In this document: one piece after another, positions 1 through 64,000 of the stretch
How positions within the stretch are numbered: the first letter of the stretch is position 1
How the letters are laid out: every line of letters begins with the position of its first letter
Assembly (NCBI GenBank): GCA_022448265.1
Contig: JAKVCC010000011.1
Span: 62,001 to 126,000 of the forward strand
Direction of reading: 5' to 3'
DNA length: 64,000 nucleotides
From: Pirellulales bacterium
Lineage (GTDB): Bacteria; Planctomycetota; Planctomycetia; Pirellulales; Lacipirellulaceae
Notes under the pieces: model-generated
Databases searched by the model: none
What the model saw: only the letters and a program-made list of their open reading frames with translations
Told to the model about the DNA's origin: nothing
Made by a program: the position numbers and the translations under genes

Positions 1-1
1 G

Positions 2-580
2 CGTGGCGGCGTGCTCGGGATGGCCTCGGTACTGGCAAGCCTGTCGGGTGCGTCGCGGACCAGCCCAATTCTACGCGGCAACTGGGTGTCGGAGACCTTG
101 CTCGGCGAGCGCCTTCCCCGTCCGCCGGCCGATGTCCCCCAATTGCCCGAACAGGTTCCCGGCGACTTAACCGCGCGGAAATTGACCGAGCAACATACCT
201 CAGCACCCGAGTGTGCCAAGTGCCATTTGCGTATCGATCCGTATGGTTTTGCATTGGAGCAATACGATGCGATCGGGCGACTGCGACATGAATCCGCCGA
301 CACCAAGACAACACTTTTCGAGGGCAAAACGATTGAGGGAATCGAAGGCTTGCGCGACTACTTGGCGAGCAACCGGCGGATTGATGTCGTACACCAGTTC
401 TGCAAAAAACTGTTAGGATACGCGCTCGCCCGCGAAATACAATTATCAGACGAGCCACTTTTGCTTGCGATCGAGGAAAAACTTGCGCAAAGCAACTACC
501 GATTTAGCGTAGCGATGGAGGAGATCGTCAAAAGCCCACAGTTTCGCCAGATTCGTGGCAGACAGTATGGTGGTGAGTAG
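2..580 (+). CDS. C-terminal part of a planctomycete DUF1592/DUF1588/DUF1585 cytochrome-type protein (5' end outside window)
   Basis: The reading frame is open to the left edge, so only the last ~190 residues are present. They contain the DUF1588-like stretch (SGASRTSPILRGNWV followed by LLGERLP-PPADVP), a CAKCH haem-binding motif within SAPECAKCHLRIDPYGFALE, and a closing DUF1585-like region (FCKKLLGYALAREIQLSDEPLL). Full-length members of this family are secreted multi-domain proteins with a cytochrome c-like N-terminus, found mainly in Planctomycetes; their substrate is unknown. The DUF1552 gene 113 bp downstream is the usual partner of this family, which supports the call. The apparent ATG at 11 is internal. 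Confidence 0.85.
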   Translation, partial: RGGVLGMASVLASLSGASRTSPILRGNWVSETLLGERLPRPPADVPQLPEQVPGDLTARKLTEQHTSAPECAKCHLRIDPYGFALEQYDAIGRLRHESADTKTTLFEGKTIEGIEGLRDYLASNRRIDVVHQFCKKLLGYALAREIQLSDEPLLLAIEEKLAQSNYRFSVAMEEIVKSPQFRQIRGRQYGGE

Positions 581-693
581 ACTTTACGGAAACCGTGGAA
601 TAGAGTGGCATTGGGCCTAAGGCCTGAGTGCCATCGGCTCAGAACAAGAAACTGTTATGATACTGGTCGAGTCAACCTTTCTTTGCAAATGCA

Positions 694-1998
694 ATGAACA
701 ACTACCGACTTAGCCGCCGGACGATGCTCCGAGGTCTGGGTGTTTCGATGGCCCTGCCATGGATGGAATCTACCTGCGTCTGGGGCGATGCGGCTTCTTC
801 TAAAGAGCCGGCCAGTCAAGCGCCGACCCGCATGGCAATTTTGTTTGCCGGCTGTGGCTTTCATGCGAAGGAGTGGTATGCCAAAGGCCAGGGCGAGTCC
901 ATGGAACTTGGCAAGGTCCTGACACCGCTTACCGATTTTCGGGACCGCATGGTGTTTGTCCGCGGACTGTATAACGCCGAGGCACTCAAGGGCAACATCC
1001 ACAGTTCCCAAACAGGCAATTTATTGTCAGGAGCTCCGCTTTCCTCGGGAGGCACGATCCGGTCTGGCACAAGCCTAGACCAAGTTGTCGCGCAGCGGAT
1101 TGGGCATCAGACTAAACTACCCAGCCTGGTGCTCGGATGCGAAAAGTCGAATCCGTCTGTGCACAAAAACTATTCAATGCTTTACAGCTCACACATTTCG
1201 TGGAGCAGCCCCACAACGCCAACACCGCTTGAGGTGTATCCTGCCCTCGCATTTGACCAATTATTCAAAGACACCACCCAACTAGGTGATCAAAGCATAC
1301 TGGATGCCGTCTTAGAAGACGCCACAGACATCCGCCGTGACATTAGCCGCTTGGATCGGCAGAAGCTTGACGAATACTTGAACTCAGTCCGCGAGGTTGA
1401 GCAGCGAATCGAACGTGCCGGCATGCGGGGCGAATTACAAGGCTGGCGTCCCACCACGACCGAGCCCCAGATGCCCCGGCCCCACGACGGTTTTCCCCAG
1501 GACATCGTCGAGCACATGCGGCTGATGAGCGACATTTTGGTACTGGCCTTTCAAACCGACACCACACGGGTTTGCACGCTTAAGCTAAACAACGATCACG
1601 GCACGCTCCGCTTTCCGCACCTGGGCGTCGACTACATGATCCATCACCTGCTCTCCCATGGTGAGACGGACGACTGGCTGAAGGTCAACCAGTTCTTCCT
1701 GGAACAAGTCGCCTACATTGCCCGCCAACTCGATGCGATTCAAGAAGGTGATCGCACGTTGCTGGACAACTCGATGCTCATGCTTTGCTCTAGCATGCTC
1801 ACCGGTTCGCACGACGCATCGCGATTGCCGGTGGTCGTGCTAGGTAGTGCGGGCGGCCAGATCCAAGGCGGTCAAAACCTCGACTACTTCGAAGACACTA
1901 ACCGCCAGATGTGCCGGCTTTACTTGAGCATGATGGACAAAATGGGCGTGCATCTTGATAAGTTTGGCGACGCGGATCAGCGGCTCGCAGAAATCTGA
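694..1998 (+). CDS. DUF1552 domain protein, exported
   Basis: A 434-residue protein with a twin-arginine-like N-terminus (SRRTMLRGLGVSMALPW) followed by a DUF1552 body: MAILFAGCGFHAKEWY, FRDRMVFVRGLYN, and the C-terminal region with LLSHGETDDWLKVNQFFLEQVAYIA and a stretch resembling DUF1501/alkaline phosphatase-like folds. Length is normal for the family (about 430-450). It follows the DUF1592/1588/1585 gene on the same strand, the standard genomic pair in Planctomycetes. The biochemical role is unknown; export by Tat and a periplasmic or membrane-associated location are inferred. The gene ends one base from the stop of the convergent glycosidase gene, so there is no room for a separate terminator. 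Confidence 0.9.
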   Translation: MNNYRLSRRTMLRGLGVSMALPWMESTCVWGDAASSKEPASQAPTRMAILFAGCGFHAKEWYAKGQGESMELGKVLTPLTDFRDRMVFVRGLYNAEALKGNIHSSQTGNLLSGAPLSSGGTIRSGTSLDQVVAQRIGHQTKLPSLVLGCEKSNPSVHKNYSMLYSSHISWSSPTTPTPLEVYPALAFDQLFKDTTQLGDQSILDAVLEDATDIRRDISRLDRQKLDEYLNSVREVEQRIERAGMRGELQGWRPTTTEPQMPRPHDGFPQDIVEHMRLMSDILVLAFQTDTTRVCTLKLNNDHGTLRFPHLGVDYMIHHLLSHGETDDWLKVNQFFLEQVAYIARQLDAIQEGDRTLLDNSMLMLCSSMLTGSHDASRLPVVVLGSAGGQIQGGQNLDYFEDTNRQMCRLYLSMMDKMGVHLDKFGDADQRLAEI

Positions 1999-1999
1999 T

Positions 2000-4543
2000 T
2001 CATTTCCGCTTATAACCTTCTTCTGAGTCGATCTCAATTTTGGCCTCGGCCAACCCGGCTGTGGTTGCTACCAAGCTGATTTGGCCTGCCTGACGGCGCG
2101 ACTGGACGATGACCAGACTCCTGCCTTTGTAGACCTTGCGAAAATTTGACCTAGTCGATTCGAGAGATTGCTGATTGCCGTTGCCAATTCCTATGATCTT
2201 ACCGTTTCCGCTGATTTTGTAGCTCACCAGGTTCTGGGCACTGGGCACAAGCGTGCCCTTATCATCCAGAACTTCAACCACCACATGACAGACATCGCTG
2301 CCATCGGCAGCAATGGTGCTTCGGTCCGGTGTAAGGCGTATCTTTGACGGCTTACCAGCGGTAGCCAACTGGTGGGTGGCAACCACCTTGCCACCGTTTT
2401 TGCCCACCGCCCTGATCACTCCTGCTCGAAAATCAACCTTCCAAAGCGGCTTGTCAATGATTAGCCGCGGCATGTCCGGCCCGCTTGTCTGTCGCAGGGA
2501 ATAGTCGCTCTTGTCTCCGCTGGGACGCTGCTCGCCCAAGGATACACCATTGAGAAAAAGCTCCACGCTATCGCAATTGGTATAACTTCGGACATTAAGC
2601 TCTTCAGACTCAGACTCCCAGTTCCAATGCGAAGCAACCTGAGGCCAACCCCAAAAAGCCATCGGCCGTTTTGCCCAATTCTGTGTTTCGCAGACTAGGT
2701 AGACCACCGGCTCGTCTGACCATAGCGCTTGGCGATGATAGGCCCTGGGTTTTTTAAAGCTGCATAAATCAAGGAGTCCGACATGGGTCGCATGACTGGG
2801 CCACCACGAATGATCGATCGAACCCACGCCCGTCTCCCCTAGATAATCGGCGCCCGCCCAAAGGAACTGCCCAATAATGTGCGCGTGCCCGTTAGCGTAG
2901 AAATACGGATCGCCATAGTGGGATGTTTCGCCACCAAAAATAGGCTTGTCCCGCTTGGGTTGCTGGGCGAAATGCAGGAACCCACCGTAATGAAAATCTG
3001 CCACGTCTAAAAGTTCGTGGTAGCTGCCGCCGCTGATAGTGACCGGACGCGTTCCGTCATGCTGATTGACCGTACTGACAAGCATTTCAAGATTTTGCTT
3101 GCCTTTGCCCTTATGAACATTGTCCCCCAGTTCGTTACCCACACTCCAGAGAATGACCGATGGATGATTCCTATTGCGCTTGACCGTATCGCGCATGTCG
3201 GCCTGAGCCCAACGCTTAAAGTGACGGTGGTAGTGGTAGCCCCCCTCATCGCGCGGGTATTCCCACTCATCAAGATAACCTTCGTCGTACACCATGAGAC
3301 CAATCCGGTCACAAATATCCATTAGCGCGCCGCTGCGCGGCTTCACGAGGCGTACGGCATTGCAGCCAAGCGATTTAATCACTTCCAGCCTGCGCTCGGC
3401 CACCCGATCGGGAACTGCCACACCAACACAACCTGCGTCGTGATGAAGGTTCACGCCTTTAAGTTTCATCGGGCGGCCGTTGAGAGAAAATCCCGTATCG
3501 ACATCAAAATCCAAAACTCGAACGCCAATATTCGTATCCAACGCATCGATAACATCACCATCCTCGATGATCTCGTTGCGAACCACGTAAAGATACGGGT
3601 CGTCTACAGACCAGAGATGGGGACTGGCCAGCTCCATCCGTTGCGAGAACTCCGTCTGGCCGATTTTGACCAGCTGCATCGCGCCTGTTGAAGAGGCTAC
3701 TTCTTCTCCAGACTTGTCCAGCACGGTTGTTCTGAGCTGCACATTCCGCTCGGCCTCTGTTTCATTGAACACGATCGTCTTCGTAATAATTTCAGCTTTA
3801 TCTTTCGTAGCAATAGGCGTGGTGATAAATGTTTCCCAGGGGTCCAGATAGCACTTATCAGTGATCGTGAGCCAAACGTGCCGATAGATGCCGCTTCCGG
3901 TGTACCAGCGGCTGTTGGGCTGAGCCGAGTTATTGACCCGGACCGCAAGTAGATTGGGCTGGCCTTCTCCGTAGGTGAGATGCTCTGTCAAGTCGTACTT
4001 AAACGACACGTATCCATTCGGCCGACGGCCGAGGTATTGGTCGTTAATCCATACTTGTGAGTTTGTCGAAATACCGCCGAACTCGATCTCGATTCTTTTG
4101 CCTCGGCAAAACTCCGGCAGCACAAATAGCTTGCGGTACCACCCGAGTCCGGTTTCAGCAAATCCCCCGCCAGGTCCGCTGGCATTCGATTCGGCGAGCG
4201 GGTACTCCGTGCTCCAGTCATGCGGCACCTGAACCAATCGCCACCGCTTGGCCGCCGTATGCCCCACTGTACGGTGATTCCAAAGGTCCCCTTTTAGAAA
4301 ATACCAATCGAAGTCGAAACCGATGCGTTCCCTGACCCGGCGCATCCCACCAACTCTCACAGCGCCAGCGTTGCCACTAGCTTCGAGCTCTACCTCAAAC
4401 ACCGTCGCCGGCTGCATAAAGGACTCTTTTCGTTCAGCCGTTTCGCTTTGGTCGGTAACCGCCATCGCTGCGTACAAGGGCATGAAAAAGACAATCGCCG
4501 CTAAGGCAGCTGTGCGAATAAATGCCGCTCTGACTTCACGCAT
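2000..4543 (-). CDS. Secreted glycoside hydrolase family 2 protein (beta-galactosidase-like)
   Basis: From the start at 4543 this is an 847-residue protein with a signal peptide (MREVRAAF then hydrophobic AALAAIVFFMPLYAAMA). It has the GH2 order: sugar-binding jelly roll (GLGWYRKLF, VWINDQYLGRRPNGY), immunoglobulin-like domain, TIM barrel, then a DUF4982-like region (VELFLNGVSLGE) and a bacterial Ig-like tail (LTPDRSTIAADGSDVC). The acid/base glutamate is E471 in WSVGNELG and the nucleophile is E539 in FGGETSHYG, so it looks active. Family members release beta-linked galactose, mannose or glucuronate; the exact sugar cannot be told. An upstream ATG at 4618 would add 25 residues ahead of the signal peptide; neither start has a clear Shine-Dalgarno, and 4543 is preferred for the signal peptide. 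Confidence 0.9.
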   Translation of the reverse strand: MREVRAAFIRTAALAAIVFFMPLYAAMAVTDQSETAERKESFMQPATVFEVELEASGNAGAVRVGGMRRVRERIGFDFDWYFLKGDLWNHRTVGHTAAKRWRLVQVPHDWSTEYPLAESNASGPGGGFAETGLGWYRKLFVLPEFCRGKRIEIEFGGISTNSQVWINDQYLGRRPNGYVSFKYDLTEHLTYGEGQPNLLAVRVNNSAQPNSRWYTGSGIYRHVWLTITDKCYLDPWETFITTPIATKDKAEIITKTIVFNETEAERNVQLRTTVLDKSGEEVASSTGAMQLVKIGQTEFSQRMELASPHLWSVDDPYLYVVRNEIIEDGDVIDALDTNIGVRVLDFDVDTGFSLNGRPMKLKGVNLHHDAGCVGVAVPDRVAERRLEVIKSLGCNAVRLVKPRSGALMDICDRIGLMVYDEGYLDEWEYPRDEGGYHYHRHFKRWAQADMRDTVKRNRNHPSVILWSVGNELGDNVHKGKGKQNLEMLVSTVNQHDGTRPVTISGGSYHELLDVADFHYGGFLHFAQQPKRDKPIFGGETSHYGDPYFYANGHAHIIGQFLWAGADYLGETGVGSIDHSWWPSHATHVGLLDLCSFKKPRAYHRQALWSDEPVVYLVCETQNWAKRPMAFWGWPQVASHWNWESESEELNVRSYTNCDSVELFLNGVSLGEQRPSGDKSDYSLRQTSGPDMPRLIIDKPLWKVDFRAGVIRAVGKNGGKVVATHQLATAGKPSKIRLTPDRSTIAADGSDVCHVVVEVLDDKGTLVPSAQNLVSYKISGNGKIIGIGNGNQQSLESTRSNFRKVYKGRSLVIVQSRRQAGQISLVATTAGLAEAKIEIDSEEGYKRK

Positions 4544-4914
4544 GCCAGTATCTAGCAAGCTGTTTTTCAGATTTAATTGGAGAAGGCGAGTCAAACTGTC
4601 CCAGTTTTTTCTCGACATTGCATGTTTGTCCTTATCAAAAATGGCGATATGAATTAGAGCCGGTTAAACTAACCTATGGCTTGCCAGACGTACAGGCCGC
4701 AGCAACCCGCTCCACGCCAAAGAGCCACTCGCGTGGCAGGTCGAGATTTGACATACAGACAGTGACCGGTCTGGTAGTCTGCTGCACGCATAGTGCAAAT
4801 TGGCCTTGAGGCCATTACACTGTTACGCCCAAGCAAAATAGTTTTTGCGACGCTGGTCAATAAGGTCTTGCCAACTTGTTGGTTTGTCACGTGATTAAAA
4901 AACATTCGTCCGTC
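4544..4914. other. Divergent intergenic region between GH2 and FG-GAP genes
   Basis: About 370 bp separate the minus-strand glycosidase from the plus-strand lipoprotein, so promoters for both should lie here. A short inverted repeat CCACGC/GCGTGG sits near 4711-4737 with a 14-base loop; its role is unknown. No convincing gene, RNA or promoter consensus was recognised. Confidence 0.4.
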
Positions 4915-7191
4915 ATGAATTGTCAACCGCCGCGTGGTCACTGGGCCATCGTGCTCTTTGCGATCGGGCTCTTGGCGGGCATGGGCTGCCAGCAAGGTTC
5001 TGATGAGACCTTGCGAACAAATTCAGCAGAAGTGGCTTCGGCATCATCCTCTAAAGAGCCGCGGGTTCAGCCTGCCACCCACACCAAGATGCTAATGCGA
5101 TTGCGGCAGATCGCAGACAAGGCCCCAACCGAGCATCCTTGGATGGGATCCAAAAACGTTGAGACTTGGAGGAACCGCCTGGCTGCCATGGGGCCACAGA
5201 CGAACTTCACGCAGTGGCTCATCGGATATGTTCGATTAGCACGAGAGGAAGCAAAACAAGGCAGCGAGGCAGACACGATTGATACGCTCACCAAGGCTTA
5301 CGAACTGCTACCGAAACTATCTGGAAAGATTCCGCTAGAGGCAGAGAACGAACTCCGTTACCGGTTGGCACTTGCCTACCTGCGACTGGGAGAGTCGCAA
5401 AATTGTTGCGCTCAAAATACGGCTGACAGCTGCATCATGCCAATCCGCGGCGAGGGGATCCACCGACGGCGACAGGGTTCCGAGCAAGCCATTCGGTTTT
5501 TTGAAGAAGTCCTTGCAAATGCACCCACAACATCACCGCTTTGGTTGAAGGCAAAGTGGCTGCTAAATCTGGCGCACATGACGATCGAGGGCTATCCGCA
5601 TAATGTGCCTCACAAATATCGCATCCCTCCCGACGTATTCAAGTCCGACGAGGCCTGGCCACGGTTTGTCAATGTGGCTCCCAAGATGCACCTTGAAACG
5701 TTTAACCTACTAGGTGGCGTTATTGTCGACGACTTCAACGGTGATTTGCACCTGGATATCATAGCATCCACATACGACCCCACCGGGCAAATGCGTTGTT
5801 TTCTGAGCAATGGAAACGGCTCCTTTAGCGATGCCACCGAAGAGGCTCAATTAACGGGGATACTCGGCGGCATTAACATGGAACAAGCCGACTACAATAA
5901 CGACGGACATGTCGATATTTTCGTGCTTCGCGGTGGCTGGTGCGGAGAATTAGGCCGACATCCCAACTCGCTTCTGCGAAATAATGGCGATGGGACTTTC
6001 TCAGATGTAACGTTCGCAGCGGGGTTGGAGTCAAAGTCGTATCCGACACAAACTGGCGCGTGGGCCGACTACGACAACGACGGGCACCTGGACCTTTACA
6101 TCGGCAATGAACACTACAGCGGCGTACAAGCTCCCAGCCAACTATTTCACAACAATGGCGATGGAACCTTTACCGATGTCGCCGCATCGGCCGGGGTTGA
6201 GAACATGCGGTTTGCCAAAGGAGTTTCGTGGGGTGACTACGACCGCGATAGATTCCCAGATTTATACGTTTCGAATATGCTGGGCCTGAACCGTCTTTAT
6301 CACAACCAGGGTGATGGAACATTTGTCGACGTGGCCGAAGAGGCAGGCGTAGCGCTACCCAAGGCAAGCTTCCCAACCTGGTTTTGGGACTACAACAACG
6401 ATGGCCATCTTGACATCTATGTAGCCACAAACCTTGGAGTCTCAGAATCGTTGGCCAACGTCGTGAATAGCTACATGGGGGTGTCGCTTACTGGCGAAAC
6501 AGCACACCTTTACCAGGGCAACGGAACGGGGCGTTTCCGTAATGTCGCCCGGCAAGCAAATCTTGAACAGCACGTTTTGCCAATGGGGGTGAATTTCGGA
6601 GACCTGGACAACGACGGATATCTGGATTTCTACCTGGGCACTGGCTATCCGGACTACGAAGCGTTAATGCCCAACGTGATGTACCACAATCAAGGAGGCG
6701 AGCGATTTGCGGACGTCACCTTCAGTGGAGGTTTCGGGCACCTTCAAAAGGGCCACGGAATCGCCTTTGCCGACTTGGACAATGACGGCGATCAGGATGT
6801 GTACGCGCAATTGGGCGGCGCCTATCCCGGCGATCGATTTAACGACGCCCTCTTCGAAAATCCTGGATCAGCAAATCACTGGATCGCCGTTCGGCTAATT
6901 GGTACACAAAGCAATCGATCAGCGATCGGCGCCCAAATCAAGATCACGATCGATGGCCGGGACTCACAGATTTTTCGCACGGTTAATAGCGGAGGAAGCT
7001 TTGGCGCCAATCCGTTGAGGCAAACCATTGGCATAGGGGAAGCTGAGAATGTACAACAACTAGAGATATTTTGGCCGACCTCTGGAAAAACCCAGATATT
7101 TCACGATATACCTGCGGACGTTCTAATTCGAATAGTGGAGGATGAAGAGGAGTTGCAGGTCCACAATCTGACGCCGGTGTCGCTCCACTAG
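4915..7191 (+). CDS. FG-GAP (VCBS) repeat lipoprotein with C-terminal ASPIC/UnbV domain
   Basis: About 758 residues from the ATG at 4915, chosen because it starts directly before a lipoprotein-type signal (hydrophobic VLFAIGLLAGMG followed by Cys); the upstream in-frame ATG at 4876 would bury that signal. Residues ~95-215 look helical and TPR-like (LRYRLALAYLRLG). Residues ~270-640 hold at least six FG-GAP calcium-type loops such as DYNNDGHVD, DYDNDGHLD and DLDNDGYLD. Residues ~655-735 form an ASPIC/UnbV domain (NHWIAVRLIGTQSNRSAIGAQI). Proteins of this kind are predicted surface beta-propellers for ligand binding; no enzymatic motif is seen. It is read away from the GH2 gene and precedes a sugar isomerase gene by 37 bp, possibly co-transcribed. 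Confidence 0.88.
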   Translation: MNCQPPRGHWAIVLFAIGLLAGMGCQQGSDETLRTNSAEVASASSSKEPRVQPATHTKMLMRLRQIADKAPTEHPWMGSKNVETWRNRLAAMGPQTNFTQWLIGYVRLAREEAKQGSEADTIDTLTKAYELLPKLSGKIPLEAENELRYRLALAYLRLGESQNCCAQNTADSCIMPIRGEGIHRRRQGSEQAIRFFEEVLANAPTTSPLWLKAKWLLNLAHMTIEGYPHNVPHKYRIPPDVFKSDEAWPRFVNVAPKMHLETFNLLGGVIVDDFNGDLHLDIIASTYDPTGQMRCFLSNGNGSFSDATEEAQLTGILGGINMEQADYNNDGHVDIFVLRGGWCGELGRHPNSLLRNNGDGTFSDVTFAAGLESKSYPTQTGAWADYDNDGHLDLYIGNEHYSGVQAPSQLFHNNGDGTFTDVAASAGVENMRFAKGVSWGDYDRDRFPDLYVSNMLGLNRLYHNQGDGTFVDVAEEAGVALPKASFPTWFWDYNNDGHLDIYVATNLGVSESLANVVNSYMGVSLTGETAHLYQGNGTGRFRNVARQANLEQHVLPMGVNFGDLDNDGYLDFYLGTGYPDYEALMPNVMYHNQGGERFADVTFSGGFGHLQKGHGIAFADLDNDGDQDVYAQLGGAYPGDRFNDALFENPGSANHWIAVRLIGTQSNRSAIGAQIKITIDGRDSQIFRTVNSGGSFGANPLRQTIGIGEAENVQQLEIFWPTSGKTQIFHDIPADVLIRIVEDEEELQVHNLTPVSLH

Positions 7192-7228
7192 AACCACCCG
7201 ATGGAGGCAGTTTTTCGCTGCTTGAATT

Positions 7229-8077
7229 ATGAAATTTGGGATGAATCTGTTGCTTTGGACCGGCGAGTTGGACGACGAGCTGCTGCCAGTCCTCGAATCG
7301 TTAAAGGCCATGGGATTCGACGGCGTGGAGGTGCCGATGTTCAATACCGATCTCGATTACACCGCCTGGGGCCGGCGATTGGATGACTTGGGGCTAGATC
7401 GCACGGCCGTTGCGGTTCGCAACGAAGACGATAATCCAATCAGCTGCGATGCAGCCGCGCGGGCCAAAGGCGTAGATGCCAACAAGCGAACCCTGGACTG
7501 CTGCAGTGACCTGGGTGCCACGCATATGGTGGGCCCGTTCCATTCGGCCATAGGTGCGTTTAGCGGAGAAGCTCCCACGGACTCCGAATGGAAGTGGGGC
7601 GTCGACAGCATGAAACAGGTTGCCGAACATGCAGGCGATGTCGGCGTCACTTTGGGAGTTGAGGGGCTGAACCGATTCGAAATCTACCTGATCAACGCCC
7701 ACGCCGATACGGCCCGCTTCGTTCGGGAGGTCGATCACCCTAACTGCCGCATGATGTACGATACCTTCCATGCCCATATCGAGGAAAAGGACGTCGCCGA
7801 AACCATCCGCCAGTGTGCCGACGTACTCTGCCATGTTCATGTCTCGGAGAACGACCGCAGCACGCCGGGGCAGGGTGCGGTGCGCTGGGACGAGACGTTT
7901 CGCGCGCTGAAAGAAATTAACTACGACGGATGGCTGACCATCGAGGCTTTCGGCCAAGCACTACCCGAACTGGTCGCAGCAACCAAAATTTGGCGGCGGA
8001 TGTACGAAACCGAATCCCTGCTGGCTCGTGACGGCCTCGCCTTTATCAAGGCCCAATACCAGAAGTATTGGGCTTAA
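7229..8077 (+). CDS. Sugar phosphate isomerase/epimerase (xylose isomerase-like TIM barrel)
   Basis: A 282-residue cytoplasmic TIM barrel of the AP endonuclease 2 superfamily (tagatose/psicose 3-epimerase and IolE/IolI-like). The metal-ligand set is complete: Glu in GVEGLNRFE, Asp in MYDTFHAHIEE, His in CHVHVSENDR and the final Glu in LTIEAFG. The N-terminus MKFGMNLLLWTGELDD and FDGVEVPMF are typical. The likely reaction is ketose or inosose epimerisation; the substrate cannot be assigned. It lies 37 bp after the FG-GAP lipoprotein. Its 3' end overlaps the 3' end of the convergent DUF1080 gene by 32 bp. Confidence 0.88.
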   Translation: MKFGMNLLLWTGELDDELLPVLESLKAMGFDGVEVPMFNTDLDYTAWGRRLDDLGLDRTAVAVRNEDDNPISCDAAARAKGVDANKRTLDCCSDLGATHMVGPFHSAIGAFSGEAPTDSEWKWGVDSMKQVAEHAGDVGVTLGVEGLNRFEIYLINAHADTARFVREVDHPNCRMMYDTFHAHIEEKDVAETIRQCADVLCHVHVSENDRSTPGQGAVRWDETFRALKEINYDGWLTIEAFGQALPELVAATKIWRRMYETESLLARDGLAFIKAQYQKYWA

Positions 8078-8798
8078 TCTCAGGGAGACTCTCATCCTGG
8101 GCAATCACTCGATACACTACGTTGCGAAATTGCACGGTCATCGGCGGCCCGGCATGGAGCTGAAATGCCAGCACACCTGATGGCCGCACATGCTTGTCGT
8201 GATCAATAAATTCGCAGGTCACCACACCGTTGATCACGTGAATGATACGGTTGCCTTTGGCTAGGATGTGGTAATCGTTCCAGTCTTCCTTCTTGATATT
8301 CCTTTGGATTGCGGCCGAGTTGCCCACCAATCCAGACTCTGATTTACCGTCTTGGTCGACCACAATTCTTTGGCCGCGATTTGCCATAATGCCCCGCCAG
8401 CGCTCTCCGTAAAGGATTCCGGAGTAGGTGTCTCCCGCCTCGAAGTCCGCCTGATAGCCTCCCACCACCCACTGCGCATCCTCGACTTCAAAACTACGGT
8501 ATTGGATCCCCGAGTTGCCGCCCACAATCTTATATTGCAGCTTGAGCTCGAAGTCGGCCACGTCTCCGCCGCGCCAAATGATGAACGTGTTTCCTGCTGT
8601 CGGGTTGTCCGCGGTCGTTTTGCCGGTGATAGCCCCATCAGCAACACTCCAGAAGGCCGGATTACCGTCCCAGCTTTTGAGTGTCTTGCCGTCAAATATC
8701 GAGACAAATTTGGGCGACTTGGCGTGGGAATATTCGGCAGCCATGAGAGAGAAGACTACCGTCAGAGTAACTGTGAATCGTTTTATCAGTGCCTGCAC
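8046..8798 (-). CDS. DUF1080 (3-keto-disaccharide hydrolase-like) secreted protein
   Basis: A 250-residue protein beginning at a GTG at 8798. This start is chosen because a perfect AGGAGG lies 9 bases upstream and because the protein then opens with a compact signal peptide (LIKRFTVTLTVVFSLMAAEYSHA). A longer frame reaching 8900 lacks such support. The mature part is one DUF1080 domain with FVSIFDGKTLKSWDG, GGNSGIQYRSFE and the closing HAGPPMTVQFRNV. DUF1080 is a concanavalin-like fold, and members act on 3-keto-glycosides or bind glycans. Its downstream end overlaps the isomerase gene on the other strand. Confidence 0.9.
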   Translation of the reverse strand: MQALIKRFTVTLTVVFSLMAAEYSHAKSPKFVSIFDGKTLKSWDGNPAFWSVADGAITGKTTADNPTAGNTFIIWRGGDVADFELKLQYKIVGGNSGIQYRSFEVEDAQWVVGGYQADFEAGDTYSGILYGERWRGIMANRGQRIVVDQDGKSESGLVGNSAAIQRNIKKEDWNDYHILAKGNRIIHVINGVVTCEFIDHDKHVRPSGVLAFQLHAGPPMTVQFRNVVYRVIAQDESLPEIKPNTSGIGP

Positions 8799-8807
8799 GA
8801 AATCAAG

Positions 8808-8813
8808 CCTCCT
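8808..8813 (-). promoter_or_regulatory. Strong Shine-Dalgarno AGGAGG for the DUF1080 gene
   Basis: Reads AGGAGG on the minus strand and ends 9 bases before the GTG at 8796-8798. It decides the start of the DUF1080 gene; such perfect sites are rare in this window. Confidence 0.75.
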
Positions 8814-8984
8814 GTTTGGATTGCCGAAAAACCAGTTATGACTGTTTAAGCAGAATAGCGAGTCTGGCCGAAAAAGTCGACCAGATATTGGCCCACCCAA
8901 CGTGACTCAGGCGTCCTCGCTTGCGGGGGCGAACTGGCGTGCTACCCAAGTGGGGACGCTTATGCTATGGCCCAAGCACTTCCG

Positions 8985-10565
8985 CTACTTCCACTGGTCG
9001 GTGCGGAAAGGGGAAGCTGGCAATCCTTCCTTATTATACAAGTTAGCGCCGGCTGGGTTCATCGAATACGCGTAGCGAACTGCTACGGGAGCCTTCACAT
9101 CCGGCGAGGAAACAACGACCGTTCCACCATCGATGACCGCTATGGCCCAAGACCACTTTTTGTCACTACCGGCAATAGCAAACCGAGCGAGCTCTCCCTC
9201 AGAGTCCTCCTGAGTCGGTGCAAGGCCCGCCTTTTGTCCCACCATCAAGCCACTGCCCACATGGTCAAAACGAAGGCGAATCTTATCACCCTCGACTTCG
9301 AACGCCCGATACAACGGCCCGCTCGGCACAATTGCTTGCCCGTGAACATCACGCAGCGCCCAACGAGCCAGCCGAGCTCCCACGTCTTGCTTGTTGCGAG
9401 GATGAACATCCCCAGCGGTGCCAATATCCGTAATGACCGCCATGCCCGTGTGAGGGATCTCTAACGCCTTAAACTGTGCTTGGCGAGTCGGAGACCAACC
9501 GTCGCCACCCGCTGGATCGTTGGTAGGTTGCAGGTAATCAGCAAGCTGCACAAAGTAAAAATAGAGTGGAAAATCGCCCTGTTTCCAAACCTGTCGCCAG
9601 CCGCCGATCAGCGCTTGCATCTTATGGAAATATTCTACGCCCTCACCCCCGTTAGACTCGCCCTGGTACCAAATAGCCCCCCGGATACCGTAGGGTATCA
9701 GTGGCTGCACCATCGAATTGTAAATTGCAGTGGGATCACCTCCGCTAGTAAAACCGGGCACTGGCACAGGCTTGGGAGGAACCCTACTCGCTCGGACCGC
9801 CTTGCGTGCAGCGGTCGTCCACGCTTCGACATTGGTTAAATACGTTTCCCACACAGCTCTTCCGACGGGAACTGTCGGGTCGAATTGATCGACCTTGTTC
9901 GCTAGCTCTTTAAGCTCGGCAACAGTGCGAAAACCAATTGGCGGAGTCCAAGGTTCAATGCGAGTTCCTCCCCAATTTGTGCCAATCAATCCGACCGGAA
10001 CACTCGTCTCGCTCAACAACTGCCGCCCAAAGTAATATCCTACTGCTGAAAAAGTACCAACCGTCTCAGGCGCACAGACTTGCCACGCCCCCGCGCCTCG
10101 CGACTGTGGAAGCGCGGCGGTCGTGTGACCGGGAACGTCAAACAGCCGAATCCCGGGGTGATCAGCGGACTCGATTTCCTGTTTGCCGTTGAGCGACTGA
10201 AGAACCTGCCATTCCATGTTGGACTGCCCGGAACAAATCCACACGTCACCAACAAGAACGTCTTCTAAAACAATTTTATTCTCTCCTTCTACCTCTAGAT
10301 TGATTCCTACATCTCGTGCGTCCAGCGGATTCAACTTGACGCTCCACGTACCCAAGTCGTTGGCGGTGGTCCGTACTACTTGGCCAGCAAAACGAACTGT
10401 GACTTTTTCGCCAGCGACCGCCCATCCCCACACTGGCACACTCAGGTCGCGCTGCAAAACCATATGACTGGAGAAGACATTGGGCAGCTCCACCTCTGCC
10501 AACAAGGGTGTGTATAACAAGAAATTGGCACAAACAACAAGCGCACGAGCAATCGACATGGGCAT
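8985..10565 (-). CDS. Sialate O-acetylesterase-like SGNH hydrolase, secreted
   Basis: About 526 residues from the ATG at 10565, which has GGAG 9 bases upstream; a GTG at 10580 and an ATG at 10559 are alternatives. A signal peptide (SIARALVVCANFLLYTPLLA) precedes a beta-sandwich (FSSHMVLQRDLSVPVWGWA) and then the esterase core: GQSNMEW with catalytic Ser115, IWYQGESNGG, and a GDVHPRNKQDVG block carrying the Asp-x-His pair. The family removes O-acetyl groups from sialic acids or acetylated xylans. The sialic-acid-like biosynthetic cluster 3.4 kb away makes a sialic link tempting, but planctomycetes carry many such esterases for plant and algal glycans, so the substrate is open. Confidence 0.9.
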   Translation of the reverse strand: MPMSIARALVVCANFLLYTPLLAEVELPNVFSSHMVLQRDLSVPVWGWAVAGEKVTVRFAGQVVRTTANDLGTWSVKLNPLDARDVGINLEVEGENKIVLEDVLVGDVWICSGQSNMEWQVLQSLNGKQEIESADHPGIRLFDVPGHTTAALPQSRGAGAWQVCAPETVGTFSAVGYYFGRQLLSETSVPVGLIGTNWGGTRIEPWTPPIGFRTVAELKELANKVDQFDPTVPVGRAVWETYLTNVEAWTTAARKAVRASRVPPKPVPVPGFTSGGDPTAIYNSMVQPLIPYGIRGAIWYQGESNGGEGVEYFHKMQALIGGWRQVWKQGDFPLYFYFVQLADYLQPTNDPAGGDGWSPTRQAQFKALEIPHTGMAVITDIGTAGDVHPRNKQDVGARLARWALRDVHGQAIVPSGPLYRAFEVEGDKIRLRFDHVGSGLMVGQKAGLAPTQEDSEGELARFAIAGSDKKWSWAIAVIDGGTVVVSSPDVKAPVAVRYAYSMNPAGANLYNKEGLPASPFRTDQWK

Positions 10566-10697
10566 CTGTAAATACTCCACTCTAGATTTGTAGTTAGGTA
10601 GCTCGTTCTAGCACAGAAGACACTAGAGATTATTGACACCAGGCAAGCACTATTACAAGTCCCCGGAGGACGCCCTACTGTGCATCCGCGTGTTGGT

Positions 10698-12860
10698 TTA
10701 TTTGCTTGGCTCCCGGTAAGGAAGGCCCTGCTGGTAGAGCAGCACCCGCGCGCGGACTTCCCCAGCCAACTTCGTGTCTCCAGCGGCTGTCGCCAAGTCA
10801 ATTGCCTGCGCGGCAGTTGTGATTGCCATGTCAAACTGGCCCGCCTCCGCGTAAGCGGCCGCCAACGTGTCCAATGGCGTGGCCGCTTGATGAGCGGTTA
10901 AGTGACAGCTTCGCTTGGCCAGCTCAACAGCCTGCGCGCCATCGCGCAAGGCGTCTTCGGGACAGCTTGCCCGGACCCGGGCCAGATTGTTTAGCGCCAG
11001 CGGAAGATCTGGGTCCAGATCTAGCGCATGGGCGTAGCGAAGAGCCGCCGCCGGAATGTCTCCTTGCATGTGAATCGCCAAACCAAGATTGAGGTGCGCG
11101 TCAACGTACTCCGGCTCAATCTGCAGGGCTCGATGATAATGCTGAATCGCAGCAGTAAGCTTTCCCTGCCTCGCCAGAGCATCGCCCAGGAAGTTGTGGG
11201 CCCTGGCGAAATCTGGTTTGAGCTTCACTGCTCGCTGGAAATGCTCGACCGCTTGCGCGAGTTTCCCCTGTTTCCGTAGGGCGTCGCCCAAGTTGCTGTG
11301 GGCCTTCGCATAGTCAGGCTTGACCCGCAGGGCATGCTGAAAATGCTTTACCGCCTCCTCAATTTTCCCCCGCCCATACAAGGCAACGCCCAGGTTGCTG
11401 TGGGCCTCCGCATGGTCAGGATCGATCCCTAGGGCTTGGTAATAATGTCCAACAGCGTCTTCTACCTTCCCTTGCCTATGCAGGGCCACGCCCAGGTTGG
11501 TGTGTGCCAGGCTGTTGTCGCTGGTGACGGCCAGGGCGTGTTCGTACAAACTCACGTTGTCTCGCCATACACCCACTTGCCGCCAGCTTACCGGCAGCAG
11601 TCCCAGCAGGACCAGCGCCACCACACCAATTCCCGCCGACCGTAGGGACGAGCGCTGCTCGAACAAGTGGGCGAGCGCCCAGGCCAGGGCCATGTAGATG
11701 CCCAATAGGGGAACGTAGGCGTGATGGTCGGTCATCGACTTGAAACCGCCCATTTTCAATACACCAATCACTGGCACCAAGGTCCCCAAAAACCACAGCC
11801 AGCCCACAACCAAGTACCCTCGCCGTCGAGCGAAATAAATAGCGGTAATTGTAAGCGCAATCAATAACACCACTGCGCCGGCTACCTGCGGGCCATAAAA
11901 AGTTCTGGGCATAGGGTAGATGGGCGACAGGTTTACTGGCCACAGCATATTGCGAAGGTAGAGCACATAACTTAGCACCGCATTGGACAACCGCGCTGCC
12001 ATCGGCTGGGACTCAAGCGAAACGATCGCGCCCAATGCCTGCTGGCACAAGTACGACAGCCAGATCGAAACGCCTGTAAGTGCAAATAGCGGCGCCTTCT
12101 CCAGCAGTAACCAGCCCACACTACGCTTGTCGAGGGGAGACGGAGAAAAACCGATTAGTTCGCGAGGCTCCGCGCTCCAGGTCCCCAGATTCATTCTTCC
12201 CAACGGCCAGTAGTCCAGCAGCAGCAACACGCAGGGCAACGTCATCAGCATGGGCTTGGCCATCAGTCCCAACGCAAAGAAAAGCAGCACCAGCCCATAG
12301 CGCCAAGGTCCGCCTCGGCGGGCATAGGCGGCATAAGCAATCATCACCAGCGCCCAAAAGAACGTGCACAAAGGATCGCGGAGGTGGGATACCCAGGCCG
12401 CAGATTCGACAGAAATCGGGTGTAGTGCAAAAAGCGCCGCCACCAGCACGCTGGGCCAAAAGTCATCGGTGAGCCGCCAAAACGCCGTCAGTAGTGCAAG
12501 GGCCGCCGCCACGTGCAGCAGCACGCTCACTAGGTGGTGCGCCCCTGCGTCTAGCCCAAACAGCTCGCACACCAACTGATGGACCCACCAACTCAGCGGA
12601 TGCCAGTGGCCGGGGCCATGAATGCCCAGCGACCATACAAAGTTGTCCCATGTCAGCCCGCCGACAACGTGAGCGTTTTCGCTGACAAACGTATCGTCGT
12701 CGTAACTAACAAATTCGAATCCATGTACCTGCGCGTATACCGCCAGCACAGCTGCGGCCAGCCCAGTGGCGACCAGCCAGATGCGTAGGCGACTCCTTGA
12801 GGCGGCCACTGCCGAACTACCAGCCACACGTTGCGGATTCTTGTGCTTGCGGTTGCTCAC
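10698..12860 (-). CDS. TMTC-like polytopic membrane protein with C-terminal TPR repeats
   Basis: A 720-residue protein read from a GTG at 12860. Residues ~25-410 form roughly ten membrane segments with the hallmark of the TMTC/GT-C type N-terminus (FVSYDDDTFVSENAHV) and LFALHPISVESAAWVSHLRDP. Residues ~425-690 hold about seven tetratricopeptide repeats, each near NLGVALxxxGKxxxAxxHYxxAL. In eukaryotes, TMTC proteins are O-mannosyltransferases; bacterial proteins of this architecture are common in Planctomycetes and not biochemically assigned. The repeats are also visible as ~102-base DNA periodicity between about 11050 and 11520. A related broken TPR fragment lies directly upstream and its stop overlaps this GTG by one base. 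Confidence 0.85.
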   Translation of the reverse strand: MSNRKHKNPQRVAGSSAVAASRSRLRIWLVATGLAAAVLAVYAQVHGFEFVSYDDDTFVSENAHVVGGLTWDNFVWSLGIHGPGHWHPLSWWVHQLVCELFGLDAGAHHLVSVLLHVAAALALLTAFWRLTDDFWPSVLVAALFALHPISVESAAWVSHLRDPLCTFFWALVMIAYAAYARRGGPWRYGLVLLFFALGLMAKPMLMTLPCVLLLLDYWPLGRMNLGTWSAEPRELIGFSPSPLDKRSVGWLLLEKAPLFALTGVSIWLSYLCQQALGAIVSLESQPMAARLSNAVLSYVLYLRNMLWPVNLSPIYPMPRTFYGPQVAGAVVLLIALTITAIYFARRRGYLVVGWLWFLGTLVPVIGVLKMGGFKSMTDHHAYVPLLGIYMALAWALAHLFEQRSSLRSAGIGVVALVLLGLLPVSWRQVGVWRDNVSLYEHALAVTSDNSLAHTNLGVALHRQGKVEDAVGHYYQALGIDPDHAEAHSNLGVALYGRGKIEEAVKHFQHALRVKPDYAKAHSNLGDALRKQGKLAQAVEHFQRAVKLKPDFARAHNFLGDALARQGKLTAAIQHYHRALQIEPEYVDAHLNLGLAIHMQGDIPAAALRYAHALDLDPDLPLALNNLARVRASCPEDALRDGAQAVELAKRSCHLTAHQAATPLDTLAAAYAEAGQFDMAITTAAQAIDLATAAGDTKLAGEVRARVLLYQQGLPYREPSK

Positions 12861-13075
12861 TAAGGCTGCCTACTCCCTGGTCCCGGACGAGCCAAATTGG
12901 CGCGCGCGGCAGAAGAATCAGGATTAATTTTTAAGGCCCTCCGATAGTGGTCGTTGGCTTCTAAGGTGTTCCCCTGAAGCTCCAAGGCAACGCCCAGGTT
13001 GTAGTGCGCGTTTGCGCAATCAGGCTTGATCTATACGGCGAGGTGATAATGCTTGGCCGCTTCCACAAACTTCTC
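12860..13075 (-). pseudogene. Remnant of a TPR-repeat gene
   Basis: Reading the minus strand gives KFVEAAKHYHLAV, an in-frame TAG at 13031-13033, then IKPDCANAHYNLGVALELQG and a second repeat ending in RRALKINPDSSA, finishing at a TAG that overlaps the GTG of the next gene. An in-frame TAA lies just upstream, so no start is available. Two TPR units with an internal stop indicate a decayed tail of a duplicated TPR protein related to the downstream membrane/TPR gene. Confidence 0.7.
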
Positions 13076-13713
13076 TTACCCTAACATGATCCTGTTTTTC
13101 GTACCCGACTTGGTAAGAGAATCAAAGGTTAAGGAGTCCACTGTTCTTCTGGAATACGGCCGTAGGCTCCGGAAAAAACAAGAACAGCGTGCGGCGAACG
13201 TCGCGAGGGTGTGGGAATCTAATGAACTATGGTAGCTGCGGTGCTTGTAGTCAAGTCGCCAGGGGCAGCAAGTCTGCTGGTTGATCTACAGACGTTTGCA
13301 AGTCCTGGGTATCTTTTTCCTTGCCAGCTCGACGCAACACTAGACGGTAGCCAAGAGCTATAAGAGTAGCGTGTTTTTCCTCTGGCAGTGGCTAAGTATA
13401 AACATACCTTCGGTAAAAAAACTTGTACCAATGAGCAGATGGATCAGAACCGCTAGGCAACACGGCTCGGGAAAAAACCCCTTCCATTTGGAATAACAGA
13501 ATGCCGTCTGAAAAAAATCCTTAGCGATCCTAGCATTAAAGAACCCTTGGCCCGGCAGGCACGGTGCACAGAAATAATCATTAACGAATACTCTAAAGAC
13601 ACTCTAACCCATATTTCCCATTTAACCCGGTACTTTTTGGCGTGCGATTTGCGGCATGCCCTTGATAAATAGTGTCCTGGTCGCTCAACATGCCATAGTG
13701 ACAGGGGAACCCA
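13076..13713. other. Gene-poor stretch of about 640 bp
   Basis: Neither strand shows a recognisable protein, RNA or repeat. A 60-codon frame at 13053-13235 on the plus strand has no family features and is probably chance. Base composition is more AT-rich than the surroundings, as expected of decaying DNA between two pseudogene fragments. Confidence 0.5.
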
Positions 13714-13943
13714 ATGGGTGACCGCAAAAATCGGGATTTTCGGGTTCGATTAGACCGCCGTCTGAAGCTAGAAGTTCCCGGCCAGCAAGGTTACTACCAA
13801 CGCTGACCGTTTAGCTTAACCAGAAGCTTGGCGAGCCATTCGGCCTGACCGAGATGGGCAACAAACTGCTGACAGCTTCACGCCTCGGCAGCAACAAGCA
13901 ACACAAGCTAGCGCCGCCGCTACGTCAGGCAATCTACATCTAA
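13714..13943 (+). mobile_element. Frameshifted 5' fragment of a transposase, probably IS1380 family
   Basis: The first frame from the ATG at 13714 reads MGDRKNRDFRVRLDRRLKLE and stops at 13804. A second frame from about 13824 reads KLGEPFGLTEMGNKLL then SRLGSNKQHKLAPPLRQAIY and stops at 13941. Joined, these match the N-terminal pattern I know for IS1380-type transposases (basic start, a GLTE helix, then LLRQAIY before GYEDVNDAE). The frameshift and the missing 3' four fifths show an inactive remnant. It ends 15 bases before the nonulosonate gene cluster. Confidence 0.6.
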
Positions 13944-13958
13944 GACAGGTAGAAAAAT

Positions 13959-14828
13959 ATGGGTACGACAAATATAGGTGGAGTAGAAGTTGGGCCTGGC
14001 TTCCCGTCCTATGTGATCGCAGAAATTGGGATCAATCACAACGGAAGCATGGAGCTGGCCAAACAGCTGATCGACGCAGCGCGATTTGCCGGCTGTAACG
14101 CGGTTAAATTTCAAAAGCGAACTATTGATGTGGTGTATTCCGCAGAGGAACTCGCCCGCCCCCGCGAGAGTCCGTTTGGCACAACCAACGGCGACCTCAA
14201 AAACGGCCTTGAGTTTAGCCAACAGCAGTACGCTGAAATAGATGCCTATTGCAAATCAAATGGAATTGTATGGTTTGCCTCCTGTTGGGATGAGGGAGCC
14301 GTTGATTTTATCGATGCCTTCGACCCTCCATGCTACAAAATTGCCTCGGCCAGCATTACCGACGACAAACTTCTGCGCCATCATCGCGCAACGGACCGCC
14401 CAATAATTATCTCAACTGGCATGAGCTCGTTGAACCAAATTGACCATGCGGTTCAAGTCCTAGGCAAGGAAAACTTACTCATTCTTCACTGCACGAGTAC
14501 GTACCCATCTGCTCTTGAAGAGCTGAACCTAATGGCTATCCGTGAATTGGCTGCTCGTTACGACGTACCCGTTGGATACAGTGGCCACGAAGTCGGTCTT
14601 TCAACAACTGTTGCCGCTTCTGTACTCGGTGCCTGCATCCTCGAAAGACACATTACCCTCGACCGATCCATGTGGGGAAGTGATCAGGCTGCTTCGGTCG
14701 AACCTTACGGCATGTTCCGTCTCGTTAAGGATATCAGGGCCATCGAGGTTGCGCTTGGCGATGGACAGAAAGTAGTATACGAAAGTGAACTTCCGATTAT
14801 TGAGAAGCTTCGCCGGGTCGGCAGATGA
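13959..14828 (+). CDS. N-acetylneuraminate synthase family protein (NeuB-like, no SAF domain)
   Basis: A 289-residue NeuB-type TIM barrel that would condense phosphoenolpyruvate with an aldose to give a nonulosonic acid. Family motifs are clear: YVIAEIGINHNGSMELAKQLI, AVKFQKR, WFASCWDEGAVDFI, KIASASI, IISTGMSS, LHCTSTYP, VGYSGHEVG and the ERHITLDRSMWGSDQAASVEP block. Typical NeuB, LegI and PseI proteins are about 330-350 residues because of a C-terminal SAF (antifreeze-like) domain that caps the active site of the neighbouring subunit; here the protein ends after the barrel. It opens a run of six overlapping or closely spaced genes; the next ATG overlaps its stop. Confidence 0.88.
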   Translation: MGTTNIGGVEVGPGFPSYVIAEIGINHNGSMELAKQLIDAARFAGCNAVKFQKRTIDVVYSAEELARPRESPFGTTNGDLKNGLEFSQQQYAEIDAYCKSNGIVWFASCWDEGAVDFIDAFDPPCYKIASASITDDKLLRHHRATDRPIIISTGMSSLNQIDHAVQVLGKENLLILHCTSTYPSALEELNLMAIRELAARYDVPVGYSGHEVGLSTTVAASVLGACILERHITLDRSMWGSDQAASVEPYGMFRLVKDIRAIEVALGDGQKVVYESELPIIEKLRRVGR

Positions 14829-15652
14829 ACTCCCTTTCAATCATGCAAGGACGGCTCTCCCCACCCCCTTCTCACAGAATTCAGGCCTTTCCCTGGAATA
14901 GCTGGGAACGGGAGTTTGAGTTTGCTGCGCAGATCGGCTACGACGGCATCGAATGGCTATTCGAGGCTGAACACTACCAGAAGAATCCCATCTGGACCTC
15001 AGAGGGACGTGGCCGGATGAAGGAGTTGTCAGAAGCGACTGGTGTGCGCGTGACAACTCTATGTGCTGATTATTTTATGGTTCATCCTTTCTATCGGATT
15101 GACGAAAAAATCCGTTTGAATAACATCGCGCTGCTAACGCAGCTGCTTTGCTTCGCTGCCGAAGTGGGCGTAAAGAGCATTCTTCTTCCAGTATTGGAAG
15201 AAGCTGAAGTTCGAAATGAAGACGAAAAGAAAGCATTAATCGACAGCCTCCAAGAGCCTCTAGCGGCAGCGGCTTCCTGCGGGGTACGACTGGGGTTGGA
15301 GACCGAGTTGCCCGGCGAGGAGTACTTAGAGCTGGTTTCCCGTGGCGAGGGCCTGGGAGTCTACTACGACACAGGCAACAGCAGGGCTAAGGGATTTGAC
15401 AACGTATCGGACATAAGGCTGCTTGGGGCCCACGCTTGCGGGATTCACATCAAGGATCGCGTGGTCGGAGGCGACACGACATTTCTTGGACAAGGCGACT
15501 GTAATTACCCTACCTTCTTTCAGGAGCTGGCAGCACAAAGATATGCCGGTCCTGTCACCTTGCAGGCGGCCTTCAACGCCGATTTTATAGATGTCGCGCA
15601 GCGGCATCATGATTACATTCGCCGAGTGATGCAACGCGCAGGTTTAGGGTAG
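14825..15652 (+). CDS. Sugar phosphate isomerase/epimerase-like TIM barrel in the nonulosonate cluster
   Basis: A 275-residue AP endonuclease 2-type barrel starting in a 4-base ATGA overlap with the NeuB-like gene. It opens SIMQGRLSPPPSHRIQAFPW and has GYDGIEWLFEAEHY, GLETELPG (Glu ligand), VYYDTGNS (Asp ligand) and GIHIKDRV (His ligand). Where relatives have a final metal-binding Glu (compare TIEAF in the isomerase at 7229-8077) this protein reads TLQAAF, a Glu-to-Gln change, so metal binding may differ. Proteins of this type are often found next to NeuB and Gfo/Idh genes in surface-sugar clusters; the substrate is unknown, presumably the aldose or ulosonate handled by the cluster. Confidence 0.82.
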   Translation: MNSLSIMQGRLSPPPSHRIQAFPWNSWEREFEFAAQIGYDGIEWLFEAEHYQKNPIWTSEGRGRMKELSEATGVRVTTLCADYFMVHPFYRIDEKIRLNNIALLTQLLCFAAEVGVKSILLPVLEEAEVRNEDEKKALIDSLQEPLAAAASCGVRLGLETELPGEEYLELVSRGEGLGVYYDTGNSRAKGFDNVSDIRLLGAHACGIHIKDRVVGGDTTFLGQGDCNYPTFFQELAAQRYAGPVTLQAAFNADFIDVAQRHHDYIRRVMQRAGLG

Positions 15653-15671
15653 CAGGAAGACAATAACTCTC

Positions 15672-16712
15672 ATGAAAATATTAATAATAGGACTGGGCGG
15701 GATCGGCCAGCGGCATACCAGAAACATTCGAGCTCTTCTGGGCGACAATGTAGAGATTATTGCCTATCGTACACGAGGGCTATCTCACGTGGTAACTCCC
15801 ACCCTGGGTATCGAGGACGGCGCTCATGTTGAAACGCGCTACAATCTAAAAGTCTTTACGGATCTGGATAAGGCACTCGCTGAAAAACCCAACGTCGCTT
15901 TTATATGCAATCCAAGCAGTTGTCATGTTGAGGTTGCCCGCAAAGCAGCAGCTGCTTCTTGCGACCTATTCATTGAAAAGCCGGTTTCACACACTTTGGA
16001 AGGGCTAAATGATTTGGCCCAGGTCGTGGGCAAGCAAAGCCTCGTGACTTTTGTCGCCTACCAGCTTCGCTACAACCCCGGCGTCCGTTATTTGAAGTCT
16101 TTGCTGGAGAGCGGTAAGCTCGGAAACATCTTGGCAGTGAATGCCGAGGTCGGTGAACATCTGCCAAGCTGGCATAAGTACGAAGATTACCGGATTATGT
16201 ATGCTTCACGGAAAAACCTTGGCGGCGGGGTGATTTTGTCGCAAATTCATGAAATGGATTTCCTGTATCATTTCTTTGGGTTGCCAGTGAGCATCTATGC
16301 GGTGGGTGGTCATTTGAGTGAGTTGGAAGTTGATGTCGAAGACACAGCCAGCATACTCATGAAAGTAAACTGGGAGGGAAGGCCTATCCCAATTCACATC
16401 CATCAAGACTACCTGCAGCAACCTCCGCGACGAACATGCAGGATCATAGGTGATGCGGGAAAAGCGGAGTTGGATTTTCACGCCGGAACAGTAGTGGTTC
16501 ACGGAACGGACGGAAAGGTAGCAGACAAGTTGGATTTTAGTGACATGCAGCGCAACGACATGTTTATGAACGAACTGAAACATTTCTTTGACTGCGTGGC
16601 GAGCCGCGAAACAACGCAAATTCCACTTGAGGCAGGCGTTGCCAGTCTGCGAATGGCGTTGGCAGCGAAGGAGTCACTGGAGACAGGCCAACCCGTGGAG
16701 TTGACCCCTTGA
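15672..16712 (+). CDS. Gfo/Idh/MocA family sugar dehydrogenase
   Basis: A 346-residue NAD(P)-dependent oxidoreductase. The Rossmann motif IIGLGGIGQRHTRNI is at the N-terminus, the conserved Lys is K103 in EKPVSH, and the second domain opens with QLRYNPGVRYLKSLLESGKLG and carries GGVILSQIHEMDFLYHFFG. AGGAAG lies about 12 bases before the ATG. It sits in the nonulosonate operon, 19 bp after the TIM-barrel gene, and overlaps the next gene by 4 bases. A role in oxidising or epimerising the sugar precursor, or tailoring the ulosonate, is inferred from position. Confidence 0.88.
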   Translation: MKILIIGLGGIGQRHTRNIRALLGDNVEIIAYRTRGLSHVVTPTLGIEDGAHVETRYNLKVFTDLDKALAEKPNVAFICNPSSCHVEVARKAAAASCDLFIEKPVSHTLEGLNDLAQVVGKQSLVTFVAYQLRYNPGVRYLKSLLESGKLGNILAVNAEVGEHLPSWHKYEDYRIMYASRKNLGGGVILSQIHEMDFLYHFFGLPVSIYAVGGHLSELEVDVEDTASILMKVNWEGRPIPIHIHQDYLQQPPRRTCRIIGDAGKAELDFHAGTVVVHGTDGKVADKLDFSDMQRNDMFMNELKHFFDCVASRETTQIPLEAGVASLRMALAAKESLETGQPVELTP

Positions 16713-17476
16713 GTACTGCCCGTCCAAACGAAGTCCTGGCACTGATTCCCGCCAGGGGAGGATCCAAAGCCATCCCCAGGAAGAATCTGCTGGAAATTGC
16801 TGGAAAACCGCTGCTTGCATATTCTATCGAGCAAGCGCTGGAATGTGATCTTGTGACGCGCACTATTGTCTCCACCGATGACGAAGAAATCGCAGATGTG
16901 GCCAGACAATTTGGTGCCGAGGTTCCATTTATCAGGCCGTCGGAATTCGCAGGAGACCTGTCGCCTGATTTCGACGTATTTTTACACGCTCTCCAGTGGC
17001 TTCGTGATCAAAACCAGTACCTGTGTGAAATGGTGCTCCATCTTCGCCCGACAGGGCCCGTACGTCGCCCATCCCTGATAAAAAAGGCGATACAGATGAT
17101 GCTGGACCAACCCGAGGCCGATGCGCTCCGCTCCGTCAGCCCCGCCATGCAAACCCCCTATAAAATGTGGGAGCTCGAGGATGGGCTGTTGAAGCAGCTG
17201 CTAGACGTCGAGGAGATGGCTGAGCCCTACTGCCAGCCGCGACAAGTCCTTCCGCAGGTGTACTGGCAGAACGGGTATATTGATATCGTTCGTTCTCGAG
17301 CCATTCTTGAACAAGGCTTGATGTGTGGCCGCCGGATAATCCCCTTGATTGTAAACGATCCCGTTCACGAGCTTGATTACGTAGACGACGTTCCTGCGTT
17401 GGAAGAAGCTGTGCAGAAAATGCAGCAAGGTGAGTTTCCCCAGCAGCAAGATACGAAGCCGCGCCATTCTGTGTGA
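16709..17476 (+). CDS. Acylneuraminate cytidylyltransferase family protein (NeuA-like)
   Basis: A 255-residue CMP-nonulosonate synthetase-like enzyme that would activate the ulosonic acid with CTP. The nucleotide-binding signature IPARGGSKAIPRKN spans residues 13-26 with Arg16 and Lys20 intact, followed by IAGKPLLAYSIEQAL, VSTDDEEIADVA and LRPTGPVRRP. Translation starts at a TTG overlapping the TGA of the previous gene. This is the catalytically complete cytidylyltransferase of the cluster; compare the degenerate paralogue at 18315. It overlaps the next gene by 4 bases (GTGA). Confidence 0.9.
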   Translation: MSTARPNEVLALIPARGGSKAIPRKNLLEIAGKPLLAYSIEQALECDLVTRTIVSTDDEEIADVARQFGAEVPFIRPSEFAGDLSPDFDVFLHALQWLRDQNQYLCEMVLHLRPTGPVRRPSLIKKAIQMMLDQPEADALRSVSPAMQTPYKMWELEDGLLKQLLDVEEMAEPYCQPRQVLPQVYWQNGYIDIVRSRAILEQGLMCGRRIIPLIVNDPVHELDYVDDVPALEEAVQKMQQGEFPQQQDTKPRHSV

Positions 17477-18321
17477 GCCGTCCGATGATGTCGAAGTCCA
17501 TCTCCGAACAATTTAACCTGAGAGGACGTGTTGCCGTAATTACCGGCGGCGCGGGATTATTGGGCGTTCAGCACGCCTCAGCCATCGCGGAGGCCGGCGG
17601 GGTGCCTGTTTTGGCTGACATCGATGGCGACACGGCCAAGGATCGCGCAAATAAAATTTCAGCTGCCTTTGGAGTTCAAGCAATTGGATGTGCCGTTGAT
17701 ATCACCAGCGAGGAAAGCGTTTGCGGGCTACTTCGACATGTTTGCGAACTGCATCCGCGCATTCATGTGCTTATTAACAATGCAGCGAACAATCCGAAAA
17801 TGGAGTCGCACACGGATGTCGAATTCAGCCGACTGGAAAATTTTCCGCTTGGCCAATGGGAGAAGGACCTGCAGGTTGGCTTAACCGGAAGCTTTATCTG
17901 CAGCAAGTTCATTGGGAACCACATGGCCCAAAGCGGCGGAGGCGCAATCATCAATATTGCTTCGGACCTCGGAACCATAGCGCCGGATCAGCGATTGTAT
18001 CGTAAAGATGGAGTGGCCGACGAGGACCAGCCTGTAAAACCGGTGACGTACTCTGTGGTGAAAGCCGGTTTGATTGGTCTCACCAAGTATCTTTCGACGT
18101 ACTGGCCAGAGAAAGGGGTCCGCGCAAACTCCTTTTCTCCCGGAGGTGTATTTAACGGGCAGTCGCCTGAATTTGTCGAGAAACTGGGGCAGCTAATACC
18201 TATGGGGCGGATGGCAGCAATTGACGAGTACCGGGCTGCAATTGTATTCCTCAGTTCCGATGCATCCTCGTATATGAATGGGAGCGATCTGGCAATGGAC
18301 GGGGGCAGGACGGCATGGTAG
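17473..18321 (+). CDS. SDR family oxidoreductase
   Basis: A 282-residue classical short-chain dehydrogenase starting at a GTG that overlaps the preceding stop. The cofactor motif TGGAGLLG is at residues 24-31, NNAAN marks the NAD-binding core, the catalytic Ser lies in NIASD, and the Tyr193-x3-Lys197 pair sits in TYSVVKAG; the tail ends with MDGGRTAW. All catalytic residues are present, so it should be active. In this operon it probably reduces or oxidises a hydroxyl of the sugar intermediate. It overlaps the next gene by 7 bases. Confidence 0.9.
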   Translation: MSRPMMSKSISEQFNLRGRVAVITGGAGLLGVQHASAIAEAGGVPVLADIDGDTAKDRANKISAAFGVQAIGCAVDITSEESVCGLLRHVCELHPRIHVLINNAANNPKMESHTDVEFSRLENFPLGQWEKDLQVGLTGSFICSKFIGNHMAQSGGGAIINIASDLGTIAPDQRLYRKDGVADEDQPVKPVTYSVVKAGLIGLTKYLSTYWPEKGVRANSFSPGGVFNGQSPEFVEKLGQLIPMGRMAAIDEYRAAIVFLSSDASSYMNGSDLAMDGGRTAW

Positions 18322-19550
18322 ATCGACCGCAAGTGGTTCTCGGTATCGTAGAGGACTGTTATGCATCTACGGGACTGCCAAGGGAAAACGTTTGGCAACT
18401 GGGTGGCCATCCCCTGATCGCCTTTGGCGTCGCCAGCGCCATGGCCGCCAAATCCATCGATCGGGTGATCGTATCTACCGCCAACAAGCGCGTGGCGGAG
18501 AGCGCCTGCGCCTACGGTGCCGAAGCGCCCTTTCTTTTGCCCGCTGAGCTGGCCACGAACACTACGCCCGACCTCTTGCGGTTTCAGCACATGCTCTCCT
18601 GGCTGCAGGATCATGAAGGCTACCAACCGTCGATTGTCGTCCAGATCCGGACTACCACCCCGTTTCGCCCCCGCGGATTTCTCGATTCTGCCATTGCCCT
18701 TTTGCAAGCCGACGCGAAGACCGATTCCGTCCTAGCCGTCGCCCATCCCAAACAGGCCCCTTCGGCAATGTGGACCCGGGACGAAAAGGATTACCTCCGC
18801 CCGCTCCTAGAAAGGGGACGCGCGGAGCCCGATAGCCAGCCTGGCCCGCTAGCCTTATGGCAATCGGGGCACGCAGACGTCGTTCGCACCAATACAATTT
18901 TAAAGAAAGGGTCGCTCACGGGTGACTATGTGAAGTCGGTGTTCGTGGATCCGTCCTTTGTTGTAAACATCGACCGGTCGGAGGACCTGCACTGCGCTGA
19001 AACCCTGCTCGGAACATGCGCCCTCAACATCGACCTGCCGGAGCGCTCGAACCCCCAGTCGGTACCACTACCCGCGCGTACCCGTTTGGTCGTCCTAGAT
19101 TTCGATGGAACCCTCACCGACGATCGCGTTTGGGTGGATTCCGAAGGCCGTGAGTCCGTAGCCTGCAGCCGTAGCGACGGGTTGGGCCTGGAGATGCTCC
19201 GCAAGGCCGGGATTGAGGCGTGCGTGCTTTCTAAAGAGGCAAACCCTGTCGTAGCCCGCCGATGCGAAAAACTGCGTATTGCTTGTACACAGGGAATCGA
19301 CGACAAGGTAGGGGCGCTGCGAGAAATCATGGCTAAGCGCGACATCGAGGCTCGGGAAGTCGTATATGTGGGTAACGACGTTATCGACATCGACTGCATG
19401 CGTCTGGTGGGGTTTTCATTTGCCCCGGCCGATGCGCACCCTAGCGTCAAACAACAAACTGACTGCATCCTGTCGCGCGCGGGCGGGAGAGGAGCTGTTC
19501 GCGAGGTTTGTGAAATACTGCTCGCCAACTTGCAATTGCAGTCAGAATAA
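18315..19550 (+). CDS. CMAS-like fusion: degenerate cytidylyltransferase domain plus KdsC-type HAD phosphatase
   Basis: A 411-residue protein with the order seen in animal CMP-sialate synthetase: nucleotidyltransferase fold (~1-235) followed by a KdsC-like HAD domain (~255-400). In the first half, the place of the ARGGSKGIPxKN signature reads DCYASTGLPREN (residues 14-25), so the key Arg and both Lys are lost, although the rest of the fold (HPLIAFGVASAMA, VSTANKRVAESA, QIRTTTPFRP) is recognisable. The second half has all HAD motifs: DFDGT at 262-266, Ser306-Lys307, Lys331 and GND at 353-355. It is therefore more likely a phosphatase, for example on an ulosonate 8- or 9-phosphate, with a structural or substrate-binding N-terminal domain. 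Last gene of the plus-strand operon. Confidence 0.82.
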   Translation: MVDRPQVVLGIVEDCYASTGLPRENVWQLGGHPLIAFGVASAMAAKSIDRVIVSTANKRVAESACAYGAEAPFLLPAELATNTTPDLLRFQHMLSWLQDHEGYQPSIVVQIRTTTPFRPRGFLDSAIALLQADAKTDSVLAVAHPKQAPSAMWTRDEKDYLRPLLERGRAEPDSQPGPLALWQSGHADVVRTNTILKKGSLTGDYVKSVFVDPSFVVNIDRSEDLHCAETLLGTCALNIDLPERSNPQSVPLPARTRLVVLDFDGTLTDDRVWVDSEGRESVACSRSDGLGLEMLRKAGIEACVLSKEANPVVARRCEKLRIACTQGIDDKVGALREIMAKRDIEAREVVYVGNDVIDIDCMRLVGFSFAPADAHPSVKQQTDCILSRAGGRGAVREVCEILLANLQLQSE

Positions 19551-19696
19551 CTGTTGGCACCGGTCGATGGGAAAAAGTCCCACGGATCCCTGGGCGGCTC
19601 CTAACGGACGTCCCACCCCAGCGACCCTACTTCAGGGTACCCATAAGCTTAACCCTGCCAGCATGCCACCCGTCACTCGGTTCTCCCAGCGAAGGG

Positions 19697-20695
19697 TCAG
19701 TCACCTGCGGAAGCGGCCGGTTCTCCGAATATAGATTTGAAGTAGGACCGCAGAAATGGGAGAGCTGCCAGCGCCGGCAGTACTGATCGCGAAATGGCTA
19801 AAATCCCGACTGCTGCGGCCAGTTCGGGCGCCATGTACGCCGCGAAAAGGTAAACAATTGCGGCATCCCGCGTGCCAATACCGCCCAGTGTAAATGGAAC
19901 AAGCCCGGCGATCAGCACGACGGGAGTGAGCGCGAGGCTTGCCAAAAAGGGAACCTGGGCTCCCACGGCCAGCGTAAACATCCATATCTGAGTGAGGTGA
20001 AGGAACCAGAGTCCCAGGGAAAACAGCACCAGCCAATGGGAGCGCCGCCCCAACGCGGAGTGCAGATCTGGCCACCCCTCAACCAGCAAGGTGAGCTTCG
20101 CCCTTTTTCTGAACAGGTTCAGCCCCTGGACCTTTTCGAGCAAAAGTTTTGACGTGCCGCCCGAGAGGAGGAGCCCGCCGCTCAAAAGCCACAGACCCAA
20201 AGCCGGCGGCGCAACCGCGTCGATGCGGACCGCCGCCAAGCCCGACAACCATCCCAGCAGACACCAAGAAGCGACGGCGAAGGCATCGCACACACGCTCG
20301 TAAACTACGACCGACACCGCAACACCAACTGAATTGCCGTGCTTTGCGTAGAGAAAATGGCTTTTGGCAAGATCACCCAGTTTGGCTGGCAAAAAAAGAT
20401 TGAGCGCGTTGGCAATCACTGTCAGTGCAAACGCATCGGTCCAGCCTGGATCGGTCCTCAACGATGCCACCCAGCGAAACCGGATAGCGCCCAGTATCGT
20501 GATCGGGACAATCATTCCCACCGAGAGCACCAGCCACATCACATCCGCCGATGCAAACACCTTCACGATGGCGCCGAAATTGAGCTTCCGGTAGACCAGC
20601 CAGAGAATGGCCGCACTCACGACCACGCTCAGAAGTTTCATCGGAACCTTGCTGCGAACCAGGCCCCACAGATCTGTGGATAGGAGTTGCTTCAC
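19697..20695 (-). CDS. UPF0104 / lysylphosphatidylglycerol synthase transmembrane-like protein (flippase-like)
   Basis: A 332-residue integral membrane protein with about eight hydrophobic segments. Family markers are FLPAKLGDLAKSHFLYAKHG and the later VPFTLGGIGTRDAAIVYLF, typical of the UPF0104 group that includes the membrane half of MprF. It begins at a GTG inside a 4-base GTGA overlap with the upstream glycosyltransferase-like gene, so the two are co-translated. Proteins of this group often neighbour glycosyltransferases and are suspected of moving lipid-linked substrates. It converges on the nonulosonate operon with 146 bp between the stops, and no clear terminator was found there. Confidence 0.85.
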   Translation of the reverse strand: MKQLLSTDLWGLVRSKVPMKLLSVVVSAAILWLVYRKLNFGAIVKVFASADVMWLVLSVGMIVPITILGAIRFRWVASLRTDPGWTDAFALTVIANALNLFLPAKLGDLAKSHFLYAKHGNSVGVAVSVVVYERVCDAFAVASWCLLGWLSGLAAVRIDAVAPPALGLWLLSGGLLLSGGTSKLLLEKVQGLNLFRKRAKLTLLVEGWPDLHSALGRRSHWLVLFSLGLWFLHLTQIWMFTLAVGAQVPFLASLALTPVVLIAGLVPFTLGGIGTRDAAIVYLFAAYMAPELAAAVGILAISRSVLPALAALPFLRSYFKSIFGEPAASAGD

Positions 20696-22017
20696 GATTC
20701 ACTTTGAGAAGGGTTACTGGTCAACACCCGTTGGATCTCTTCCCGGGCCTTTTCTTCCAGAAGGGCCGGAGAATTTAAATACGCCGCGTCGTAGTTTCGA
20801 AAACGTTGGGCCCAGTCTTGCGAGAAAAACTCCGCCAGCCCATCCATGGAAACCTCGCTTAAGGAGGTAACCGGGGGCGGAATTACCCGGCTCACAACAA
20901 AACCATAGATATCCGATCGGCTCTCAGGCAGAACCGTAAACTCCCGCATCGCGACCGTTGGTACGCCCGCCTTGAGTACGCCCAAATGCACGTTGCTGTT
21001 CTCGTCGGCGATAATCCAATCACACTGACAGGCAACTTCTTGTAACAGCTGGCCCGAATCCGTTTCGATCACTCCGCTCATATCCCCGAGCTCGGACGCC
21101 AGCTTGGAGGGCCCCAGCATGCTAGGGTGCCACCTGACTAAAATTCGCTCCGGCGTAAAGAGTCGTCGACAGTCAGCAATAAGGCGCGTGAACTGTGGCC
21201 AAACAATGACCTTCGGAGCGAAAACACCAACTGTGGGCCTTTTCTTGTGCAGCGTTTCCACGCGCATTGGCTTTGACTCACCTTCGCCTCCGCAAAAAAT
21301 AACACGGCCGCTGACCGGCCCCTTTTTCTCGTAACTCTTCAACGCCGCCTCTCCGTCAAGAACCGAAAGCGTATATCGCAGTCTGGGCGAAACTGCGGTG
21401 GGATACGCATGCGAGATGAAAATCGACGGTATCCCAACCGCGGTTGCAGCGCGTGCAAACGCCAGCGGCTCCGGGTTTGAGTCGCTTGACACAATCACGC
21501 CAGACGGCTCTATGCGGCTAAGGATTTCCCGGGCCCGCACATAACAGCACACTGCAATGGCGGATCGGCAAGCAACGAGGAAATCATGGTCCCGGTTCAA
21601 GCGGCCTACGATGCGGTAAAACCGGGGCAGTTTCTGAAAGTTGCCCAATACCCTCAGCAGCCGGGCAAAGGTACCCGGCGAAAGTAGCTGCCGGGATCCA
21701 AGTCGCAACCACGCCACCGACTCGGACCCTATCCAGGAGCTGACCTTCCGAGCTCGCTTCCGCGCGTTTTCGTGAACCGCAACAATGAGGGCCCGCTTGG
21801 GCTCTCGCGCGGATGGCGCCAGTGTGATGTACGACTTGCCGGCAAAAAGAAAAATCAAAATGGTAGAGAGATGCGACTGTCCCAGATAGCGATGAATATG
21901 CCAAACCAGCTTCACGACAGGGCCCGTATTGCGAAGGTGCCGGAACAAGGCTTGGCGAACCGGATCGGAATCAGCGTGCACCACTTCCTGTACAGTTCTA
22001 AGCAGCTCAATTTTCAT
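20692..22017 (-). CDS. Putative glycosyltransferase with GT-B-like C-terminal half
   Basis: A 441-residue cytosolic protein from the ATG at 22017; a longer frame to 22227 adds an unlikely Cys/Arg-rich leader. I do not recognise the exact family. The C-terminal half looks like GT-B enzymes of the CDP-glycerol/polysialyltransferase kind: an RWHPS motif at ~295-299 (His297-Pro298), a DSGQLLQEVACQCDWIIADENSN region near 340, and LKAGVPTVAMREF after it. Bacterial sialyltransferase families share an HP motif and a later Ser/Thr motif, so it is a candidate transferase for the CMP-ulosonate made next door, but this rests on short motifs. It is translationally coupled to the flippase-like gene. The N-terminal 130 residues give no clue. 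Confidence 0.6.
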   Translation of the reverse strand: MKIELLRTVQEVVHADSDPVRQALFRHLRNTGPVVKLVWHIHRYLGQSHLSTILIFLFAGKSYITLAPSAREPKRALIVAVHENARKRARKVSSWIGSESVAWLRLGSRQLLSPGTFARLLRVLGNFQKLPRFYRIVGRLNRDHDFLVACRSAIAVCCYVRAREILSRIEPSGVIVSSDSNPEPLAFARAATAVGIPSIFISHAYPTAVSPRLRYTLSVLDGEAALKSYEKKGPVSGRVIFCGGEGESKPMRVETLHKKRPTVGVFAPKVIVWPQFTRLIADCRRLFTPERILVRWHPSMLGPSKLASELGDMSGVIETDSGQLLQEVACQCDWIIADENSNVHLGVLKAGVPTVAMREFTVLPESRSDIYGFVVSRVIPPPVTSLSEVSMDGLAEFFSQDWAQRFRNYDAAYLNSPALLEEKAREEIQRVLTSNPSQSES

Positions 22018-22437
22018 AATCGCACAAAGGGGGCACAACCGGGTACAGCACGACCGTGCAGACAACGGCATTCGCGTCCGGTCACGGAATTCAACTGTAA
22101 ATCCCCGTCCAAAATTTGGAAATAGGACTTCCTCGCTTTTGTCAAAAGAATCCTTCCAATTCTTCTTGTCTCGGTGGGTGTCCGCTTTTTGCACACACGC
22201 ACGGTGCATGCCTAACGCTTGTCCCAAAATGACAAATCCCTAGATTGCCCGTGAACATCAGTTGCCATCCGGCAGCAGACAATTGGCGACTTTTTTGCAT
22301 GCGTTGCATCCGTCGATAAACACGTGCCCCATCCTCCCACCACGGTGCACAGGTTAAGGACTTGGTGCTATAATCGGCAACATTTAGCGGCAAGTGAAAT
22401 CTACCACGAAAGGCTCGGTGCAACGTTGAGAGCTTTA
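22018..22437. other. Divergent intergenic region, about 420 bp
   Basis: This separates the minus-strand glycosyltransferase-like gene from the plus-strand sulfatase. Both promoters should lie here. Frames running into it from either side (to 22227 and 22324) are low-quality extensions of the flanking genes. No RNA, repeat or clear promoter was recognised. Confidence 0.4.
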
Positions 22438-24039
22438 ATGTTGAAAGCAGCGATATTGAAAGACGCTCGATTAAGATTCGTACTGGCTTATAGCCTGGCA
22501 ATCGTTTGCGGACTGCCCCTGCGGGCAGTGCTTGCCAGCGAACAGGGACGGCCAAACATTCTCTTTATCTACAGCGACGACCACGCGTACCAGGCGATCA
22601 GCGCCTACGGATCAAACCGCAACAAAACACCCAACATTGATTCGCTCGCCAGAGATGGCATGCTCTTCGATCGTTGCCTAGTTACCAACTCAATTTGCGG
22701 CCCATGCCGCGCGGTAATTCTCACGGGCAAGTACTCCCATCTCAACGGTTTCACGCGTAACGACAATCGTTTCGACGGCACTCAACAAACGTTTCCCAAA
22801 CTGCTTCGCCAAGCCGGATACCAGACCGCCATGATCGGAAAATGGCATTTGGCATCCGATCCAACCGGCTTCGATTATTGGAAGGTATTGCCAGGGCAGG
22901 GGGCCTATTACAACCCGGACTTCAAAACCGCTGCGGGAACCGAGCGCCTTATGGGCTACTGCACGGACATCATCACCGACATTGGCCTCCAGTGGCTGCA
23001 GTCTGAGCGTGACCCCAAAAAACCTTTCATGATGATGCTGCAGCACAAAGCGCCGCACCGAGAGTGGGCCGCGGGTCCCACGCATCTGAATACGTATGAC
23101 GATGTCACGATGCCGGAACCCGAAACTCTTTTTGACGACTATCACGACCGCCCCTCGGTAATTCGTGATCAACAGATGACCATCGCTCGGAGCATGACAC
23201 AGGGCTATGACTTGAAGCTTTGGGACGAATCCAATCGCCACACGCCAGGGTTCAAGCGTTTTTTTGGCCGCTTCACGGATGAACAAAAACGAGCTTTCTT
23301 GGAGGCCTATGCCGAAAAGAATCGCGAATTCACTGAGGCGAATCTCGCAGGCAAAGACCTTATTAGCTGGAAGTACCAACGTTACGTCAAAGACTATCTG
23401 CGCTGCATTGCGTCGGTGGATGAGAACGTCGGACGGGTCTTGGACTACCTTAAGGAGTCGGGCTTGGGCAAGAACACGATCGTGATTTATTCGTCCGATC
23501 AGGGATTCTACTTGGGCGAGCACGGTTGGTTTGACAAACGCTGGATTTTTGAGCAATCCTTAAAAACACCTTTGCTGGTTCGCTGGCCGGGAGTTGTGGA
23601 GCCGGGCAGTCGCAACGATAGCGTAGTTTCCAATCTCGACTTTGCCGAAACATTCCTTGACATCGCGGGCGCGACAGTGCCTGCAGACATGCAAGGCCAT
23701 TCGCTGCTGCCACTAATCCAGGGGCACACCCCCAACAACTGGCGACAGACATTTTACTACCACTACTATGAAACTGGCGGGCACGGTGTCCCCGCGCATT
23801 TTGGCGTGGTCACCGACCGGCACAAATTGGTGCGGTATTACGAGACCCGAGCTAATCGCAAGCTGGTACCTATCAACCAGTGGGAATTAATCGACTACAA
23901 GTCCAACCCGGAAGAGACCGTTAATTTCCTGGGGGATCCAACTTACGCCGAAACCAAAATGGATCTCCGCCAAGAATTGAGACGACTGCAAGCACACTAT
24001 CAGGTGCCATCGATCTCCACGAATTTTCCCAATGAGTAA
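22438..24039 (+). CDS. Secreted sulfatase (formylglycine type)
   Basis: A 533-residue sulfatase from the ATG at 22438, chosen because a signal peptide follows at once ([22 protein letters not shown]). The mature part opens [21 protein letters not shown], supplying the metal aspartates. The modification site is CGPCR with Cys87 as the formylglycine residue, followed by [15 protein letters not shown] and [16 protein letters not shown] complete the active site. It would cleave sulfate esters from a glycan outside the cytoplasm. It lies 23 bp before the DUF6807/cytochrome fusion and is probably co-transcribed with it and the second sulfatase. The specific sulfated sugar is unknown. Confidence 0.92.
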
Positions 24040-24062
24040 CGGCTAAGCACAAAGGAATTCTT

Positions 24063-27000
24063 ATGCAAGGCAACGTTTCAAAAATGCGCATGCACAAGCT
24101 TACCGGTAACGCCCGTAGGCGATTTGGTACGTTGCTCCTCGCGGCATTTTCTGCAGTACCCGCCATAGCATCTGCTGCCACACCCACCACTGGGGCTGAG
24201 TCGGCTTCACTTCAGATTCAGTCCGATAAGGCTGTAGGCAGGTTGACTGTTTTTCGCGGTGACGATCCAGAGCCCATTTTGACCCAACACGCGCGGAAAG
24301 ATTTTCGTCCGTACCTGCATCCGATTGTGGCCCCAGACGGGCGGGGCGTGCTGACCGAAGCGAGCCCCGATCACCATCCCCATCAAACGGGACTCTACTG
24401 GGGATTCACCCGGGTCAATGGCCGCGACTACTTTCATCATCCACAGGGCGACCACTGGCGCCGCGTTTCTGCCACAGTTCTCAAGGCGGTAGCTCAGGGG
24501 GAGCATGATTCGGTGCAGTGGGAAACTGTCTACGATCTGTTGGACGAAGATGGCACGGCAATCTTGAGAGAATCCCAAGTCTGGACCATGCGCGAGGACC
24601 ATGGCACCTATGTCCTCGACCTCAAGTGGACCGGTCACGCCAAGACCCACATCACCATCGGCAAGGCCAATTATGGCGGACTGTTCTTGCGGATGCCATG
24701 GCATGACGGCGTAGAGGGTGCCGTCCGCAACAGCAATCGCCTGATGGGGCCGCAGGCCGAAGGTCAGCGGGCCGCGTGGGTCGATGTGGGCATGCGCGTG
24801 GAAGGACGCGACGATTTGGCCCATATCGCAATTTTCGACCACCCCAAAAATCCTGGTTTTCCGCTGCCGTGGCGCGTTGATGGCAAGATGGGAGTCGGGC
24901 CGGTACGGGCGCGGCTCGGCGACTGGACGATCGCCAAAAATGAGCGGGCGTCAATCCAACATCAGTTGGTGGTCTATACGGGCCAATATAATAAGAGGGC
25001 GCTCACCCAGAAATGGTCGAAGTACTCGGGGCAAAGCCTGGCATCAGTGAACTTTCTTTCTCCCGAAAAAGCTGTCGAAAACATGACGCTTGTCGAAGGA
25101 TTTGAGGTGGAAGCGTATGCGACCGAGCCCATGATCACCCAACCCATGGCCTTTTGCTGGGACGATTCTGGACGAATGTGGGTCGCGGAAAACCGCGACT
25201 ACGAAACGCGGGGCACGGGATTCTCAGGTTCCGGAGATAGCCGCATTCTGATTTTGGAAGATACCGACCGCGATGGCGTCGCGGACAGCCGAAAGGTGTT
25301 TCTGGAAGGGATTCCGTTTCCTGCCGCAATCGCCGTTGGTTTTGATGGACTATGGTTGGGGGCACCGCCCAATCTCTTGTTTGTTCCGGACCGCAACGGG
25401 GACGACCGGGCAGATACTGAAGACATCGAGGTTCGGCTAACGGGTTGGGGAATCCGAGATCGGCACGAAACCATCAACAGTTTTATGTGGGGCCCCGATG
25501 GCTGGCTGTACGGCTGCCAGGGATTTGCAACTGCGTCCCGGGTGAGCGAACCGGAAGACGAGGGCCATATTTACCGTCACGGCGAACCATTTCCCACAGA
25601 GAATGCATACGGAAGAAATGGGCGACAAGATGCGTGGCCCAATGTAAAGTTGGCCGGCGAGCCGGTCGACTTCAACGGAGGCGTATTTCGCTACCATCCG
25701 CTCAAGCGCCGCTTTGAAGTGGTCGCCCACGGCTTCAGCAACCCCTGGGGCCTCGACTACGACGCCAAGGGGCAGCTATTTATTACTGCCTGCGTGATAC
25801 CCCACCTGTGGCATGTCATCCCCGGCGGCATATATCATCGCCAGGGGGGCAACCATTTTAGTCCCTATGTCTATAGCGACATCACCACCATCGCTGATCA
25901 CCGGCATCATTCGGCCCACGGGGGGGCCCGCATTTACCAGTCGGATGCGTTTCCCGACAAGTACAAAAATCGGATCTTCATGGCCAACATTCACCAGCAT
26001 GCGGTACTCACCGACATCCTCGAGCCAAGTGGCTCAGGTTACATCGGTCGGCACGGCGACGATTTTTTATTGGCCAACGACAATCAATGGGTCGGTTTTA
26101 GCATCGAAATTGGACCGACTGGAGCGGTGTATGTGCTGGATTGGCACGACGCCAACATATGTGGTAGTGAGGTTATCCAAAAAGAGACTGGCCGCATCTA
26201 CCGCATGGCACCGACGGTCTCCCACGCGCAAGAATGGAAAGGTCGTTATGGCGATTTGCGTGAACAGCCCAACGCCGCACTGGTCAAACTACAGACCAGC
26301 GAAAGCGATTGGCACGCCCGCCGCGCGCGGCTGCTCTTGCAGCAGCGCGCAACGAGCGGCAACCTTGATTCAGCAACGAGCATCGCCCTCAAAACTCTGT
26401 TTCGCGCGGCGGCCAGCGCTGACCATCGTCTGCGCGCGCTCTGGACGTTGCACGTGACGGGCGGGGCCGACGCGGCGATGCTCCTCGATGCGCTGGATGA
26501 TCGCGACGAGCACATCCGAGGCTGGGCTATTCAACTGCTTTGCGAGGACCGTGCCGCGCCCGACGAGGCCCTGCAACGGTTTGTTGATCTCGCCCGCAAT
26601 GACACTTCGCCGGTAGTCAGACTTTATCTGGCGGCGGCACTACAGCGTGTGAAACCCGACACCCAGTGGGCAATCGCCGAAGAACTGGCACTGCACGCAG
26701 AAGACGCAGAAGACCACAACATTTCGAAGATGATCTGGTTCGGCATTGAGCCACTCGTAACGACCGACCTGGATCGATCACTGCGACTTGCCGGAAACGC
26801 GCAATTGCCGTTGCTCACACGGCACATTGCCAGGCGATTGACAGACTCCGAACAGCTTATAGAAGTTGTGGCGGCGGTCAGCGCATCACCGTCTGCTCGC
26901 AAGCAATTGCTACTGGGCATCCGTGACGGATTGGAAGGCCAATACGATGTTCGGGCGCCGGACAACTGGACTCCCGTGTACGATCAACTGCAAACAGACG

Positions 27001-27965
27001 GCGGCGAGCAAGCCGCACTGGCCCTGGAGTTAGCGCAGCAATTTGGGGACAACGCGGCCGCAGAAAAGCTATTGGCCTTACTCAAAAACGGGGATGCGCC
27101 TATCGACCAGCGCCGACGTGCATTGCAGGGACTTGCTGGCCGTAAGCGTCCCGAATTGAAAGCTGAACTTTTGGCGATGCTCGACGACGACGAGCTGCGC
27201 CGCAGCGCGGTTCAAGCAATGGCCGCCTACGACGAGCCCCAGATGGCTAACGCTCTGTTGAAACGATACGGGACATTGGCTACTGACGACAAGCTTGACG
27301 CCCTGCACACACTGGCCTCGCGGCGGAGTTATGGAGTGCGACTTACTCAAGCGATTGCTGACGGCCGCATTCCCAAGCGGGATGTGCCGGCCTATCTTGC
27401 CCGTGTCCTGCGGCGCGTGGTGGGGAATGCGTTTGTCGACGCATGGGGTCCAATTGACGCGATTTCAGCAGACAAAGAGGCCATGCTTCGCAGGTTCCGT
27501 GCGCTGCTAACTGACGAAGCACTGGCGAGCGCTGATACGACACGCGGCCGCACACTGTTTAGCCGAACTTGCATAGCATGCCACAAGCTATATGGCGATG
27601 GTGGGGCGATCGGCCCGGAACTTACCGGTGCGAATCGAAGTAATTTGGAATACCTCCTGGGCAACATCCTGACCCCCAGCGCAGTCATTCAAGACGCTTA
27701 CCGCATGCATATAGTCCTGACCGACGACGGCCAGATTTTCTCAGGCGTTCTCGTTAATGAAAACGAGCGGCAGCTCCAGCTGAGAGTTGTTGATCGAACG
27801 GAGCCTGTCGTGATTGCCAAGTCGCAAATTGAGTCACGCGAGATTGCGCCCGTGTCAATGATGCCCAACGGCTTGCTGGAAAACCTCACAGGCCAGGAAG
27901 TTTTAGACTTAATCGCTTACCTGCAAACTGTCCAGCAGGTGCCGCTGCCGAATGTAGTCGAGTAG
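24063..27965 (+). CDS. DUF6807 (PmoA-like) - PVC-type dehydrogenase - HEAT - cytochrome c fusion
   Basis: A 1300-residue secreted protein with AAAGGA 7 bases before its ATG. After a signal peptide (RFGTLLLAAFSAVPAIASA), residues ~45-325 form a DUF6807/PmoA-like domain (SPDHHPHQTGLYWGF, HHPQGDHW). Residues ~335-710 form a PVC-type beta-propeller dehydrogenase (VEGFEVEAYATEP, RMWVAENRDYE, ILEDTDRDG, INSFMWGPDGWLYG). Residues ~740-1120 are HEAT-like helices, and a cytochrome c domain closes it with CIACH at 1170-1174, GPELTG and the conserved tail (IVLTDDGQIFSGVL, MMPNGL). Such proteins are thought to oxidise sugars or alcohols and pass electrons to the haem; the substrate is unknown. Having DUF6807 fused ahead of the dehydrogenase is notable. 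Confidence 0.9.
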   Translation: MQGNVSKMRMHKLTGNARRRFGTLLLAAFSAVPAIASAATPTTGAESASLQIQSDKAVGRLTVFRGDDPEPILTQHARKDFRPYLHPIVAPDGRGVLTEASPDHHPHQTGLYWGFTRVNGRDYFHHPQGDHWRRVSATVLKAVAQGEHDSVQWETVYDLLDEDGTAILRESQVWTMREDHGTYVLDLKWTGHAKTHITIGKANYGGLFLRMPWHDGVEGAVRNSNRLMGPQAEGQRAAWVDVGMRVEGRDDLAHIAIFDHPKNPGFPLPWRVDGKMGVGPVRARLGDWTIAKNERASIQHQLVVYTGQYNKRALTQKWSKYSGQSLASVNFLSPEKAVENMTLVEGFEVEAYATEPMITQPMAFCWDDSGRMWVAENRDYETRGTGFSGSGDSRILILEDTDRDGVADSRKVFLEGIPFPAAIAVGFDGLWLGAPPNLLFVPDRNGDDRADTEDIEVRLTGWGIRDRHETINSFMWGPDGWLYGCQGFATASRVSEPEDEGHIYRHGEPFPTENAYGRNGRQDAWPNVKLAGEPVDFNGGVFRYHPLKRRFEVVAHGFSNPWGLDYDAKGQLFITACVIPHLWHVIPGGIYHRQGGNHFSPYVYSDITTIADHRHHSAHGGARIYQSDAFPDKYKNRIFMANIHQHAVLTDILEPSGSGYIGRHGDDFLLANDNQWVGFSIEIGPTGAVYVLDWHDANICGSEVIQKETGRIYRMAPTVSHAQEWKGRYGDLREQPNAALVKLQTSESDWHARRARLLLQQRATSGNLDSATSIALKTLFRAAASADHRLRALWTLHVTGGADAAMLLDALDDRDEHIRGWAIQLLCEDRAAPDEALQRFVDLARNDTSPVVRLYLAAALQRVKPDTQWAIAEELALHAEDAEDHNISKMIWFGIEPLVTTDLDRSLRLAGNAQLPLLTRHIARRLTDSEQLIEVVAAVSASPSARKQLLLGIRDGLEGQYDVRAPDNWTPVYDQLQTDGGEQAALALELAQQFGDNAAAEKLLALLKNGDAPIDQRRRALQGLAGRKRPELKAELLAMLDDDELRRSAVQAMAAYDEPQMANALLKRYGTLATDDKLDALHTLASRRSYGVRLTQAIADGRIPKRDVPAYLARVLRRVVGNAFVDAWGPIDAISADKEAMLRRFRALLTDEALASADTTRGRTLFSRTCIACHKLYGDGGAIGPELTGANRSNLEYLLGNILTPSAVIQDAYRMHIVLTDDGQIFSGVLVNENERQLQLRVVDRTEPVVIAKSQIESREIAPVSMMPNGLLENLTGQEVLDLIAYLQTVQQVPLPNVVE

Positions 27966-28042
27966 AAATTCTCGCTTGCTTGTGGCCGCCTGAACATTTC
28001 ACAGGCTACGCGGTCGTAACACAATATAGATCGGAGCTAATC

Positions 28043-29533
28043 ATGGAACGACGCGAGTTTATTACGTACGCCGGACTAGGCGCTTGCTCCTCTTTGGCAG
28101 CGGCCACCGGCCAAAGCAATGCGCAGCGCCAAAGCGGGCCGTCCAAACGACCTAATATTCTTTTTATCATGACCGACCAGCAGCATGCCGGCATGCTTAG
28201 CTGTGCGGGAAACAAAGACCTTAAGACCCCGGCGCTCGATCAATTGGCCGCTACGGGCATTCGGTTTGAAAAAGCGTACGTCCCCAATCCGGTCTGTTGT
28301 CCCTGCCGATTCAGCCTACAAACAGGTCTGATGCCTAGTCACATTGGGGCTAGTGACAATCCCTCTGGAGACGTAGCGCCTATTTCTGAGTCGGTTGCGG
28401 CTAATTCGTTAGGACCTCTCTTTCAGAAAGCCGGTTACGACTGCGCCTACGGTGGCAAGGTTCATGTGCCGATAGGCTTGTGGGATAAAGTCAAGGAGAA
28501 TTGCTGGGACTATCTGTGCAAGTACGGACGCGACGAGTTGGTCGACGCATGCTCGGATTATTTCGAACAACCTCGTGACAAGCCTTTCTTGTTGTTTGCG
28601 TCATTCGTCAATCCGCACGACGTTTGCTACATGGCGTACCTCAAGTATTCTAGCGACGACTTGATCAATGGCCGCTTTCAGATTTTCAACCAAACCCTCA
28701 AGGAAAATAATCTAGGCGCCAATTCTATTAAGAATGAGCAGGACCTGGACGATTTCGTAGCAAACCACTGCCCCAAGTTGCCCGACAACTACGACGTCCC
28801 CGAAAACGAGCCCGAGGCGATTACCACCAAGTACCTCGAGGCGCGCGATTTTCGGATGCACGTACGGCAGCACTGGGACGAAAAGATGTGGCGACTGCAT
28901 CGATGGATGTATGCCCGGCTGACCGAGAGGGTAGACAAGAATATTGGCAAGATCCTAGGGGCGCTCCAGCAGTCAGAAGCTGCCGACAATACGCTGATCG
29001 TCTTTACCAGCGATCACGGCGACATGGATGCGGCGCACCGGACAGAGCATAAGTCGATTCCCTACGACGAAGCGGTCCGGGTACCGTTTATTATGAGCTA
29101 CCCCGGCCGCATCCCCGCAGGGACGGTCAACCAACAACATTTCATTTCCAATGGCCTCGATTTACTGCCGACACTTTGTGATTACGGTCAGATTGCCGCG
29201 CCCTCCAGGTTGCCCGGTCGCAGCGTGCGCCCTCTGGCGGAGGGCCGTCCGGCCGACGGTTGGCGAGAAACCCTGGTATCCGAAAGCCAAAACGCCCGCA
29301 TGCTCTGCCATGGAGCGTACAAGTACACGATCTACGACGGCGGCAAGAACCGGGAGTGTCTGATAGACCAACAAAACGACCCCGGCGAGATGAAAAACAT
29401 TGCCAATGACCCGCGTTTTGCCCACCAGTTAAACCAAATGAGGAAGTTGCTCTGTGATTGGGTGGAGACGGTCGATGACAGAATCGGCAGGAAGTATGTC
29501 ATCCTGCCAGGCACTGCGGTGAGGTCCGCCTAA
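28043..29533 (+). CDS. Sulfatase with Tat-like signal
   Basis: A 496-residue sulfatase from the ATG at 28043, which has GGAG 8 bases upstream; a frame back to 27980 has no support. The N-terminus [20 protein letters not shown] resembles a Tat signal. The mature domain opens [21 protein letters not shown], and the formylglycine site is CCPCR with Cys85 as the predicted modified residue. [12 protein letters not shown] supplies further metal ligands. It is the third gene of a run: sulfatase, DUF6807-dehydrogenase-cytochrome, sulfatase. The two sulfatases differ clearly in sequence, suggesting two sulfate positions on one target glycan, though this is inference. Confidence 0.92.
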
Positions 29534-29661
29534 GGGAAGGACGCCTCTTTCGACGACTGAAGGGAGCAGCTCCAAGTTTTCGGCATACATGCCGTACGGA
29601 GAAAGCCATTCCCCCCCCGCTGCGTTGTATACTGTTTGGTGTCAACGAGAAAGAAAAATCC

Positions 29662-29970
29662 ATGCAGCACAGCCTCGCTCGGTCCCAACGCGGATTTACC
29701 CTGGTGGAATTACTAGTCGTAATTGCCATCATCGGCGTCCTAGTGGCGCTGCTGCTGCCGGCGGTACAGGCTGCTCGGGAGGCCGCCCGGCGGACGCATT
29801 GCACGAACAACCTCAAGCAGTTGGGATTGGCCCTGCAAAACTATCACTCGGCGCACGGCACTTTCCCACCAGGCTCTCAGGCTTCCGACCCCGACAATCG
29901 CTCAAGTACGCTCGACGTTGAAATCTCCAGCAGTGCCAACGAGCATCAGCAAGATTTTGACCTTGATTGA
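29662..29970 (+). pseudogene. Truncated DUF1559 prepilin-like gene
   Basis: The 102-residue product keeps the type IV pilin-like N-terminus ([20 protein letters not shown] and [34 protein letters not shown]) but then loses the family sequence and stops. Complete members here have about 330-350 residues and a closing HPGGANxLxxDGSV-like motif, absent in this copy. It is best read as a 3'-deleted copy, possibly by recombination among the several DUF1559 genes of the window. A functional short pilin-like peptide cannot be excluded. Confidence 0.75.
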
Positions 29971-30031
29971 CCAGGGGACCTGCCCCCCGACAGACGATGG
30001 AGAGGCGCACCAGCCAAACCGCACCAGCGGC

Positions 30032-33000
30032 TCAGTTCGACGCCCCAGGCGCAGTATCCCCGTCGGCCGGCGCGGTGCGGAGCAAGGCGATCAGGTCAGC
30101 CAGTTCCTGCGGCTCTAGCGTCTTTTCGAGCCCTTCGGGCATGAGCGACAGGCTGGAATTCTGCAGGAATTCAATCTGGGCGCGAGCTAGTGTCTTGATG
30201 CTGCCGTCTTCCAGCTTGATCGTGACGCTGTTCGACGTTTCTGCGGTTAGCAGACCCGATACAATCATTCCAGACTCCAATTGACAATTGTAGCGCTGGT
30301 AACCCGGGTTGATCTCCGCATTCGGATCGAGAATGCTGCCCAGCAACTTCTCGGGCGGATGATTGACGACCGTCGCCAGATTGGGACCAATTTCCGCGCC
30401 TGCCGAACCACGCCGGTGGCAGGTGCCGCATTTCCCTTTGACATAGGCTGCTTTTCCCCGCTCTGGGTCCGCAGCCAATTCCAGGCAGCTTCGATACTCA
30501 GCGATTACTGCCGCACGCGTAACACTCCCTGTCGAGTCGAAAACGCTGGCAGCCCGCCCGGCAATGGCCTCCGACGGATGGCGCAGCAGGCGATCACGAC
30601 GCGCGGGGTCGATCATGCCGCTAGTGATACTACCGTTTTCGATCCGATTGAGCAGGTCTTCGGTCCAACGGTTGCGCGACAGCCAAAGATTGAGTGCCTG
30701 CTCGCGGAGTGCCGGGCTGAAGGATTCCCATGCCTCGCCTAGCACTTCGGGCACCTGGTCGGCACCACTGCGGTTTAGCGATTCTAAGACGGTCTTCTGT
30801 AGTTCGGGCTCTATCTGCGGTCGAAGCCACATCGACAGACTCTCGAACGCCGCGCTGCGATAGGCGGGTATCCTGCCCAAGAGCGCAGCGGCCGCTATGC
30901 GCTCACTCGAGGAGCGATCTTCATCCTCAGCAGTATGCTTGACCACTTCAAAGAGTTTTTCCGCGTCGGCTAGAACCGCGGTCATGGCTGGAACGACCGG
31001 CTCGGCGGCAAGCTGTTCCCAGGACGTTCCTGCTTGCTCAAGTACACTGATCAGGCTGTCGAAGTCTCGCATAGCCAAAGCCGGCCGCTTGGCCAAGGCA
31101 GCGGCAAATATCTGGGCAGTCGCCGCAACCTCTTTCGTCCCTAAAGCCAACCGCAGCAACGGTTCCCGATAAGTATCGACGACGGTTTGCTCAGCGCGCA
31201 AGATGGCGGGAGTTAGCGCAGAAGCATAAGGCAACGCAGAACTCATGACGGCCGCAACCAGCAGTGGCTCGGCGGCACCGCTGACCGCGATTTGTGCGAG
31301 CGCCCCGGCCGCCGCGTCGCTGGCTGGCCACTCGCCCAAGCTCAGGGCCAACTGGAGCCGCACCTTGGCATCGGGATCATTAGCCAACCGCACAGCGGCC
31401 GCGACAACTTTGGCATCGGTTCCCCAAGCCTCGGAGATGCGTAGCGCGTTTTCCTTGACCCCAGCGGTGGGGTCGGCCAGGGCTGTGCACAATAATTCAC
31501 TCGTGAGCCCTTCGGTGCAGTCGAGCGTACAGAGTGCCTGCACACGAGTCTGAGGCCGGGGATTCGAGCGGACAAGCTGTTCAAGTGGCGGGGTGGCGGC
31601 GGCATCTGCCTTCCACAGCAATAGTTGCTGCGCCTTGTCGCGCTGCCAATCGTTGGGCGAGTCGAGTGCGGCAACCAGACCTGCCGTGCCGACCTTGTCG
31701 AGCCGCACGGGTTTACGCGGCGCTGCCCCCTCGGCCACCACGCGGTAGATTCTGCCGCGATACTCTCCCAGGCGGTAATGGGGCAGCAGCTCGGCTCTGC
31801 CTTCGGCAGGCAGCCAGGCCGGATGCTCAATCATGTAGCGATACATATCGGCGATCCATAGTGCGCCGTCCGGCCCCGTACGAGACATCACGGGTCGGCA
31901 CCAGCGATCTTCGCTGGCAAAGAAGTCGCGATCCTCTTCCCCCGGCGCGCGATGCGCAACATAGCTCACCCCCACATCCTTGATCACATTGTGCTGCACT
32001 AGGTTGTGGAAGGGTTCGCAGGTAAATGCATGCTGCGGGGGGCCATCGACAAACAACAGATTGTCGTTATAAATCATGCCGCCGCAGGCGGAGGTAAAAT
32101 GTCCTGCCTCCTTAAAAGAGTGAAACCGTTTTTGCAGTGAACTTGCCGGATAGATTCGCGCTAGCCAGCTGTCTGGGCTAATGACTCTCTGGGTAGGCGG
32201 GGGCATAGGCACGTAAGGATTCCGCGATGAATAGCGATCCGCCAGTACATAGTGCCACAGAGGCATGACGTTCTGCGTACCAAACCAATGTCCCCAAGCG
32301 TCGCGATTGCGGCCAAACTGGGTTGGCCCCGATTCCGGCTCCACCGCACCCGAATCGGGATGAAAACGAAAGTCGCGGCTACCCAGCTCAAGTTTGACTC
32401 CCGAGCGCGTCGATTCGATGCGTGTCCCGACACCATGGTCCGGATGATGCCCGCCGCCGGCGCAGTAGACCCACCCGTCGAGCCCCCAACGTAAACCGTT
32501 GACCCGCAACTGCTGATTGCCTTCAGAAAAACCTTGAATCAGCACCTCGGTGCTATCGGCCTTGCCATCGCCGTCGGTGTCGCGCAAAAACAAAATCTCC
32601 GGGGCGGCGGTTACCAGCACACCGTCGCGCCAGGTGAGAATGCCGTTCGGAAAGTTCAAATCCGAAGCGAACAGGCGACTTGTCTCGAAATGGCCATCGC
32701 GGTCGCGGTCCTCAAGTACGCGAATCCGTCCTCCACCCTTGCCCTTTCCGTCAGTTCCGAGCGGATAATCGGCCATTTCGACCACCCACAAGCGGCCGCT
32801 GGGGTCCCAGTCGAAGGCTACCGGATCGAGAACCTGCGGTTCGCAGGCGGCCAGCTCCAACCGATAGCCAGCGGGCACATGGTTTTTTTTCAGTGCTACG
32901 ATCGGAGAAACTGGGTGACTCTCCGGCGGGGCAGCGGCCACACGGTTAGCAACCGGTGGCGTGGCGGGCTTGCCCGCGGCAAGGCCAGAGGCGGCATGCA

Positions 33001-35776
33001 AGGTCTGCGCCTCGTCACCCGTGAGGGCCCGATCGAATAGCGCTATGTGCGCCATCATCCCTAGTAGGGGCGCAAAGCCGTCGTTGCGCGCACCAAAAAA
33101 ATAGTCGCTTGGGTTGGGGGCCGTGGCCGCAACGTCAGCGTCAATCTCGGGCTCCACCGCGCCATTAAGAAATACCCGCACCCGCTTTCCGTCATGCACC
33201 ATCACCACATGGTTCCAGCTCCGCCATCCCAGCCGCGTCGTTCCAGCAGTCGATTGCTTCTTGGTGTTTCCGTTAAAGACCCAGAGATTGTTGCCGATTC
33301 CCAGGCTGTCACCACTGGAGGCGTCTCCGTCACGCCCTCGCGAGAAACAATAGGTCATACCAGGGTCCGCCTCGTTACCCTTCTCATTACAAATCCAGAA
33401 CGAAGCGCTAAAAGGCGACCCGGGTTTCTCGGCGCTGCGGCGAATGTGCCCTCCGGCGAAAGTGGCAAAAAACCGTTCACTATATTTCACTTTCGCCTTG
33501 GTCGTCATATGCTCAGGCGCCGTGGCGAGCGACTGGTACTCCACGGGAGCGAGCTGAGCGATGGCGTCCGCGTAATTTGCCGCAAACTTAGGTGGCGCGG
33601 TAGGCGGCAGGACCGTTTGCCCAAGGCGGCTCAATGCTTCCTGGTGGGCAACATGATGCTCGCTGACACCCGATAGTTGCCAAAGTTCGTTAATCTGGGT
33701 GGGTGTTAGGAGATGATCAAATATGGCGATTTCATCCAATTTGCCTTGCAGGCCGGTGCCAAAAACAAACTCGCTGCCAGCGGACGTCGCCGCGGCATCG
33801 GCGGCAATCTGGGGAGTTGGTCGACCGTCGACAAACACGCTTAGCTGGTCGCCATCGCGCTGGAGCACCACAAAGTGCCAGTCGTCTGCTCGCATACTCG
33901 CCTGCGACGCCACCTCGCCAATCAACAGTTGCACCTGATGGTCGTCATCCTGACGGCAGACCAGCGACTCACCTCGGGGTCCCGCCATGAGCGTACCGCT
34001 TCGCTCACTCGCGCCCGACGCTTCGCCGAGCCAAACCCAGAGCGCAACCGAATACTGGCCGCCGAGCTGGCCTACGCTTGCGCGCAGCTCGCCCCCAGCC
34101 AGATGCACCGCGCGATTGATTTGGCGAGGACCAGAAAACGCAGAGGGAGTCAGCATCTCGCGACTCCCAATCCCCGTGCCGCTGCCGGGGCCCGGCAAAT
34201 ACCAAGCGAAACCTGGGCTAAGCTCGGCCGGGGCAGCGCCGCCTACAGCATTCCGCGCGATACGGCCCTTGATGTCGTTGAGCCGCCACCAGGATCGAGG
34301 CTGGGCCTGACGAATAGCCTTCGAGTACGGTCCATCCTCGTCAGCAGGAATTCGGGGCGGCTTGCCCGTAACCTCGCCCAAGGCCTCGACCAAGGTCGTC
34401 ACTATCTTGGGCTCAGCGTTGACTTCCAGGCCGGCGGAGCGGGCGGGCCAAGTCGAGTAACCGCCGAGAGCGTGCTGCTCGGGAGGCGGAATGTAGCCTT
34501 CGGCTCCGTTGGCCAATCCTAAATTAAAGTGCACCTGCCCGGGAGTCTGGGCCCGCAACTTCAATCCCGTCACCGCGTAGACCTCGTTGGGCAGCGTGCA
34601 AATGGTCAAATCCCCGATGCGAATCACTTGTAGCTTGAGTTCCGTCGATTGACGCGCATCGAGAATCACCGCTTCGTTGGCATACACTTCGGTGAGATCC
34701 TTCGGCACCTCGTTTTCGATTTTTTCTGCAATGGGCCGCGCCCAAGCGAGTCGCTCCTTGTTGGGAACGCGGTACTTCAGCTTCAAACGCTTTTCAACCA
34801 TCGTCAAGGTAGCCGAGTCTTGATACGTAATCCTGCGAAGCGCTCTGTGGGCGTAACGGGCCACGGCGGCAGCGTAGGTATCGCGGTCGATCTTTTCGGC
34901 GGGCTGACCATAGTCTGGCCACTGCAAGTCGCCGCTGGTGCCCTGCGACATCGCGCACACAAATGGCCCGTTGCCTTCTCCTGGCAAACCCCAAAGATTG
35001 GCCACGTGCCGGCAAAAATCACCGTAGTAGTCTGCAGAAACCGGGCCCCCGCCAAAGTAGTGCTGCGAGTAGTTGGCCAGCACGGCCAGCGGCTTGCCGT
35101 CAAGTGTTTGCGCCGCCAGCACCGCCAGAGCCGGATCAACCGCACCTGACGGTCCGATCACATCGCGGCTGAGGTAGCCCGGATGCATATTGGCAATCCC
35201 ACTCACGTCGCCAAATGGATCTTGCACCTTCCCCTCAAGATTACGAATCCAGCGACGGTTATGCGTGTGCTCCCAATCGTCGATGACCGCCCACCCCACG
35301 CGGGCCGGCTGGAGATTGGCGACCGCTTTGGCGATCCCGTCGGCGATCAAACCAGGCAAGCGTGCTACATAGATTTTGTCTTGGCGCGTGCCTAAACCGG
35401 CCTTCGCAGACGGCGCTGCGTGTGTATGCGTGGCGGAGACGGTCATTCGATCGGTGGGGATACCTGTTCTCTGGCTCGCCAACTGTTTGGCCTGGTCGAT
35501 AAGCTGCGCTTCCACCATGCAGGAATCGACAACGGCCAGCACGATCTTGGTTTGACCGTCGTCAAAAGCGAAACAGCGTACAAACAGCGGATCGACCACC
35601 TGACTGGCCCGGGCTTCCAGGAAATATCCGGCAATAATGACCGGAAAATTACTCGGCGTGATATCGATGGCCGCCGCGCCGGCCCGAAATTCGTATGCGG
35701 CCGCGCGGGTGGGGAACGCGAGGCAAACAGTCAGAAAAACTAAAAATAAGCTAATTGCGGTTCGCTGCAATTGCAT
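30032..35776 (-). CDS. Giant fusion: neutral ceramidase-like - two LamG - PVC-type dehydrogenase - HEAT - cytochrome c
   Basis: A 1914-residue secreted protein starting at 35776, where GGAAGG precedes the ATG and a signal peptide follows (ISLFLVFLTVCLAFPTRAAA). Residues ~28-440 resemble neutral/alkaline ceramidase (RAGAAAIDITPSN, VSATHTHAAPSA, SQGTSGDLQWP). Residues ~480-715 and ~740-935 are two LamG/concanavalin-like binding domains (each ending DEIAIFDHLLT or AHIALFDRALTGDEA). Residues ~960-1350 are a PVC-type dehydrogenase (AGYRLELAACEPQ, LWVVEMADYP), then HEAT-like helices, and a cytochrome c domain with CGTCH at 1783-1787. It would join amidase-type cleavage, glycan binding and oxidation in one extracytoplasmic chain. 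Substrate unknown. No frameshift was seen. Confidence 0.88.
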   Translation of the reverse strand: MQLQRTAISLFLVFLTVCLAFPTRAAAYEFRAGAAAIDITPSNFPVIIAGYFLEARASQVVDPLFVRCFAFDDGQTKIVLAVVDSCMVEAQLIDQAKQLASQRTGIPTDRMTVSATHTHAAPSAKAGLGTRQDKIYVARLPGLIADGIAKAVANLQPARVGWAVIDDWEHTHNRRWIRNLEGKVQDPFGDVSGIANMHPGYLSRDVIGPSGAVDPALAVLAAQTLDGKPLAVLANYSQHYFGGGPVSADYYGDFCRHVANLWGLPGEGNGPFVCAMSQGTSGDLQWPDYGQPAEKIDRDTYAAAVARYAHRALRRITYQDSATLTMVEKRLKLKYRVPNKERLAWARPIAEKIENEVPKDLTEVYANEAVILDARQSTELKLQVIRIGDLTICTLPNEVYAVTGLKLRAQTPGQVHFNLGLANGAEGYIPPPEQHALGGYSTWPARSAGLEVNAEPKIVTTLVEALGEVTGKPPRIPADEDGPYSKAIRQAQPRSWWRLNDIKGRIARNAVGGAAPAELSPGFAWYLPGPGSGTGIGSREMLTPSAFSGPRQINRAVHLAGGELRASVGQLGGQYSVALWVWLGEASGASERSGTLMAGPRGESLVCRQDDDHQVQLLIGEVASQASMRADDWHFVVLQRDGDQLSVFVDGRPTPQIAADAAATSAGSEFVFGTGLQGKLDEIAIFDHLLTPTQINELWQLSGVSEHHVAHQEALSRLGQTVLPPTAPPKFAANYADAIAQLAPVEYQSLATAPEHMTTKAKVKYSERFFATFAGGHIRRSAEKPGSPFSASFWICNEKGNEADPGMTYCFSRGRDGDASSGDSLGIGNNLWVFNGNTKKQSTAGTTRLGWRSWNHVVMVHDGKRVRVFLNGAVEPEIDADVAATAPNPSDYFFGARNDGFAPLLGMMAHIALFDRALTGDEAQTLHAASGLAAGKPATPPVANRVAAAPPESHPVSPIVALKKNHVPAGYRLELAACEPQVLDPVAFDWDPSGRLWVVEMADYPLGTDGKGKGGGRIRVLEDRDRDGHFETSRLFASDLNFPNGILTWRDGVLVTAAPEILFLRDTDGDGKADSTEVLIQGFSEGNQQLRVNGLRWGLDGWVYCAGGGHHPDHGVGTRIESTRSGVKLELGSRDFRFHPDSGAVEPESGPTQFGRNRDAWGHWFGTQNVMPLWHYVLADRYSSRNPYVPMPPPTQRVISPDSWLARIYPASSLQKRFHSFKEAGHFTSACGGMIYNDNLLFVDGPPQHAFTCEPFHNLVQHNVIKDVGVSYVAHRAPGEEDRDFFASEDRWCRPVMSRTGPDGALWIADMYRYMIEHPAWLPAEGRAELLPHYRLGEYRGRIYRVVAEGAAPRKPVRLDKVGTAGLVAALDSPNDWQRDKAQQLLLWKADAAATPPLEQLVRSNPRPQTRVQALCTLDCTEGLTSELLCTALADPTAGVKENALRISEAWGTDAKVVAAAVRLANDPDAKVRLQLALSLGEWPASDAAAGALAQIAVSGAAEPLLVAAVMSSALPYASALTPAILRAEQTVVDTYREPLLRLALGTKEVAATAQIFAAALAKRPALAMRDFDSLISVLEQAGTSWEQLAAEPVVPAMTAVLADAEKLFEVVKHTAEDEDRSSSERIAAAALLGRIPAYRSAAFESLSMWLRPQIEPELQKTVLESLNRSGADQVPEVLGEAWESFSPALREQALNLWLSRNRWTEDLLNRIENGSITSGMIDPARRDRLLRHPSEAIAGRAASVFDSTGSVTRAAVIAEYRSCLELAADPERGKAAYVKGKCGTCHRRGSAGAEIGPNLATVVNHPPEKLLGSILDPNAEINPGYQRYNCQLESGMIVSGLLTAETSNSVTIKLEDGSIKTLARAQIEFLQNSSLSLMPEGLEKTLEPQELADLIALLRTAPADGDTAPGASN

Positions 35777-35943
35777 GGCCGCCTTCCATTGATTGTAGAG
35801 TTGTGCATCACCAAACACCCTTTGCTTCAAAAACTTTGAGGCAATTAAGTGTCGAGTGCGTTACCCATCCTTGGTACTGGCATGACTTTCACCGTAGCCA
35901 GCGGTCATAAGTCGAAAGACATCACTAACGCAAGTGTGTGGTA

Positions 35944-36390
35944 CTATTGCGTCGGTGATTCGAGATCGAAGTCGTGCTGATTGACCTGACCGGCTACCAC
36001 GTCCAACGATAGGGTACTCTTGCTGTTGTAAATTTCGGGGATAAAATGCTCGACTTCATCGACCATCGTTCCCGGCGGCATGGGCGGACCCGCCTCCATT
36101 CGCTTGCCAGTCTTGCGAATGCCGATGATCCGTACAGTTTTCTTGCCCGGCGCCACGCCGAGCTTTCCAGCGACTTTGTATTTTCCGTTTTCAATCGTGC
36201 AGCCTGCGCTTGGCCCGCTGCGGTCGATTGACTCCAAGGTGATTGAGCCTGTCTCGACCGGTGTTCCGTCAAACGTAATATTCCCCTCGACCGTTGCGAG
36301 CGGCTTTGCGCAACCGATGCCGGTCGCCAGTGCGACCAATGTCATTCCCAGAGCGCGGCAGGAGCCTGTGACAAAGTTCAATGGAGTCAT
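35944..36390 (-). CDS. Small lipoprotein, carboxypeptidase regulatory/transthyretin-like
   Basis: About 148 residues from the ATG at 36390, which has GAGGGA 7 bases upstream; an in-frame upstream ATG at 36477 would bury the signal. A lipoprotein signal (MTLVALATGIGC) precedes a single beta-sandwich domain with VEGNITFDGTPVETGSITLES, KLGVAPGKKTVRIIG and the family tail FIPEIYNSKSTLSLDVVAGQVNQHDFDL. This family is abundant in Planctomycetes, usually beside DUF1559 genes as here (200 bp away on the same strand). Role unknown; probably a periplasmic or surface structural or binding protein. Confidence 0.85.
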   Translation of the reverse strand: MTPLNFVTGSCRALGMTLVALATGIGCAKPLATVEGNITFDGTPVETGSITLESIDRSGPSAGCTIENGKYKVAGKLGVAPGKKTVRIIGIRKTGKRMEAGPPMPPGTMVDEVEHFIPEIYNSKSTLSLDVVAGQVNQHDFDLESPTQ

Positions 36391-36592
36391 AGAATATCCC
36401 TCTATTGATTCAATATTAGAATTGGAAACTCCGAAAGCCGCATCGTCTAAATTATGGCCCATAAAATCATATTGCACTAGGTGCCACGGCCAGTCCGCAG
36501 CGTGGCTATTGAGCTGATGATACAGCCTCTGAAGTTGCCCCAGCCCGACAAATTCACGTTAGCTTTCCAGTCGGGCTTTCCGCTGGCTGCGC

Positions 36593-37642
36593 TTAGTAAT
36601 CGGTCGCTATAGGTTCCCCAGGTCGTGCCTCTGGCGTCGAGAGTGCCTGCCACACGTTCAGGTCAATCGAATCGCCGACGAAGCGCACGCTACTGTCGGC
36701 CAGCAGCAGATTGACGCCACCCGGATGATCGCTGCGGGCGGTGACGATATAGTCCCGAGTACTCCAATCTGGATACGTTCCGATGCAAGGGGATCTCGCT
36801 GTCGACATACACCACTGCGTACGCAGCTGATCAGGTATGCTGCTGTTAGGAGTATGGTTGTGCTGATAGAGGGGGCCCTCGGGATAGTGCATGACGCCGC
36901 GGCCGTCGTATTGATAGTGGTCGGCTGAGAGCTCAACGTCCGCCTGATTGACTATGCGAATCTCGCTAAGCAAAACCGTCTGCGACGTACCGTCGGGAAT
37001 TTGAGACATCTTGAGCCAACTGTTGATAAAGAAAGCTCCTGCTGCCTCGCGTCCGCCCTCGCGTTTCCATGGCCGACCATTATCAGCGGCACCAACATGG
37101 CATTCCGACATGGGCCCCACCCCATTGTTGGCGACGTAGGTTCCCTGGGCCAATTGCGTTCCTGAGATATCCTGCCGCTCGTTAGAAGGGCATTGAAACA
37201 AGGGGATGTGAAGGTTCCAAACGCTCTTGCCCCCGAATGAAAAGTGCCACTTGCTCCAATCGATGGCGTCGTGCAAACCAAGTTGCTCGATGTAGGGGAG
37301 GATCAGCCCCACCCAACTCGTGTCGGTGGGACAGCGCTGGCCCGGGGGACCCTTTCCGGTCCCATAGTACGTACAAAATCCGGCGGGAAATGTCTGCTTG
37401 GCGTCATAGCGCAGATGCAATCCGATCCCAATTTGCCTGAGGTTATTAGTACACGTACTCCGCCGCGCCGCTTCACGGGCAGCTTGCACCGCAGGTAGCA
37501 GTAGCGAGACCAAGACACCGATGATCGCGATCACAACTAGCAATTCAACTAATGTAAACGCAGCGGCGTGCCATCTGCCGCGGCCGCTCACGGCTGGAAG
37601 CCTGACAAGCGAAAACGTTTTTTGCTGTTTGCAATAACCCAT
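36593..37642 (-). CDS. DUF1559 prepilin-like protein
   Basis: A 349-residue protein with a type IV pilin-like N-terminus: a short basic leader, then [20 protein letters not shown] and the AREAARRSTCTNNLRQIGIGLH block. The body is DUF1559 with the pattern ISQIPDGTSQTVLLSE and the closing HPGGVNLLLADSSVRFVGDSI. The residue before the cleavage site is Ala rather than the usual Gly (AAFTLVEL), so prepilin processing may be altered. It lies upstream of the small transthyretin-like lipoprotein on the same strand. The family is expanded in Planctomycetes; its function is unknown. Confidence 0.92.
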   Translation of the reverse strand: MGYCKQQKTFSLVRLPAVSGRGRWHAAAFTLVELLVVIAIIGVLVSLLLPAVQAAREAARRSTCTNNLRQIGIGLHLRYDAKQTFPAGFCTYYGTGKGPPGQRCPTDTSWVGLILPYIEQLGLHDAIDWSKWHFSFGGKSVWNLHIPLFQCPSNERQDISGTQLAQGTYVANNGVGPMSECHVGAADNGRPWKREGGREAAGAFFINSWLKMSQIPDGTSQTVLLSEIRIVNQADVELSADHYQYDGRGVMHYPEGPLYQHNHTPNSSIPDQLRTQWCMSTARSPCIGTYPDWSTRDYIVTARSDHPGGVNLLLADSSVRFVGDSIDLNVWQALSTPEARPGEPIATDY

Positions 37643-37796
37643 AGCACAATTACCCTTTGCAATTTATAACGCTACTGCCCTTGGCTACAATCTACCTTAC
37701 AAAGTGCTACAAACGTATCGGACGCACACGGTTCGGGAAATCAGACATCTAATGTAATCCAAATGGCGCATAGCTACCAACACGCTACTCGCGCGA

Positions 37797-40700
37797 TCAC
37801 GGCCCTTCCACGGTAACCGCCATTACCACCGGTGCGGTAAAGTCGCCTTCCAGCAATTCTATGTCGGTAATCAGATCCTCACGCTTGGGACGCACCACGA
37901 GATAACGGACTTGCCGCCCATCTAGATCAAAAGCATGCTCCGAACCAGGCACGTCATTCCGGCTAATATAGTCGGCAAAATGAATGCCGTTTCGCAAATC
38001 ATGATCTTCCTGAGTTCGGTCGGCATAGTGCAGTCGAACAGTCAACGAAACACTCTCGTCCTTGTACACCGGATATCCCCAGCCGCTGACACCGCTAAGC
38101 ATATGAATGGCGCGAGCCGGTCCGTTCCAGGAGATCCGAACCGACTTGGGCATCTCCCGGGGAATCGGGTGCGGACCGTGCAGCAAGATCACGTTGGATA
38201 CGGTGCCTTCTTCGGGATCGGTCAGGTGAAACGGAATTCCGCCAAACGTCTTAGGGCCCCAATCGGGAAAGACCAAACGTTCGGTCACAGACTCTTTCGC
38301 GAGGAACATGCCCCGATCGCTGGCAATGGTGGCAACACTACTTAAGTCGAGGGGCAAAAACTTGCCGCGTCGGGTTAGGAACTCAAGCAAATCGGTAATC
38401 TCGCGTGGCTTGACTTGTTTCTCAAAACCATCGGGCATCAGCGACTTGGGCGACGCCACCAACTGTTCGATATCTGCGCGCAAGATCACCTTCCGCTTGC
38501 CTTCCGCGTCGATCAACTCCACAGCCGTTTTCGATTCCGAGGCCAACATGCCACTGGCGACCAAGCCATCGAGCGTCACTATCGTGTAAACACGATAGTT
38601 TCCTTCCACACTGCGACTGGGATCGATCAGGTGCATCAGGAGCTCCGACTTGGGATGCACGGCCATACCCGTAAGATTGGGACCGACATGATTGCCTTCA
38701 CCGCCGTGAATGTGGCACTTAGCGCATTGTTGTTTGAAAACCAGCTGTCCCGCGTCTGGATCACCCACCTGCTGAGCTAGCGGCATTAGCTCATCGAGCA
38801 CCTTTTGGCGATCCGGATCCGGCAGCGCTCCACCGGCGGCCAGTAGGGCCTGCGCGCGCTCCTGAAGCGGCTTGTCCGGGTGGTCGGCAAGCGCCCGCTT
38901 CTGATCGATTGAGAGTTCCACGAGTTGTACAGCGCCGCGGTCCACCGCGTCGAGAAGCGCTTGGGTCGATTCGGCGCGGCTTAACAGAACCGACAGGGCC
39001 GTCTTGCGGGACCGCGGCATTAATTCTGAAAATCGGCTGATAAGGTGCGGGCCAAATCCCGGCGCTTGACTCGCGCGGGTCGCGCGCACAATCCCTTCAG
39101 CAAGATTGGGAGGCGTCTGCGGCGTGATGCGGTCAAGCACCTCCGTTGCCGTTTCGATGCGGTTAGGATGAAATTCAACCAATTGGTGGGCCGCGGCGAC
39201 GCGGTCTTCGACCAACAGGTCGGCGTCATCGAGTCGGCCATACAGCGACTCAGTTACGCCTTGTGCAAACCGGTCAAACCGATCGCTTCCCCAACTGCCG
39301 AGTAGTTTGATCAGCATTGCCTGGCCATTGAGTGACAATCGAGACAGTAGTCGCTCCAGGTCTGCTTCAGCACTAGGACCCAGTGCCGCCGCCTTACCGA
39401 CCGGCCACCCGCGGTTTAAGCCACCGACAATCGCATTAGCGACAACCGGCTCTGCGTTGGCCAATCCAGCGAGCAGACCACCCAACGAGTCGACGGCGCC
39501 GCGACGTGCGTAATGTTCGGCCACGATTCCGCTAATCTCAACAACCTTTGGAATACTAGCCACCGAGCTATCCGCCCCACAAACTGCGTCCAGAAAATCA
39601 TCGCAATGTGCGGCCGCTGCGCTGGTCGCCGCGTCAGGTATCCAGCGATCTTCGCTGTTAATCGGACGCGTTAGAGCTGCTAACATCTTGTCGCCGACGT
39701 CAGGAACCCGGGGCATGTCGGCCAGCGCCAGCAGGGCCGCCAGGCGAACCTGAGGCGACAAATCGATTAGAAGATTGGCGTCTAGGAGCGCAGCGGCTGA
39801 TGCGGATGTTGGCGGCAGTACGGCAACAGCCGTCCGCCGCACTCCGGCAGAGCTATGCTTGAGGGCAGACCAGGCGACGGCTACCAAAGGGGAGTCTTCT
39901 AGCGATCCTAGGCCATGCAGTGTCCAAAGTGCATGAATCGCCCCCACGTTCAAACCAATCTCGTCGGTGGATCCGTCGCGGACCAGTTCAACGAGTGGCT
40001 TAGTAATATCGGCTTTGCCCCGTTCGACCAACAAGCGCTGCGCATGCCGTCGCCACAACAGGTTTGGGTGCGCAAGCGCCCTGACAAGTTGGCGGGAACT
40101 AGCATCCGCTAAGGTCGTGGAAACGGAGGACACACCTGCTTTAGACACCCCGTCGTTGCCACCATAGACTACGCGATAGATGCGGGCGTGTTTCTTGTCA
40201 CGCAAATCAGAGACGTAGGCGGAGCCTTTGCCCGTCTTGAAACCTTCAGGTGTTGGATTGTGTTGGACGATGTAATTGTACCAGTCGATCATCCACATGT
40301 GGCCGTCGGGCCCAACCTCCGACATGATGGGCGCGGTCCACTCATCGTCGCTAGCCACGAGATTGAATGGGCTCGTCGCCGAGAAATTGCTGCCCTCGGG
40401 CTTGAGCAAAAACGTACCAATCAGATGACCCGTTGGTGCGTTGACAAAAGCCGTGCGGTTCCAATACTCCGGTGGGTAGGTACGGGCTGTATACAAGGCG
40501 TGGCCGGCCGCCGCGGTATAGCCTCCGTGAACGTCGACTTGTCGCACCTTATCGGTGACCGGTTTGAACTTGTAATTGTCTGCGATTGACCACAACACGA
40601 GTGATGGTGTCCAACCCTGCACCCGTTCGTAGTAACGATTCGCAATCGCCATGTATGTGCTTGGATTGCCGTTCGCTGTGGATCCAAACAGGATACCTTC

Positions 40701-42188
40701 TTCACTGAGGCCGACCCCCCAAGAGTTATTATTGTTGCTCCGCAAGAACTCCAGCTCCTTGACTTGCACCTCGCCATCCACCCGATCGACCTGAAAGCGA
40801 TAGAACCCCTGAGAAAACGAATGTTCGTCGCCAGCAACAGAGCCCTTGAAGCCCGAATAACCGACGTTTCCATAAAACCAATTGTCGTGACCATAGTTCA
40901 AGTTGCTTGGTCCGGAGTGGGTGTCGTGGATACCCCAACCGGTGAACAAGACTTTTCTTACATCAGCCTGGTCGTCGCCATCGGTGTCTTCAAAAAACAA
41001 GGTGTGCGGTGCCTGGTGCACAATCACGCCGCCGTGTGAAAAAGCGATGCTCGTCGGAATACTCAATTTGTCGGCAAATACGGTAGACCGATCGGCCTGC
41101 CCATCCCCGTTTGCATCCTCAAGAATCCGAATCCTGTCGTTACCTAAACCCTCGGGTTGCATGTCGTTGGGATAGTCAATCGTTTCGGCGACCCAGAGTC
41201 GCCCGCGCTCATCCCACGCCATGCATATCGGCTTGCCCACGATTTCGGGTTCGGAAGCGAACAATTCCACGCGAAAACCTTCCGGGACAATCATGTGCTT
41301 AAGCGACTCCTCAGCGGAAAGCGGCTTGGGCATCGTGGAGAAGTCCTTACCCGCGACGCCCCAATTCTCACCGGGGGCATAGTTGGGAATCTTGGTCGCA
41401 ACCTCAATCATCTCAAAGGGCGCGACATCAGTACGCGCGGCGGTCATCTCCGGAACGGGAAACGGACGATCCCGCATGTAAGCAGGCGCTTCGTTTGGGT
41501 CGCCGCCGGCGGCCCACCGAATCCCCCGTTCGACTAGGTTGTGAAACCCCTCGTTGCTCCAGGTACGATGGTCGTGCCCCCAGGCCGTGTAAAACACTCG
41601 CCCCTTGCCATGGGTGCGGGTCCACGTCCACGGTTCCCGCCCTTCGACATCGACCCGATACTCGAGCACCTCGCGGTCCTGCTCATTGTGTTTGTGATGC
41701 ACATAGGTCTCGTCCCAGCTTTCAAAGCCTCCAAATCCATCCATGATCGGATGATCGGCACGGGCGGTTGTCGCGCGAAACACTCCAGCGCCATGTCGCT
41801 GAAACTGGGCGCCCATCAGCGCAATGACCGGTTCAGAATTTTGGAAGCAAAACGTGGCACAATGGAGCGGCACGAATCCAGCTCCCGCGGCGACGTAGTC
41901 CAGTAGCGCTTTTTCTTCTGCGGGGTTGATCGTATCGATATTGGCATAGAGCAGCAGCGCATCAAAGCGATTGAGGTTCTCGGGGTTCAAGTCGGTGACG
42001 CTCTCTGTGTAGACGAGCTGAATTCCGCGCTTAGAGAGCGCTGGTTTTAGAAGCTGAAGTCGCTGACGCGGGCGATGCGGACCGTTGTCACCTAAAAACA
42101 GAACCTTCAGTTCCTTGGCAACAGCAGCAGGCTGGGGAGAGTGCATGTTTGCAAGCACAAACACGAGTGCAACAATGAGGCATTTCAT
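37797..42188 (-). CDS. ThuA - PVC-type dehydrogenase - HEAT - cytochrome c fusion
   Basis: About 1463 residues from the ATG at 42188, which directly precedes a signal peptide (CLIVALVFVLANMHSPQPAAVA); a TTG at 42242 is less likely. Residues ~25-245 are a ThuA-like domain (KVLFLGDNGPHRPRQRL, FVPLHCATFCF, VFYTAWGHDHRTW). Residues ~295-680 are a PVC-type propeller dehydrogenase (EGFRVELFASEPEIV, RLWVAETIDYPND, LNYGHDNWFYGNVGYSG), followed by HEAT-like helices. A cytochrome c domain has CAKCH at 1155-1159. The last ~180 residues (KTFGGIPFHLTDPEEG) form a beta-rich NPCBM/CBM-like extension. ThuA domains are linked to trehalose and other sugar use; together this suggests an extracytoplasmic sugar oxidase. 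Confidence 0.9.
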   Translation of the reverse strand: MKCLIVALVFVLANMHSPQPAAVAKELKVLFLGDNGPHRPRQRLQLLKPALSKRGIQLVYTESVTDLNPENLNRFDALLLYANIDTINPAEEKALLDYVAAGAGFVPLHCATFCFQNSEPVIALMGAQFQRHGAGVFRATTARADHPIMDGFGGFESWDETYVHHKHNEQDREVLEYRVDVEGREPWTWTRTHGKGRVFYTAWGHDHRTWSNEGFHNLVERGIRWAAGGDPNEAPAYMRDRPFPVPEMTAARTDVAPFEMIEVATKIPNYAPGENWGVAGKDFSTMPKPLSAEESLKHMIVPEGFRVELFASEPEIVGKPICMAWDERGRLWVAETIDYPNDMQPEGLGNDRIRILEDANGDGQADRSTVFADKLSIPTSIAFSHGGVIVHQAPHTLFFEDTDGDDQADVRKVLFTGWGIHDTHSGPSNLNYGHDNWFYGNVGYSGFKGSVAGDEHSFSQGFYRFQVDRVDGEVQVKELEFLRSNNNNSWGVGLSEEGILFGSTANGNPSTYMAIANRYYERVQGWTPSLVLWSIADNYKFKPVTDKVRQVDVHGGYTAAAGHALYTARTYPPEYWNRTAFVNAPTGHLIGTFLLKPEGSNFSATSPFNLVASDDEWTAPIMSEVGPDGHMWMIDWYNYIVQHNPTPEGFKTGKGSAYVSDLRDKKHARIYRVVYGGNDGVSKAGVSSVSTTLADASSRQLVRALAHPNLLWRRHAQRLLVERGKADITKPLVELVRDGSTDEIGLNVGAIHALWTLHGLGSLEDSPLVAVAWSALKHSSAGVRRTAVAVLPPTSASAAALLDANLLIDLSPQVRLAALLALADMPRVPDVGDKMLAALTRPINSEDRWIPDAATSAAAAHCDDFLDAVCGADSSVASIPKVVEISGIVAEHYARRGAVDSLGGLLAGLANAEPVVANAIVGGLNRGWPVGKAAALGPSAEADLERLLSRLSLNGQAMLIKLLGSWGSDRFDRFAQGVTESLYGRLDDADLLVEDRVAAAHQLVEFHPNRIETATEVLDRITPQTPPNLAEGIVRATRASQAPGFGPHLISRFSELMPRSRKTALSVLLSRAESTQALLDAVDRGAVQLVELSIDQKRALADHPDKPLQERAQALLAAGGALPDPDRQKVLDELMPLAQQVGDPDAGQLVFKQQCAKCHIHGGEGNHVGPNLTGMAVHPKSELLMHLIDPSRSVEGNYRVYTIVTLDGLVASGMLASESKTAVELIDAEGKRKVILRADIEQLVASPKSLMPDGFEKQVKPREITDLLEFLTRRGKFLPLDLSSVATIASDRGMFLAKESVTERLVFPDWGPKTFGGIPFHLTDPEEGTVSNVILLHGPHPIPREMPKSVRISWNGPARAIHMLSGVSGWGYPVYKDESVSLTVRLHYADRTQEDHDLRNGIHFADYISRNDVPGSEHAFDLDGRQVRYLVVRPKREDLITDIELLEGDFTAPVVMAVTVEGP

Positions 42189-42374
42189 ACTGAAACCCTT
42201 GTAAAATTTCGTCGTAGAGTTTCCCAGACAGTTGGAACGCAACTTCTTGCTACTCCGCTTGGTGCCGTCATGCGACTGGAGGCGACTGTGCTGTCTGCGG
42301 ACTTTTCTTTATGCCGAAGCTGAGCGAAGGCATAGACAGGACTACAGAAAACTCCTGAAGAAGCCTGTTTGCAA

Positions 42375-43604
42375 TTATTGCGCTTTCTCATACGAGAAAT
42401 CAAGTTTCTTGAGCGCGAAGAACAGGATAACACAGGCAACAACCAGAAACGCCGCCGCAATGACGAACGGCGCCGCTGGAAAGTAATAAGGGTAGTCGCT
42501 ACTAGTGAAAATATAAAAGACATTGGGGTAGAGTAATAGGCTAATGATCAGCGTGACGTTGACCAGACTCGTCAAAGCCCCTTGCAGATTGCCCTGCTGC
42601 GTGTCGGGCACTGAATTGGAGGTGACACTCTGCAACGTGGGTCCTGCGATACCGCCTAGAATATATGGCACGAGAAAAACGTAGACCATCCAACCCTCAC
42701 TCGCCAGGCAAAACAACATCATCCCAACGGCATTGAGAATAAAACCGGCCATGATCACATTTTTGCTACCAAATCGCCTCACCGACCAGCCGACCAGGCC
42801 CAATTGAACCATAGCCACCAGTAACCCGATAGATGCAAGGCTGTAGCCGACCTGCGATTCGTCCCAGGCAAATAACTCCATGGTGAAAAATGACCAAATA
42901 GAGGCTATGACGTGGCCTGCGATATTTGCCATGAAAATTGCGGCGATCAGGGCGCCCAGCCCCACGTAGGCTCTGAGGTGAGCAAGCGAAACTCCGGGAA
43001 TCATTTTTGCATATCTGACCGCTCTGCGTTTCTCCTGAGGCAAGGATTCAGGAACTAGGACAAGTCCATACGCGAAGTTAAGCAGTGTGACGCCAGCAGC
43101 CACAAAAAATGGAACTTGCACGCCCCACTGCGAAAAATAACCGCCTACCACCGGACCAATAATAAACCCCAGCCCCCAGGCGGCACCCACCATGCCAAAG
43201 TTGCTCGCCTTGTTTTTCTTAGTGCTAATATCTGCGATGTAGGCAGTGGCCACAGTGTGGCTGGCGCCGGTGATTCCTGCCAATATGCGTCCTACAAAAA
43301 GCCAGCCAATCGTCGGAGCCAAGGCGTGGAATATATAGTCAAGCCCTAAGCCAAATAGGGAGACAAGAAGCACGGGCCTGCGGCCATACTTATCACTCAA
43401 CTCGCCAAGTATCGGTGCGAAAACGAATTGGACAATGGCATAAGACGCCATCAGCCAACCGCCCCATCTTGCAGCATCGCCGAGGCCCTCACCAGTCAGG
43501 TTCTGGATCAGGGTTGGGATCACCGGAAGAATAATCCCGATACCAATCACATCCACCAAAATCGTGATGAATATGAAAACGAGCGATGCCTGACGATTCC
43601 TCAT
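42375..43604 (-). CDS. MFS transporter of the TetA/DHA1 type
   Basis: A 409-residue transporter with twelve predicted membrane helices. The motif A loop between helices 2 and 3 reads GELSDKYGRRPVLL, and the motif C-like region is GAAWGLGFIIGPVVGGY. The opening VFIFITILVDVIGIGIILPVIP is typical of the TetA group of drug:proton antiporters. Environmental members of this group export varied compounds, so tetracycline resistance should not be assumed. It stands between the ThuA fusion and the DUF1501 gene on the same strand, and could instead move a product of those enzymes. Confidence 0.9.
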   Translation of the reverse strand: MRNRQASLVFIFITILVDVIGIGIILPVIPTLIQNLTGEGLGDAARWGGWLMASYAIVQFVFAPILGELSDKYGRRPVLLVSLFGLGLDYIFHALAPTIGWLFVGRILAGITGASHTVATAYIADISTKKNKASNFGMVGAAWGLGFIIGPVVGGYFSQWGVQVPFFVAAGVTLLNFAYGLVLVPESLPQEKRRAVRYAKMIPGVSLAHLRAYVGLGALIAAIFMANIAGHVIASIWSFFTMELFAWDESQVGYSLASIGLLVAMVQLGLVGWSVRRFGSKNVIMAGFILNAVGMMLFCLASEGWMVYVFLVPYILGGIAGPTLQSVTSNSVPDTQQGNLQGALTSLVNVTLIISLLLYPNVFYIFTSSDYPYYFPAAPFVIAAAFLVVACVILFFALKKLDFSYEKAQ

Positions 43605-43650
43605 AGAAGACGAAGATCGCCGACGCGACCGAATGTGTAAAAGAGGCGGG

Positions 43651-45144
43651 TCAGGACAGGATCTCGGTTACCACACGCGCAGGTTCCACTCCGGTGAGCT
43701 TGGCGTCGAGGCCCTGCACTTTGTAACTGAACCGCTGGTGGTCGATGCCCAGGCAGTGGAGTAACGTGGCGTGGAAGTCGCGGACGTGGACCACGTTTTC
43801 GGCAATATTGTAGCCGTATTCATCCGTGGCGCCGTACGTAAAACCACCACGAATACCGCCGCCGGCGAGCATGGTTGTAAAACTGCGGGGGTGGTGGTCG
43901 CGGCCGTCGGCACCCTGCGTGTAAGCAGTGCGGCCGAATTCGCCGCCCCATACCACCAGCGTATCGTCAAGCATGCCGCGCTGCCGGAGGTCCTTGACCA
44001 GTGCAGCCGATGGTTGATCTGACGCCTTGGCCTGGCGGGTAATGTCGCGCTGCAGCCGGTTGTGCTGGTCCCAACCCGCGTGAAATAGCTGCACAAATCG
44101 AACACCCTTTTCCGCCAGGCGGCGTGCCAAGAGGCACTGGTAGGCATAGGACCCCTGTTTCATGACTTCGGGACCATACATGTCAAGGATGTGTTGCGGT
44201 TCGTCAGAAAAGTCGGTGAGCTCTGGCACAGAGCTCTGCATCTGGTAGGCCATCTGGAACGCGTCGATGCGGGCTTCGATTTCTGGATCGACAAAGTGAT
44301 CAAAATTGATTTGGTTAAGCGCGTTGATCGCCTCGATCGATTGCCCGCGAGTCTGGTGGTTGACGCCTGCCGGGTTGGAAATAAACAGCACCGGATCGCC
44401 CGTCGACTGGAACTGCACGCCCTGAAAGCGGCTTGGCAGAAAGCCAGAGTGAAAATAGCGGCTCAAAACAGGTTGGTCAGTAATGCCCGACGTCATAACG
44501 ACAAACGCCGGCAAGTTGGCGCATTCCGATCCCAGCCCGTAATGCAGCCACGAACCCATCGCGGGACGACCGGTAATTCCGCGCCCCGTTTGCATGAACA
44601 TCATAGCTGGATCGTGATTGATCGGCTCGGTCTGCATTGATTTTATAAAGCAGACCTCATCGGCCACCTCGGCCATGTGCGGAACCAGGTCACTGAACCA
44701 CTGTCCCGACTGACCATGCTGTCCAAATCGAAACGGTGAACCGAAACAAGGGAAACGGGCCTGCGACCGAGTCATTAATGTTACGCGCTGGTCGCCCTTG
44801 ATGCTCGGCGGCAAATCAAGACCATCCTCAGCATTGAGCCGCGGCTTGTAGTCGAACAGGTCGATGTGACTGGGCCCACCCGCTTGAAACAAATAAATCA
44901 CACGCTTAGCACGGGGCCGCAAATGGCCGTTTAGCACACCCAGCGTTGTGGTTGGGCTTGCCGCAGTCGAGGTGGGGTCCAACAACGACGCAACCGCCGC
45001 CATTCCCAGACCTGCCGAGGTGCGCGCGAGAAAGTGCCGCCGCGACTGCAGGAATGCCGATCGGGAAGGTTGGGCCACGCACGAAATATTTTTAGTTTGT
45101 GAATCAGACATTTTTTTGCTCATCAAGCATCGCTCATCGGACAT
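43651..45144 (-). CDS. DUF1501 protein with Tat signal
   Basis: A 497-residue exported protein of the DUF1501 (alkaline phosphatase-like/sulfatase-like) family. A Tat motif lies in SRRHFLARTSAGLGMAAVASLL. Family landmarks are AKRVIYLFQAGGPSHIDLFDYKP, KQGSYAYQCLLARRLAEKGVRFVQLFHAGWDQHN and VVWGGEFGRTAYTQGADGRDHHPRSFT. The first 35 residues are unusually long for a Tat leader, so a start at the ATG at 45111 is possible. It follows the DUF1549/DUF1553 gene by 10 bp, the standard two-gene unit in Planctomycetes, so the two are an operon. Enzymatic role unknown. Confidence 0.92.
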   Translation of the reverse strand: MSDERCLMSKKMSDSQTKNISCVAQPSRSAFLQSRRHFLARTSAGLGMAAVASLLDPTSTAASPTTTLGVLNGHLRPRAKRVIYLFQAGGPSHIDLFDYKPRLNAEDGLDLPPSIKGDQRVTLMTRSQARFPCFGSPFRFGQHGQSGQWFSDLVPHMAEVADEVCFIKSMQTEPINHDPAMMFMQTGRGITGRPAMGSWLHYGLGSECANLPAFVVMTSGITDQPVLSRYFHSGFLPSRFQGVQFQSTGDPVLFISNPAGVNHQTRGQSIEAINALNQINFDHFVDPEIEARIDAFQMAYQMQSSVPELTDFSDEPQHILDMYGPEVMKQGSYAYQCLLARRLAEKGVRFVQLFHAGWDQHNRLQRDITRQAKASDQPSAALVKDLRQRGMLDDTLVVWGGEFGRTAYTQGADGRDHHPRSFTTMLAGGGIRGGFTYGATDEYGYNIAENVVHVRDFHATLLHCLGIDHQRFSYKVQGLDAKLTGVEPARVVTEILS

Positions 45145-45154
45145 TGCTCATTTA

Positions 45155-48100
45155 TCATTGTCGGGTAATCGTTTCGTCAAGATTAAGAAGGATATTAGCA
45201 AATATCGTCGAGGCAGCTTTCTCCACAACGGTTGCTGAGACTTGTTCGCCAGCTGCGAGCCTGTCTTTGGGCCAGGTTTCGACAAGCTCTTTTGCGGCAG
45301 CTTCGTCCTCCCCAAAGTTTTTCATCTGCAACTGGTAAGCATCAATCAGCAGGGCTAGCTCATCTTGCTTAGGCGGGCGACCGAGTACAGAACGAAACGC
45401 CCACTGTACTCGACCTTCCAGCGAGGCACTCTTCTGGGCCAACATGCTAGCCGCCAGTCCGCCAGCCGCTTCCACAAACTGCGGATCATTGAGCGTCGCC
45501 AATGCCTGGAGGGGCGTATTGGTGCGGGGCCGCTCGACCGCGCAGACGCTCCGATCAGGCGCGTCAAAAATAATGAACGATGGATAAGGGGTCGTGCGAC
45601 GCCAAAACGTGTACAGGCCGCGGCGATAGCGATCCTCACCCTCACTCAATTCCCATTTCCATCCCCCCATTTTGCCGTCGTAGTACTTTGGTGGCTGATA
45701 GGGAAATACGGGGGGGCCGCCCACCTTAGGGCTCAACAGACCGGAAACACTCAGCAGCGTGTCGCGGACCTCTTCCGCGTCGAGCCGAAATCGATTTCCG
45801 CGCCAAAGCAGGATGTTGGCCGGATCGATATTTGCCTGCGGCCCATTGCCGCGCGACGACTGCCGATAGGTCGCCGACACTACCATCTTGCGCAAGATGT
45901 GCTTGATGTCCCAACCTGATTCGACCAGTTCGACAGCCAGCCAATCTAGCAGCTCGGGATGACTCGGGAACTCGCCTTGAACACCCAAGTCGCCCACCGA
46001 TGCGACTAGGCCACGACCAAACAATTGCGCCCAAAGTCGATTGACCGTGACCCGTGCCACCAGCGGATGGGCCGGGTCGACCAACCACTGCGCCAAGCCG
46101 AGTCGATTGCGCGGGGCCCCATCGGGAAGCCGTGGAAAAACAGTCGGCACATCCGGCTCAAGAACCTCGTCGGCAGGAGTTTGAAAATTTCCTCGCATCA
46201 ACAGATGCGCCGCACGACGTTCCATCAGCTCAACCGTCACCAGCTGGAAGGGAAGTGACTGATCAAAAGCGTGCAAATCCCGCCGCGCCTCGTCGAGCTC
46301 GCGATGTAGGGGCATGATTGCAGCGCGGGCCTGATCCCAGACGTACTCGACGAAGTAGTTCTGAACCTGCCTGATTTGGTCGTCAGATCGCTCGGAGAAG
46401 GCCAGCTTCAGCACCTCTTTGATGCCGTCGGGTACGCTGGCAAAACCTTTGGCGTGCGTTTCCCACTGGCTTTGGGAGCCTAGGTAATCATACCCCTTGT
46501 CCTGGGGCTGCGACGTCGTCAGGCCAACCCCGTCCCAATAAGTTTGGCCGTTGAATTGGCCGAACTCAATCCCATAAAGTTTACCGCCATCGGCGAGCCC
46601 GAGGTCGGCCGCAGAGAACTCAAGCCGAATCCATTGGCCCTTCTCCGGTAGATCGCCCCGCCTTTGCCACTGAGTTTCTTCCTCATGCTTTGGCGGCAGC
46701 TTCTTTTCCCCCCAGTAAAATCCTTGAGTCCAGCCGTCGGCTCCGCCCGTGGCATTGAAACGCACGTTGATATTGGGCGGCGCACTGTCCGCCTTCAAGA
46801 AGAGCCACGCAAACAGGGTGTCGGTGGCGCCTACTACAAGCGGCCTGTCTGGAGACAAAAATGCGTGCTGCCCATCCTCAAAGTTGGCCCGTTTGATCAC
46901 CCGGCGGCCCATGAGAACGGGCACCGGCGTTTCCTCCCAGGTATAGTGACTCCCTGTCATTTGAACGCCTGGCGGCACATCGTCGTCGATCCAAAAGAAA
47001 TCTCGCTCCGCGAGCTGCGGCTGCGCCGATTTGTCTGAAGGAGACTTTTCGGCAACGAGCTGTCGGACCACGTCAGCAATTTTATTTTCAATCTTGGCGA
47101 CGGAAGCCTGCTTCGCGATTTTCTCTTCTAGTTGCTCGCTATTGGGCGTCTGAACGACCGGCTCGTACCGCAGGTTGTGCCCCATGCTGCCAGGCTCTTC
47201 GAAGCTATTGAAGAAGGCGTAGAGCTTGTAAAAATCGCGCTGGCTAATGGGATCGTATTTGTGGTCGTGGCATTCGGCGCATCCCAGGGTGAGGCCCAGC
47301 CATACCTGCCCAAGCGTGTTGGTGCGATCAATAGCATAACGCACGCGAAACTCGTCCGGATCGCTGCCTCCCTCTTCGTTGTACCGTGTGTTTCGGTTGA
47401 ACCCCGAAGCAATCTGCTGTGCTGTTGTTGCATCGGGAAGCAAATCACCCGCCAGCTGCTCGATCGTAAACTGGTCGAATGGCATGTTGTCGTTGTAGGC
47501 CTGGAGCACCCAGTCGCGCCACTTCCACACTTGCCGCGTCGAATCGTAATGGTAGCCGTTGGTGTCGCCGTAGCGGGCCAAATCCATCCAGATGCGCGTC
47601 ATCTTCTCGCCAAAGTGCGGGCTGGCCAGCATTTGGTCGACATACTTCTCGTATGCGTCGGCCGACTGGTCCGACACAAAATTTGCAAGCTGGTCGGGGC
47701 TTGGCGGCAGACCGCAGAGGTCGAGCGACACTCGTCGCCCCAACGTCAAGCGATCGGCCTCCGCCGACGTTGTGAGACCGAGCGGCTCAAGTTGCGCCAA
47801 CACAAAATGATCGATCTCGTTGTGGGGCCAATTGGTCACGTGATCCGCTGGCGGGACGGGGCGATTGGTAGCGACCAGCGACCAGTGCTCATCATACGCC
47901 GCGCCCTCTAGAATCCACTGGCGAAGAACCTGCCTTTCCTCGGCAGTAAGCACCTTGTGGGAGTCAGACGGTGGCATTTGGTCGTCGGGATCGTCCGACT
48001 CAATACGACGCACGACCTCACTCCGCTGAAGATCGCCTGGGACAATTGCCGCCGCACCCTCCTCGTCTTGACGCAGCGCTTCAGCGCGCAGATCCAAGCG

Positions 48101-48397
48101 AAGATCACTATCAGCGTTTTCTCGATCTCGCCCATGGCAGGCGAAACATTTGTCCGAGAGAATCGGCCTGACGTCGCGACCAAAGACCAAGCGAGACGGA
48201 CCATCCGGGACCGATACCGTGGAACCGGGTGCTGGGGGGACCGATGCTGCCGCTACTAATGATACGGAAACCGGTTCAGCGGAGAAGGCGGCGGTCGGAG
48301 CACCTGCGAGCAATGGCGCAGCCAACAGCAATACCCGCATCCACGATCGCCGCTCGCCGGAGGTCGCAGATCGGATATGTCGATCTGAATAGGCCAC
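45155..48397 (-). CDS. Planctomycete cytochrome c - DUF1549 - DUF1553 protein
   Basis: A 1080-residue secreted protein starting at a GTG with GGAG six bases upstream. After the signal peptide (VLLLAAPLLAGAPTAAFSA), residues ~65-165 are a PSCyt1 domain with CFACH at 84-88 and MPPSDSHKVLT. Residues ~185-400 are DUF1549 (HFVLAQLEPLGL, MTRIWMDLARYGDTNGYHYD). An insert of ~180 residues (430-610) looks beta-rich and may be a carbohydrate-binding-like domain (FAWLFLKADSAPPNINVRFN, WDGVGLTT). Residues ~755-1035 are DUF1553 (NRLGLAQWLVDPAHPLVARV, ATYRQSS, RRGLYTFWRRTTPYPS, ALATLNDPQFVEAA). It forms an operon with DUF1501. Electron transfer to an unknown substrate is inferred from the haem site. Confidence 0.92.
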   Translation of the reverse strand: MAYSDRHIRSATSGERRSWMRVLLLAAPLLAGAPTAAFSAEPVSVSLVAAASVPPAPGSTVSVPDGPSRLVFGRDVRPILSDKCFACHGRDRENADSDLRLDLRAEALRQDEEGAAAIVPGDLQRSEVVRRIESDDPDDQMPPSDSHKVLTAEERQVLRQWILEGAAYDEHWSLVATNRPVPPADHVTNWPHNEIDHFVLAQLEPLGLTTSAEADRLTLGRRVSLDLCGLPPSPDQLANFVSDQSADAYEKYVDQMLASPHFGEKMTRIWMDLARYGDTNGYHYDSTRQVWKWRDWVLQAYNDNMPFDQFTIEQLAGDLLPDATTAQQIASGFNRNTRYNEEGGSDPDEFRVRYAIDRTNTLGQVWLGLTLGCAECHDHKYDPISQRDFYKLYAFFNSFEEPGSMGHNLRYEPVVQTPNSEQLEEKIAKQASVAKIENKIADVVRQLVAEKSPSDKSAQPQLAERDFFWIDDDVPPGVQMTGSHYTWEETPVPVLMGRRVIKRANFEDGQHAFLSPDRPLVVGATDTLFAWLFLKADSAPPNINVRFNATGGADGWTQGFYWGEKKLPPKHEEETQWQRRGDLPEKGQWIRLEFSAADLGLADGGKLYGIEFGQFNGQTYWDGVGLTTSQPQDKGYDYLGSQSQWETHAKGFASVPDGIKEVLKLAFSERSDDQIRQVQNYFVEYVWDQARAAIMPLHRELDEARRDLHAFDQSLPFQLVTVELMERRAAHLLMRGNFQTPADEVLEPDVPTVFPRLPDGAPRNRLGLAQWLVDPAHPLVARVTVNRLWAQLFGRGLVASVGDLGVQGEFPSHPELLDWLAVELVESGWDIKHILRKMVVSATYRQSSRGNGPQANIDPANILLWRGNRFRLDAEEVRDTLLSVSGLLSPKVGGPPVFPYQPPKYYDGKMGGWKWELSEGEDRYRRGLYTFWRRTTPYPSFIIFDAPDRSVCAVERPRTNTPLQALATLNDPQFVEAAGGLAASMLAQKSASLEGRVQWAFRSVLGRPPKQDELALLIDAYQLQMKNFGEDEAAAKELVETWPKDRLAAGEQVSATVVEKAASTIFANILLNLDETITRQ

Positions 48398-48435
48398 AAA
48401 ATGCTCCGCAATTAAGTTAGATATTAGGGCTGAAA

Positions 48436-48867
48436 TTAGGGTAGCTGCGGAAAATCAAAATCTTTATCAATTTTATCAAAATCAGGGCTAACTTCCAACT
48501 CAATTCCGCTTGTACGCGGATGCATATATTGGCCCGAAATATAGCTTTCGCCCGCAACCTTGAAGGCAGGCTTCACCTTCCAGCACTCGACAGCAACTAG
48601 GTATTTCCCAGGCATCAGACCGTCTCCCTCGGTCCAAGTCGTCGCTCTGTAGTTGCCGTCGGTATCGAAAGTGGCATATCCGGGACGCATCGGAAAACCG
48701 GGGGCGGCCTCTTTGGCAGCAAAAATAAGGCGGCCGTCTGCGGGACAGGTGCCTCCACCGAAGGTGACTCGGCCTGAAACCTGAATCCGGTCGGGGCGAC
48801 CGTCATCGCAGCCGCCTGCTAGCGCAAAGCACGAGGCCAGAAAAACTCCCAGTTGTGCGTGCCGCAT
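48436..48867 (-). CDS. Small planctomycete lipoprotein (transthyretin-like)
   Basis: About 143 residues from the ATG at 48867, chosen because the lipoprotein signal (MRHAQLGVFLASCFALAGGC, LAGGC lipobox) starts there; an ATG at 48915 is possible. The mature part has VSGRVTFGGGTCPADGRLIFAAKE, YATFDTDGNYRATTW and GLMPGKYLVAVECWKVKP, the usual layout of the DUF4198/transthyretin-like planctomycete lipoproteins. It follows a DUF1559 gene with only ~60 bp between, the common pairing in this phylum, and precedes the DUF1553 gene. Function unknown. Confidence 0.82.
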   Translation of the reverse strand: MRHAQLGVFLASCFALAGGCDDGRPDRIQVSGRVTFGGGTCPADGRLIFAAKEAAPGFPMRPGYATFDTDGNYRATTWTEGDGLMPGKYLVAVECWKVKPAFKVAGESYISGQYMHPRTSGIELEVSPDFDKIDKDFDFPQLP

Positions 48868-48928
48868 ACTAATAGATGGATCAAACAAGGGATTTTTCTT
48901 TTTCGATGGACGCATACTGCAGGACAAG

Positions 48929-49912
48929 CTACTCAAGCGACGCAGTGGGTTCGTCACCGGCTCGGGTGCCCATTTCGTTGTAAAGTCGATAGTCAATCAC
49001 GTCGGTAAGAAATTGCACGCTGGCGTCGCATAACAAAAAATTGGCCCCGCCAGGGTGCAAGCTTTTGAATGCAGACGCCTGGTCAAACCCACCGCCAGTT
49101 CCCATGTCGTCGTACATCAGGTTGATAGGAATGGCCGTGGTAGATACAGGAAAGTTGAGCGCATGAGCGCCATTAAATGCGCAGTGCCCAGGGAGCGTCT
49201 CGCCGACCATGAGAGTATTGCTCAGGCCGTCTGTGACTTGCGAAAAATCGTAATCCGTCGGGTAGCGGCTAAACATGCCCACCGAAGCATCACCTGTTGG
49301 CAAGTCGCAAAATCTGCCACCAGCCCCGAAGTGGCAGCCTTGGCAACAGTACGACGGTTTTGCCTCCGGACAAAAAGGGGTGCACCAAGTCGTACCGATA
49401 CCCGCAGTTGTCGGGCCAATGCTGCCCGTGTACCAGAGTCCCATACCCCTCTCCGGATTCCAATACGTATCCAATCGTTTCTCCAATATGGGCGTGCTGC
49501 CATCAGGATCCGAGGGGCAAATGTAAACGGGAATTACGGTTGTCACGGCCGGGCGGTTACTCTGGGAGGAAACCGGCCGGCTGAAGTCAAATGCATCAAA
49601 CAGCGTCTGCTGCTCCAGGTAAGGTAGAATGAGCGTGGCCCATGTGCCCGTATTGCTAGTCTTAGGGTAGCCCGTCGAAGCGGGCAACTTACCGGTTGCA
49701 TCATGGTAGTTGTGGATTGCCAAACCAATCTGCTTCAGGTGGTTCACGCAAGTAACGCGCCGGGCGGCCTCGCGCGCTGCCTGCACCGCCGGCAAGAGCA
49801 ATGCGACCAGGACGCCGATTATAGCGATTACCACCAACAGCTCGACCAAAGTAAAACCGTGGGGTCCGCCTCGGCTGCTCAACTTAGATCTGACATCACT
49901 GGTTGACTTCAT
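48929..49912 (-). CDS. DUF1559 prepilin-like protein
   Basis: A 327-residue protein with the classical class III-like leader and N-terminus ([53 protein letters not shown]). The DUF1559 body has [38 protein letters not shown] and the closing [24 protein letters not shown] Cys-rich stretch ([17 protein letters not shown]) in the middle is unusual and may bind a metal or form disulfides. It lies directly upstream of the small lipoprotein. Function unknown; probably a pseudopilin-related surface protein. Confidence 0.93.
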
Positions 49913-50023
49913 CGTGGCTGATCCTAATGCAATTTAGGGGTAGCGATATCCGGACGCAAAGCAGTACCGATTGCCAAAAACGGCGAGTGCAATGCGGCGC
50001 CGTTTCGCATGTGCTTCATTTGC

Positions 50024-50434
50024 CTAGCTCCAAGGCGCTCCCCCTACATTACGCTGGGGCGTCGTTGGCAGCTTTTCCGCCCAGGGTCGTTTGCGTATTG
50101 TATTTTTTAGAAATATCGAACTTTGGGCTGGCAACCTTGATTCGGTAAAATCCAGGCGCTGCGCCTGGAAGATTATCCACAGCTCCTGCAATGCGGAGCA
50201 GACTGTTTCCCTGCTTGCTTGTCCTGCCGTGATCTCTGCGGCCGATATGGCCCCGTCGCTATTCGTGTCTAGCCGATCCGGCGCGTCATTGAACGCGGGC
50301 GAGTTACTAAGCTCGTCAGCGTCGATTTGACCATTTCCATTAGCATCGTACTGCTGAACTACCGCGCACCGCTGCAGGCCTTCTAAGCGTTTACTCAATT
50401 CCCTTGCCTGCAGTACTTGCGACAGCTGAATCAA
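50024..50434 (-). pseudogene. Decayed EF-hand / transthyretin-like lipoprotein gene
   Basis: The frame from 50434 encodes two EF-hand loops (YDANGNGQIDADE and LDTNSDGAISAAE) but then runs into sequence without family features. In another minus-strand frame, ending at the TAA at 50049-50051, there is GFYRIKVASPKFDISKKYNT followed by TTLGG. That is the C-terminal signature of planctomycete EF-hand/transthyretin lipoproteins (PGxYRVKI...YNTxTTLG). The two halves belong to one protein type but lie in different frames, and the expected middle part and the signal peptide are missing. This is a frameshifted, internally deleted gene. Confidence 0.65.
50152..50168. repeat. Perfect 17-base inverted repeat
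   Basis: CCAGGCGC-T-GCGCCTGG, an 8-bp palindromic arm pair around one base, inside the decayed EF-hand gene. It may be a chance product of GC-rich coding remains (it encodes the LPGAAPG stretch) or part of the deletion junction. Confidence 0.4.
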
Positions 50435-50515
50435 TCAATCTAAGCCGCGCTGGCTTTTAGGTAAGAATCCATGGGCCCATCCACGCTCGGGCGTGCCAAG
50501 TTTTTGGCGCCAAGG

Positions 50516-51514
50516 CTACAAATCGCCAGGACTAACCGGCTGGTCGTCGTCGCGTACTCCCAATCGCCAATGAATTTCCGGATCGACCGAGTAACTAACC
50601 ACCGTGACCGATCCATCGCAAATCGCCATATGGGCCCCCCCGACGTGCGGCCCGCCAAAAGAAGCTGAGTCGCTATGGCCGGGTCGGTCTGGAATCGGAA
50701 CGTACCCTTCCCCTGATTCACGGTCAAAATAAACGCTTCGGCTTTGGTCGTCCTGCTGCCCCGTATACATGGGCCAGTCGTCGCCGAGACCGACTCCAGA
50801 TGTGTAATCGTCGATGCACAAGTATTTTTCGCCCATCATGTAGGTGTTACTCAACCCGTCTGTAATATGGCTCACTCGAATTTTACTACGTTCAAAAGAG
50901 ATACCGCGGTATTTCTCGAACAGCTCAGAACTGGTGCTTGCCCATCGAAAGTTGTCGAAAGCATGAACTCCGGCTGGCGCAGCGTGGTCAGTATGCGGGT
51001 CCCACGGGTCACCAACATTGACCGCGTAGCACGTTTTCGCATAGATCACGCCGCCGTGAGCCAAACTCACTAAAGAGTCGACACTGCGACGTGAAGGACA
51101 AATGAATGCAGCAATCGGCTTTTCATTACGTTCGGTCAACAAAGCGTTCTTCTGCGCGATGTCGGTTACGCCAACCCCAATCTGATGAATGCTCCGCATT
51201 TCGATGTACGGCAAGATATTGTAGCACCACCCTCCCGGCTGGCGCTCGGCGGTTCCGCCGGAAGGATCGCCTGTACGGGCGAGTCCCCATCCGCCCGTCG
51301 GAAAATGGCCGTGGGCCGCTTCGTGGTTCATAAAGCCCAGCGCCATCTGTTTTAGATTATTGATGCAATGAGTGCGCCGGGCAGCCTCACGAGCAGATTG
51401 CACCGCCGGTAACAGCAGCGCCACAAGCACGCCAATAATGGCAATAACCACTAACAACTCGACTAACGTAAAGCCGCGGCATGCCGCCGGCAATTGCCTC
51501 TTCCGAACCAACAT
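50516..51514 (-). CDS. DUF1559 prepilin-like protein
   Basis: A 332-residue protein from the ATG at 51514, which has AAGGG six bases upstream; a frame back to 51565 is less likely. The N-terminus is [20 protein letters not shown] followed by [20 protein letters not shown]. The DUF1559 body contains GGWCYNILPYIEMRSIHQ, FICPSRRSV, VSHITDGLSNTYMMGEKYL and the closing FGGPHVGGAHMAICDGSVTVVSYSV. It is upstream of the decayed EF-hand lipoprotein on the same strand, as intact pairs in this phylum are. Function unknown. Confidence 0.93.
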   Translation of the reverse strand: MLVRKRQLPAACRGFTLVELLVVIAIIGVLVALLLPAVQSAREAARRTHCINNLKQMALGFMNHEAAHGHFPTGGWGLARTGDPSGGTAERQPGGWCYNILPYIEMRSIHQIGVGVTDIAQKNALLTERNEKPIAAFICPSRRSVDSLVSLAHGGVIYAKTCYAVNVGDPWDPHTDHAAPAGVHAFDNFRWASTSSELFEKYRGISFERSKIRVSHITDGLSNTYMMGEKYLCIDDYTSGVGLGDDWPMYTGQQDDQSRSVYFDRESGEGYVPIPDRPGHSDSASFGGPHVGGAHMAICDGSVTVVSYSVDPEIHWRLGVRDDDQPVSPGDL

Positions 51515-52001
51515 AAAAACCCTTTCAACGAGCGCATCTTTAATCTTTTTGGCAATGCCCAGCATAGCCTTTCGTCTAAGCTTACTAGTCTAGCCCGTAT
51601 CTCGCCATACATCAAAAACAATTGCAATGAGAAAAACCAGCACTCTCCATCTTTCTTTATCCTGGTGCTTGATCATTGAGTGGAGTTAACACCCCGTCGC
51701 GAAATATTGGCACCGTGAAACCCGTCTCCAAAAAATCGCACACCTACAAACACAGGGATAAATGCAGGCCATTTTGATGTCGAGCGCATTCCCATCATCT
51801 GGCATCAACATCCTGAAGCGGAGCTTGCCTGGACCGACAACTCCGGCCGGCTTGATTGCTTGGAGCCCGCCCAGTTGCTGAGTTACAACCCGTGTTGCAT
51901 TTGATTGACCGCGCGGGCGCCAGCATGCTCAATGATCTAGCAATTTTCAATTGCGCCCTTTCCGCAAATCAAACAAAGTCTCTCCACAGTAAAGCAGCAA
52001 A
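51515..52001. other. Gene-poor stretch with a possible LamG remnant
   Basis: About 490 bp without an intact gene. On the plus strand near 51905-52010 the frame reads ASMLNDLAIFNCALSANQTK, which resembles the closing helix of LamG domains (LDDLAIYNRALSADEVK). A neighbouring frame near 51760-51900 (GHFDVERIPIIWHQHPEAEL) is open but ends in a stop and is not recognised. The likely reading is the eroded 3' end of a LamG-containing gene. Confidence 0.35.
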
Positions 52002-52910
52002 CTACAAGGGGAGGTCCCCTTGTAGTTTGAGTGGTATCGCGGGAGTTGCGCCCGGCTGCGAACAAACGTAGGCGGCTACCCGGCTCGCCCAGGCGTGCAT
52101 AACTTCTATCGGCAGTCCGCGACACATTGCTACAGCGAGCGTCGCGGCAAACGCATCACCGGCTCCTACCGTATCGACCACGGCAACGGGAGTGCCGGCC
52201 ATTTCGCTTACCATGCCCTCGCCGTTTACTAAGAGCGATCCGTTTGCTCCACGCGTCAACGCAGCCAATCGCAACGAATAGCGATCCACCAATTGACGCA
52301 GGATAGACGTGTCGGAACCAGTGAATTGCAAGAGCGAAGCAATAACTGGCAACTCCGTCTCATTGCACTTTAAGATGTCTGCCCACCTCAGCGAATCCAG
52401 AACAAGTGAATCAGTCCAGAAGGGGGGCCGCAGATTGACATCTAAAACTCGCAGACTGCCGGGACGCATTGACCGAACGAACTGCTCGACCACTGATTGA
52501 GCACCCGCACTGCGCTGGCCCAGCGTCCCGTAGCAAACTACATCCGCACACCGCGCATGCTGCAGGAGGTCTTCGGACCAGACAAGGTGGTCCCACGCCG
52601 CATCGGCAGAAATTTCGTAGCTGGGATGTCCGCTGTCGTCCAGCTGCACCACGACCTGGCCCGTTGGTGCGTCACACTGCGTAACGCACGAGGGGTCGAC
52701 GCCACGCTCCTTTAGCGCGCGCAGTGCCCGCCTCCCAAGATCGTCACGACCGACAGCGCTGACCACGCTGATTCGAACGGATTCCGAGGCAAGCCCGGCC
52801 ACGCTACACGCAAAGTTGGCCGGAGCACCGCCAAAGCGAGCTCCATCGGGGAACATATCCCAAAGGACCTCGCCGATTCCTACTACCAGTGGCTGAGGAC
52901 TACTAGGCAT
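52002..52910 (-). CDS. PfkB family carbohydrate kinase (fructokinase-like)
   Basis: A 302-residue sugar kinase that phosphorylates a sugar using ATP in the cytoplasm. The N-terminal signature is RFGGAPANFACSVAGL and the C-terminal PfkB signature is DTVGAGDAFAATLAVA with the catalytic base Asp252. GEVLWDMFPDG at the start and DVNLRPPFW in the middle are typical of the fructokinase branch, which makes fructose a good but unproven guess. Downstream end of the long minus-strand run. Confidence 0.9.
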   Translation of the reverse strand: MPSSPQPLVVGIGEVLWDMFPDGARFGGAPANFACSVAGLASESVRISVVSAVGRDDLGRRALRALKERGVDPSCVTQCDAPTGQVVVQLDDSGHPSYEISADAAWDHLVWSEDLLQHARCADVVCYGTLGQRSAGAQSVVEQFVRSMRPGSLRVLDVNLRPPFWTDSLVLDSLRWADILKCNETELPVIASLLQFTGSDTSILRQLVDRYSLRLAALTRGANGSLLVNGEGMVSEMAGTPVAVVDTVGAGDAFAATLAVAMCRGLPIEVMHAWASRVAAYVCSQPGATPAIPLKLQGDLPL

Positions 52911-53090
52911 ATCTTTCTTGTCGACTCACACCGAACCGAACCAATTAATCCACACGCTAGGTTTCCTACGAGTCGCAGAAGTCACTGACGCAGGCACTCC
53001 CTCTTAACGCCGAGCGCGGCGCCACAGAAATCGCTTTGGGGCAGTTCGTTCTGAATCGCCGGCGCATTTGCCCCACCGCGTCTACCAAGA

Positions 53091-54131
53091 CTAAGTTGTC
53101 TCGGCTTCCGTCCACACCTTGGGACGCACGACATTTTTCACCAGGCCCAGTTTTTCCAGCAGGCAAATCGTCAGCCAGGTAACGTCGAACTCCCACCACT
53201 TGTGGCCATGCGCAGCGGCCCGCTGATCGGCGTGGTGGTTATTGTGCCATCCCTCACCATTGCTGCACAAGCCGACCAACACGTTATTGCGGCTGTTGTC
53301 GTCTGTTTCATAGTTTCGATATCCCCAGACATGGGTCACCGAGTTGACACTCCAAGTGATGTGCCAGGTAAACACTGTCCGTACAAAAACTCCCCATACC
53401 AAGAGGCTCGCACCAAACTGAACGCCCGCCATCGCCGACCCCCACACGGGCCACCCAATGACAAAGCCCGCCAGAAAGAAAACCAACATCGAGGCAGCGT
53501 AGATTTTGATCCAGTTTTCGTTTCGTTCTAGCCGCAGGTAGAATGGGTCACGGAGAATATCTCGCGTGAATCGCTGGTAATCATGCACATTTTTGAATTC
53601 GCGATTATGAAACATCAACCAGCCGCAGTGGCCCCAGATAAAATTCACCAGCGGGCTGTGGGGATCGGGCCGCTCGTCGGAATGCTTGTGATGAATGCGG
53701 TGCATAGCCACCCAGCAAGCCGGTGTATCTTGCATGGTGCAAACACCCAGCATCGCGAGCGAATGCTCCAGCCACTTGGAACATGTCAGACCCTGGTGGG
53801 TAAGCAGACGGTGGTAACAGAGGTTGATCCCCAGCGTTCCAAAGATGTACAGCCCCAAAACGGCGAGTACGACACCCGTCCAACTGAACAACCACGGAAA
53901 AAATGCCAGACATGCCAGCAAGTGCACGGCAGGAATACCGACCGCATAACGCCAACGAACGCGCCAAGGATCTACCGTCGTCTCCGGCCACGACAATTGC
54001 CTATCCGCAGGGGTGCCCCTTTCCGCGAGATTCTCAGCCGCATCGCCGCCCGGCACTCCCATCTGGGCAGCATCTGCGGAGATCGTATCAGAAGGGACGG
54101 TTTTTTCTGGAGGCACAAGGTCGGTTGCCAT
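53091..54131 (-). CDS. Membrane fatty acid (acyl-CoA type) desaturase
   Basis: A 346-residue integral membrane di-iron desaturase of the stearoyl-CoA desaturase type, probably introducing a delta-9 double bond. The three histidine boxes are HRLLTH (107-112), HRIHH (144-148) and HNNHH (296-300), with a further conserved His in NSVTHVWG. Hydrophobic segments sit around 62-105 and 215-260. The first ~50 residues are a polar extension (PPEKTVPSDTISADAAQ) not needed for the fold. Membrane fluidity control is the expected role. It is upstream of the sugar kinase with a 180-bp gap. Confidence 0.92.
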   Translation of the reverse strand: MATDLVPPEKTVPSDTISADAAQMGVPGGDAAENLAERGTPADRQLSWPETTVDPWRVRWRYAVGIPAVHLLACLAFFPWLFSWTGVVLAVLGLYIFGTLGINLCYHRLLTHQGLTCSKWLEHSLAMLGVCTMQDTPACWVAMHRIHHKHSDERPDPHSPLVNFIWGHCGWLMFHNREFKNVHDYQRFTRDILRDPFYLRLERNENWIKIYAASMLVFFLAGFVIGWPVWGSAMAGVQFGASLLVWGVFVRTVFTWHITWSVNSVTHVWGYRNYETDDNSRNNVLVGLCSNGEGWHNNHHADQRAAAHGHKWWEFDVTWLTICLLEKLGLVKNVVRPKVWTEAETT

Positions 54132-54238
54132 TGAAATTGTCTTCCACTACACGCGTATGGGCTTAGCAACCAGTAGCAGTGCATCCTTCGCGGCCGAGAG
54201 CCTTACATCGCTACCTGCATAAGCGGTTCCACAGTATA

Positions 54239-54700
54239 CTAAACACTTAGCGCGATCCAAGAGCAGCCATCAACTACCGTTGGGCAATTTGTCAAATTTC
54301 TTGGGCCGCCGTGCCCCGATGCCGCTCTTGCAGAGATCGGATGTGCTTGTACGGCATGGGGAGGGGCCAGCTTTGGCTTTGACGGCCGTGTAGCCCTACT
54401 GCGTGCTAGCAGCCTGCTGTGCAATCCGGCCAGTTTTAGAGAATTTTCCGCAGAGGCACACCTCTGCGGCATACGTCGGCTCCAAGGCCCCAGCAGCCGG
54501 CTGCTCACTGCCAACTCGTCCTGACCGTCGAGTACGCCGTGCAAAGTACGCTCGTAGTAACTGCCCACCCGAAGCGGCTCACCGGGCATAATAAACTTGT
54601 GCGCGAAACCAAAAATCGAGTCGCGTTCGGCCGCGGCGGCTTGCGCCGCGCACAAACAACACCGAGATAAACTTTCAAGCAACCAGCAGTCGTCTGACAT
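54239..54700 (-). CDS. Uncertain small ORF, hypothetical
   Basis: A possible 153-residue protein (opens MSDDCWLLESLSRCCLCAAQ) with no recognised domain, an irregular composition rich in Ala, Arg, Ser and Pro, and no clear ribosome site. It fills most of a ~590-bp gap between the amino acid kinase and the desaturase. The same DNA contains several strong hairpins, which suggests it may be non-coding. Included only because the gap is otherwise empty. Confidence 0.2.
   Translation of the reverse strand: MSDDCWLLESLSRCCLCAAQAAAAERDSIFGFAHKFIMPGEPLRVGSYYERTLHGVLDGQDELAVSSRLLGPWSRRMPQRCASAENSLKLAGLHSRLLARSRATRPSKPKLAPPHAVQAHPISARAASGHGGPRNLTNCPTVVDGCSWIALSV
54448..54469. repeat. Perfect 9-bp stem hairpin with 4-base loop
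   Basis: CCGCAGAGG-CACA-CCTCTGCGG. It is not followed by a T-tract on either strand, so it is not a standard intrinsic terminator. Two further inverted repeats lie nearby: AGCAGCC/GGCTGCT at 54492-54505 and CGCGGCG-GCTTG-CGCCGCG at 54632-54650. Together they suggest structured RNA in this intergenic stretch. Confidence 0.5.
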
Positions 54701-54720
54701 GCGCCACCGGATACTGCGGC

Positions 54721-55326
54721 TTAGCTTGCCGGCGGAATCTGTGGGTATCCTTTTTTTAGGTTTACTGGACGTATGGGAGGAAGTTCAGCTGCTAGACGGG
54801 AGAACATTGGGTCGACATATTCGGTGTTACTGAGATGGTCAAGTTTGTCGTTTGGCGGCAGAGCAGACTTGAGTAGCACGAGTTCCGTAGCGCCGAGCAC
54901 AATGGCGAGCCGGCCCGCGATGGAGTCACTGCTCACCTCCCAAGTGGCGGGCAGCCTAGTACCCGGTAGGTGCGATTCGCTTTCGCGCATCCAGGGCCCA
55001 ACGCCGAAAATCGTACAAGATCGATCTCCCACGCGCTGGCAAAGCAGACGGTCGTCCTCGATCAGTGGAATCTCCGGCATCCGGTCGTGAAGGAGGTGAG
55101 CGGTCACCGTCATTAAATCGATGCACATCCAGTGCGCCGAGGCTTCTCTGATCGGTCGCTGCTGATGCCATTGGCGCATCTGATCGGCGAGGGGGCCACC
55201 GCCTGCAATGAGAATATGGTGGGCGGCGGACTGCGCTGCCAGCCAGTGGCGTATGCGATCTGCAAGGTCCGGCAAGTCCAACAGACTCCCGCCGACTTTG
55301 ACAACGCGAATCGGAGTTTGGCTCAT
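54721..55326 (-). CDS. Amino acid kinase family protein, linked to methanopterin/C1 genes
   Basis: A 201-residue small kinase of the aspartate/glutamate/uridylate kinase fold. The N-terminal phosphate loop is VVKVGGSLLD, followed by LIAGGGPLADQMRQW and later SSDSIAGRLAIVLGATELVLLKS. Such short kinases accompany tetrahydromethanopterin-linked C1 genes; the archaeal relative MfnE phosphorylates an aminomethylfuran intermediate of methanofuran. That role is inferred here from fold and context. It overlaps the upstream gene by 4 bases, so the two are translationally coupled. Confidence 0.78.
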   Translation of the reverse strand: MSQTPIRVVKVGGSLLDLPDLADRIRHWLAAQSAAHHILIAGGGPLADQMRQWHQQRPIREASAHWMCIDLMTVTAHLLHDRMPEIPLIEDDRLLCQRVGDRSCTIFGVGPWMRESESHLPGTRLPATWEVSSDSIAGRLAIVLGATELVLLKSALPPNDKLDHLSNTEYVDPMFSRLAAELPPIRPVNLKKGYPQIPPAS

Positions 55327-56342
55327 AGTATTGCGCCTTCTTCAGCCAGCACTGCCAAGGCATAGGCGCATGCCGCCTGACTGATCTCCAAGCCCAGCTC
55401 ATCCGACAACCATACCCTGCGGCCCGAAAAACCTTCAAGTGCCAAGAGACGCCTAAGAACAAACTCGCCCTGTCCGCTAATCACAATCGTTTGCGGCGCA
55501 CTTTCCATACGCTTCGTTACCTTTTGAATTGCACTATGCAATAGCTGGAGCTGAGCGTCGCAAACCGCCTGGGCTGCCATCTCGGCATCGGCCCACGAAA
55601 ACATTGTTGTATCAGCGCAGATCGACCGCGCCAGCCGCGCGTGGGAAAAGGCCTTGGTCCGCGGCCGGCCATCAGCAGTCTCGCCATTCTGGATGGACTC
55701 CGCAATGTCGCCCAACACTAGGTATGCGTCTGCCGTAGTCGCAAACATCTCCTGCGCGACCCGACAGGGCTTGCCGCGCCAGGGGAGGTGCCCCACAACC
55801 GCACACACCGGACTTCGCGTGACCCCCGTATACACCAACTCGCTACCGGCCAATCGCTCAGGATCGGTTCGGCCGCGCGCAGCGGCAACGCCGTTTTCTA
55901 TGGGAATGATATCGCAAGTCGTCGAGCCCAGGTCCACCAGAAGTCCGGCTCGGGCCTGGCAGTATCGCGCGGCAAATCCGGCCAACGCATGCCAATTGCT
56001 GGCGGCAACCAGAAGCGGCTTGGCCCGCGCCTCGGCCGTGGAAACGAGCCGTCCATCCGTGGCGTAGACGCCTACCTCCCTTGGCCCCGCCGCCTGCTCG
56101 ACAGCGGCCACTAACACATCAACACCCTCGGCTTTAGTCGCAAAACAGTCAGCCAGCTCGCCGGTCATCGTTAGCGCGAGACGATCGGCAGCAGGCGCGT
56201 GCGCCAGCATATCGCTCAGGGTCGTCGCCAACTCCGTGTGGCGTTGCCACAGGCAGAATGACTGTGATCTGGCGAAGCCCTCGCTACTAGCAATTTTTAG
56301 ATTTGCGCCACCGATGTCCAGTGCCAGAAAACTCATGGTCAA
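55323..56342 (-). CDS. Hydantoinase/oxoprolinase-like H4MPT-linked C1 transfer pathway protein
   Basis: A 339-residue member of the family described as probable tetrahydromethanopterin-linked C1 transfer pathway protein. It has an actin/Hsp70-type ATPase fold: LALDIGGANLKIASSEG as the first phosphate loop, LALTMTGELADCF, and LLVDLGSTTCDIIPIENG as the second loop. Related genes are found with C1-transfer genes in methylotrophs, methanogens and planctomycetes; the reaction is not established. The ATG overlaps the stop of the ATP-grasp gene upstream, and its own stop overlaps the kinase gene. A start two codons later (56336) is equally possible. Confidence 0.85.
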   Translation of the reverse strand: MTMSFLALDIGGANLKIASSEGFARSQSFCLWQRHTELATTLSDMLAHAPAADRLALTMTGELADCFATKAEGVDVLVAAVEQAAGPREVGVYATDGRLVSTAEARAKPLLVAASNWHALAGFAARYCQARAGLLVDLGSTTCDIIPIENGVAAARGRTDPERLAGSELVYTGVTRSPVCAVVGHLPWRGKPCRVAQEMFATTADAYLVLGDIAESIQNGETADGRPRTKAFSHARLARSICADTTMFSWADAEMAAQAVCDAQLQLLHSAIQKVTKRMESAPQTIVISGQGEFVLRRLLALEGFSGRRVWLSDELGLEISQAACAYALAVLAEEGAIL

Positions 56343-57361
56343 CTCGCCTGCTCCCGAAGTGAACCATCTGCCAGAAATTCCAAAGGTTCCATCCGGAATC
56401 GAGGACGGACAACCTGTCCAGCGGCATTGGCCAGCAGCGCCGCAGCTAGGTTTTGGTCGGTGGCTGCCCGCAGACCAACATAAGAAGTCGTCATGCGCGG
56501 GTTTACTTCCAGAAAAAAATCTTCTGAACCGTCAGCCGATTTTCCCAGAATCATATCGACTCCTACATAGGCCCTCGCGCCAACCACAGCTTCCAACACG
56601 CGATCGGCAAGCGCAGTCGCGCGGCGCGCGAGCGCGTCTTCCAGCAAAAGCGAACCACCCAAGTAGGTAAATCGCCCATCGTTGCTCTGGTGCTGTCGGC
56701 AGGCCGCCAACGGCACCCGGTGATCGGCCCCGCAAAGAAAAGCCACGCTAACTGGCGTGCCCACGCAGTACTGCTCGAGCCGCCGCGGCCAAGGGTAAGG
56801 GGGAGGCTCGTCCCTAGCGCTGGCGATCAGCAGCGTATGTTGGGAACCAGCTCCTACGACCGGCTTCAAGACGGCCGGGTACTCAAAATCTGCAGGCAAG
56901 CGCTCTTCGTCGGCCTCCAAGACCGTCGCTCGGGGAGTGCGGATACCTGCGTCGTGGCAGGACCTAGCCATAAGGTTCTTGTCTGCCGCGAGCGCGACAA
57001 AGTCTGCGGCAGGAGCCAACACGTTTGCCCCCGCCTCGCGCGCCAACGCATGTGTCTCACCGAGGATGTTGTCGAACTCCGGAGCAATAATTAATGTGTG
57101 GTCTGCTGCTGCTGCCTCTTCTGTTAGCACGTCGCGCCGATGTGCCGAGCTGTGCACTTCGATCACCTCACAGCCGGGAAGCGAAAGTTGGTCAAGCCGC
57201 ATGTCCTTAAGCACACTCACGCGACAACCATCGATGGCAGAAAAATCTTCCGCCAGCGCCGCAAGCATTGCCGACCCTTCAGCAAGCAGGGTCGGAGGAA
57301 GAGTCCCCGCCTCCTCAACTAATCCGCCGCCAGTAATCCACTCGTAGAGAAAGAGGTGCAT
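56339..57361 (-). CDS. ATP-grasp protein linked to methanopterin/C1 genes
   Basis: About 340 residues from the ATG at 57361 (MHLFLYEWITGGGLVE, the usual N-terminus); an ATG at 57394 adds 11 residues. The ATP-grasp features are ADKNLMARSCHDAGIRTPRA, YPAVLKPVVGAGSQHTLL and FFLEVNPRMTTSYVGLR with the metal-binding Glu and Asn. Enzymes of this fold ligate a carboxylate to an amine; in C1 clusters they are thought to act in tetrahydromethanopterin side-chain assembly, which is inference here. It is first of three overlapping genes and lies 84 bp after the DUF59 gene. Confidence 0.82.
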   Translation of the reverse strand: MHLFLYEWITGGGLVEEAGTLPPTLLAEGSAMLAALAEDFSAIDGCRVSVLKDMRLDQLSLPGCEVIEVHSSAHRRDVLTEEAAAADHTLIIAPEFDNILGETHALAREAGANVLAPAADFVALAADKNLMARSCHDAGIRTPRATVLEADEERLPADFEYPAVLKPVVGAGSQHTLLIASARDEPPPYPWPRRLEQYCVGTPVSVAFLCGADHRVPLAACRQHQSNDGRFTYLGGSLLLEDALARRATALADRVLEAVVGARAYVGVDMILGKSADGSEDFFLEVNPRMTTSYVGLRAATDQNLAAALLANAAGQVVRPRFRMEPLEFLADGSLREQAS

Positions 57362-57445
57362 AGAGAAAAGCGAGTTACGAGGCGCGAGACTCATGGCGCA
57401 TCTTTTTGGGCGCGAGCCTCAACGCGCAACAGGCCACACGCGCAA

Positions 57446-57763
57446 CTAAAATATCCCTAGTTGGTCCCGGGCGTCTTCGGACATGCGGTCGGGGGTCCAG
57501 GGGGGGGTCATGACAAGCTTAATGTCGACTTCGCCCACATCCTCCAACCGGCTCACAAATTCTTTTGATTGTCCCAGCAACTGGGGGCCAGCGGGACAAG
57601 CCGGGCTGGTCATTGTCATTTCGACGTCGACATTGGATTTGCCGCCTTCAGTCTCTGCTATTTTGATTTCATAAATCAGACCCAGGTCGACAATATTGAC
57701 GAACAGCTCGGGATCAATCACCTGCTTGAGCGCTTCGCGCACAGTGTCTTCGGCAATAGGCAT
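57446..57763 (-). CDS. DUF59 metal-sulfur cluster assembly factor (SufT/PaaD-like)
   Basis: A 105-residue protein from the ATG at 57763, which has AAGGT seven bases upstream; a frame to 57781 is less supported. Family motifs are VIDPELFVNIVDLGLIYEI, TMTSPACPAG with the conserved Cys, and TPPWTPDRMSEDARDQLG. DUF59 proteins act in maturation of iron-sulfur proteins alongside Suf, which matches its place after sufD and the Rieske gene. It leads from the Suf genes toward the C1 gene trio. Confidence 0.9.
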   Translation of the reverse strand: MPIAEDTVREALKQVIDPELFVNIVDLGLIYEIKIAETEGGKSNVDVEMTMTSPACPAGPQLLGQSKEFVSRLEDVGEVDIKLVMTPPWTPDRMSEDARDQLGIF

Positions 57764-57823
57764 GGGACTCACCTTTCTCAATGGGCGCTTGGCTCAATCG
57801 GAGCAGCCGCGCCCCTCACAAAA

Positions 57824-58147
57824 TTAGCCATCAACCAGGCGGACAAAAACTTGATCGCCCTCAATCTTGACTTCATGGGAGATGGTAGCTTGGGTCGCAG
57901 GCATGGTAACAGCCACGCCCGTTTTGATATCAAACTTAGCCCCATGACGTGGGCACGCAATCGAGCCTTCCTCGGCATCCACGGGTCCATTACTAAGCGG
58001 ACCTCCGTCGTGCGTACACACGTCGTCCAAAGCATAAAAGTGCCCTGCGGCGCGGATCAAAACTATGAGGCGATCTTCAACCTCGACCAGGAGCGAACCC
58101 GAATCGGGAATGTCGGAAGTGTTGGCAACGACAACGAAAACAGCCAT
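57824..58147 (-). CDS. Rieske [2Fe-2S] ferredoxin-like protein
   Basis: A 107-residue single Rieske domain of the dioxygenase-ferredoxin/NirD type. Both ligand boxes are complete: CTHDGG (Cys-x-His) and CPRHGAKFD (Cys-x2-His). The N-terminus FVVVANTSDIPDSGSLLVEV is typical. No oxygenase or reductase partner is near. Small Rieske proteins of this kind commonly sit in suf operons, where they probably act as electron carriers for cluster assembly. Confidence 0.92.
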   Translation of the reverse strand: MAVFVVVANTSDIPDSGSLLVEVEDRLIVLIRAAGHFYALDDVCTHDGGPLSNGPVDAEEGSIACPRHGAKFDIKTGVAVTMPATQATISHEVKIEGDQVFVRLVDG

Positions 58148-58432
58148 GGGTGAACCAATTGAGGGAACCAGGTTTATTCACGCGTCTTGCAGGCAATCGT
58201 GCTTCAAGCCAAACGACAAACTCCAGTAATACGATCCCGCAGCTTAGCAAGATCCGCAGCAAGGCTTCGCCAGCAACGGACCATCGCCAACTAAATCGAC
58301 TAGGCACCACCGAATCAGGGCGACTCCCGCAACACCGACTCAAATTGGATTCCGCAATCCGCCCGCCTCAACACCTATTCTACGACAAGACGCCGACCGA
58401 AAAAGGATTGATGCTCACTACACACCTTTTCC
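58148..58432. other. Intergenic region between Rieske gene and sufD
   Basis: About 285 bp with no recognisable gene or RNA. An internal promoter for the Rieske-DUF59-C1 genes would be expected here, but no consensus was identified. Confidence 0.35.
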
Positions 58433-59743
58433 CTAGAGATCCCGAACTCGCTGCCCGATCGCTTCTCCAAGTGCTTCGCGCACGCTCTCAATGGTAATGC
58501 GGTCGAACACCTGCTGGAAGAAGCCGTTTACGATCATTCGCACGGCCTCTTGGCGGGTGTAACCGCGCGTCATTGCATAAAAAAGTTGGGCATCGTCAAC
58601 ACGCCCCGATGTACTACCGTGCGTGCAACGGACGTCGTCGGCTTCGATCTCGAGGCCAGGAATCGAATCCGCGCGGGCCGAGGCAGTCAACATCAGATTG
58701 TCGTTGCGCTGATAGGCATTGGTGCGTTGGGCTACATTATCAACCTTGATCATTCCCCGCCAAACGCTGCGTGAATGATCTTGGAGTGCACCCTTATAAA
58801 GCAAATCACTCTGACAAAAAGGAGCCATGTGGTGCTGATGGGTGTTGTAGCACAGATGCTGCTTGCCCTGGCTAAATATGACGCCATTCACCTGAGCCTC
58901 GGCATCCTGACCTGTCAGTGCAACATGCTGGTTGACCTTGGCCAAACGACTGCCCAACGCGCCGATCGTCCATTGCAGGTTGGCCTTCTCACCGACGTGC
59001 CCCATCTGCTGGGCGAAATGCCACACTTGACTTCCCCAGTTCTGCAAATTGACATAACGCAGGCGTGCACCTTTTTCAGCAATCAGTTCAATCGAACCGC
59101 AATGGAGCCCCCCATCGCCCACAGCACTACTGGCCGTTTCGGCCATAAACGTCGCCTCAGCACCCTCTTCCAGGATCACAAGGGTCTTGCCCAAATCGAT
59201 GCCGCCGTCGGTCATGACCGAAAGGCTGTGCAGCGGCTGATCTACTTGTACACCCCGTGGCACGAGCAGCAGCGTGCCGCCACTCCAAAAAGCGGCGTTT
59301 AAGGCAGAAAATTTGTCTTGGTCGGTGCGGATCAATTGCCGCTCAAAGTAGGGCCGAATGCGATTGGCATGGGACTCAACCAAAGCGTCCAGACTGCCAA
59401 AGAGCACTCCTTGCTTGGCCCATTTTTCTGCCAGTCCTCCTTCCACTGGCTGACTGTTCACCGAAACGCTACGCCCGGCCAATTCCACACCGGCAGCCAA
59501 CAGAGCTTCGGGAGCCGCGCTGTCCGACGGCGAATTGGCGGTAAGTGCGTAACGGTCGAGCTTCAGCAGCCGGATATCCGTGCGCATCCACTCCTCCTCG
59601 CTACGGGTCGGGAGGTCCAGGCCGGAGAATGTATCGAACGCGGAAGATCGCATATCTACGAGCCAGTCAGGCTCATCTCGCGCAGCCATAAATGCAGCAA
59701 AGGCTTCGGCTGTAAATCCGGTGTTCACTAAGGTCGCACTCAT
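58433..59743 (-). CDS. sufD: Fe-S cluster assembly protein SufD
   Basis: A 436-residue SufD. The N-terminal helical part contains WLVDMRSSAFDTFSGLDLPTRSEEEWMRTDI, and the beta-helix core has FWSGGTLLLVPRGVQVDQPL and VILEEGAEATFM. The C-terminal signature IEADDVRCTHGSTSGRVDDAQLFYAMTRG carries the conserved His. It assembles with SufB and SufC into the SufBC2D scaffold in the cytoplasm, building [4Fe-4S] clusters and accepting iron or sulfur at the SufB-SufD interface. It follows sufB by 111 bp on the same strand. Confidence 0.95.
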   Translation of the reverse strand: MSATLVNTGFTAEAFAAFMAARDEPDWLVDMRSSAFDTFSGLDLPTRSEEEWMRTDIRLLKLDRYALTANSPSDSAAPEALLAAGVELAGRSVSVNSQPVEGGLAEKWAKQGVLFGSLDALVESHANRIRPYFERQLIRTDQDKFSALNAAFWSGGTLLLVPRGVQVDQPLHSLSVMTDGGIDLGKTLVILEEGAEATFMAETASSAVGDGGLHCGSIELIAEKGARLRYVNLQNWGSQVWHFAQQMGHVGEKANLQWTIGALGSRLAKVNQHVALTGQDAEAQVNGVIFSQGKQHLCYNTHQHHMAPFCQSDLLYKGALQDHSRSVWRGMIKVDNVAQRTNAYQRNDNLMLTASARADSIPGLEIEADDVRCTHGSTSGRVDDAQLFYAMTRGYTRQEAVRMIVNGFFQQVFDRITIESVREALGEAIGQRVRDL

Positions 59744-59854
59744 TACTGGAAGGCTTCTGTTTTTGTGGAACGGAAAGGGGATATTTCAGCGGAACGACCC
59801 CATCGGGGAGTGCGCGCCCGCAGACAAATAGATTGCGTACTGCTCAGCGAATCG

Positions 59855-61297
59855 CTAGCCAACACTACCTTCCATTTGCAGCTCAATCAATCGATTCATT
59901 TCGATGGCATATTCCATCGGCAACTCTTTGATAAGCGGTTCAATGAATCCACTGACGATCATCGAGCTGGCCTCGGCCTCGGTCAGACCGCGACTCATCA
60001 GATAAAACAATTGCTCCTCGCCAATTCGCGAAACACTCGCCTCATGCTCTATCTGCACGTCCTGCTCCTCGACTTCGATGTAGGGATACGTGTCGCTACG
60101 ACTATCGGGATCGAGGATCAACGCATCACACACCACGTTACTCTTGCAGTCAGTGGCACCATCTTCGACTTTACAAAGGCCACGGTAGCTACTGCGGCCC
60201 CCGTTCTTGCTAATACTCTTTGAGACAATGCGACTCTTCGTATTAGGAGCACAATGAACCACCTTGGCTCCCGCGTCTTGGTGCTGCCCACTAGAAGAAA
60301 AGGCGATCGAAAGAATCTCGCCCCGCGCGCCCGGCTCCATCATGTACACAGCTGGGTACTTCATGGTTAGTCGACTCCCAAGATTGCCATCGACCCATTC
60401 CATGAGCGCGTTTTCATAAGCCATGGCACGCTTGGTAACCAGATTATAAATGTTGTTTGCCCAGTTCTGAATGGTCGTATAGCGGCAGCGGCCATTCTTT
60501 TTAACAACCACTTCGACGACCGCTGAATGCAAACTTTCGGTTGTGTACATAGGCGCCGTGCAGCCCTCGACATAATGCACTTCGGCACCTTCATCCACAA
60601 TGATAAGTGTTCGCTCGAACTGCCCCATTTGCTCAGCATTGATCCGAAAATAAGCCTGCAACGGAAAATCAATTTTCACGCCAGGCGGGACGTAAATAAA
60701 AGATCCTCCCGACCAGACGGCCGAATTCAGCGCCGCAAATTTGTTGTCGCTGGATGGAATTATCTTGCCAAAATATTCGCGCAGCAATTCGGGGTGTTCA
60801 CGCAGGGCAGTGTCGGTATCAGTGAAGATAACGCCCTTGTTTCCCAAATCTTCCTGCAACGAGCCGTAGACGACTTCGCTTTCGAACTGTGCCTTCACGC
60901 CCGCCAGATACTTTTTTTCCGCTTCAGGAATCCCGAGCTTTTCGAAGGTATCCTTAATCTCCTCTGGCACATCGTCCCAGGTTTTTCCCTGCTCGTTAGT
61001 TGGCTTAAGATAATAGTAGATATCCTGAAAATCGATCGCGATATCACCACCCCATCGGGGCATAGGCTTTGACTCAAAAATCTTGAGGGCTTCGAGACGA
61101 AAGTCTCGCATCCAGCCGGGCTCGTTTTTCATCTCGGAAATCTGCGCAACGATTTCCGCATCAACACCCTTACGTGCCTTAAACACGGCGGCCGTCGGTG
61201 TGACGAAGTCGTATTTGTTAATTTCCCCCAGACCGTTTTCTGCCGGCCTCGCGACGGATGGGTTCAAAGAACTGTCTTGAGTAATATCAGTTGCCAT
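59855..61297 (-). CDS. sufB: Fe-S cluster assembly scaffold SufB
   Basis: A 480-residue SufB, the scaffold on which clusters are built. Landmarks are [41 protein letters not shown] (the Cys implicated in sulfur acceptance), [17 protein letters not shown], and the C-terminal [22 protein letters not shown] with [21 protein letters not shown]. At the position of E. coli Cys405 the sequence is [10 protein letters not shown], like the Gram-positive SufB type, which also lacks that Cys. The order is sufC-sufB-sufD here. The start is the ATG at 61297, with sufC 114 bp upstream. Confidence 0.96.
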
Positions 61298-61411
61298 GCT
61301 TTACTCTTTTCCAACTTGCAGGATACTGTTGCCTCTGTTTCGTCCGGAATGACTTGTTCCGGAACGACGTACTGGCTGGGTCTGTACTGACTGGGTCTTA
61401 CTCTCTCTGCT

Positions 61412-62242
61412 TTAACTGGCTGCCACTTCTTCAGCCATCTCTTGCTCGGCCGCCGCAGCATCGGGATAAGCACTGCGAATCCGGTCGTACCCCTCGGTGT
61501 AAAGTTCGTGGGCCAACTCCACCCCGCCGGTCTCCACGATCTTGCCGCCCAACATCACGTGCGTGAAGTCTGGCCTGTTGTGATCAAGCAGTTTGTCGTG
61601 ATGGGTAATAATAAGAATGCCCATTTCCTTGCCGCCGCCTGCTTCACGACCAATCTGAGCAATACTTTGGCTAGCCAACTTCACCGCATCGACATCCAAA
61701 CCGCTATCGGTTTCGTCCAGGATGGCAAAACTGGGGCGTAGCATTGCCATTTGCAAGATTTCGGCCCGTTTCATTTCGCCACCGGAAAACCCATCGTTGA
61801 CGTAACGCCGAGCGAACTCTGGATCCATGCGAAGCTGCTCCATTTTTTCCATCAATTCCTTGCGAAACTGCCGCATTGGAATCAACTCCTCACCTTCTTT
61901 ACGGTCGGGATTGCGCACATTGGTGGTTGCGTGCCGGAGGAATTCGGCCATTTTCACTCCGGGAATCGCCATCGGCCGTTGAAACGCCATAAAAATGCCC
62001 GCCCGGGACCTTTCAGTGGCGTCCATCGCCAACACATCAGCTCCACTCAATTCCATCTTGCCGCCGGTAACCTCGTAGCCCGGATGGCCCATGACGGCAT
62101 TGCCAAGCGTACTTTTGCCCGAACCGTTGGGGCCCATCAAAGCGTGCGTCTCGCCCCGCCGAATTGTAAGATTCACGCCACGTAAAATTGCTTTGCCTTC
62201 AACGGCAACGTGAAGATCGGTAATTTTCAGTATGTCGGACAT
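61412..62242 (-). CDS. sufC: Fe-S cluster assembly ATPase SufC
   Basis: A 276-residue ABC-type ATPase that drives cluster assembly on the SufB-SufD scaffold. Walker A is GPNGSGKST at 37-45, the ABC signature is FSGGEMKRAEILQM, Walker B is FAILDETDSGLDVDAV, and the switch His is in ILIITHHDK. It is slightly longer than the usual ~250 residues because of an Ala/Glu-rich tail (AAAAEQEMAEEVAAS). First suf scaffold gene of the run; a 205-bp gap upstream separates it from the NuoB gene and probably contains its promoter. Confidence 0.96.
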   Translation of the reverse strand: MSDILKITDLHVAVEGKAILRGVNLTIRRGETHALMGPNGSGKSTLGNAVMGHPGYEVTGGKMELSGADVLAMDATERSRAGIFMAFQRPMAIPGVKMAEFLRHATTNVRNPDRKEGEELIPMRQFRKELMEKMEQLRMDPEFARRYVNDGFSGGEMKRAEILQMAMLRPSFAILDETDSGLDVDAVKLASQSIAQIGREAGGGKEMGILIITHHDKLLDHNRPDFTHVMLGGKIVETGGVELAHELYTEGYDRIRSAYPDAAAAEQEMAEEVAAS

Positions 62243-62447
62243 GGGAGAAAACGTATGGGGCTAGGGTTGAATGTTAAGAATGGGTGAGGGTAGGCAATTG
62301 AGCACGAGCAGGCGAGGCTTCAGGCTTTGGTAGCTGAGAATGGATATTCATGACTCGACACCGGCTGGTTAAAATCCTGCAGCTCTCGCCCCGCAACCCG
62401 TGCCTTATCAAAATTTCTGGTGTCCTCAGGAAACTTTACCAGCGCCC

Positions 62448-63065
62448 TTAAGACACTTTTTGATGATCGTACACCGATTCCCTGTCTGCGGGAGCATCGA
62501 CATAGCCACTGTGGTGGGGCATGGGTAATTCGTCTTCGAGTTTTCGTCCCAGCTTGCCGGTGCCGGCACTGCCGCTACTCTTGGCAATCTTGTGGCCTTT
62601 TATTTTATCTTGGATACGCATCAAACCTTCTAAAAGTGATTCCGGGCGTGGCGGACAACCCGGCACATACACATCGACCGGCACCACAAGATCGACACCC
62701 TTGACAACGTGGTACCCATATTTGAAGTAAGGCCCTCCGCCCACCGTACAGGCACCCATAGCAATTACAAACTTGGGATCGGGCATCAGATTGTAAAGAC
62801 GCCTTACGCGACTAGCCATTTTGTAGGTAACCGTACCGGCCACAATCATCAGGTCGGCTTGCCGCGGCGTAGCGCGGAATGCACCTGCGCCAAAGCGATC
62901 AAGGTCGTAACGACTGGCTCCAGTGGCCATCATTTCAATTGCGCAGCAAGCCAGCCCAAACGTCATAGGCCAAATACTTGACTGCCGAGCCCAGTTGATT
63001 GCCTGTTCAACCGACGTCGTAATCACGTTCTCTTCAAAGCGCCCTTCAATCCACGGCTGTGTCAT
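62448..63065 (-). CDS. nuoB: NADH-quinone oxidoreductase subunit B-like protein, solitary
   Basis: About 205 residues from the ATG at 63065; a longer frame to 63176 lacks the family N-terminus. It has the [4Fe-4S] N2 cluster ligands of NuoB: the double Cys in [21 protein letters not shown] and [12 protein letters not shown]. The ~45-residue tail after the core ([20 protein letters not shown]) is extra. No other complex I gene is in the window; nuoB is flanked by a SufR-like regulator and sufC. It could be a displaced complex I subunit, which is common in scattered nuo genes, or a paralogue with another role. Confidence 0.9.
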
Positions 63066-63254
63066 ATTCGGTATCCCGGAACTGTGTCCTACAAACTGTT
63101 GCCCTAAACTGTTAGTTGCTACCTGCCCACCCAAATAAATGTGAGAGTCGGCCAAGCGTAACATGCATGGCCTCAAATGCCTAGCACGTGCGCGGCCCCA
63201 TCAAGGAGCCCCAGCAAACGGACACCTAGTCAGCGGTACCATATCGGACCGCGA

Positions 63255-63917
63255 TCAAACAACAGCCGCTGCCGTCGAACTCGTCTCAAAAGTACAACAA
63301 TTCTCCCCGTCCAGTCGGCAGGCACTGAGCCGCACGCGCTGACCCAGTATTTCTGAAAACAACATCTTCTCCATAGAACAGATTCCCCGATCCTGCTCGG
63401 CCAACTCCGGATAAGGGCACGCCAAGGCCGTCAGCACCGGCAACTCACTGCCGGGCTCCTTTCGTACTTCAAAGGGAACATCACGATCACGCATCAAGCT
63501 CACCAGCGACTCCATCCGCTCGCCAAGATTGTCACCTTTTATCCTACTGCGATAGACATCTGCCATCCGCACTACCAAACGTTTCAGTAGACCATGGCGC
63601 ACTTCGGGGTCTTTAACGGCACGAATCTCCGACCATAGCACCTGGGCAAGGTCTTCATAGTTGTCGCCGCTGGCCCGGACACCCGCCGGCGAAAGCGAAT
63701 ATCGATAAGTGGGCCGGCCGCGACCGCCAGGCTCCACCTGCCGAACCACCAATCCTTGCTTCGTTAACCGATTCACACGCTGGCGGATCGCCGTAGCCGT
63801 CACTCCTGCAAAATCAACGAGCTGGCTAATCGTGCACCCGTCATACTGCCGCAAGTGATCGACGATGCTACGATCGCTAAGCGAAGAGGGTTTGTGCGGC
63901 TGGGTGGAATCGGACAT
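63255..63917 (-). CDS. sufR: SufR-like winged-helix transcriptional regulator with Cys-rich cluster-binding tail
   Basis: About 220 residues from the ATG at 63917; a frame back to 63962 adds 15 unsupported residues. Residues ~15-75 form a winged helix (CTISQLVDFAGVTATAIRQRV, then GLVVRQVEPGGRGRPTYRYSL). The C-terminal part has Cys167, Cys180, Cys200, Cys207 and Cys208 within CPYPEL, ICSMEKM, ACRLDGENCCTF, the arrangement expected of SufR-type [4Fe-4S] sensors that repress suf genes when clusters are plentiful. It is upstream of sufC on the same strand with only nuoB between, consistent with control of this operon. Operator sites were not identified. Confidence 0.85.
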   Translation of the reverse strand: MSDSTQPHKPSSLSDRSIVDHLRQYDGCTISQLVDFAGVTATAIRQRVNRLTKQGLVVRQVEPGGRGRPTYRYSLSPAGVRASGDNYEDLAQVLWSEIRAVKDPEVRHGLLKRLVVRMADVYRSRIKGDNLGERMESLVSLMRDRDVPFEVRKEPGSELPVLTALACPYPELAEQDRGICSMEKMLFSEILGQRVRLSACRLDGENCCTFETSSTAAAVV

Positions 63918-64000
63918 GGCTAGGGAAAAATACGACGCGTGGATACTCCTAACATCAATCATCGTAACGACTTCCTCAATAAAAACAAGAAGTGGTGTGA

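Follow-up and report, generated by a model that had tools for sequence, protein, structure and literature searches.

Pseudaminic (Pse) and legionaminic (Leg) acids are made by many bacteria and, to our knowledge, few of the enzymes that attach these nonulosonates (NulOs) to glycans are known. The locus described here carries a gene for a glycosyltransferase-like protein opposite a NulO biosynthesis operon, which raises the questions of whether this gene encodes such an enzyme and where its donor would come from.

A gene pair opposite a NulO operon

The window, i.e. the whole stretch of 64,000 nucleotides that was analysed, contains on its minus strand the gene P0001, whose product alone matched no model in Pfam or NCBIfam. 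The frame runs from an ATG at 22017 to a TGA at 20692 and encodes 441 amino acids. An in-frame TTG upstream of the ATG would allow an extension to 511 amino acids; the alignments of the relatives begin at about the ATG. The stop codon of P0001 and the GTG start codon of a flippase-like gene overlap in a GTGA, bearing out the translational coupling to a UPF0104 gene proposed by the first-pass annotation, and the partner matched both PF03706 and TIGR00374 above cut-off. The same annotation had placed P0001 against a nonulosonate operon and, indeed, both genes are convergent with six plus-strand genes (13959-19550), 1.1 kb away from P0001. The features were the following:

20692..22017, minus strand: P0001, predicted GT-B glycosyltransferase, probable CMP-NulO transferase (open reading frame, alignment, model and tree)
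19697..20695, minus strand: UPF0104/PF03706 flippase-like membrane protein (PF03706, E 7.5e-35; TIGR00374, 64.8 bits, cut-off 43.2)
13959..14828, plus strand: NeuB-like synthase of 289 amino acids (PF03102, 257 bits; NeuB domain only in Pfam, without the usual C-terminal SAF domain)
14825..15652, plus strand: xylose-isomerase-like TIM-barrel protein (PF01261, E 1.5e-26)
15672..16712, plus strand: Gfo/Idh/MocA oxidoreductase (Pfam)
16709..17476, plus strand: CMP-NulO synthetase-like cytidylyltransferase (PF02348, E 1.8e-24; TIGR03584 PseF, 138 bits, below the cut-off of 205.7)
17473..18321, plus strand: short-chain dehydrogenase (SDR; Pfam)
18315..19550, plus strand: cytidylyltransferase fused to a KdsC/KDN-9-P-phosphatase-like HAD part (TIGR01670, 120.9 bits, cut-off 106.95; NF058599, 99.6 bits, cut-off 180)

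The HAD part of the last protein suggests that the pathway of this operon may pass through a phosphorylated intermediate.

A rare family linked to NulO loci

As judged by sequence comparison, P0001 and its remote relatives make up a rare family that no model in Pfam or NCBIfam, the two libraries used, describes. Within a set of 59 related genomes the gene was present in two, the one relative among the 58 others being that of genome G003 (26% identity, E 6e-18); at the genus level it was found in 2 of 14 genomes, and a strong NeuB in 3 of 14. A profile search of the order of P0001 yielded matches in 6 of 396 genomes, three of them at strong E-values, including its own genome and G1317. Searches of the class of G539 and at phylum level each returned three genomes (G539, G626 and Sinorhizobium saheli out of 337; G743, G791 and G626 out of 398), and G626 was the only positive among four genomes of its order. 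Members also occurred in seven Sinorhizobium/Ensifer plasmid records as well as in S. saheli. An earlier two-sequence profile had found only P0001's own genome among 246 of the phylum, pattern scans of genome and viral contigs with P0001 alone gave no relative, and none of the phages searched matched. The family is thus rare, and its members are scattered.

A tree of 16 rows was built from the C-terminal parts only, after removal of the first 130 amino acids from the family rows and of 130-300 amino acids from the others. P0001 paired with the G003 protein (82/87), and this pair fell inside a clade of proteins from Pse/Leg loci, with G539, G626, G743 and the rhizobial type (98/96). The G791 and G1317 proteins joined this clade (93/88), while the six wider-superfamily proteins used fell apart from it. 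The weak matches of the order search (G1136, E 4.8e-5; G1033, 7.1e-4; G050, 8.5e-5) lay outside the clade and were treated as wider superfamily instead of family members.

We then examined the neighbourhoods in 11 genomes or replicons: P0001's own genome (G000), G003, NGR234, Rm41, E. adhaerens, S. saheli, G539, G626, G743, G791 and G1317. The one-by-one examination covered these 11, and four further plasmid records with the rhizobial protein were left out of it. In nine of the 11, the transferase gene lay between 16 bp and 11.4 kb from a NulO gene, mostly one for Pse. The 11 loci are not independent of one another, as three come from close Sinorhizobium/Ensifer relatives. In G003 and S. saheli it was near a contig end, with NeuB on another contig. 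NCBIfam models for Pse or for NeuB/NeuC were matched above cut-off in the G743, G791, G626, G1317 and E. adhaerens loci; in that of G539, PseB and PseC passed and PseI was narrowly under (329 vs 340). For loci without an NCBIfam check, Pse gene names come from reading of the sequences.

The linkage also held at the level of whole genomes. NeuB was present in all nine genomes searched, namely the eight whole genomes with a strong member plus G050, which has a weak match only. Across the order, a strong NeuB (E<=1e-20) was seen in 99 of 396 genomes, as picked by eye from the results table, vs the transferase in three. All three genomes with a strong transferase had NeuB (chance 0.015), as did all six when the weak matches were included (2e-4), both figures ignoring the kinship of the genomes. 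Similarly, a PseI-like gene was found in 84 plasmid records, and the P0001-type N-terminal domain of a 1024-amino-acid rhizobial protein in seven, six of which are among the 30 of the 84 PseI matches that were listed (the seventh is NZ_CP021802.1). Since records positive for PseI or NeuB far outnumber those positive for the transferase, most NulO makers would use something else and the family would serve only some of them. According to the first-pass annotation, a conserved pairing of the transferase with the flippase gene in genomes lacking NulO genes would have spoken against a NulO role; no such pairing was found, as only G003 also has the transferase gene among the 59 genomes, and a search for the flippase in G003 gave no match at E<=0.001.

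Conserved motifs, predicted fold and known transferases

The HP motif (H297-P298) and the DENSN stretch (338-342) read by the first-pass annotation are both present in P0001. The presence of an HP dipeptide carries no weight by itself, because chance alone predicts 0.67 of them at this amino acid composition and about half of such proteins would carry one; what exceeds chance is the conservation of the [RK]xHP column. This was seen in alignment A7, which comprises P0001 and seven relatives (8 rows) that are 17-25% identical to it:

21124..21135, minus strand: R295-W-H297-P298, predicted (K/R)XHP CMP-binding motif ([RK]xHP at the same column in 8/8 rows)
20992..21006, minus strand: D338-E-N-S-N342, candidate phosphate-binding turn (N340 in 7/8 rows, S/T341 in 8/8)
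21409..21411, minus strand: H203, invariant His and, by inference, candidate general base (8/8 rows)

Asp369 and Gly372 were also invariant, and the Ser/Thr at position 341 stood 44 residues after H297 (P0001 numbering) in every row. P0001 deviated at position 342, with an Asn (N342) in place of the Ser or Gly of the seven relatives, and in a one-residue insertion (E339). In sialyl- and Kdo transferases, (K/R)XHP is reported to bind CMP (PMC12887879). According to the same source, the CMP phosphate in the Kdo transferase KrkA is contacted by His227, from the HP motif, and by Ser271/Ser272, and the cytosine by Pro228; the spacing from His227 to Ser271 is likewise 44.

Structure prediction, suggested earlier as a check for two Rossmann-like domains, yielded a GT-B fold. 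The model, made from eight sequences (pLDDT 83.2, pTM 0.84), matched the UDP-GlcNAc 2-epimerase 4nes (Z 17.9, rmsd 4.7, 291 residues aligned), MurG 1nlm (Z 16.4, rmsd 4.4, 298 aligned) and TarL 8va1 (Z 15.2, rmsd 5.2, 315 aligned). The fold matches listed were GT-B-type enzymes, the strongest of which bind UDP rather than CMP; Bcs3, whose structure is reported with CMP, ranked 15th in Foldseek. No sialyltransferase or Kdo transferase appeared among the 50 fold matches listed, which by itself excludes nothing, and comparison with a viral fold library brought in mainly generic glycosyltransferases. The confident fold, together with the uninterrupted 441-codon frame, the conserved motif set and the coupling to the flippase gene, speaks against P0001 being degenerate or inactive, a reading to which its rarity in the genus (2/14) might lead and which we consider most improbable.

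P0001 alone gave nothing below E 0.9 against PDB chains (the sole match, at 0.92, was chance), and the A7 profile matched, at E<=0.01, Bcs3 (1.5e-4) and WbbB chains (0.003) only. The matched region covers the HP motif and the N-S turn, extending over 65-70 residues in WbbB, for which 8csb is reported as a structure with CMP-Kdo. KpsC and KrkA were unmatched by this profile among the PDB sequences, and an earlier profile (A5) produced chance-like matches only (E 0.39 and up), with no CMP enzymes. Since A5 found none and the more even A7 found Bcs3 and WbbB, this result depends on the alignment.

These observations bear on whether P0001 might be a GT-B enzyme that adds some other sugar, activated by UDP, GDP or dTDP, to the NulO-containing glycan, the HP motif being an old feature of the wider superfamily. 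Profile comparison (A8) linked the P0001 family to general HP-type transferases (probability 99.1, E 2e-18), and the best folds bind UDP. Moreover, since glycan genes tend to lie together, the product of a neighbouring gene may attach a different sugar. A precedent is SpsB of Bacillus subtilis, which lies beside a Leg operon, has HP and DEG motifs and is reported to be dispensable for Leg transfer (PMC7439481). However, all solved enzymes that the profile matched at E<=0.01 bind CMP, and the wider-superfamily proteins used in the tree stayed outside the clade. We regard this reading as rather unlikely.

Bcs3 being the best sequence match, and TarL a fold match over 315 residues, P0001 might instead resemble the CDP-alditol phosphotransferases (TagF/TarL/Bcs3-CroT type), which would move glycerol- or ribitol-phosphate and release CMP. 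These enzymes share the GT-B fold and HP region with P0001 and, in Bcs3, the CMP-binding domain, but theirs is phosphotransfer. The comparison with CDP-glycerol transferase profiles that the first-pass annotation had proposed came out negative, with no match to PF04464 (TagF/TagB type) listed at E<=10 in a Pfam scan where the HMMER filters remove most matches above 0.1. The nearby cytidylyltransferases matched NulO/Kdo-type models and none was of the TagD type, and family members adjoin pse, leg or neu genes, which makes a phosphotransferase improbable.

Bacterial sialyltransferases of GT38, GT52 and GT80 have (K/R)XHP in common with P0001 (RWHP, 295-298), and the GT-B fold predicted for P0001 is reported as shown for GT80 and predicted for GT38 (PMC2169525). 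In contrast, the D/E-D/E-G motif, which is reported to be shared by the sialyltransferases of GT38, GT52 and PF05855 and to be indispensable for one polysialyltransferase (PMC2169525), was absent from P0001 and stood upstream of HP in just 2 of the 8 A7 rows, at unrelated places, and no Pfam sialyltransferase model was listed for P0001 at E<=10. The retaining Kdo transferases WbbB (GT99), KpsC (GT107) and KrkA (GT140) have a C-terminal CMP-binding domain with an HP motif, as predicted in P0001, with a Ser in KrkA where the P0001 motif has K/R. Their nucleophile motif QXXXD, which in KrkA lies 34 residues before HP (PMC12887879), was absent from P0001 and had no common site in the 8 A7 rows; no match to PF05159 (Capsule_synth) was listed at E<=10. 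Lacking both D/E-D/E-G and QXXXD, P0001 was filed with neither group.

Two reported Pse transferases were also compared. KpsS1 (GT118) of Acinetobacter baumannii, described as retaining (PMC12887879), belongs to an HP-type superfamily like P0001 and uses the Pse donor expected in the P0001 family, but it is related to KpsS; hhalign of the P0001 family against rhizobial proteins read as KpsS-like gave a probability of 3.8. GtfS of Tannerella forsythia (445 amino acids), compared here by its published description only, resembles P0001 in size, NulO locus and GT-B type, and differs in its reported TagB domain and DXD motif (PMC6388019, PMC6120980). Other NulO transferases reported are FlmG (PMC7591256) and the Maf proteins. 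A search of titles and beginnings of abstracts, with most subscription journals outside its range, found no paper giving the P0001 family or its rhizobial member a NulO transferase role.

Altogether, the GT-B prediction, the CMP-binding motif in its place and the family linkage to NulO loci make a CMP-NulO transferase the best-supported reading, and P0001 is probably such an enzyme, of an unnamed family and serving a NulO-containing surface glycan; the donor and the activity are inferred. Thus, the earlier proposal that P0001 transfers a CMP-activated product is retained, while membership of a sialyltransferase family is dropped. A cytoplasmic, probably membrane-associated P0001 would take a nonulosonate similar to Pse, Leg or Kdn from its CMP ester and pass it to an acceptor that is either lipid-linked or a polysaccharide. 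The UPF0104 protein of the coupled gene would in turn assist in moving or anchoring the product. For CMP binding, the C-terminal Rossmann domain would use R295-x-H297-P298 together with the N340-S341 turn. A one-step inverting reaction, with H203 as candidate base, seems the more likely because the QXXXD nucleophile of the retaining Kdo transferases is missing. The family poses the question of which residues replace the known catalytic motifs.

Donor source and the rhizobial relatives

A second NulO locus of P0001's own genome lies on contig C2 and comprises a canonical NeuB (454.5 bits, cut-off 399.65), a LegB-like protein just under cut-off (463.2 bits, cut-off 475), an N-acetyl sugar amidotransferase and genes read from their sequences as HisH/HisF-like. 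This locus is partly common to G003, where NeuA-, PtmE- and LegB-like proteins are 64-81% identical. Adjacency favours the window operon as the donor source. Within the preferred reading of a true NulO transferase, we see it as possible, though not likely, that P0001 is fed by the C2 locus of NeuB/LegB type instead. The canonical NeuB and near-cut-off LegB-like protein of C2 are consistent with this, as is G003, the second of the two genomes in the genus that have the transferase, which shares the locus and whose one NeuB is canonical. Against it, P0001 is so near the window operon, and C2 has Capsule_synth-like transferases of its own.

Loci with a short NeuB like that of the window were also compared: ten, chosen by eye, were fetched and the eleventh was that of G050, four of the 11 contigs being just 4-7 kb long. 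The short NeuB stood beside a NeuA-HAD match in 8 of the 11, two of these short NeuBs being pieces of 173 or 205 amino acids. None of the 11 had a strong P0001-family member and two had weak superfamily transferases, so the idea of a P0001-type transferase as fixed partner of the short-NeuB operon was rejected. Given these loci and the second, canonical NeuB locus, the window operon is best taken as a candidate donor source. As a separate observation, the weak transferase match of G050 sits in the same locus as its short NeuB operon.

The P0001 family includes the N-terminal ~460 amino acids of the 1024-amino-acid protein of Sinorhizobium rkp-3 K-antigen loci, at 19-20% identity to P0001. We take this protein to be, probably, RkpY. 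Its locus makes pseudaminic acid and, unlike P0001, the protein is fused to a GT-D-like domain. In Rm41, the rkp-3 K antigen is reported to be a GlcA-Pse disaccharide repeat, and the S. fredii HH103 capsule a homopolymer of a Pse derivative (PMC4881576); HH103 was absent from the 8 rows returned when the plasmid collection was searched for the 1024-amino-acid protein. The pairing of two transferase domains with a repeat of two sugars would fit a polymerase whose P0001-type domain adds Pse. With a definition that combines sequence, predicted fold and locus, the family offers concrete NulO transferase candidates; for the Pse-GlcA K antigen, the candidate would be the rkp-3 protein. Tentatively, and with considerable doubt, we propose a more specific picture: an unnamed family of inverting CMP-NulO transferases, with (K/R)XHP and without D/E-D/E-G or QXXXD, that would include the rkp-3 N-terminal domain, and that in this genome, planctomycete-like as read from its genes, would use the product of the SAF-less NeuB pathway, of 9-phosphate type, and give a NulO glycolipid with the help of the flippase. 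In the proteins of NGR234, S. saheli and G743, the P0001-type domain is fused to a GT-D-like domain that matched PF22882 above cut-off.

A different membrane partner for the glycosyltransferase in another genome of the genus

L003:8500-10239, membrane-protein-like frame of 579 aa in G003, the other genome of the genus that carries a relative of the glycosyltransferase P0001

The P0001 relative of G003 overlaps this frame, which had no Pfam match, by 17 bp; the coupling of the glycosyltransferase with a membrane protein therefore recurs, with a different partner.

Nonulosonate (NulO) loci

13959-14828 of the window, short NeuB-like gene
L069, G539 contig C9:5000-24999, pseudaminic locus (frames singled out: 14566-16065 and 12194-13816)
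L038, G000 contig C2:17000-36900, second NulO locus of the window's own genome; L039, its counterpart in G003

Among 11 loci from the taxonomic order that were selected for short NeuB frames, 8 had a cytidylyltransferase-HAD match beside a short NeuB-like gene (G050, G1025, G1236, G1003, G1065, G1060, G1178 and G1034). Judged by length, the short NeuB-like proteins lack the SAF domain, with Pfam as the basis for the window protein only. Loci with this pairing may represent a separate NulO pathway of the 9-phosphate type. Inspection of L069 by eye revealed an apparent PseG-acetyltransferase fusion and one protein combining cytidylyltransferase-like and aldo-keto reductase-like parts. The second NulO locus contained NeuB, LegB-like, PtmE-like, WbuX-type amidotransferase and Capsule_synth-like transferase genes, as well as HisH/HisF-like genes assigned by reading of the sequences, and its product is perhaps amidino-legionaminic acid.

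Other genes of the window

8985-10580, carbohydrate esterase with a SASA domain (PF03629, whose name is sialic acid-specific acetylesterase)
10698-12860, polytopic membrane protein of 720 aa with TPR repeats at its C-terminus
30032-35830, frame of 1932 aa that combines a ceramidase-like N-terminus with matches to laminin-G, DUF7133, HEAT and cytochrome c

Since the PF03629 domain is broad, the esterase is perhaps unrelated to the NulO operon of the window. The two are separated by 3.4 kb. The 720-aa protein resembles TPR-bearing GT-C transferases.

Follow-up and report, generated by a model that had tools for sequence, protein, structure and literature searches.

The closest described systems to the protein presented here are the neutral ceramidases, the PQQ sugar dehydrogenases, the Kuenenia dihaem cytochrome Kustd1711, and the PVC-type haem-binding CxxCH proteins. 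In neutral ceramidase, the GDVSPN hexapeptide is crucial for activity (PMC5874051), and in the human enzyme His196, Arg257, Tyr579, and Tyr591 are critical, with Ser354 holding Arg257 in position (PMC6952831). The haems of Kustd1711 are His/Met-ligated, with potentials of about +350 mV (PMC11791136). The family pfam13385 has been treated as a carbohydrate-binding module and is found near sulfatases and planctomycete cytochromes, and nothing is known of what planctomycete-type cytochrome genes do (PMC5615132). A literature search on the fusion described below, or on any member of its family, found no study.

The window, i.e., the whole 64,000-nucleotide stretch of DNA analysed, contains a minus-strand open reading frame from 35776 to 30032 that encodes 1914 amino acids with zero internal stops. 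A GGAAGG-like ribosome site is located immediately 5' of the ATG at 35776, and initiation at an alternative in-frame TTG (35830) would lengthen the protein by 18 amino acids. The protein combines, in this order, a signal peptide, a ceramidase-like domain, two LamG domains, a DUF7133/TIGR02604 propeller, HEAT repeats, and a TIGR02603 haem domain:

35776, minus strand: ATG start, with the stop codon at 30032-30034
35693..35776, minus strand: predicted Sec signal peptide, residues 1-28, MQLQRTAISLFLVFLTVCLAFPTRAAAY
34355..35692, minus strand: neutral-ceramidase-like zinc hydrolase domain, residues 29-474 (PF04734, profile matches, model)
33632..34327, minus strand: LamG/concanavalin-like domain 1, residues ~484-715 (second PF13385 stretch, PF02210 at 621-673, model strands)
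32972..33574, minus strand: LamG domain 2, residues ~735-935 (PF13385 at 785-922, model)
31733..32902, minus strand: DUF7133/TIGR02604 six-blade propeller, residues 959-1348 (HMMs, model)
30497..31699, minus strand: HEAT-type helical repeats, residues ~1360-1760 (PF13646, all-helical model, alphaRep matches)
30074..30472, minus strand: TIGR02603 c-type haem domain, residues 1769-1901 (HMM, Kustd1711 match)

The signal peptide was called by inspection of the sequence and of a model helix at residues 3-18, and the AlphaFold2 models had mean pLDDT values of 86.4 (residues 1-950) and 88.7 (residues 943-1914). An earlier note on this DNA had described one uninterrupted frame with a ceramidase-like domain, two LamG-like domains, a propeller, helical repeats, and a CGTCH haem site, and the reading frame, the HMM matches, and the models confirmed this layout.

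A scan of species genomes with the ceramidase half returned 511 related places, and the best 80 of these 511 were kept. Among the collected loci, at least 57 were single-frame, full-length ceramidase-propeller-haem fusions, the window copy (L007) included, and in further loci the fusion parts were interrupted by contig ends. Judged by spacing, 39 of the 57 fusions have two LamG domains, 17 have a single one, and the remaining fusion has none. Most carriers were Planctomycetota or Verrucomicrobiota records, and one was a Hydrogenedentota MAG. They include isolates, among them Brevifollis gellanilyticus (L056) and Verrucomicrobium sp. (L095, L105), as well as the single-contig assemblies G029 and G106; Prosthecobacter is a further cultured carrier. 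Since the domain order is shared with 56 other full-length fusions and the frame extends over 1914 codons, the arrangement is not due to chance. An assembly artefact joining two genes, which the earlier note had raised as a danger to its reading, was rejected because isolates and single-contig genomes are among those 56. In a 195-genome Planctomycetota spread, 29 genomes had a closely matching ceramidase domain (E up to 1e-40), in eight of them inside a frame longer than 1600 amino acids, and the distribution of the fusion in this phylum is patchy but real. Some MAG contigs with the fusion or the ceramidase half aboard (L101, L031, L047, L064, L093, L089, and L098) are named Klebsiella pneumoniae, Akkermansia muciniphila, or Kuenenia, and these names look like mislabels.

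The N-terminal domain matched Ceramidase_alk (PF04734) in the HMM scan with 36.7 bits against a cut-off of 32.1, the best local match covering residues 30-126, and profile searches matched it to the P. aeruginosa (2zws, 3.4e-20) and human (4wgk, 4.8e-17) neutral ceramidases. Structural comparison of the model gave a Z of 32.5 to 2zws, with 395 residues aligned at an rmsd of 3.4, and a Z of 31.3 to human ASAH2 (4wgk). As the match to 2zws spans model residues 26-474, the whole ceramidase domain is there, beyond the 97-residue Pfam match, and the fold proposed in the earlier note is strongly supported. Residue correspondences were counted off the profile alignments to the P. aeruginosa enzyme (PaCD) and the human one, where the human numbering is reproduced by a constant offset of 98; the zinc-ligand positions mapped onto the domain are those that we take to be the ligands in the PaCD and human structures:

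35420..35428, minus strand: H117-T-H119; H117 is a zinc ligand (His97 in PaCD, His194 in human) and H119 corresponds to His99/His196
35255..35257, minus strand: R174, corresponding to Arg160 of PaCD and Arg257 of human, the substrate/catalytic Arg
35060..35062, minus strand: H239, zinc ligand (His204/His303)
34907..34942, minus strand: GTSGDLQWPDYG, residues 279-290, at the position of the ceramidase hexapeptide GDVSPN
34583..34585, minus strand: E398, zinc ligand (Glu411/Glu540)
34493..34495, minus strand: Y428, zinc ligand (Tyr448/Tyr579)
34457..34459, minus strand: Y440, corresponding to human Tyr591

The four zinc ligands H117, H239, E398, and Y428, along with H119, R174, and Y440, were invariant in 43/43 sequences. 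The loss of ligands that the earlier note had named as fatal to its proposal did not occur, and a dead zinc site was ruled out, every ligand being invariant. Together, the invariant ligands and catalytic set suggest that the N-terminal domain is likely a working zinc hydrolase. The GDVSPN hexapeptide with Ser354 is absent, and is replaced here by GTSGDLQWPDYG. The Ser354 position is occupied by Q285 in this protein and by Met in 38 of the 43 sequences, and the region reads GTSGD(L/Q)MWMDYG in most relatives, the position after (L/Q) also being given as (M/Q). The idea that Ser354 is the nucleophile, so that its loss kills the enzyme, was dropped, as this residue positions Arg257 (PMC6952831). 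The Pfam scan of the protein found no family of the ceramidase C-terminal Ig-like type, and the NCBI equivalog NF041649 scored 21.4 bits, below its cut-off of 1200.

Both LamG-like domains were detected by the Laminin_G_3 model (PF13385) as two stretches in the HMM scan (1.2e-24). The nearest folds to LamG 2 were domain 4 of AbnA, which binds arabinan (Z 20), and sialidase lectin domains/CBM40 (Z 16-17). LamG domains can bind proteins as well as sugars. These results bear on the substrate, for which the earlier note had proposed a (glyco)lipid. Ceramide is an unproven candidate, put forward from the fold and the catalytic set. A true ceramidase or lipid amidase at the N-terminus, whose released head group the propeller would oxidise, fits that fold and the full zinc and catalytic set, and many PF04734 relatives occur in the source genome and phylum; nevertheless, we regard it as very doubtful, because the hexapeptide crucial for ceramidase activity (PMC5874051) is replaced, the model counterpart is limited to PaCD residues 1-491, the adjoining modules resemble glycan binders, and the partners of the propeller-haem part in other fusions are sugar enzymes. 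With no GDVSPN and no Ig-like domain, and with LamG 2 resembling the binding domain of an arabinanase and the CBM40 domains of sialidases, the lipid part of the proposal found no support beyond the fold.

At the other end of the protein, the helical repeats were borne out by an all-helical model, with a HEAT_2 (PF13646) match at 1427-1503 that scored 21.1 bits, under its cut-off of 27.7. HEAT repeats are typical docking scaffolds. The haem domain matched TIGR02603 (5.3e-35, 120.3 bits against a cut-off of 68.15) and, in a profile match, Kustd1711 (7zs0, 1.2e-13), and the CGTCH site lies within it:

30416..30430, minus strand: CGTCH haem attachment motif, residues 1783-1787, with C, C, and H invariant in 44/44
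30140..30142, minus strand: M1879, predicted distal haem ligand, corresponding to Kustd1711 Met292 by alignment and invariant in 44/44

By analogy with Kustd1711, we infer that the haem of this protein may have a comparable potential.

The propeller was recognised by DUF7133 at residues 959-1348 (2.8e-139) and TIGR02604 (1.4e-79, 268.2 bits against a cut-off of 122.2). Its best structural matches were the AA12 protein 6i1q and the PQQ sugar dehydrogenase 3a9g (Z 26.1), and other propeller families, such as DFPase and lactonase, were about 4 lower (Z ~22). AA12 enzymes can likewise carry a cytochrome. A sequence match to PF07995 (GSDH) was not found at E up to 1 in the Pfam scan. When aligned by MAFFT with the GSDHs of the phylum, the catalytic His fell at or beside Gln1089, Arg-Asn became Thr-Gln1153, and the Lys was lost; this mapping is tentative and of low confidence, since the residues located are those that we take to be the catalytic and PQQ-contact residues of sGDH, and hhalign, with narrow profiles, did not align the propeller and GSDH families. 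In the MAFFT alignment, these positions remain His (or Asn) and Asn in the ordinary TIGR02604 paralogues of the source genome, and the Gln signature, Gln1089/(T,S)Gln1153, was present in 87/94 propellers of the wider subfamily. The invariant polar residues of the propeller include R1137, D1290, D1310, and R1342, and Q1089, Q1153, E1254, and H1257 are also kept within the fusion subfamily; from this conservation, they could be an active-site cluster. Cysteines 1105, 1231, 1253, and 1293, conserved alongside E1254 and H1257, mark the fusion lineage, all four being present in 59/94 propellers, and the pattern of losses hints that Cys1231 and Cys1253 may pair.

The gene pqqC was detected in 3/59 genomes searched, the source genome included, and in none of the 30 other fusion-bearing genomes tested. 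In the source genome, an XoxF-like PQQ alcohol dehydrogenase and a binding protein lie in a row with PqqB-, PqqC-, and PqqE-like genes (L177, G000:C3:163000-176000), and this locus also encodes a dihaem cytochrome built like Kustd1711. Support for the propeller from PQQ biosynthesis was rejected, because the source pqqC belongs to this XoxF-like cluster and the 30 other carriers have none. PQQ scavenging by carriers that have no pqqC is possible. The earlier note had called the propeller a dehydrogenase; the fold stood, and the enzymatic name reflects the fold and is unproven, as is any oxidation by this domain, given the apparently replaced PQQ contacts and the 0/30 carriers with pqqC. Annotating such propellers as dehydrogenases is therefore unsafe. 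These same two observations, and the docking character of HEAT repeats, favour a propeller that serves as a binding or docking platform, with the haem relaying electrons on behalf of a different enzyme and catalysis left to the zinc hydrolase alone. We consider this somewhat unlikely, since the invariant R1137, D1290, D1310, and R1342 and the subfamily residues Q1089, Q1153, E1254, and H1257 could make up an active site.

The link between the two halves was also observed outside the single-frame fusions. In L028 and L034, each half has its own gene, one directly after the other, and the product of the second also starts with an apparent signal peptide. In L137-L140 the order is reversed: the ceramidase gene comes after a propeller-HEAT-haem gene, whose propeller belongs to a different branch. 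A FastTree analysis of 94 propellers placed the fusions in one main group plus the separate L144, L024, and L020/L026, and Fitch parsimony on this tree counted eight changes between the fused and unfused labels, a count that is approximate because some loci scored as unfused end ~500 amino acids before the propeller. Several of the unfused loci that were checked have FG-GAP repeats ahead of the propeller. As the same two functions have been joined repeatedly, a functional tie is argued. The earlier note had placed amide cleavage and oxidation on one protein, and this coupling remains reasonable in view of the fusion, the split genes, and the adjacency. Among the loci compared, no general conserved operon partner was found; DUF1501-like and SASA-like neighbours, named by eye from their sequences, occurred in five to six loci each.

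Two sulfatases and a DUF6807-DUF7133 fusion adjoin the gene within 22324-29533, and the window contains three DUF7133-haem fusions, each with a partner of its own (DUF6807, ceramidase, or ThuA), and two of these fusions flank the protein described here:

24063-27965, plus strand: DUF6807-DUF7133-haem fusion
37797-42242, minus strand: ThuA + DUF7133 + haem fusion

These flanking genes display module swapping on one chassis inside 18 kb. Elsewhere in the source genome, the chassis is joined to ThuA (L179), and a 1668-residue protein (L178:1546-6549, plus strand) has, besides DUF7133 and HEAT, GDSL hydrolase, PA14, and cytochrome c domains and a copper domain of the plastocyanin type. In G029, a 1739-residue frame (L141:3289-8505, plus strand) contains a 3-keto-disaccharide hydrolase (PF06439, 83 bits), a ceramidase-like domain, DUF7133, and haem. 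The ThuA and 3-keto link to sugars is one of association, and comes partly from the known 3-keto-sugar pathways. By comparison of these genes, we read DUF7133-HEAT-haem as a probable redox chassis on which hydrolase modules for sugars can be exchanged. The window also includes, at 13959-19547 on the plus strand, genes for NeuB, an SDR-like protein, and two cytidylyltransferases, of which one carries a HAD domain; this is a sialic-acid-type sugar locus.

Some of these arrangements would fit a zinc domain that had changed its chemistry, to become a lactonase or an O-deacetylase, or to act on what the propeller has already oxidised, with hydrolysis coming second: the chassis is fused to a GDSL acylhydrolase in L178, a 3-keto-disaccharide hydrolase stands beside the ceramidase domain in L141, and the propeller gene is ahead of the ceramidase gene in L137-L140. 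The retained catalytic set is of the amidase type, however, and this explanation seems to us improbable.

The reading that we prefer, with confidence slightly short of the halfway mark, is that the protein is secreted and works in two steps on modified sugars, with a zinc amidase/esterase directed at glycans and, coupled to it, a haem-linked oxidoreductase acting on sugar. The sugar side of it follows from the ThuA and 3-keto-disaccharide-hydrolase fusions on the same chassis and from the carbohydrate-binding-like LamG 2. The LamG domains would hold a glycan or glycoconjugate, and the zinc domain would take off an N-acyl (or O-acyl) group by means of a zinc-activated water, as in other zinc amidases. 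The propeller could then oxidise the sugar so exposed, with a 3-keto form as one possible product, and the electrons would pass to the His/Met haem and from there to an acceptor in the periplasm. For this, the propeller would have to do without the usual PQQ contacts, using a different cofactor or transferring electrons directly to the haem. A stronger version is quite unlikely: the propeller would be a haem-coupled oxidoreductase that needs no PQQ and has a new Gln/Cys/His active site, and on the same chain the zinc amidase would first deacylate an N-acylated glycan, which the propeller would oxidise next; if true, it would mean oxidative, glycosidase-free glycan breakdown on an interchangeable DUF7133-HEAT-haem chassis. 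PVC bacteria have many giant haem proteins, and the zinc half here is a recognisable, intact, and assayable active site, whose substrate would point to those of other DUF7133-haem proteins.

Collectively, the protein is a real, conserved, secreted bifunctional candidate built from known parts. It shares with neutral ceramidase (2zws, 4wgk) the N-terminal fold, the zinc ligands, and the His/Arg/Tyr set, but it differs in being 16-18% identical, in having neither GDVSPN nor the Ig-like C-terminal domain, and in joining this domain to LamG domains and a haem propeller. The six-blade fold is common to the PQQ sugar dehydrogenases (AA12 6i1q and 6jt5; 3a9g, 2g8s; sGDH), whereas the aligned PQQ-contact residues are, by the tentative mapping, replaced, and 30 carriers have no pqqC. 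The C-terminal half of Kustd1711 is the same domain as the one found here, including the insertion between CxxCH and Met; unlike this protein, Kustd1711 is a stand-alone two-haem electron carrier with neither hydrolase nor propeller (PMC11791136). The PVC-type haem-binding CxxCH proteins have the same propeller, HEAT, and haem domains, with TIGR02604 and TIGR02603 far over their cut-offs, and the protein described here is set apart from them by its Gln1089/(T,S)Gln1153/conserved-cysteine signature and by its extra zinc-hydrolase and LamG half.
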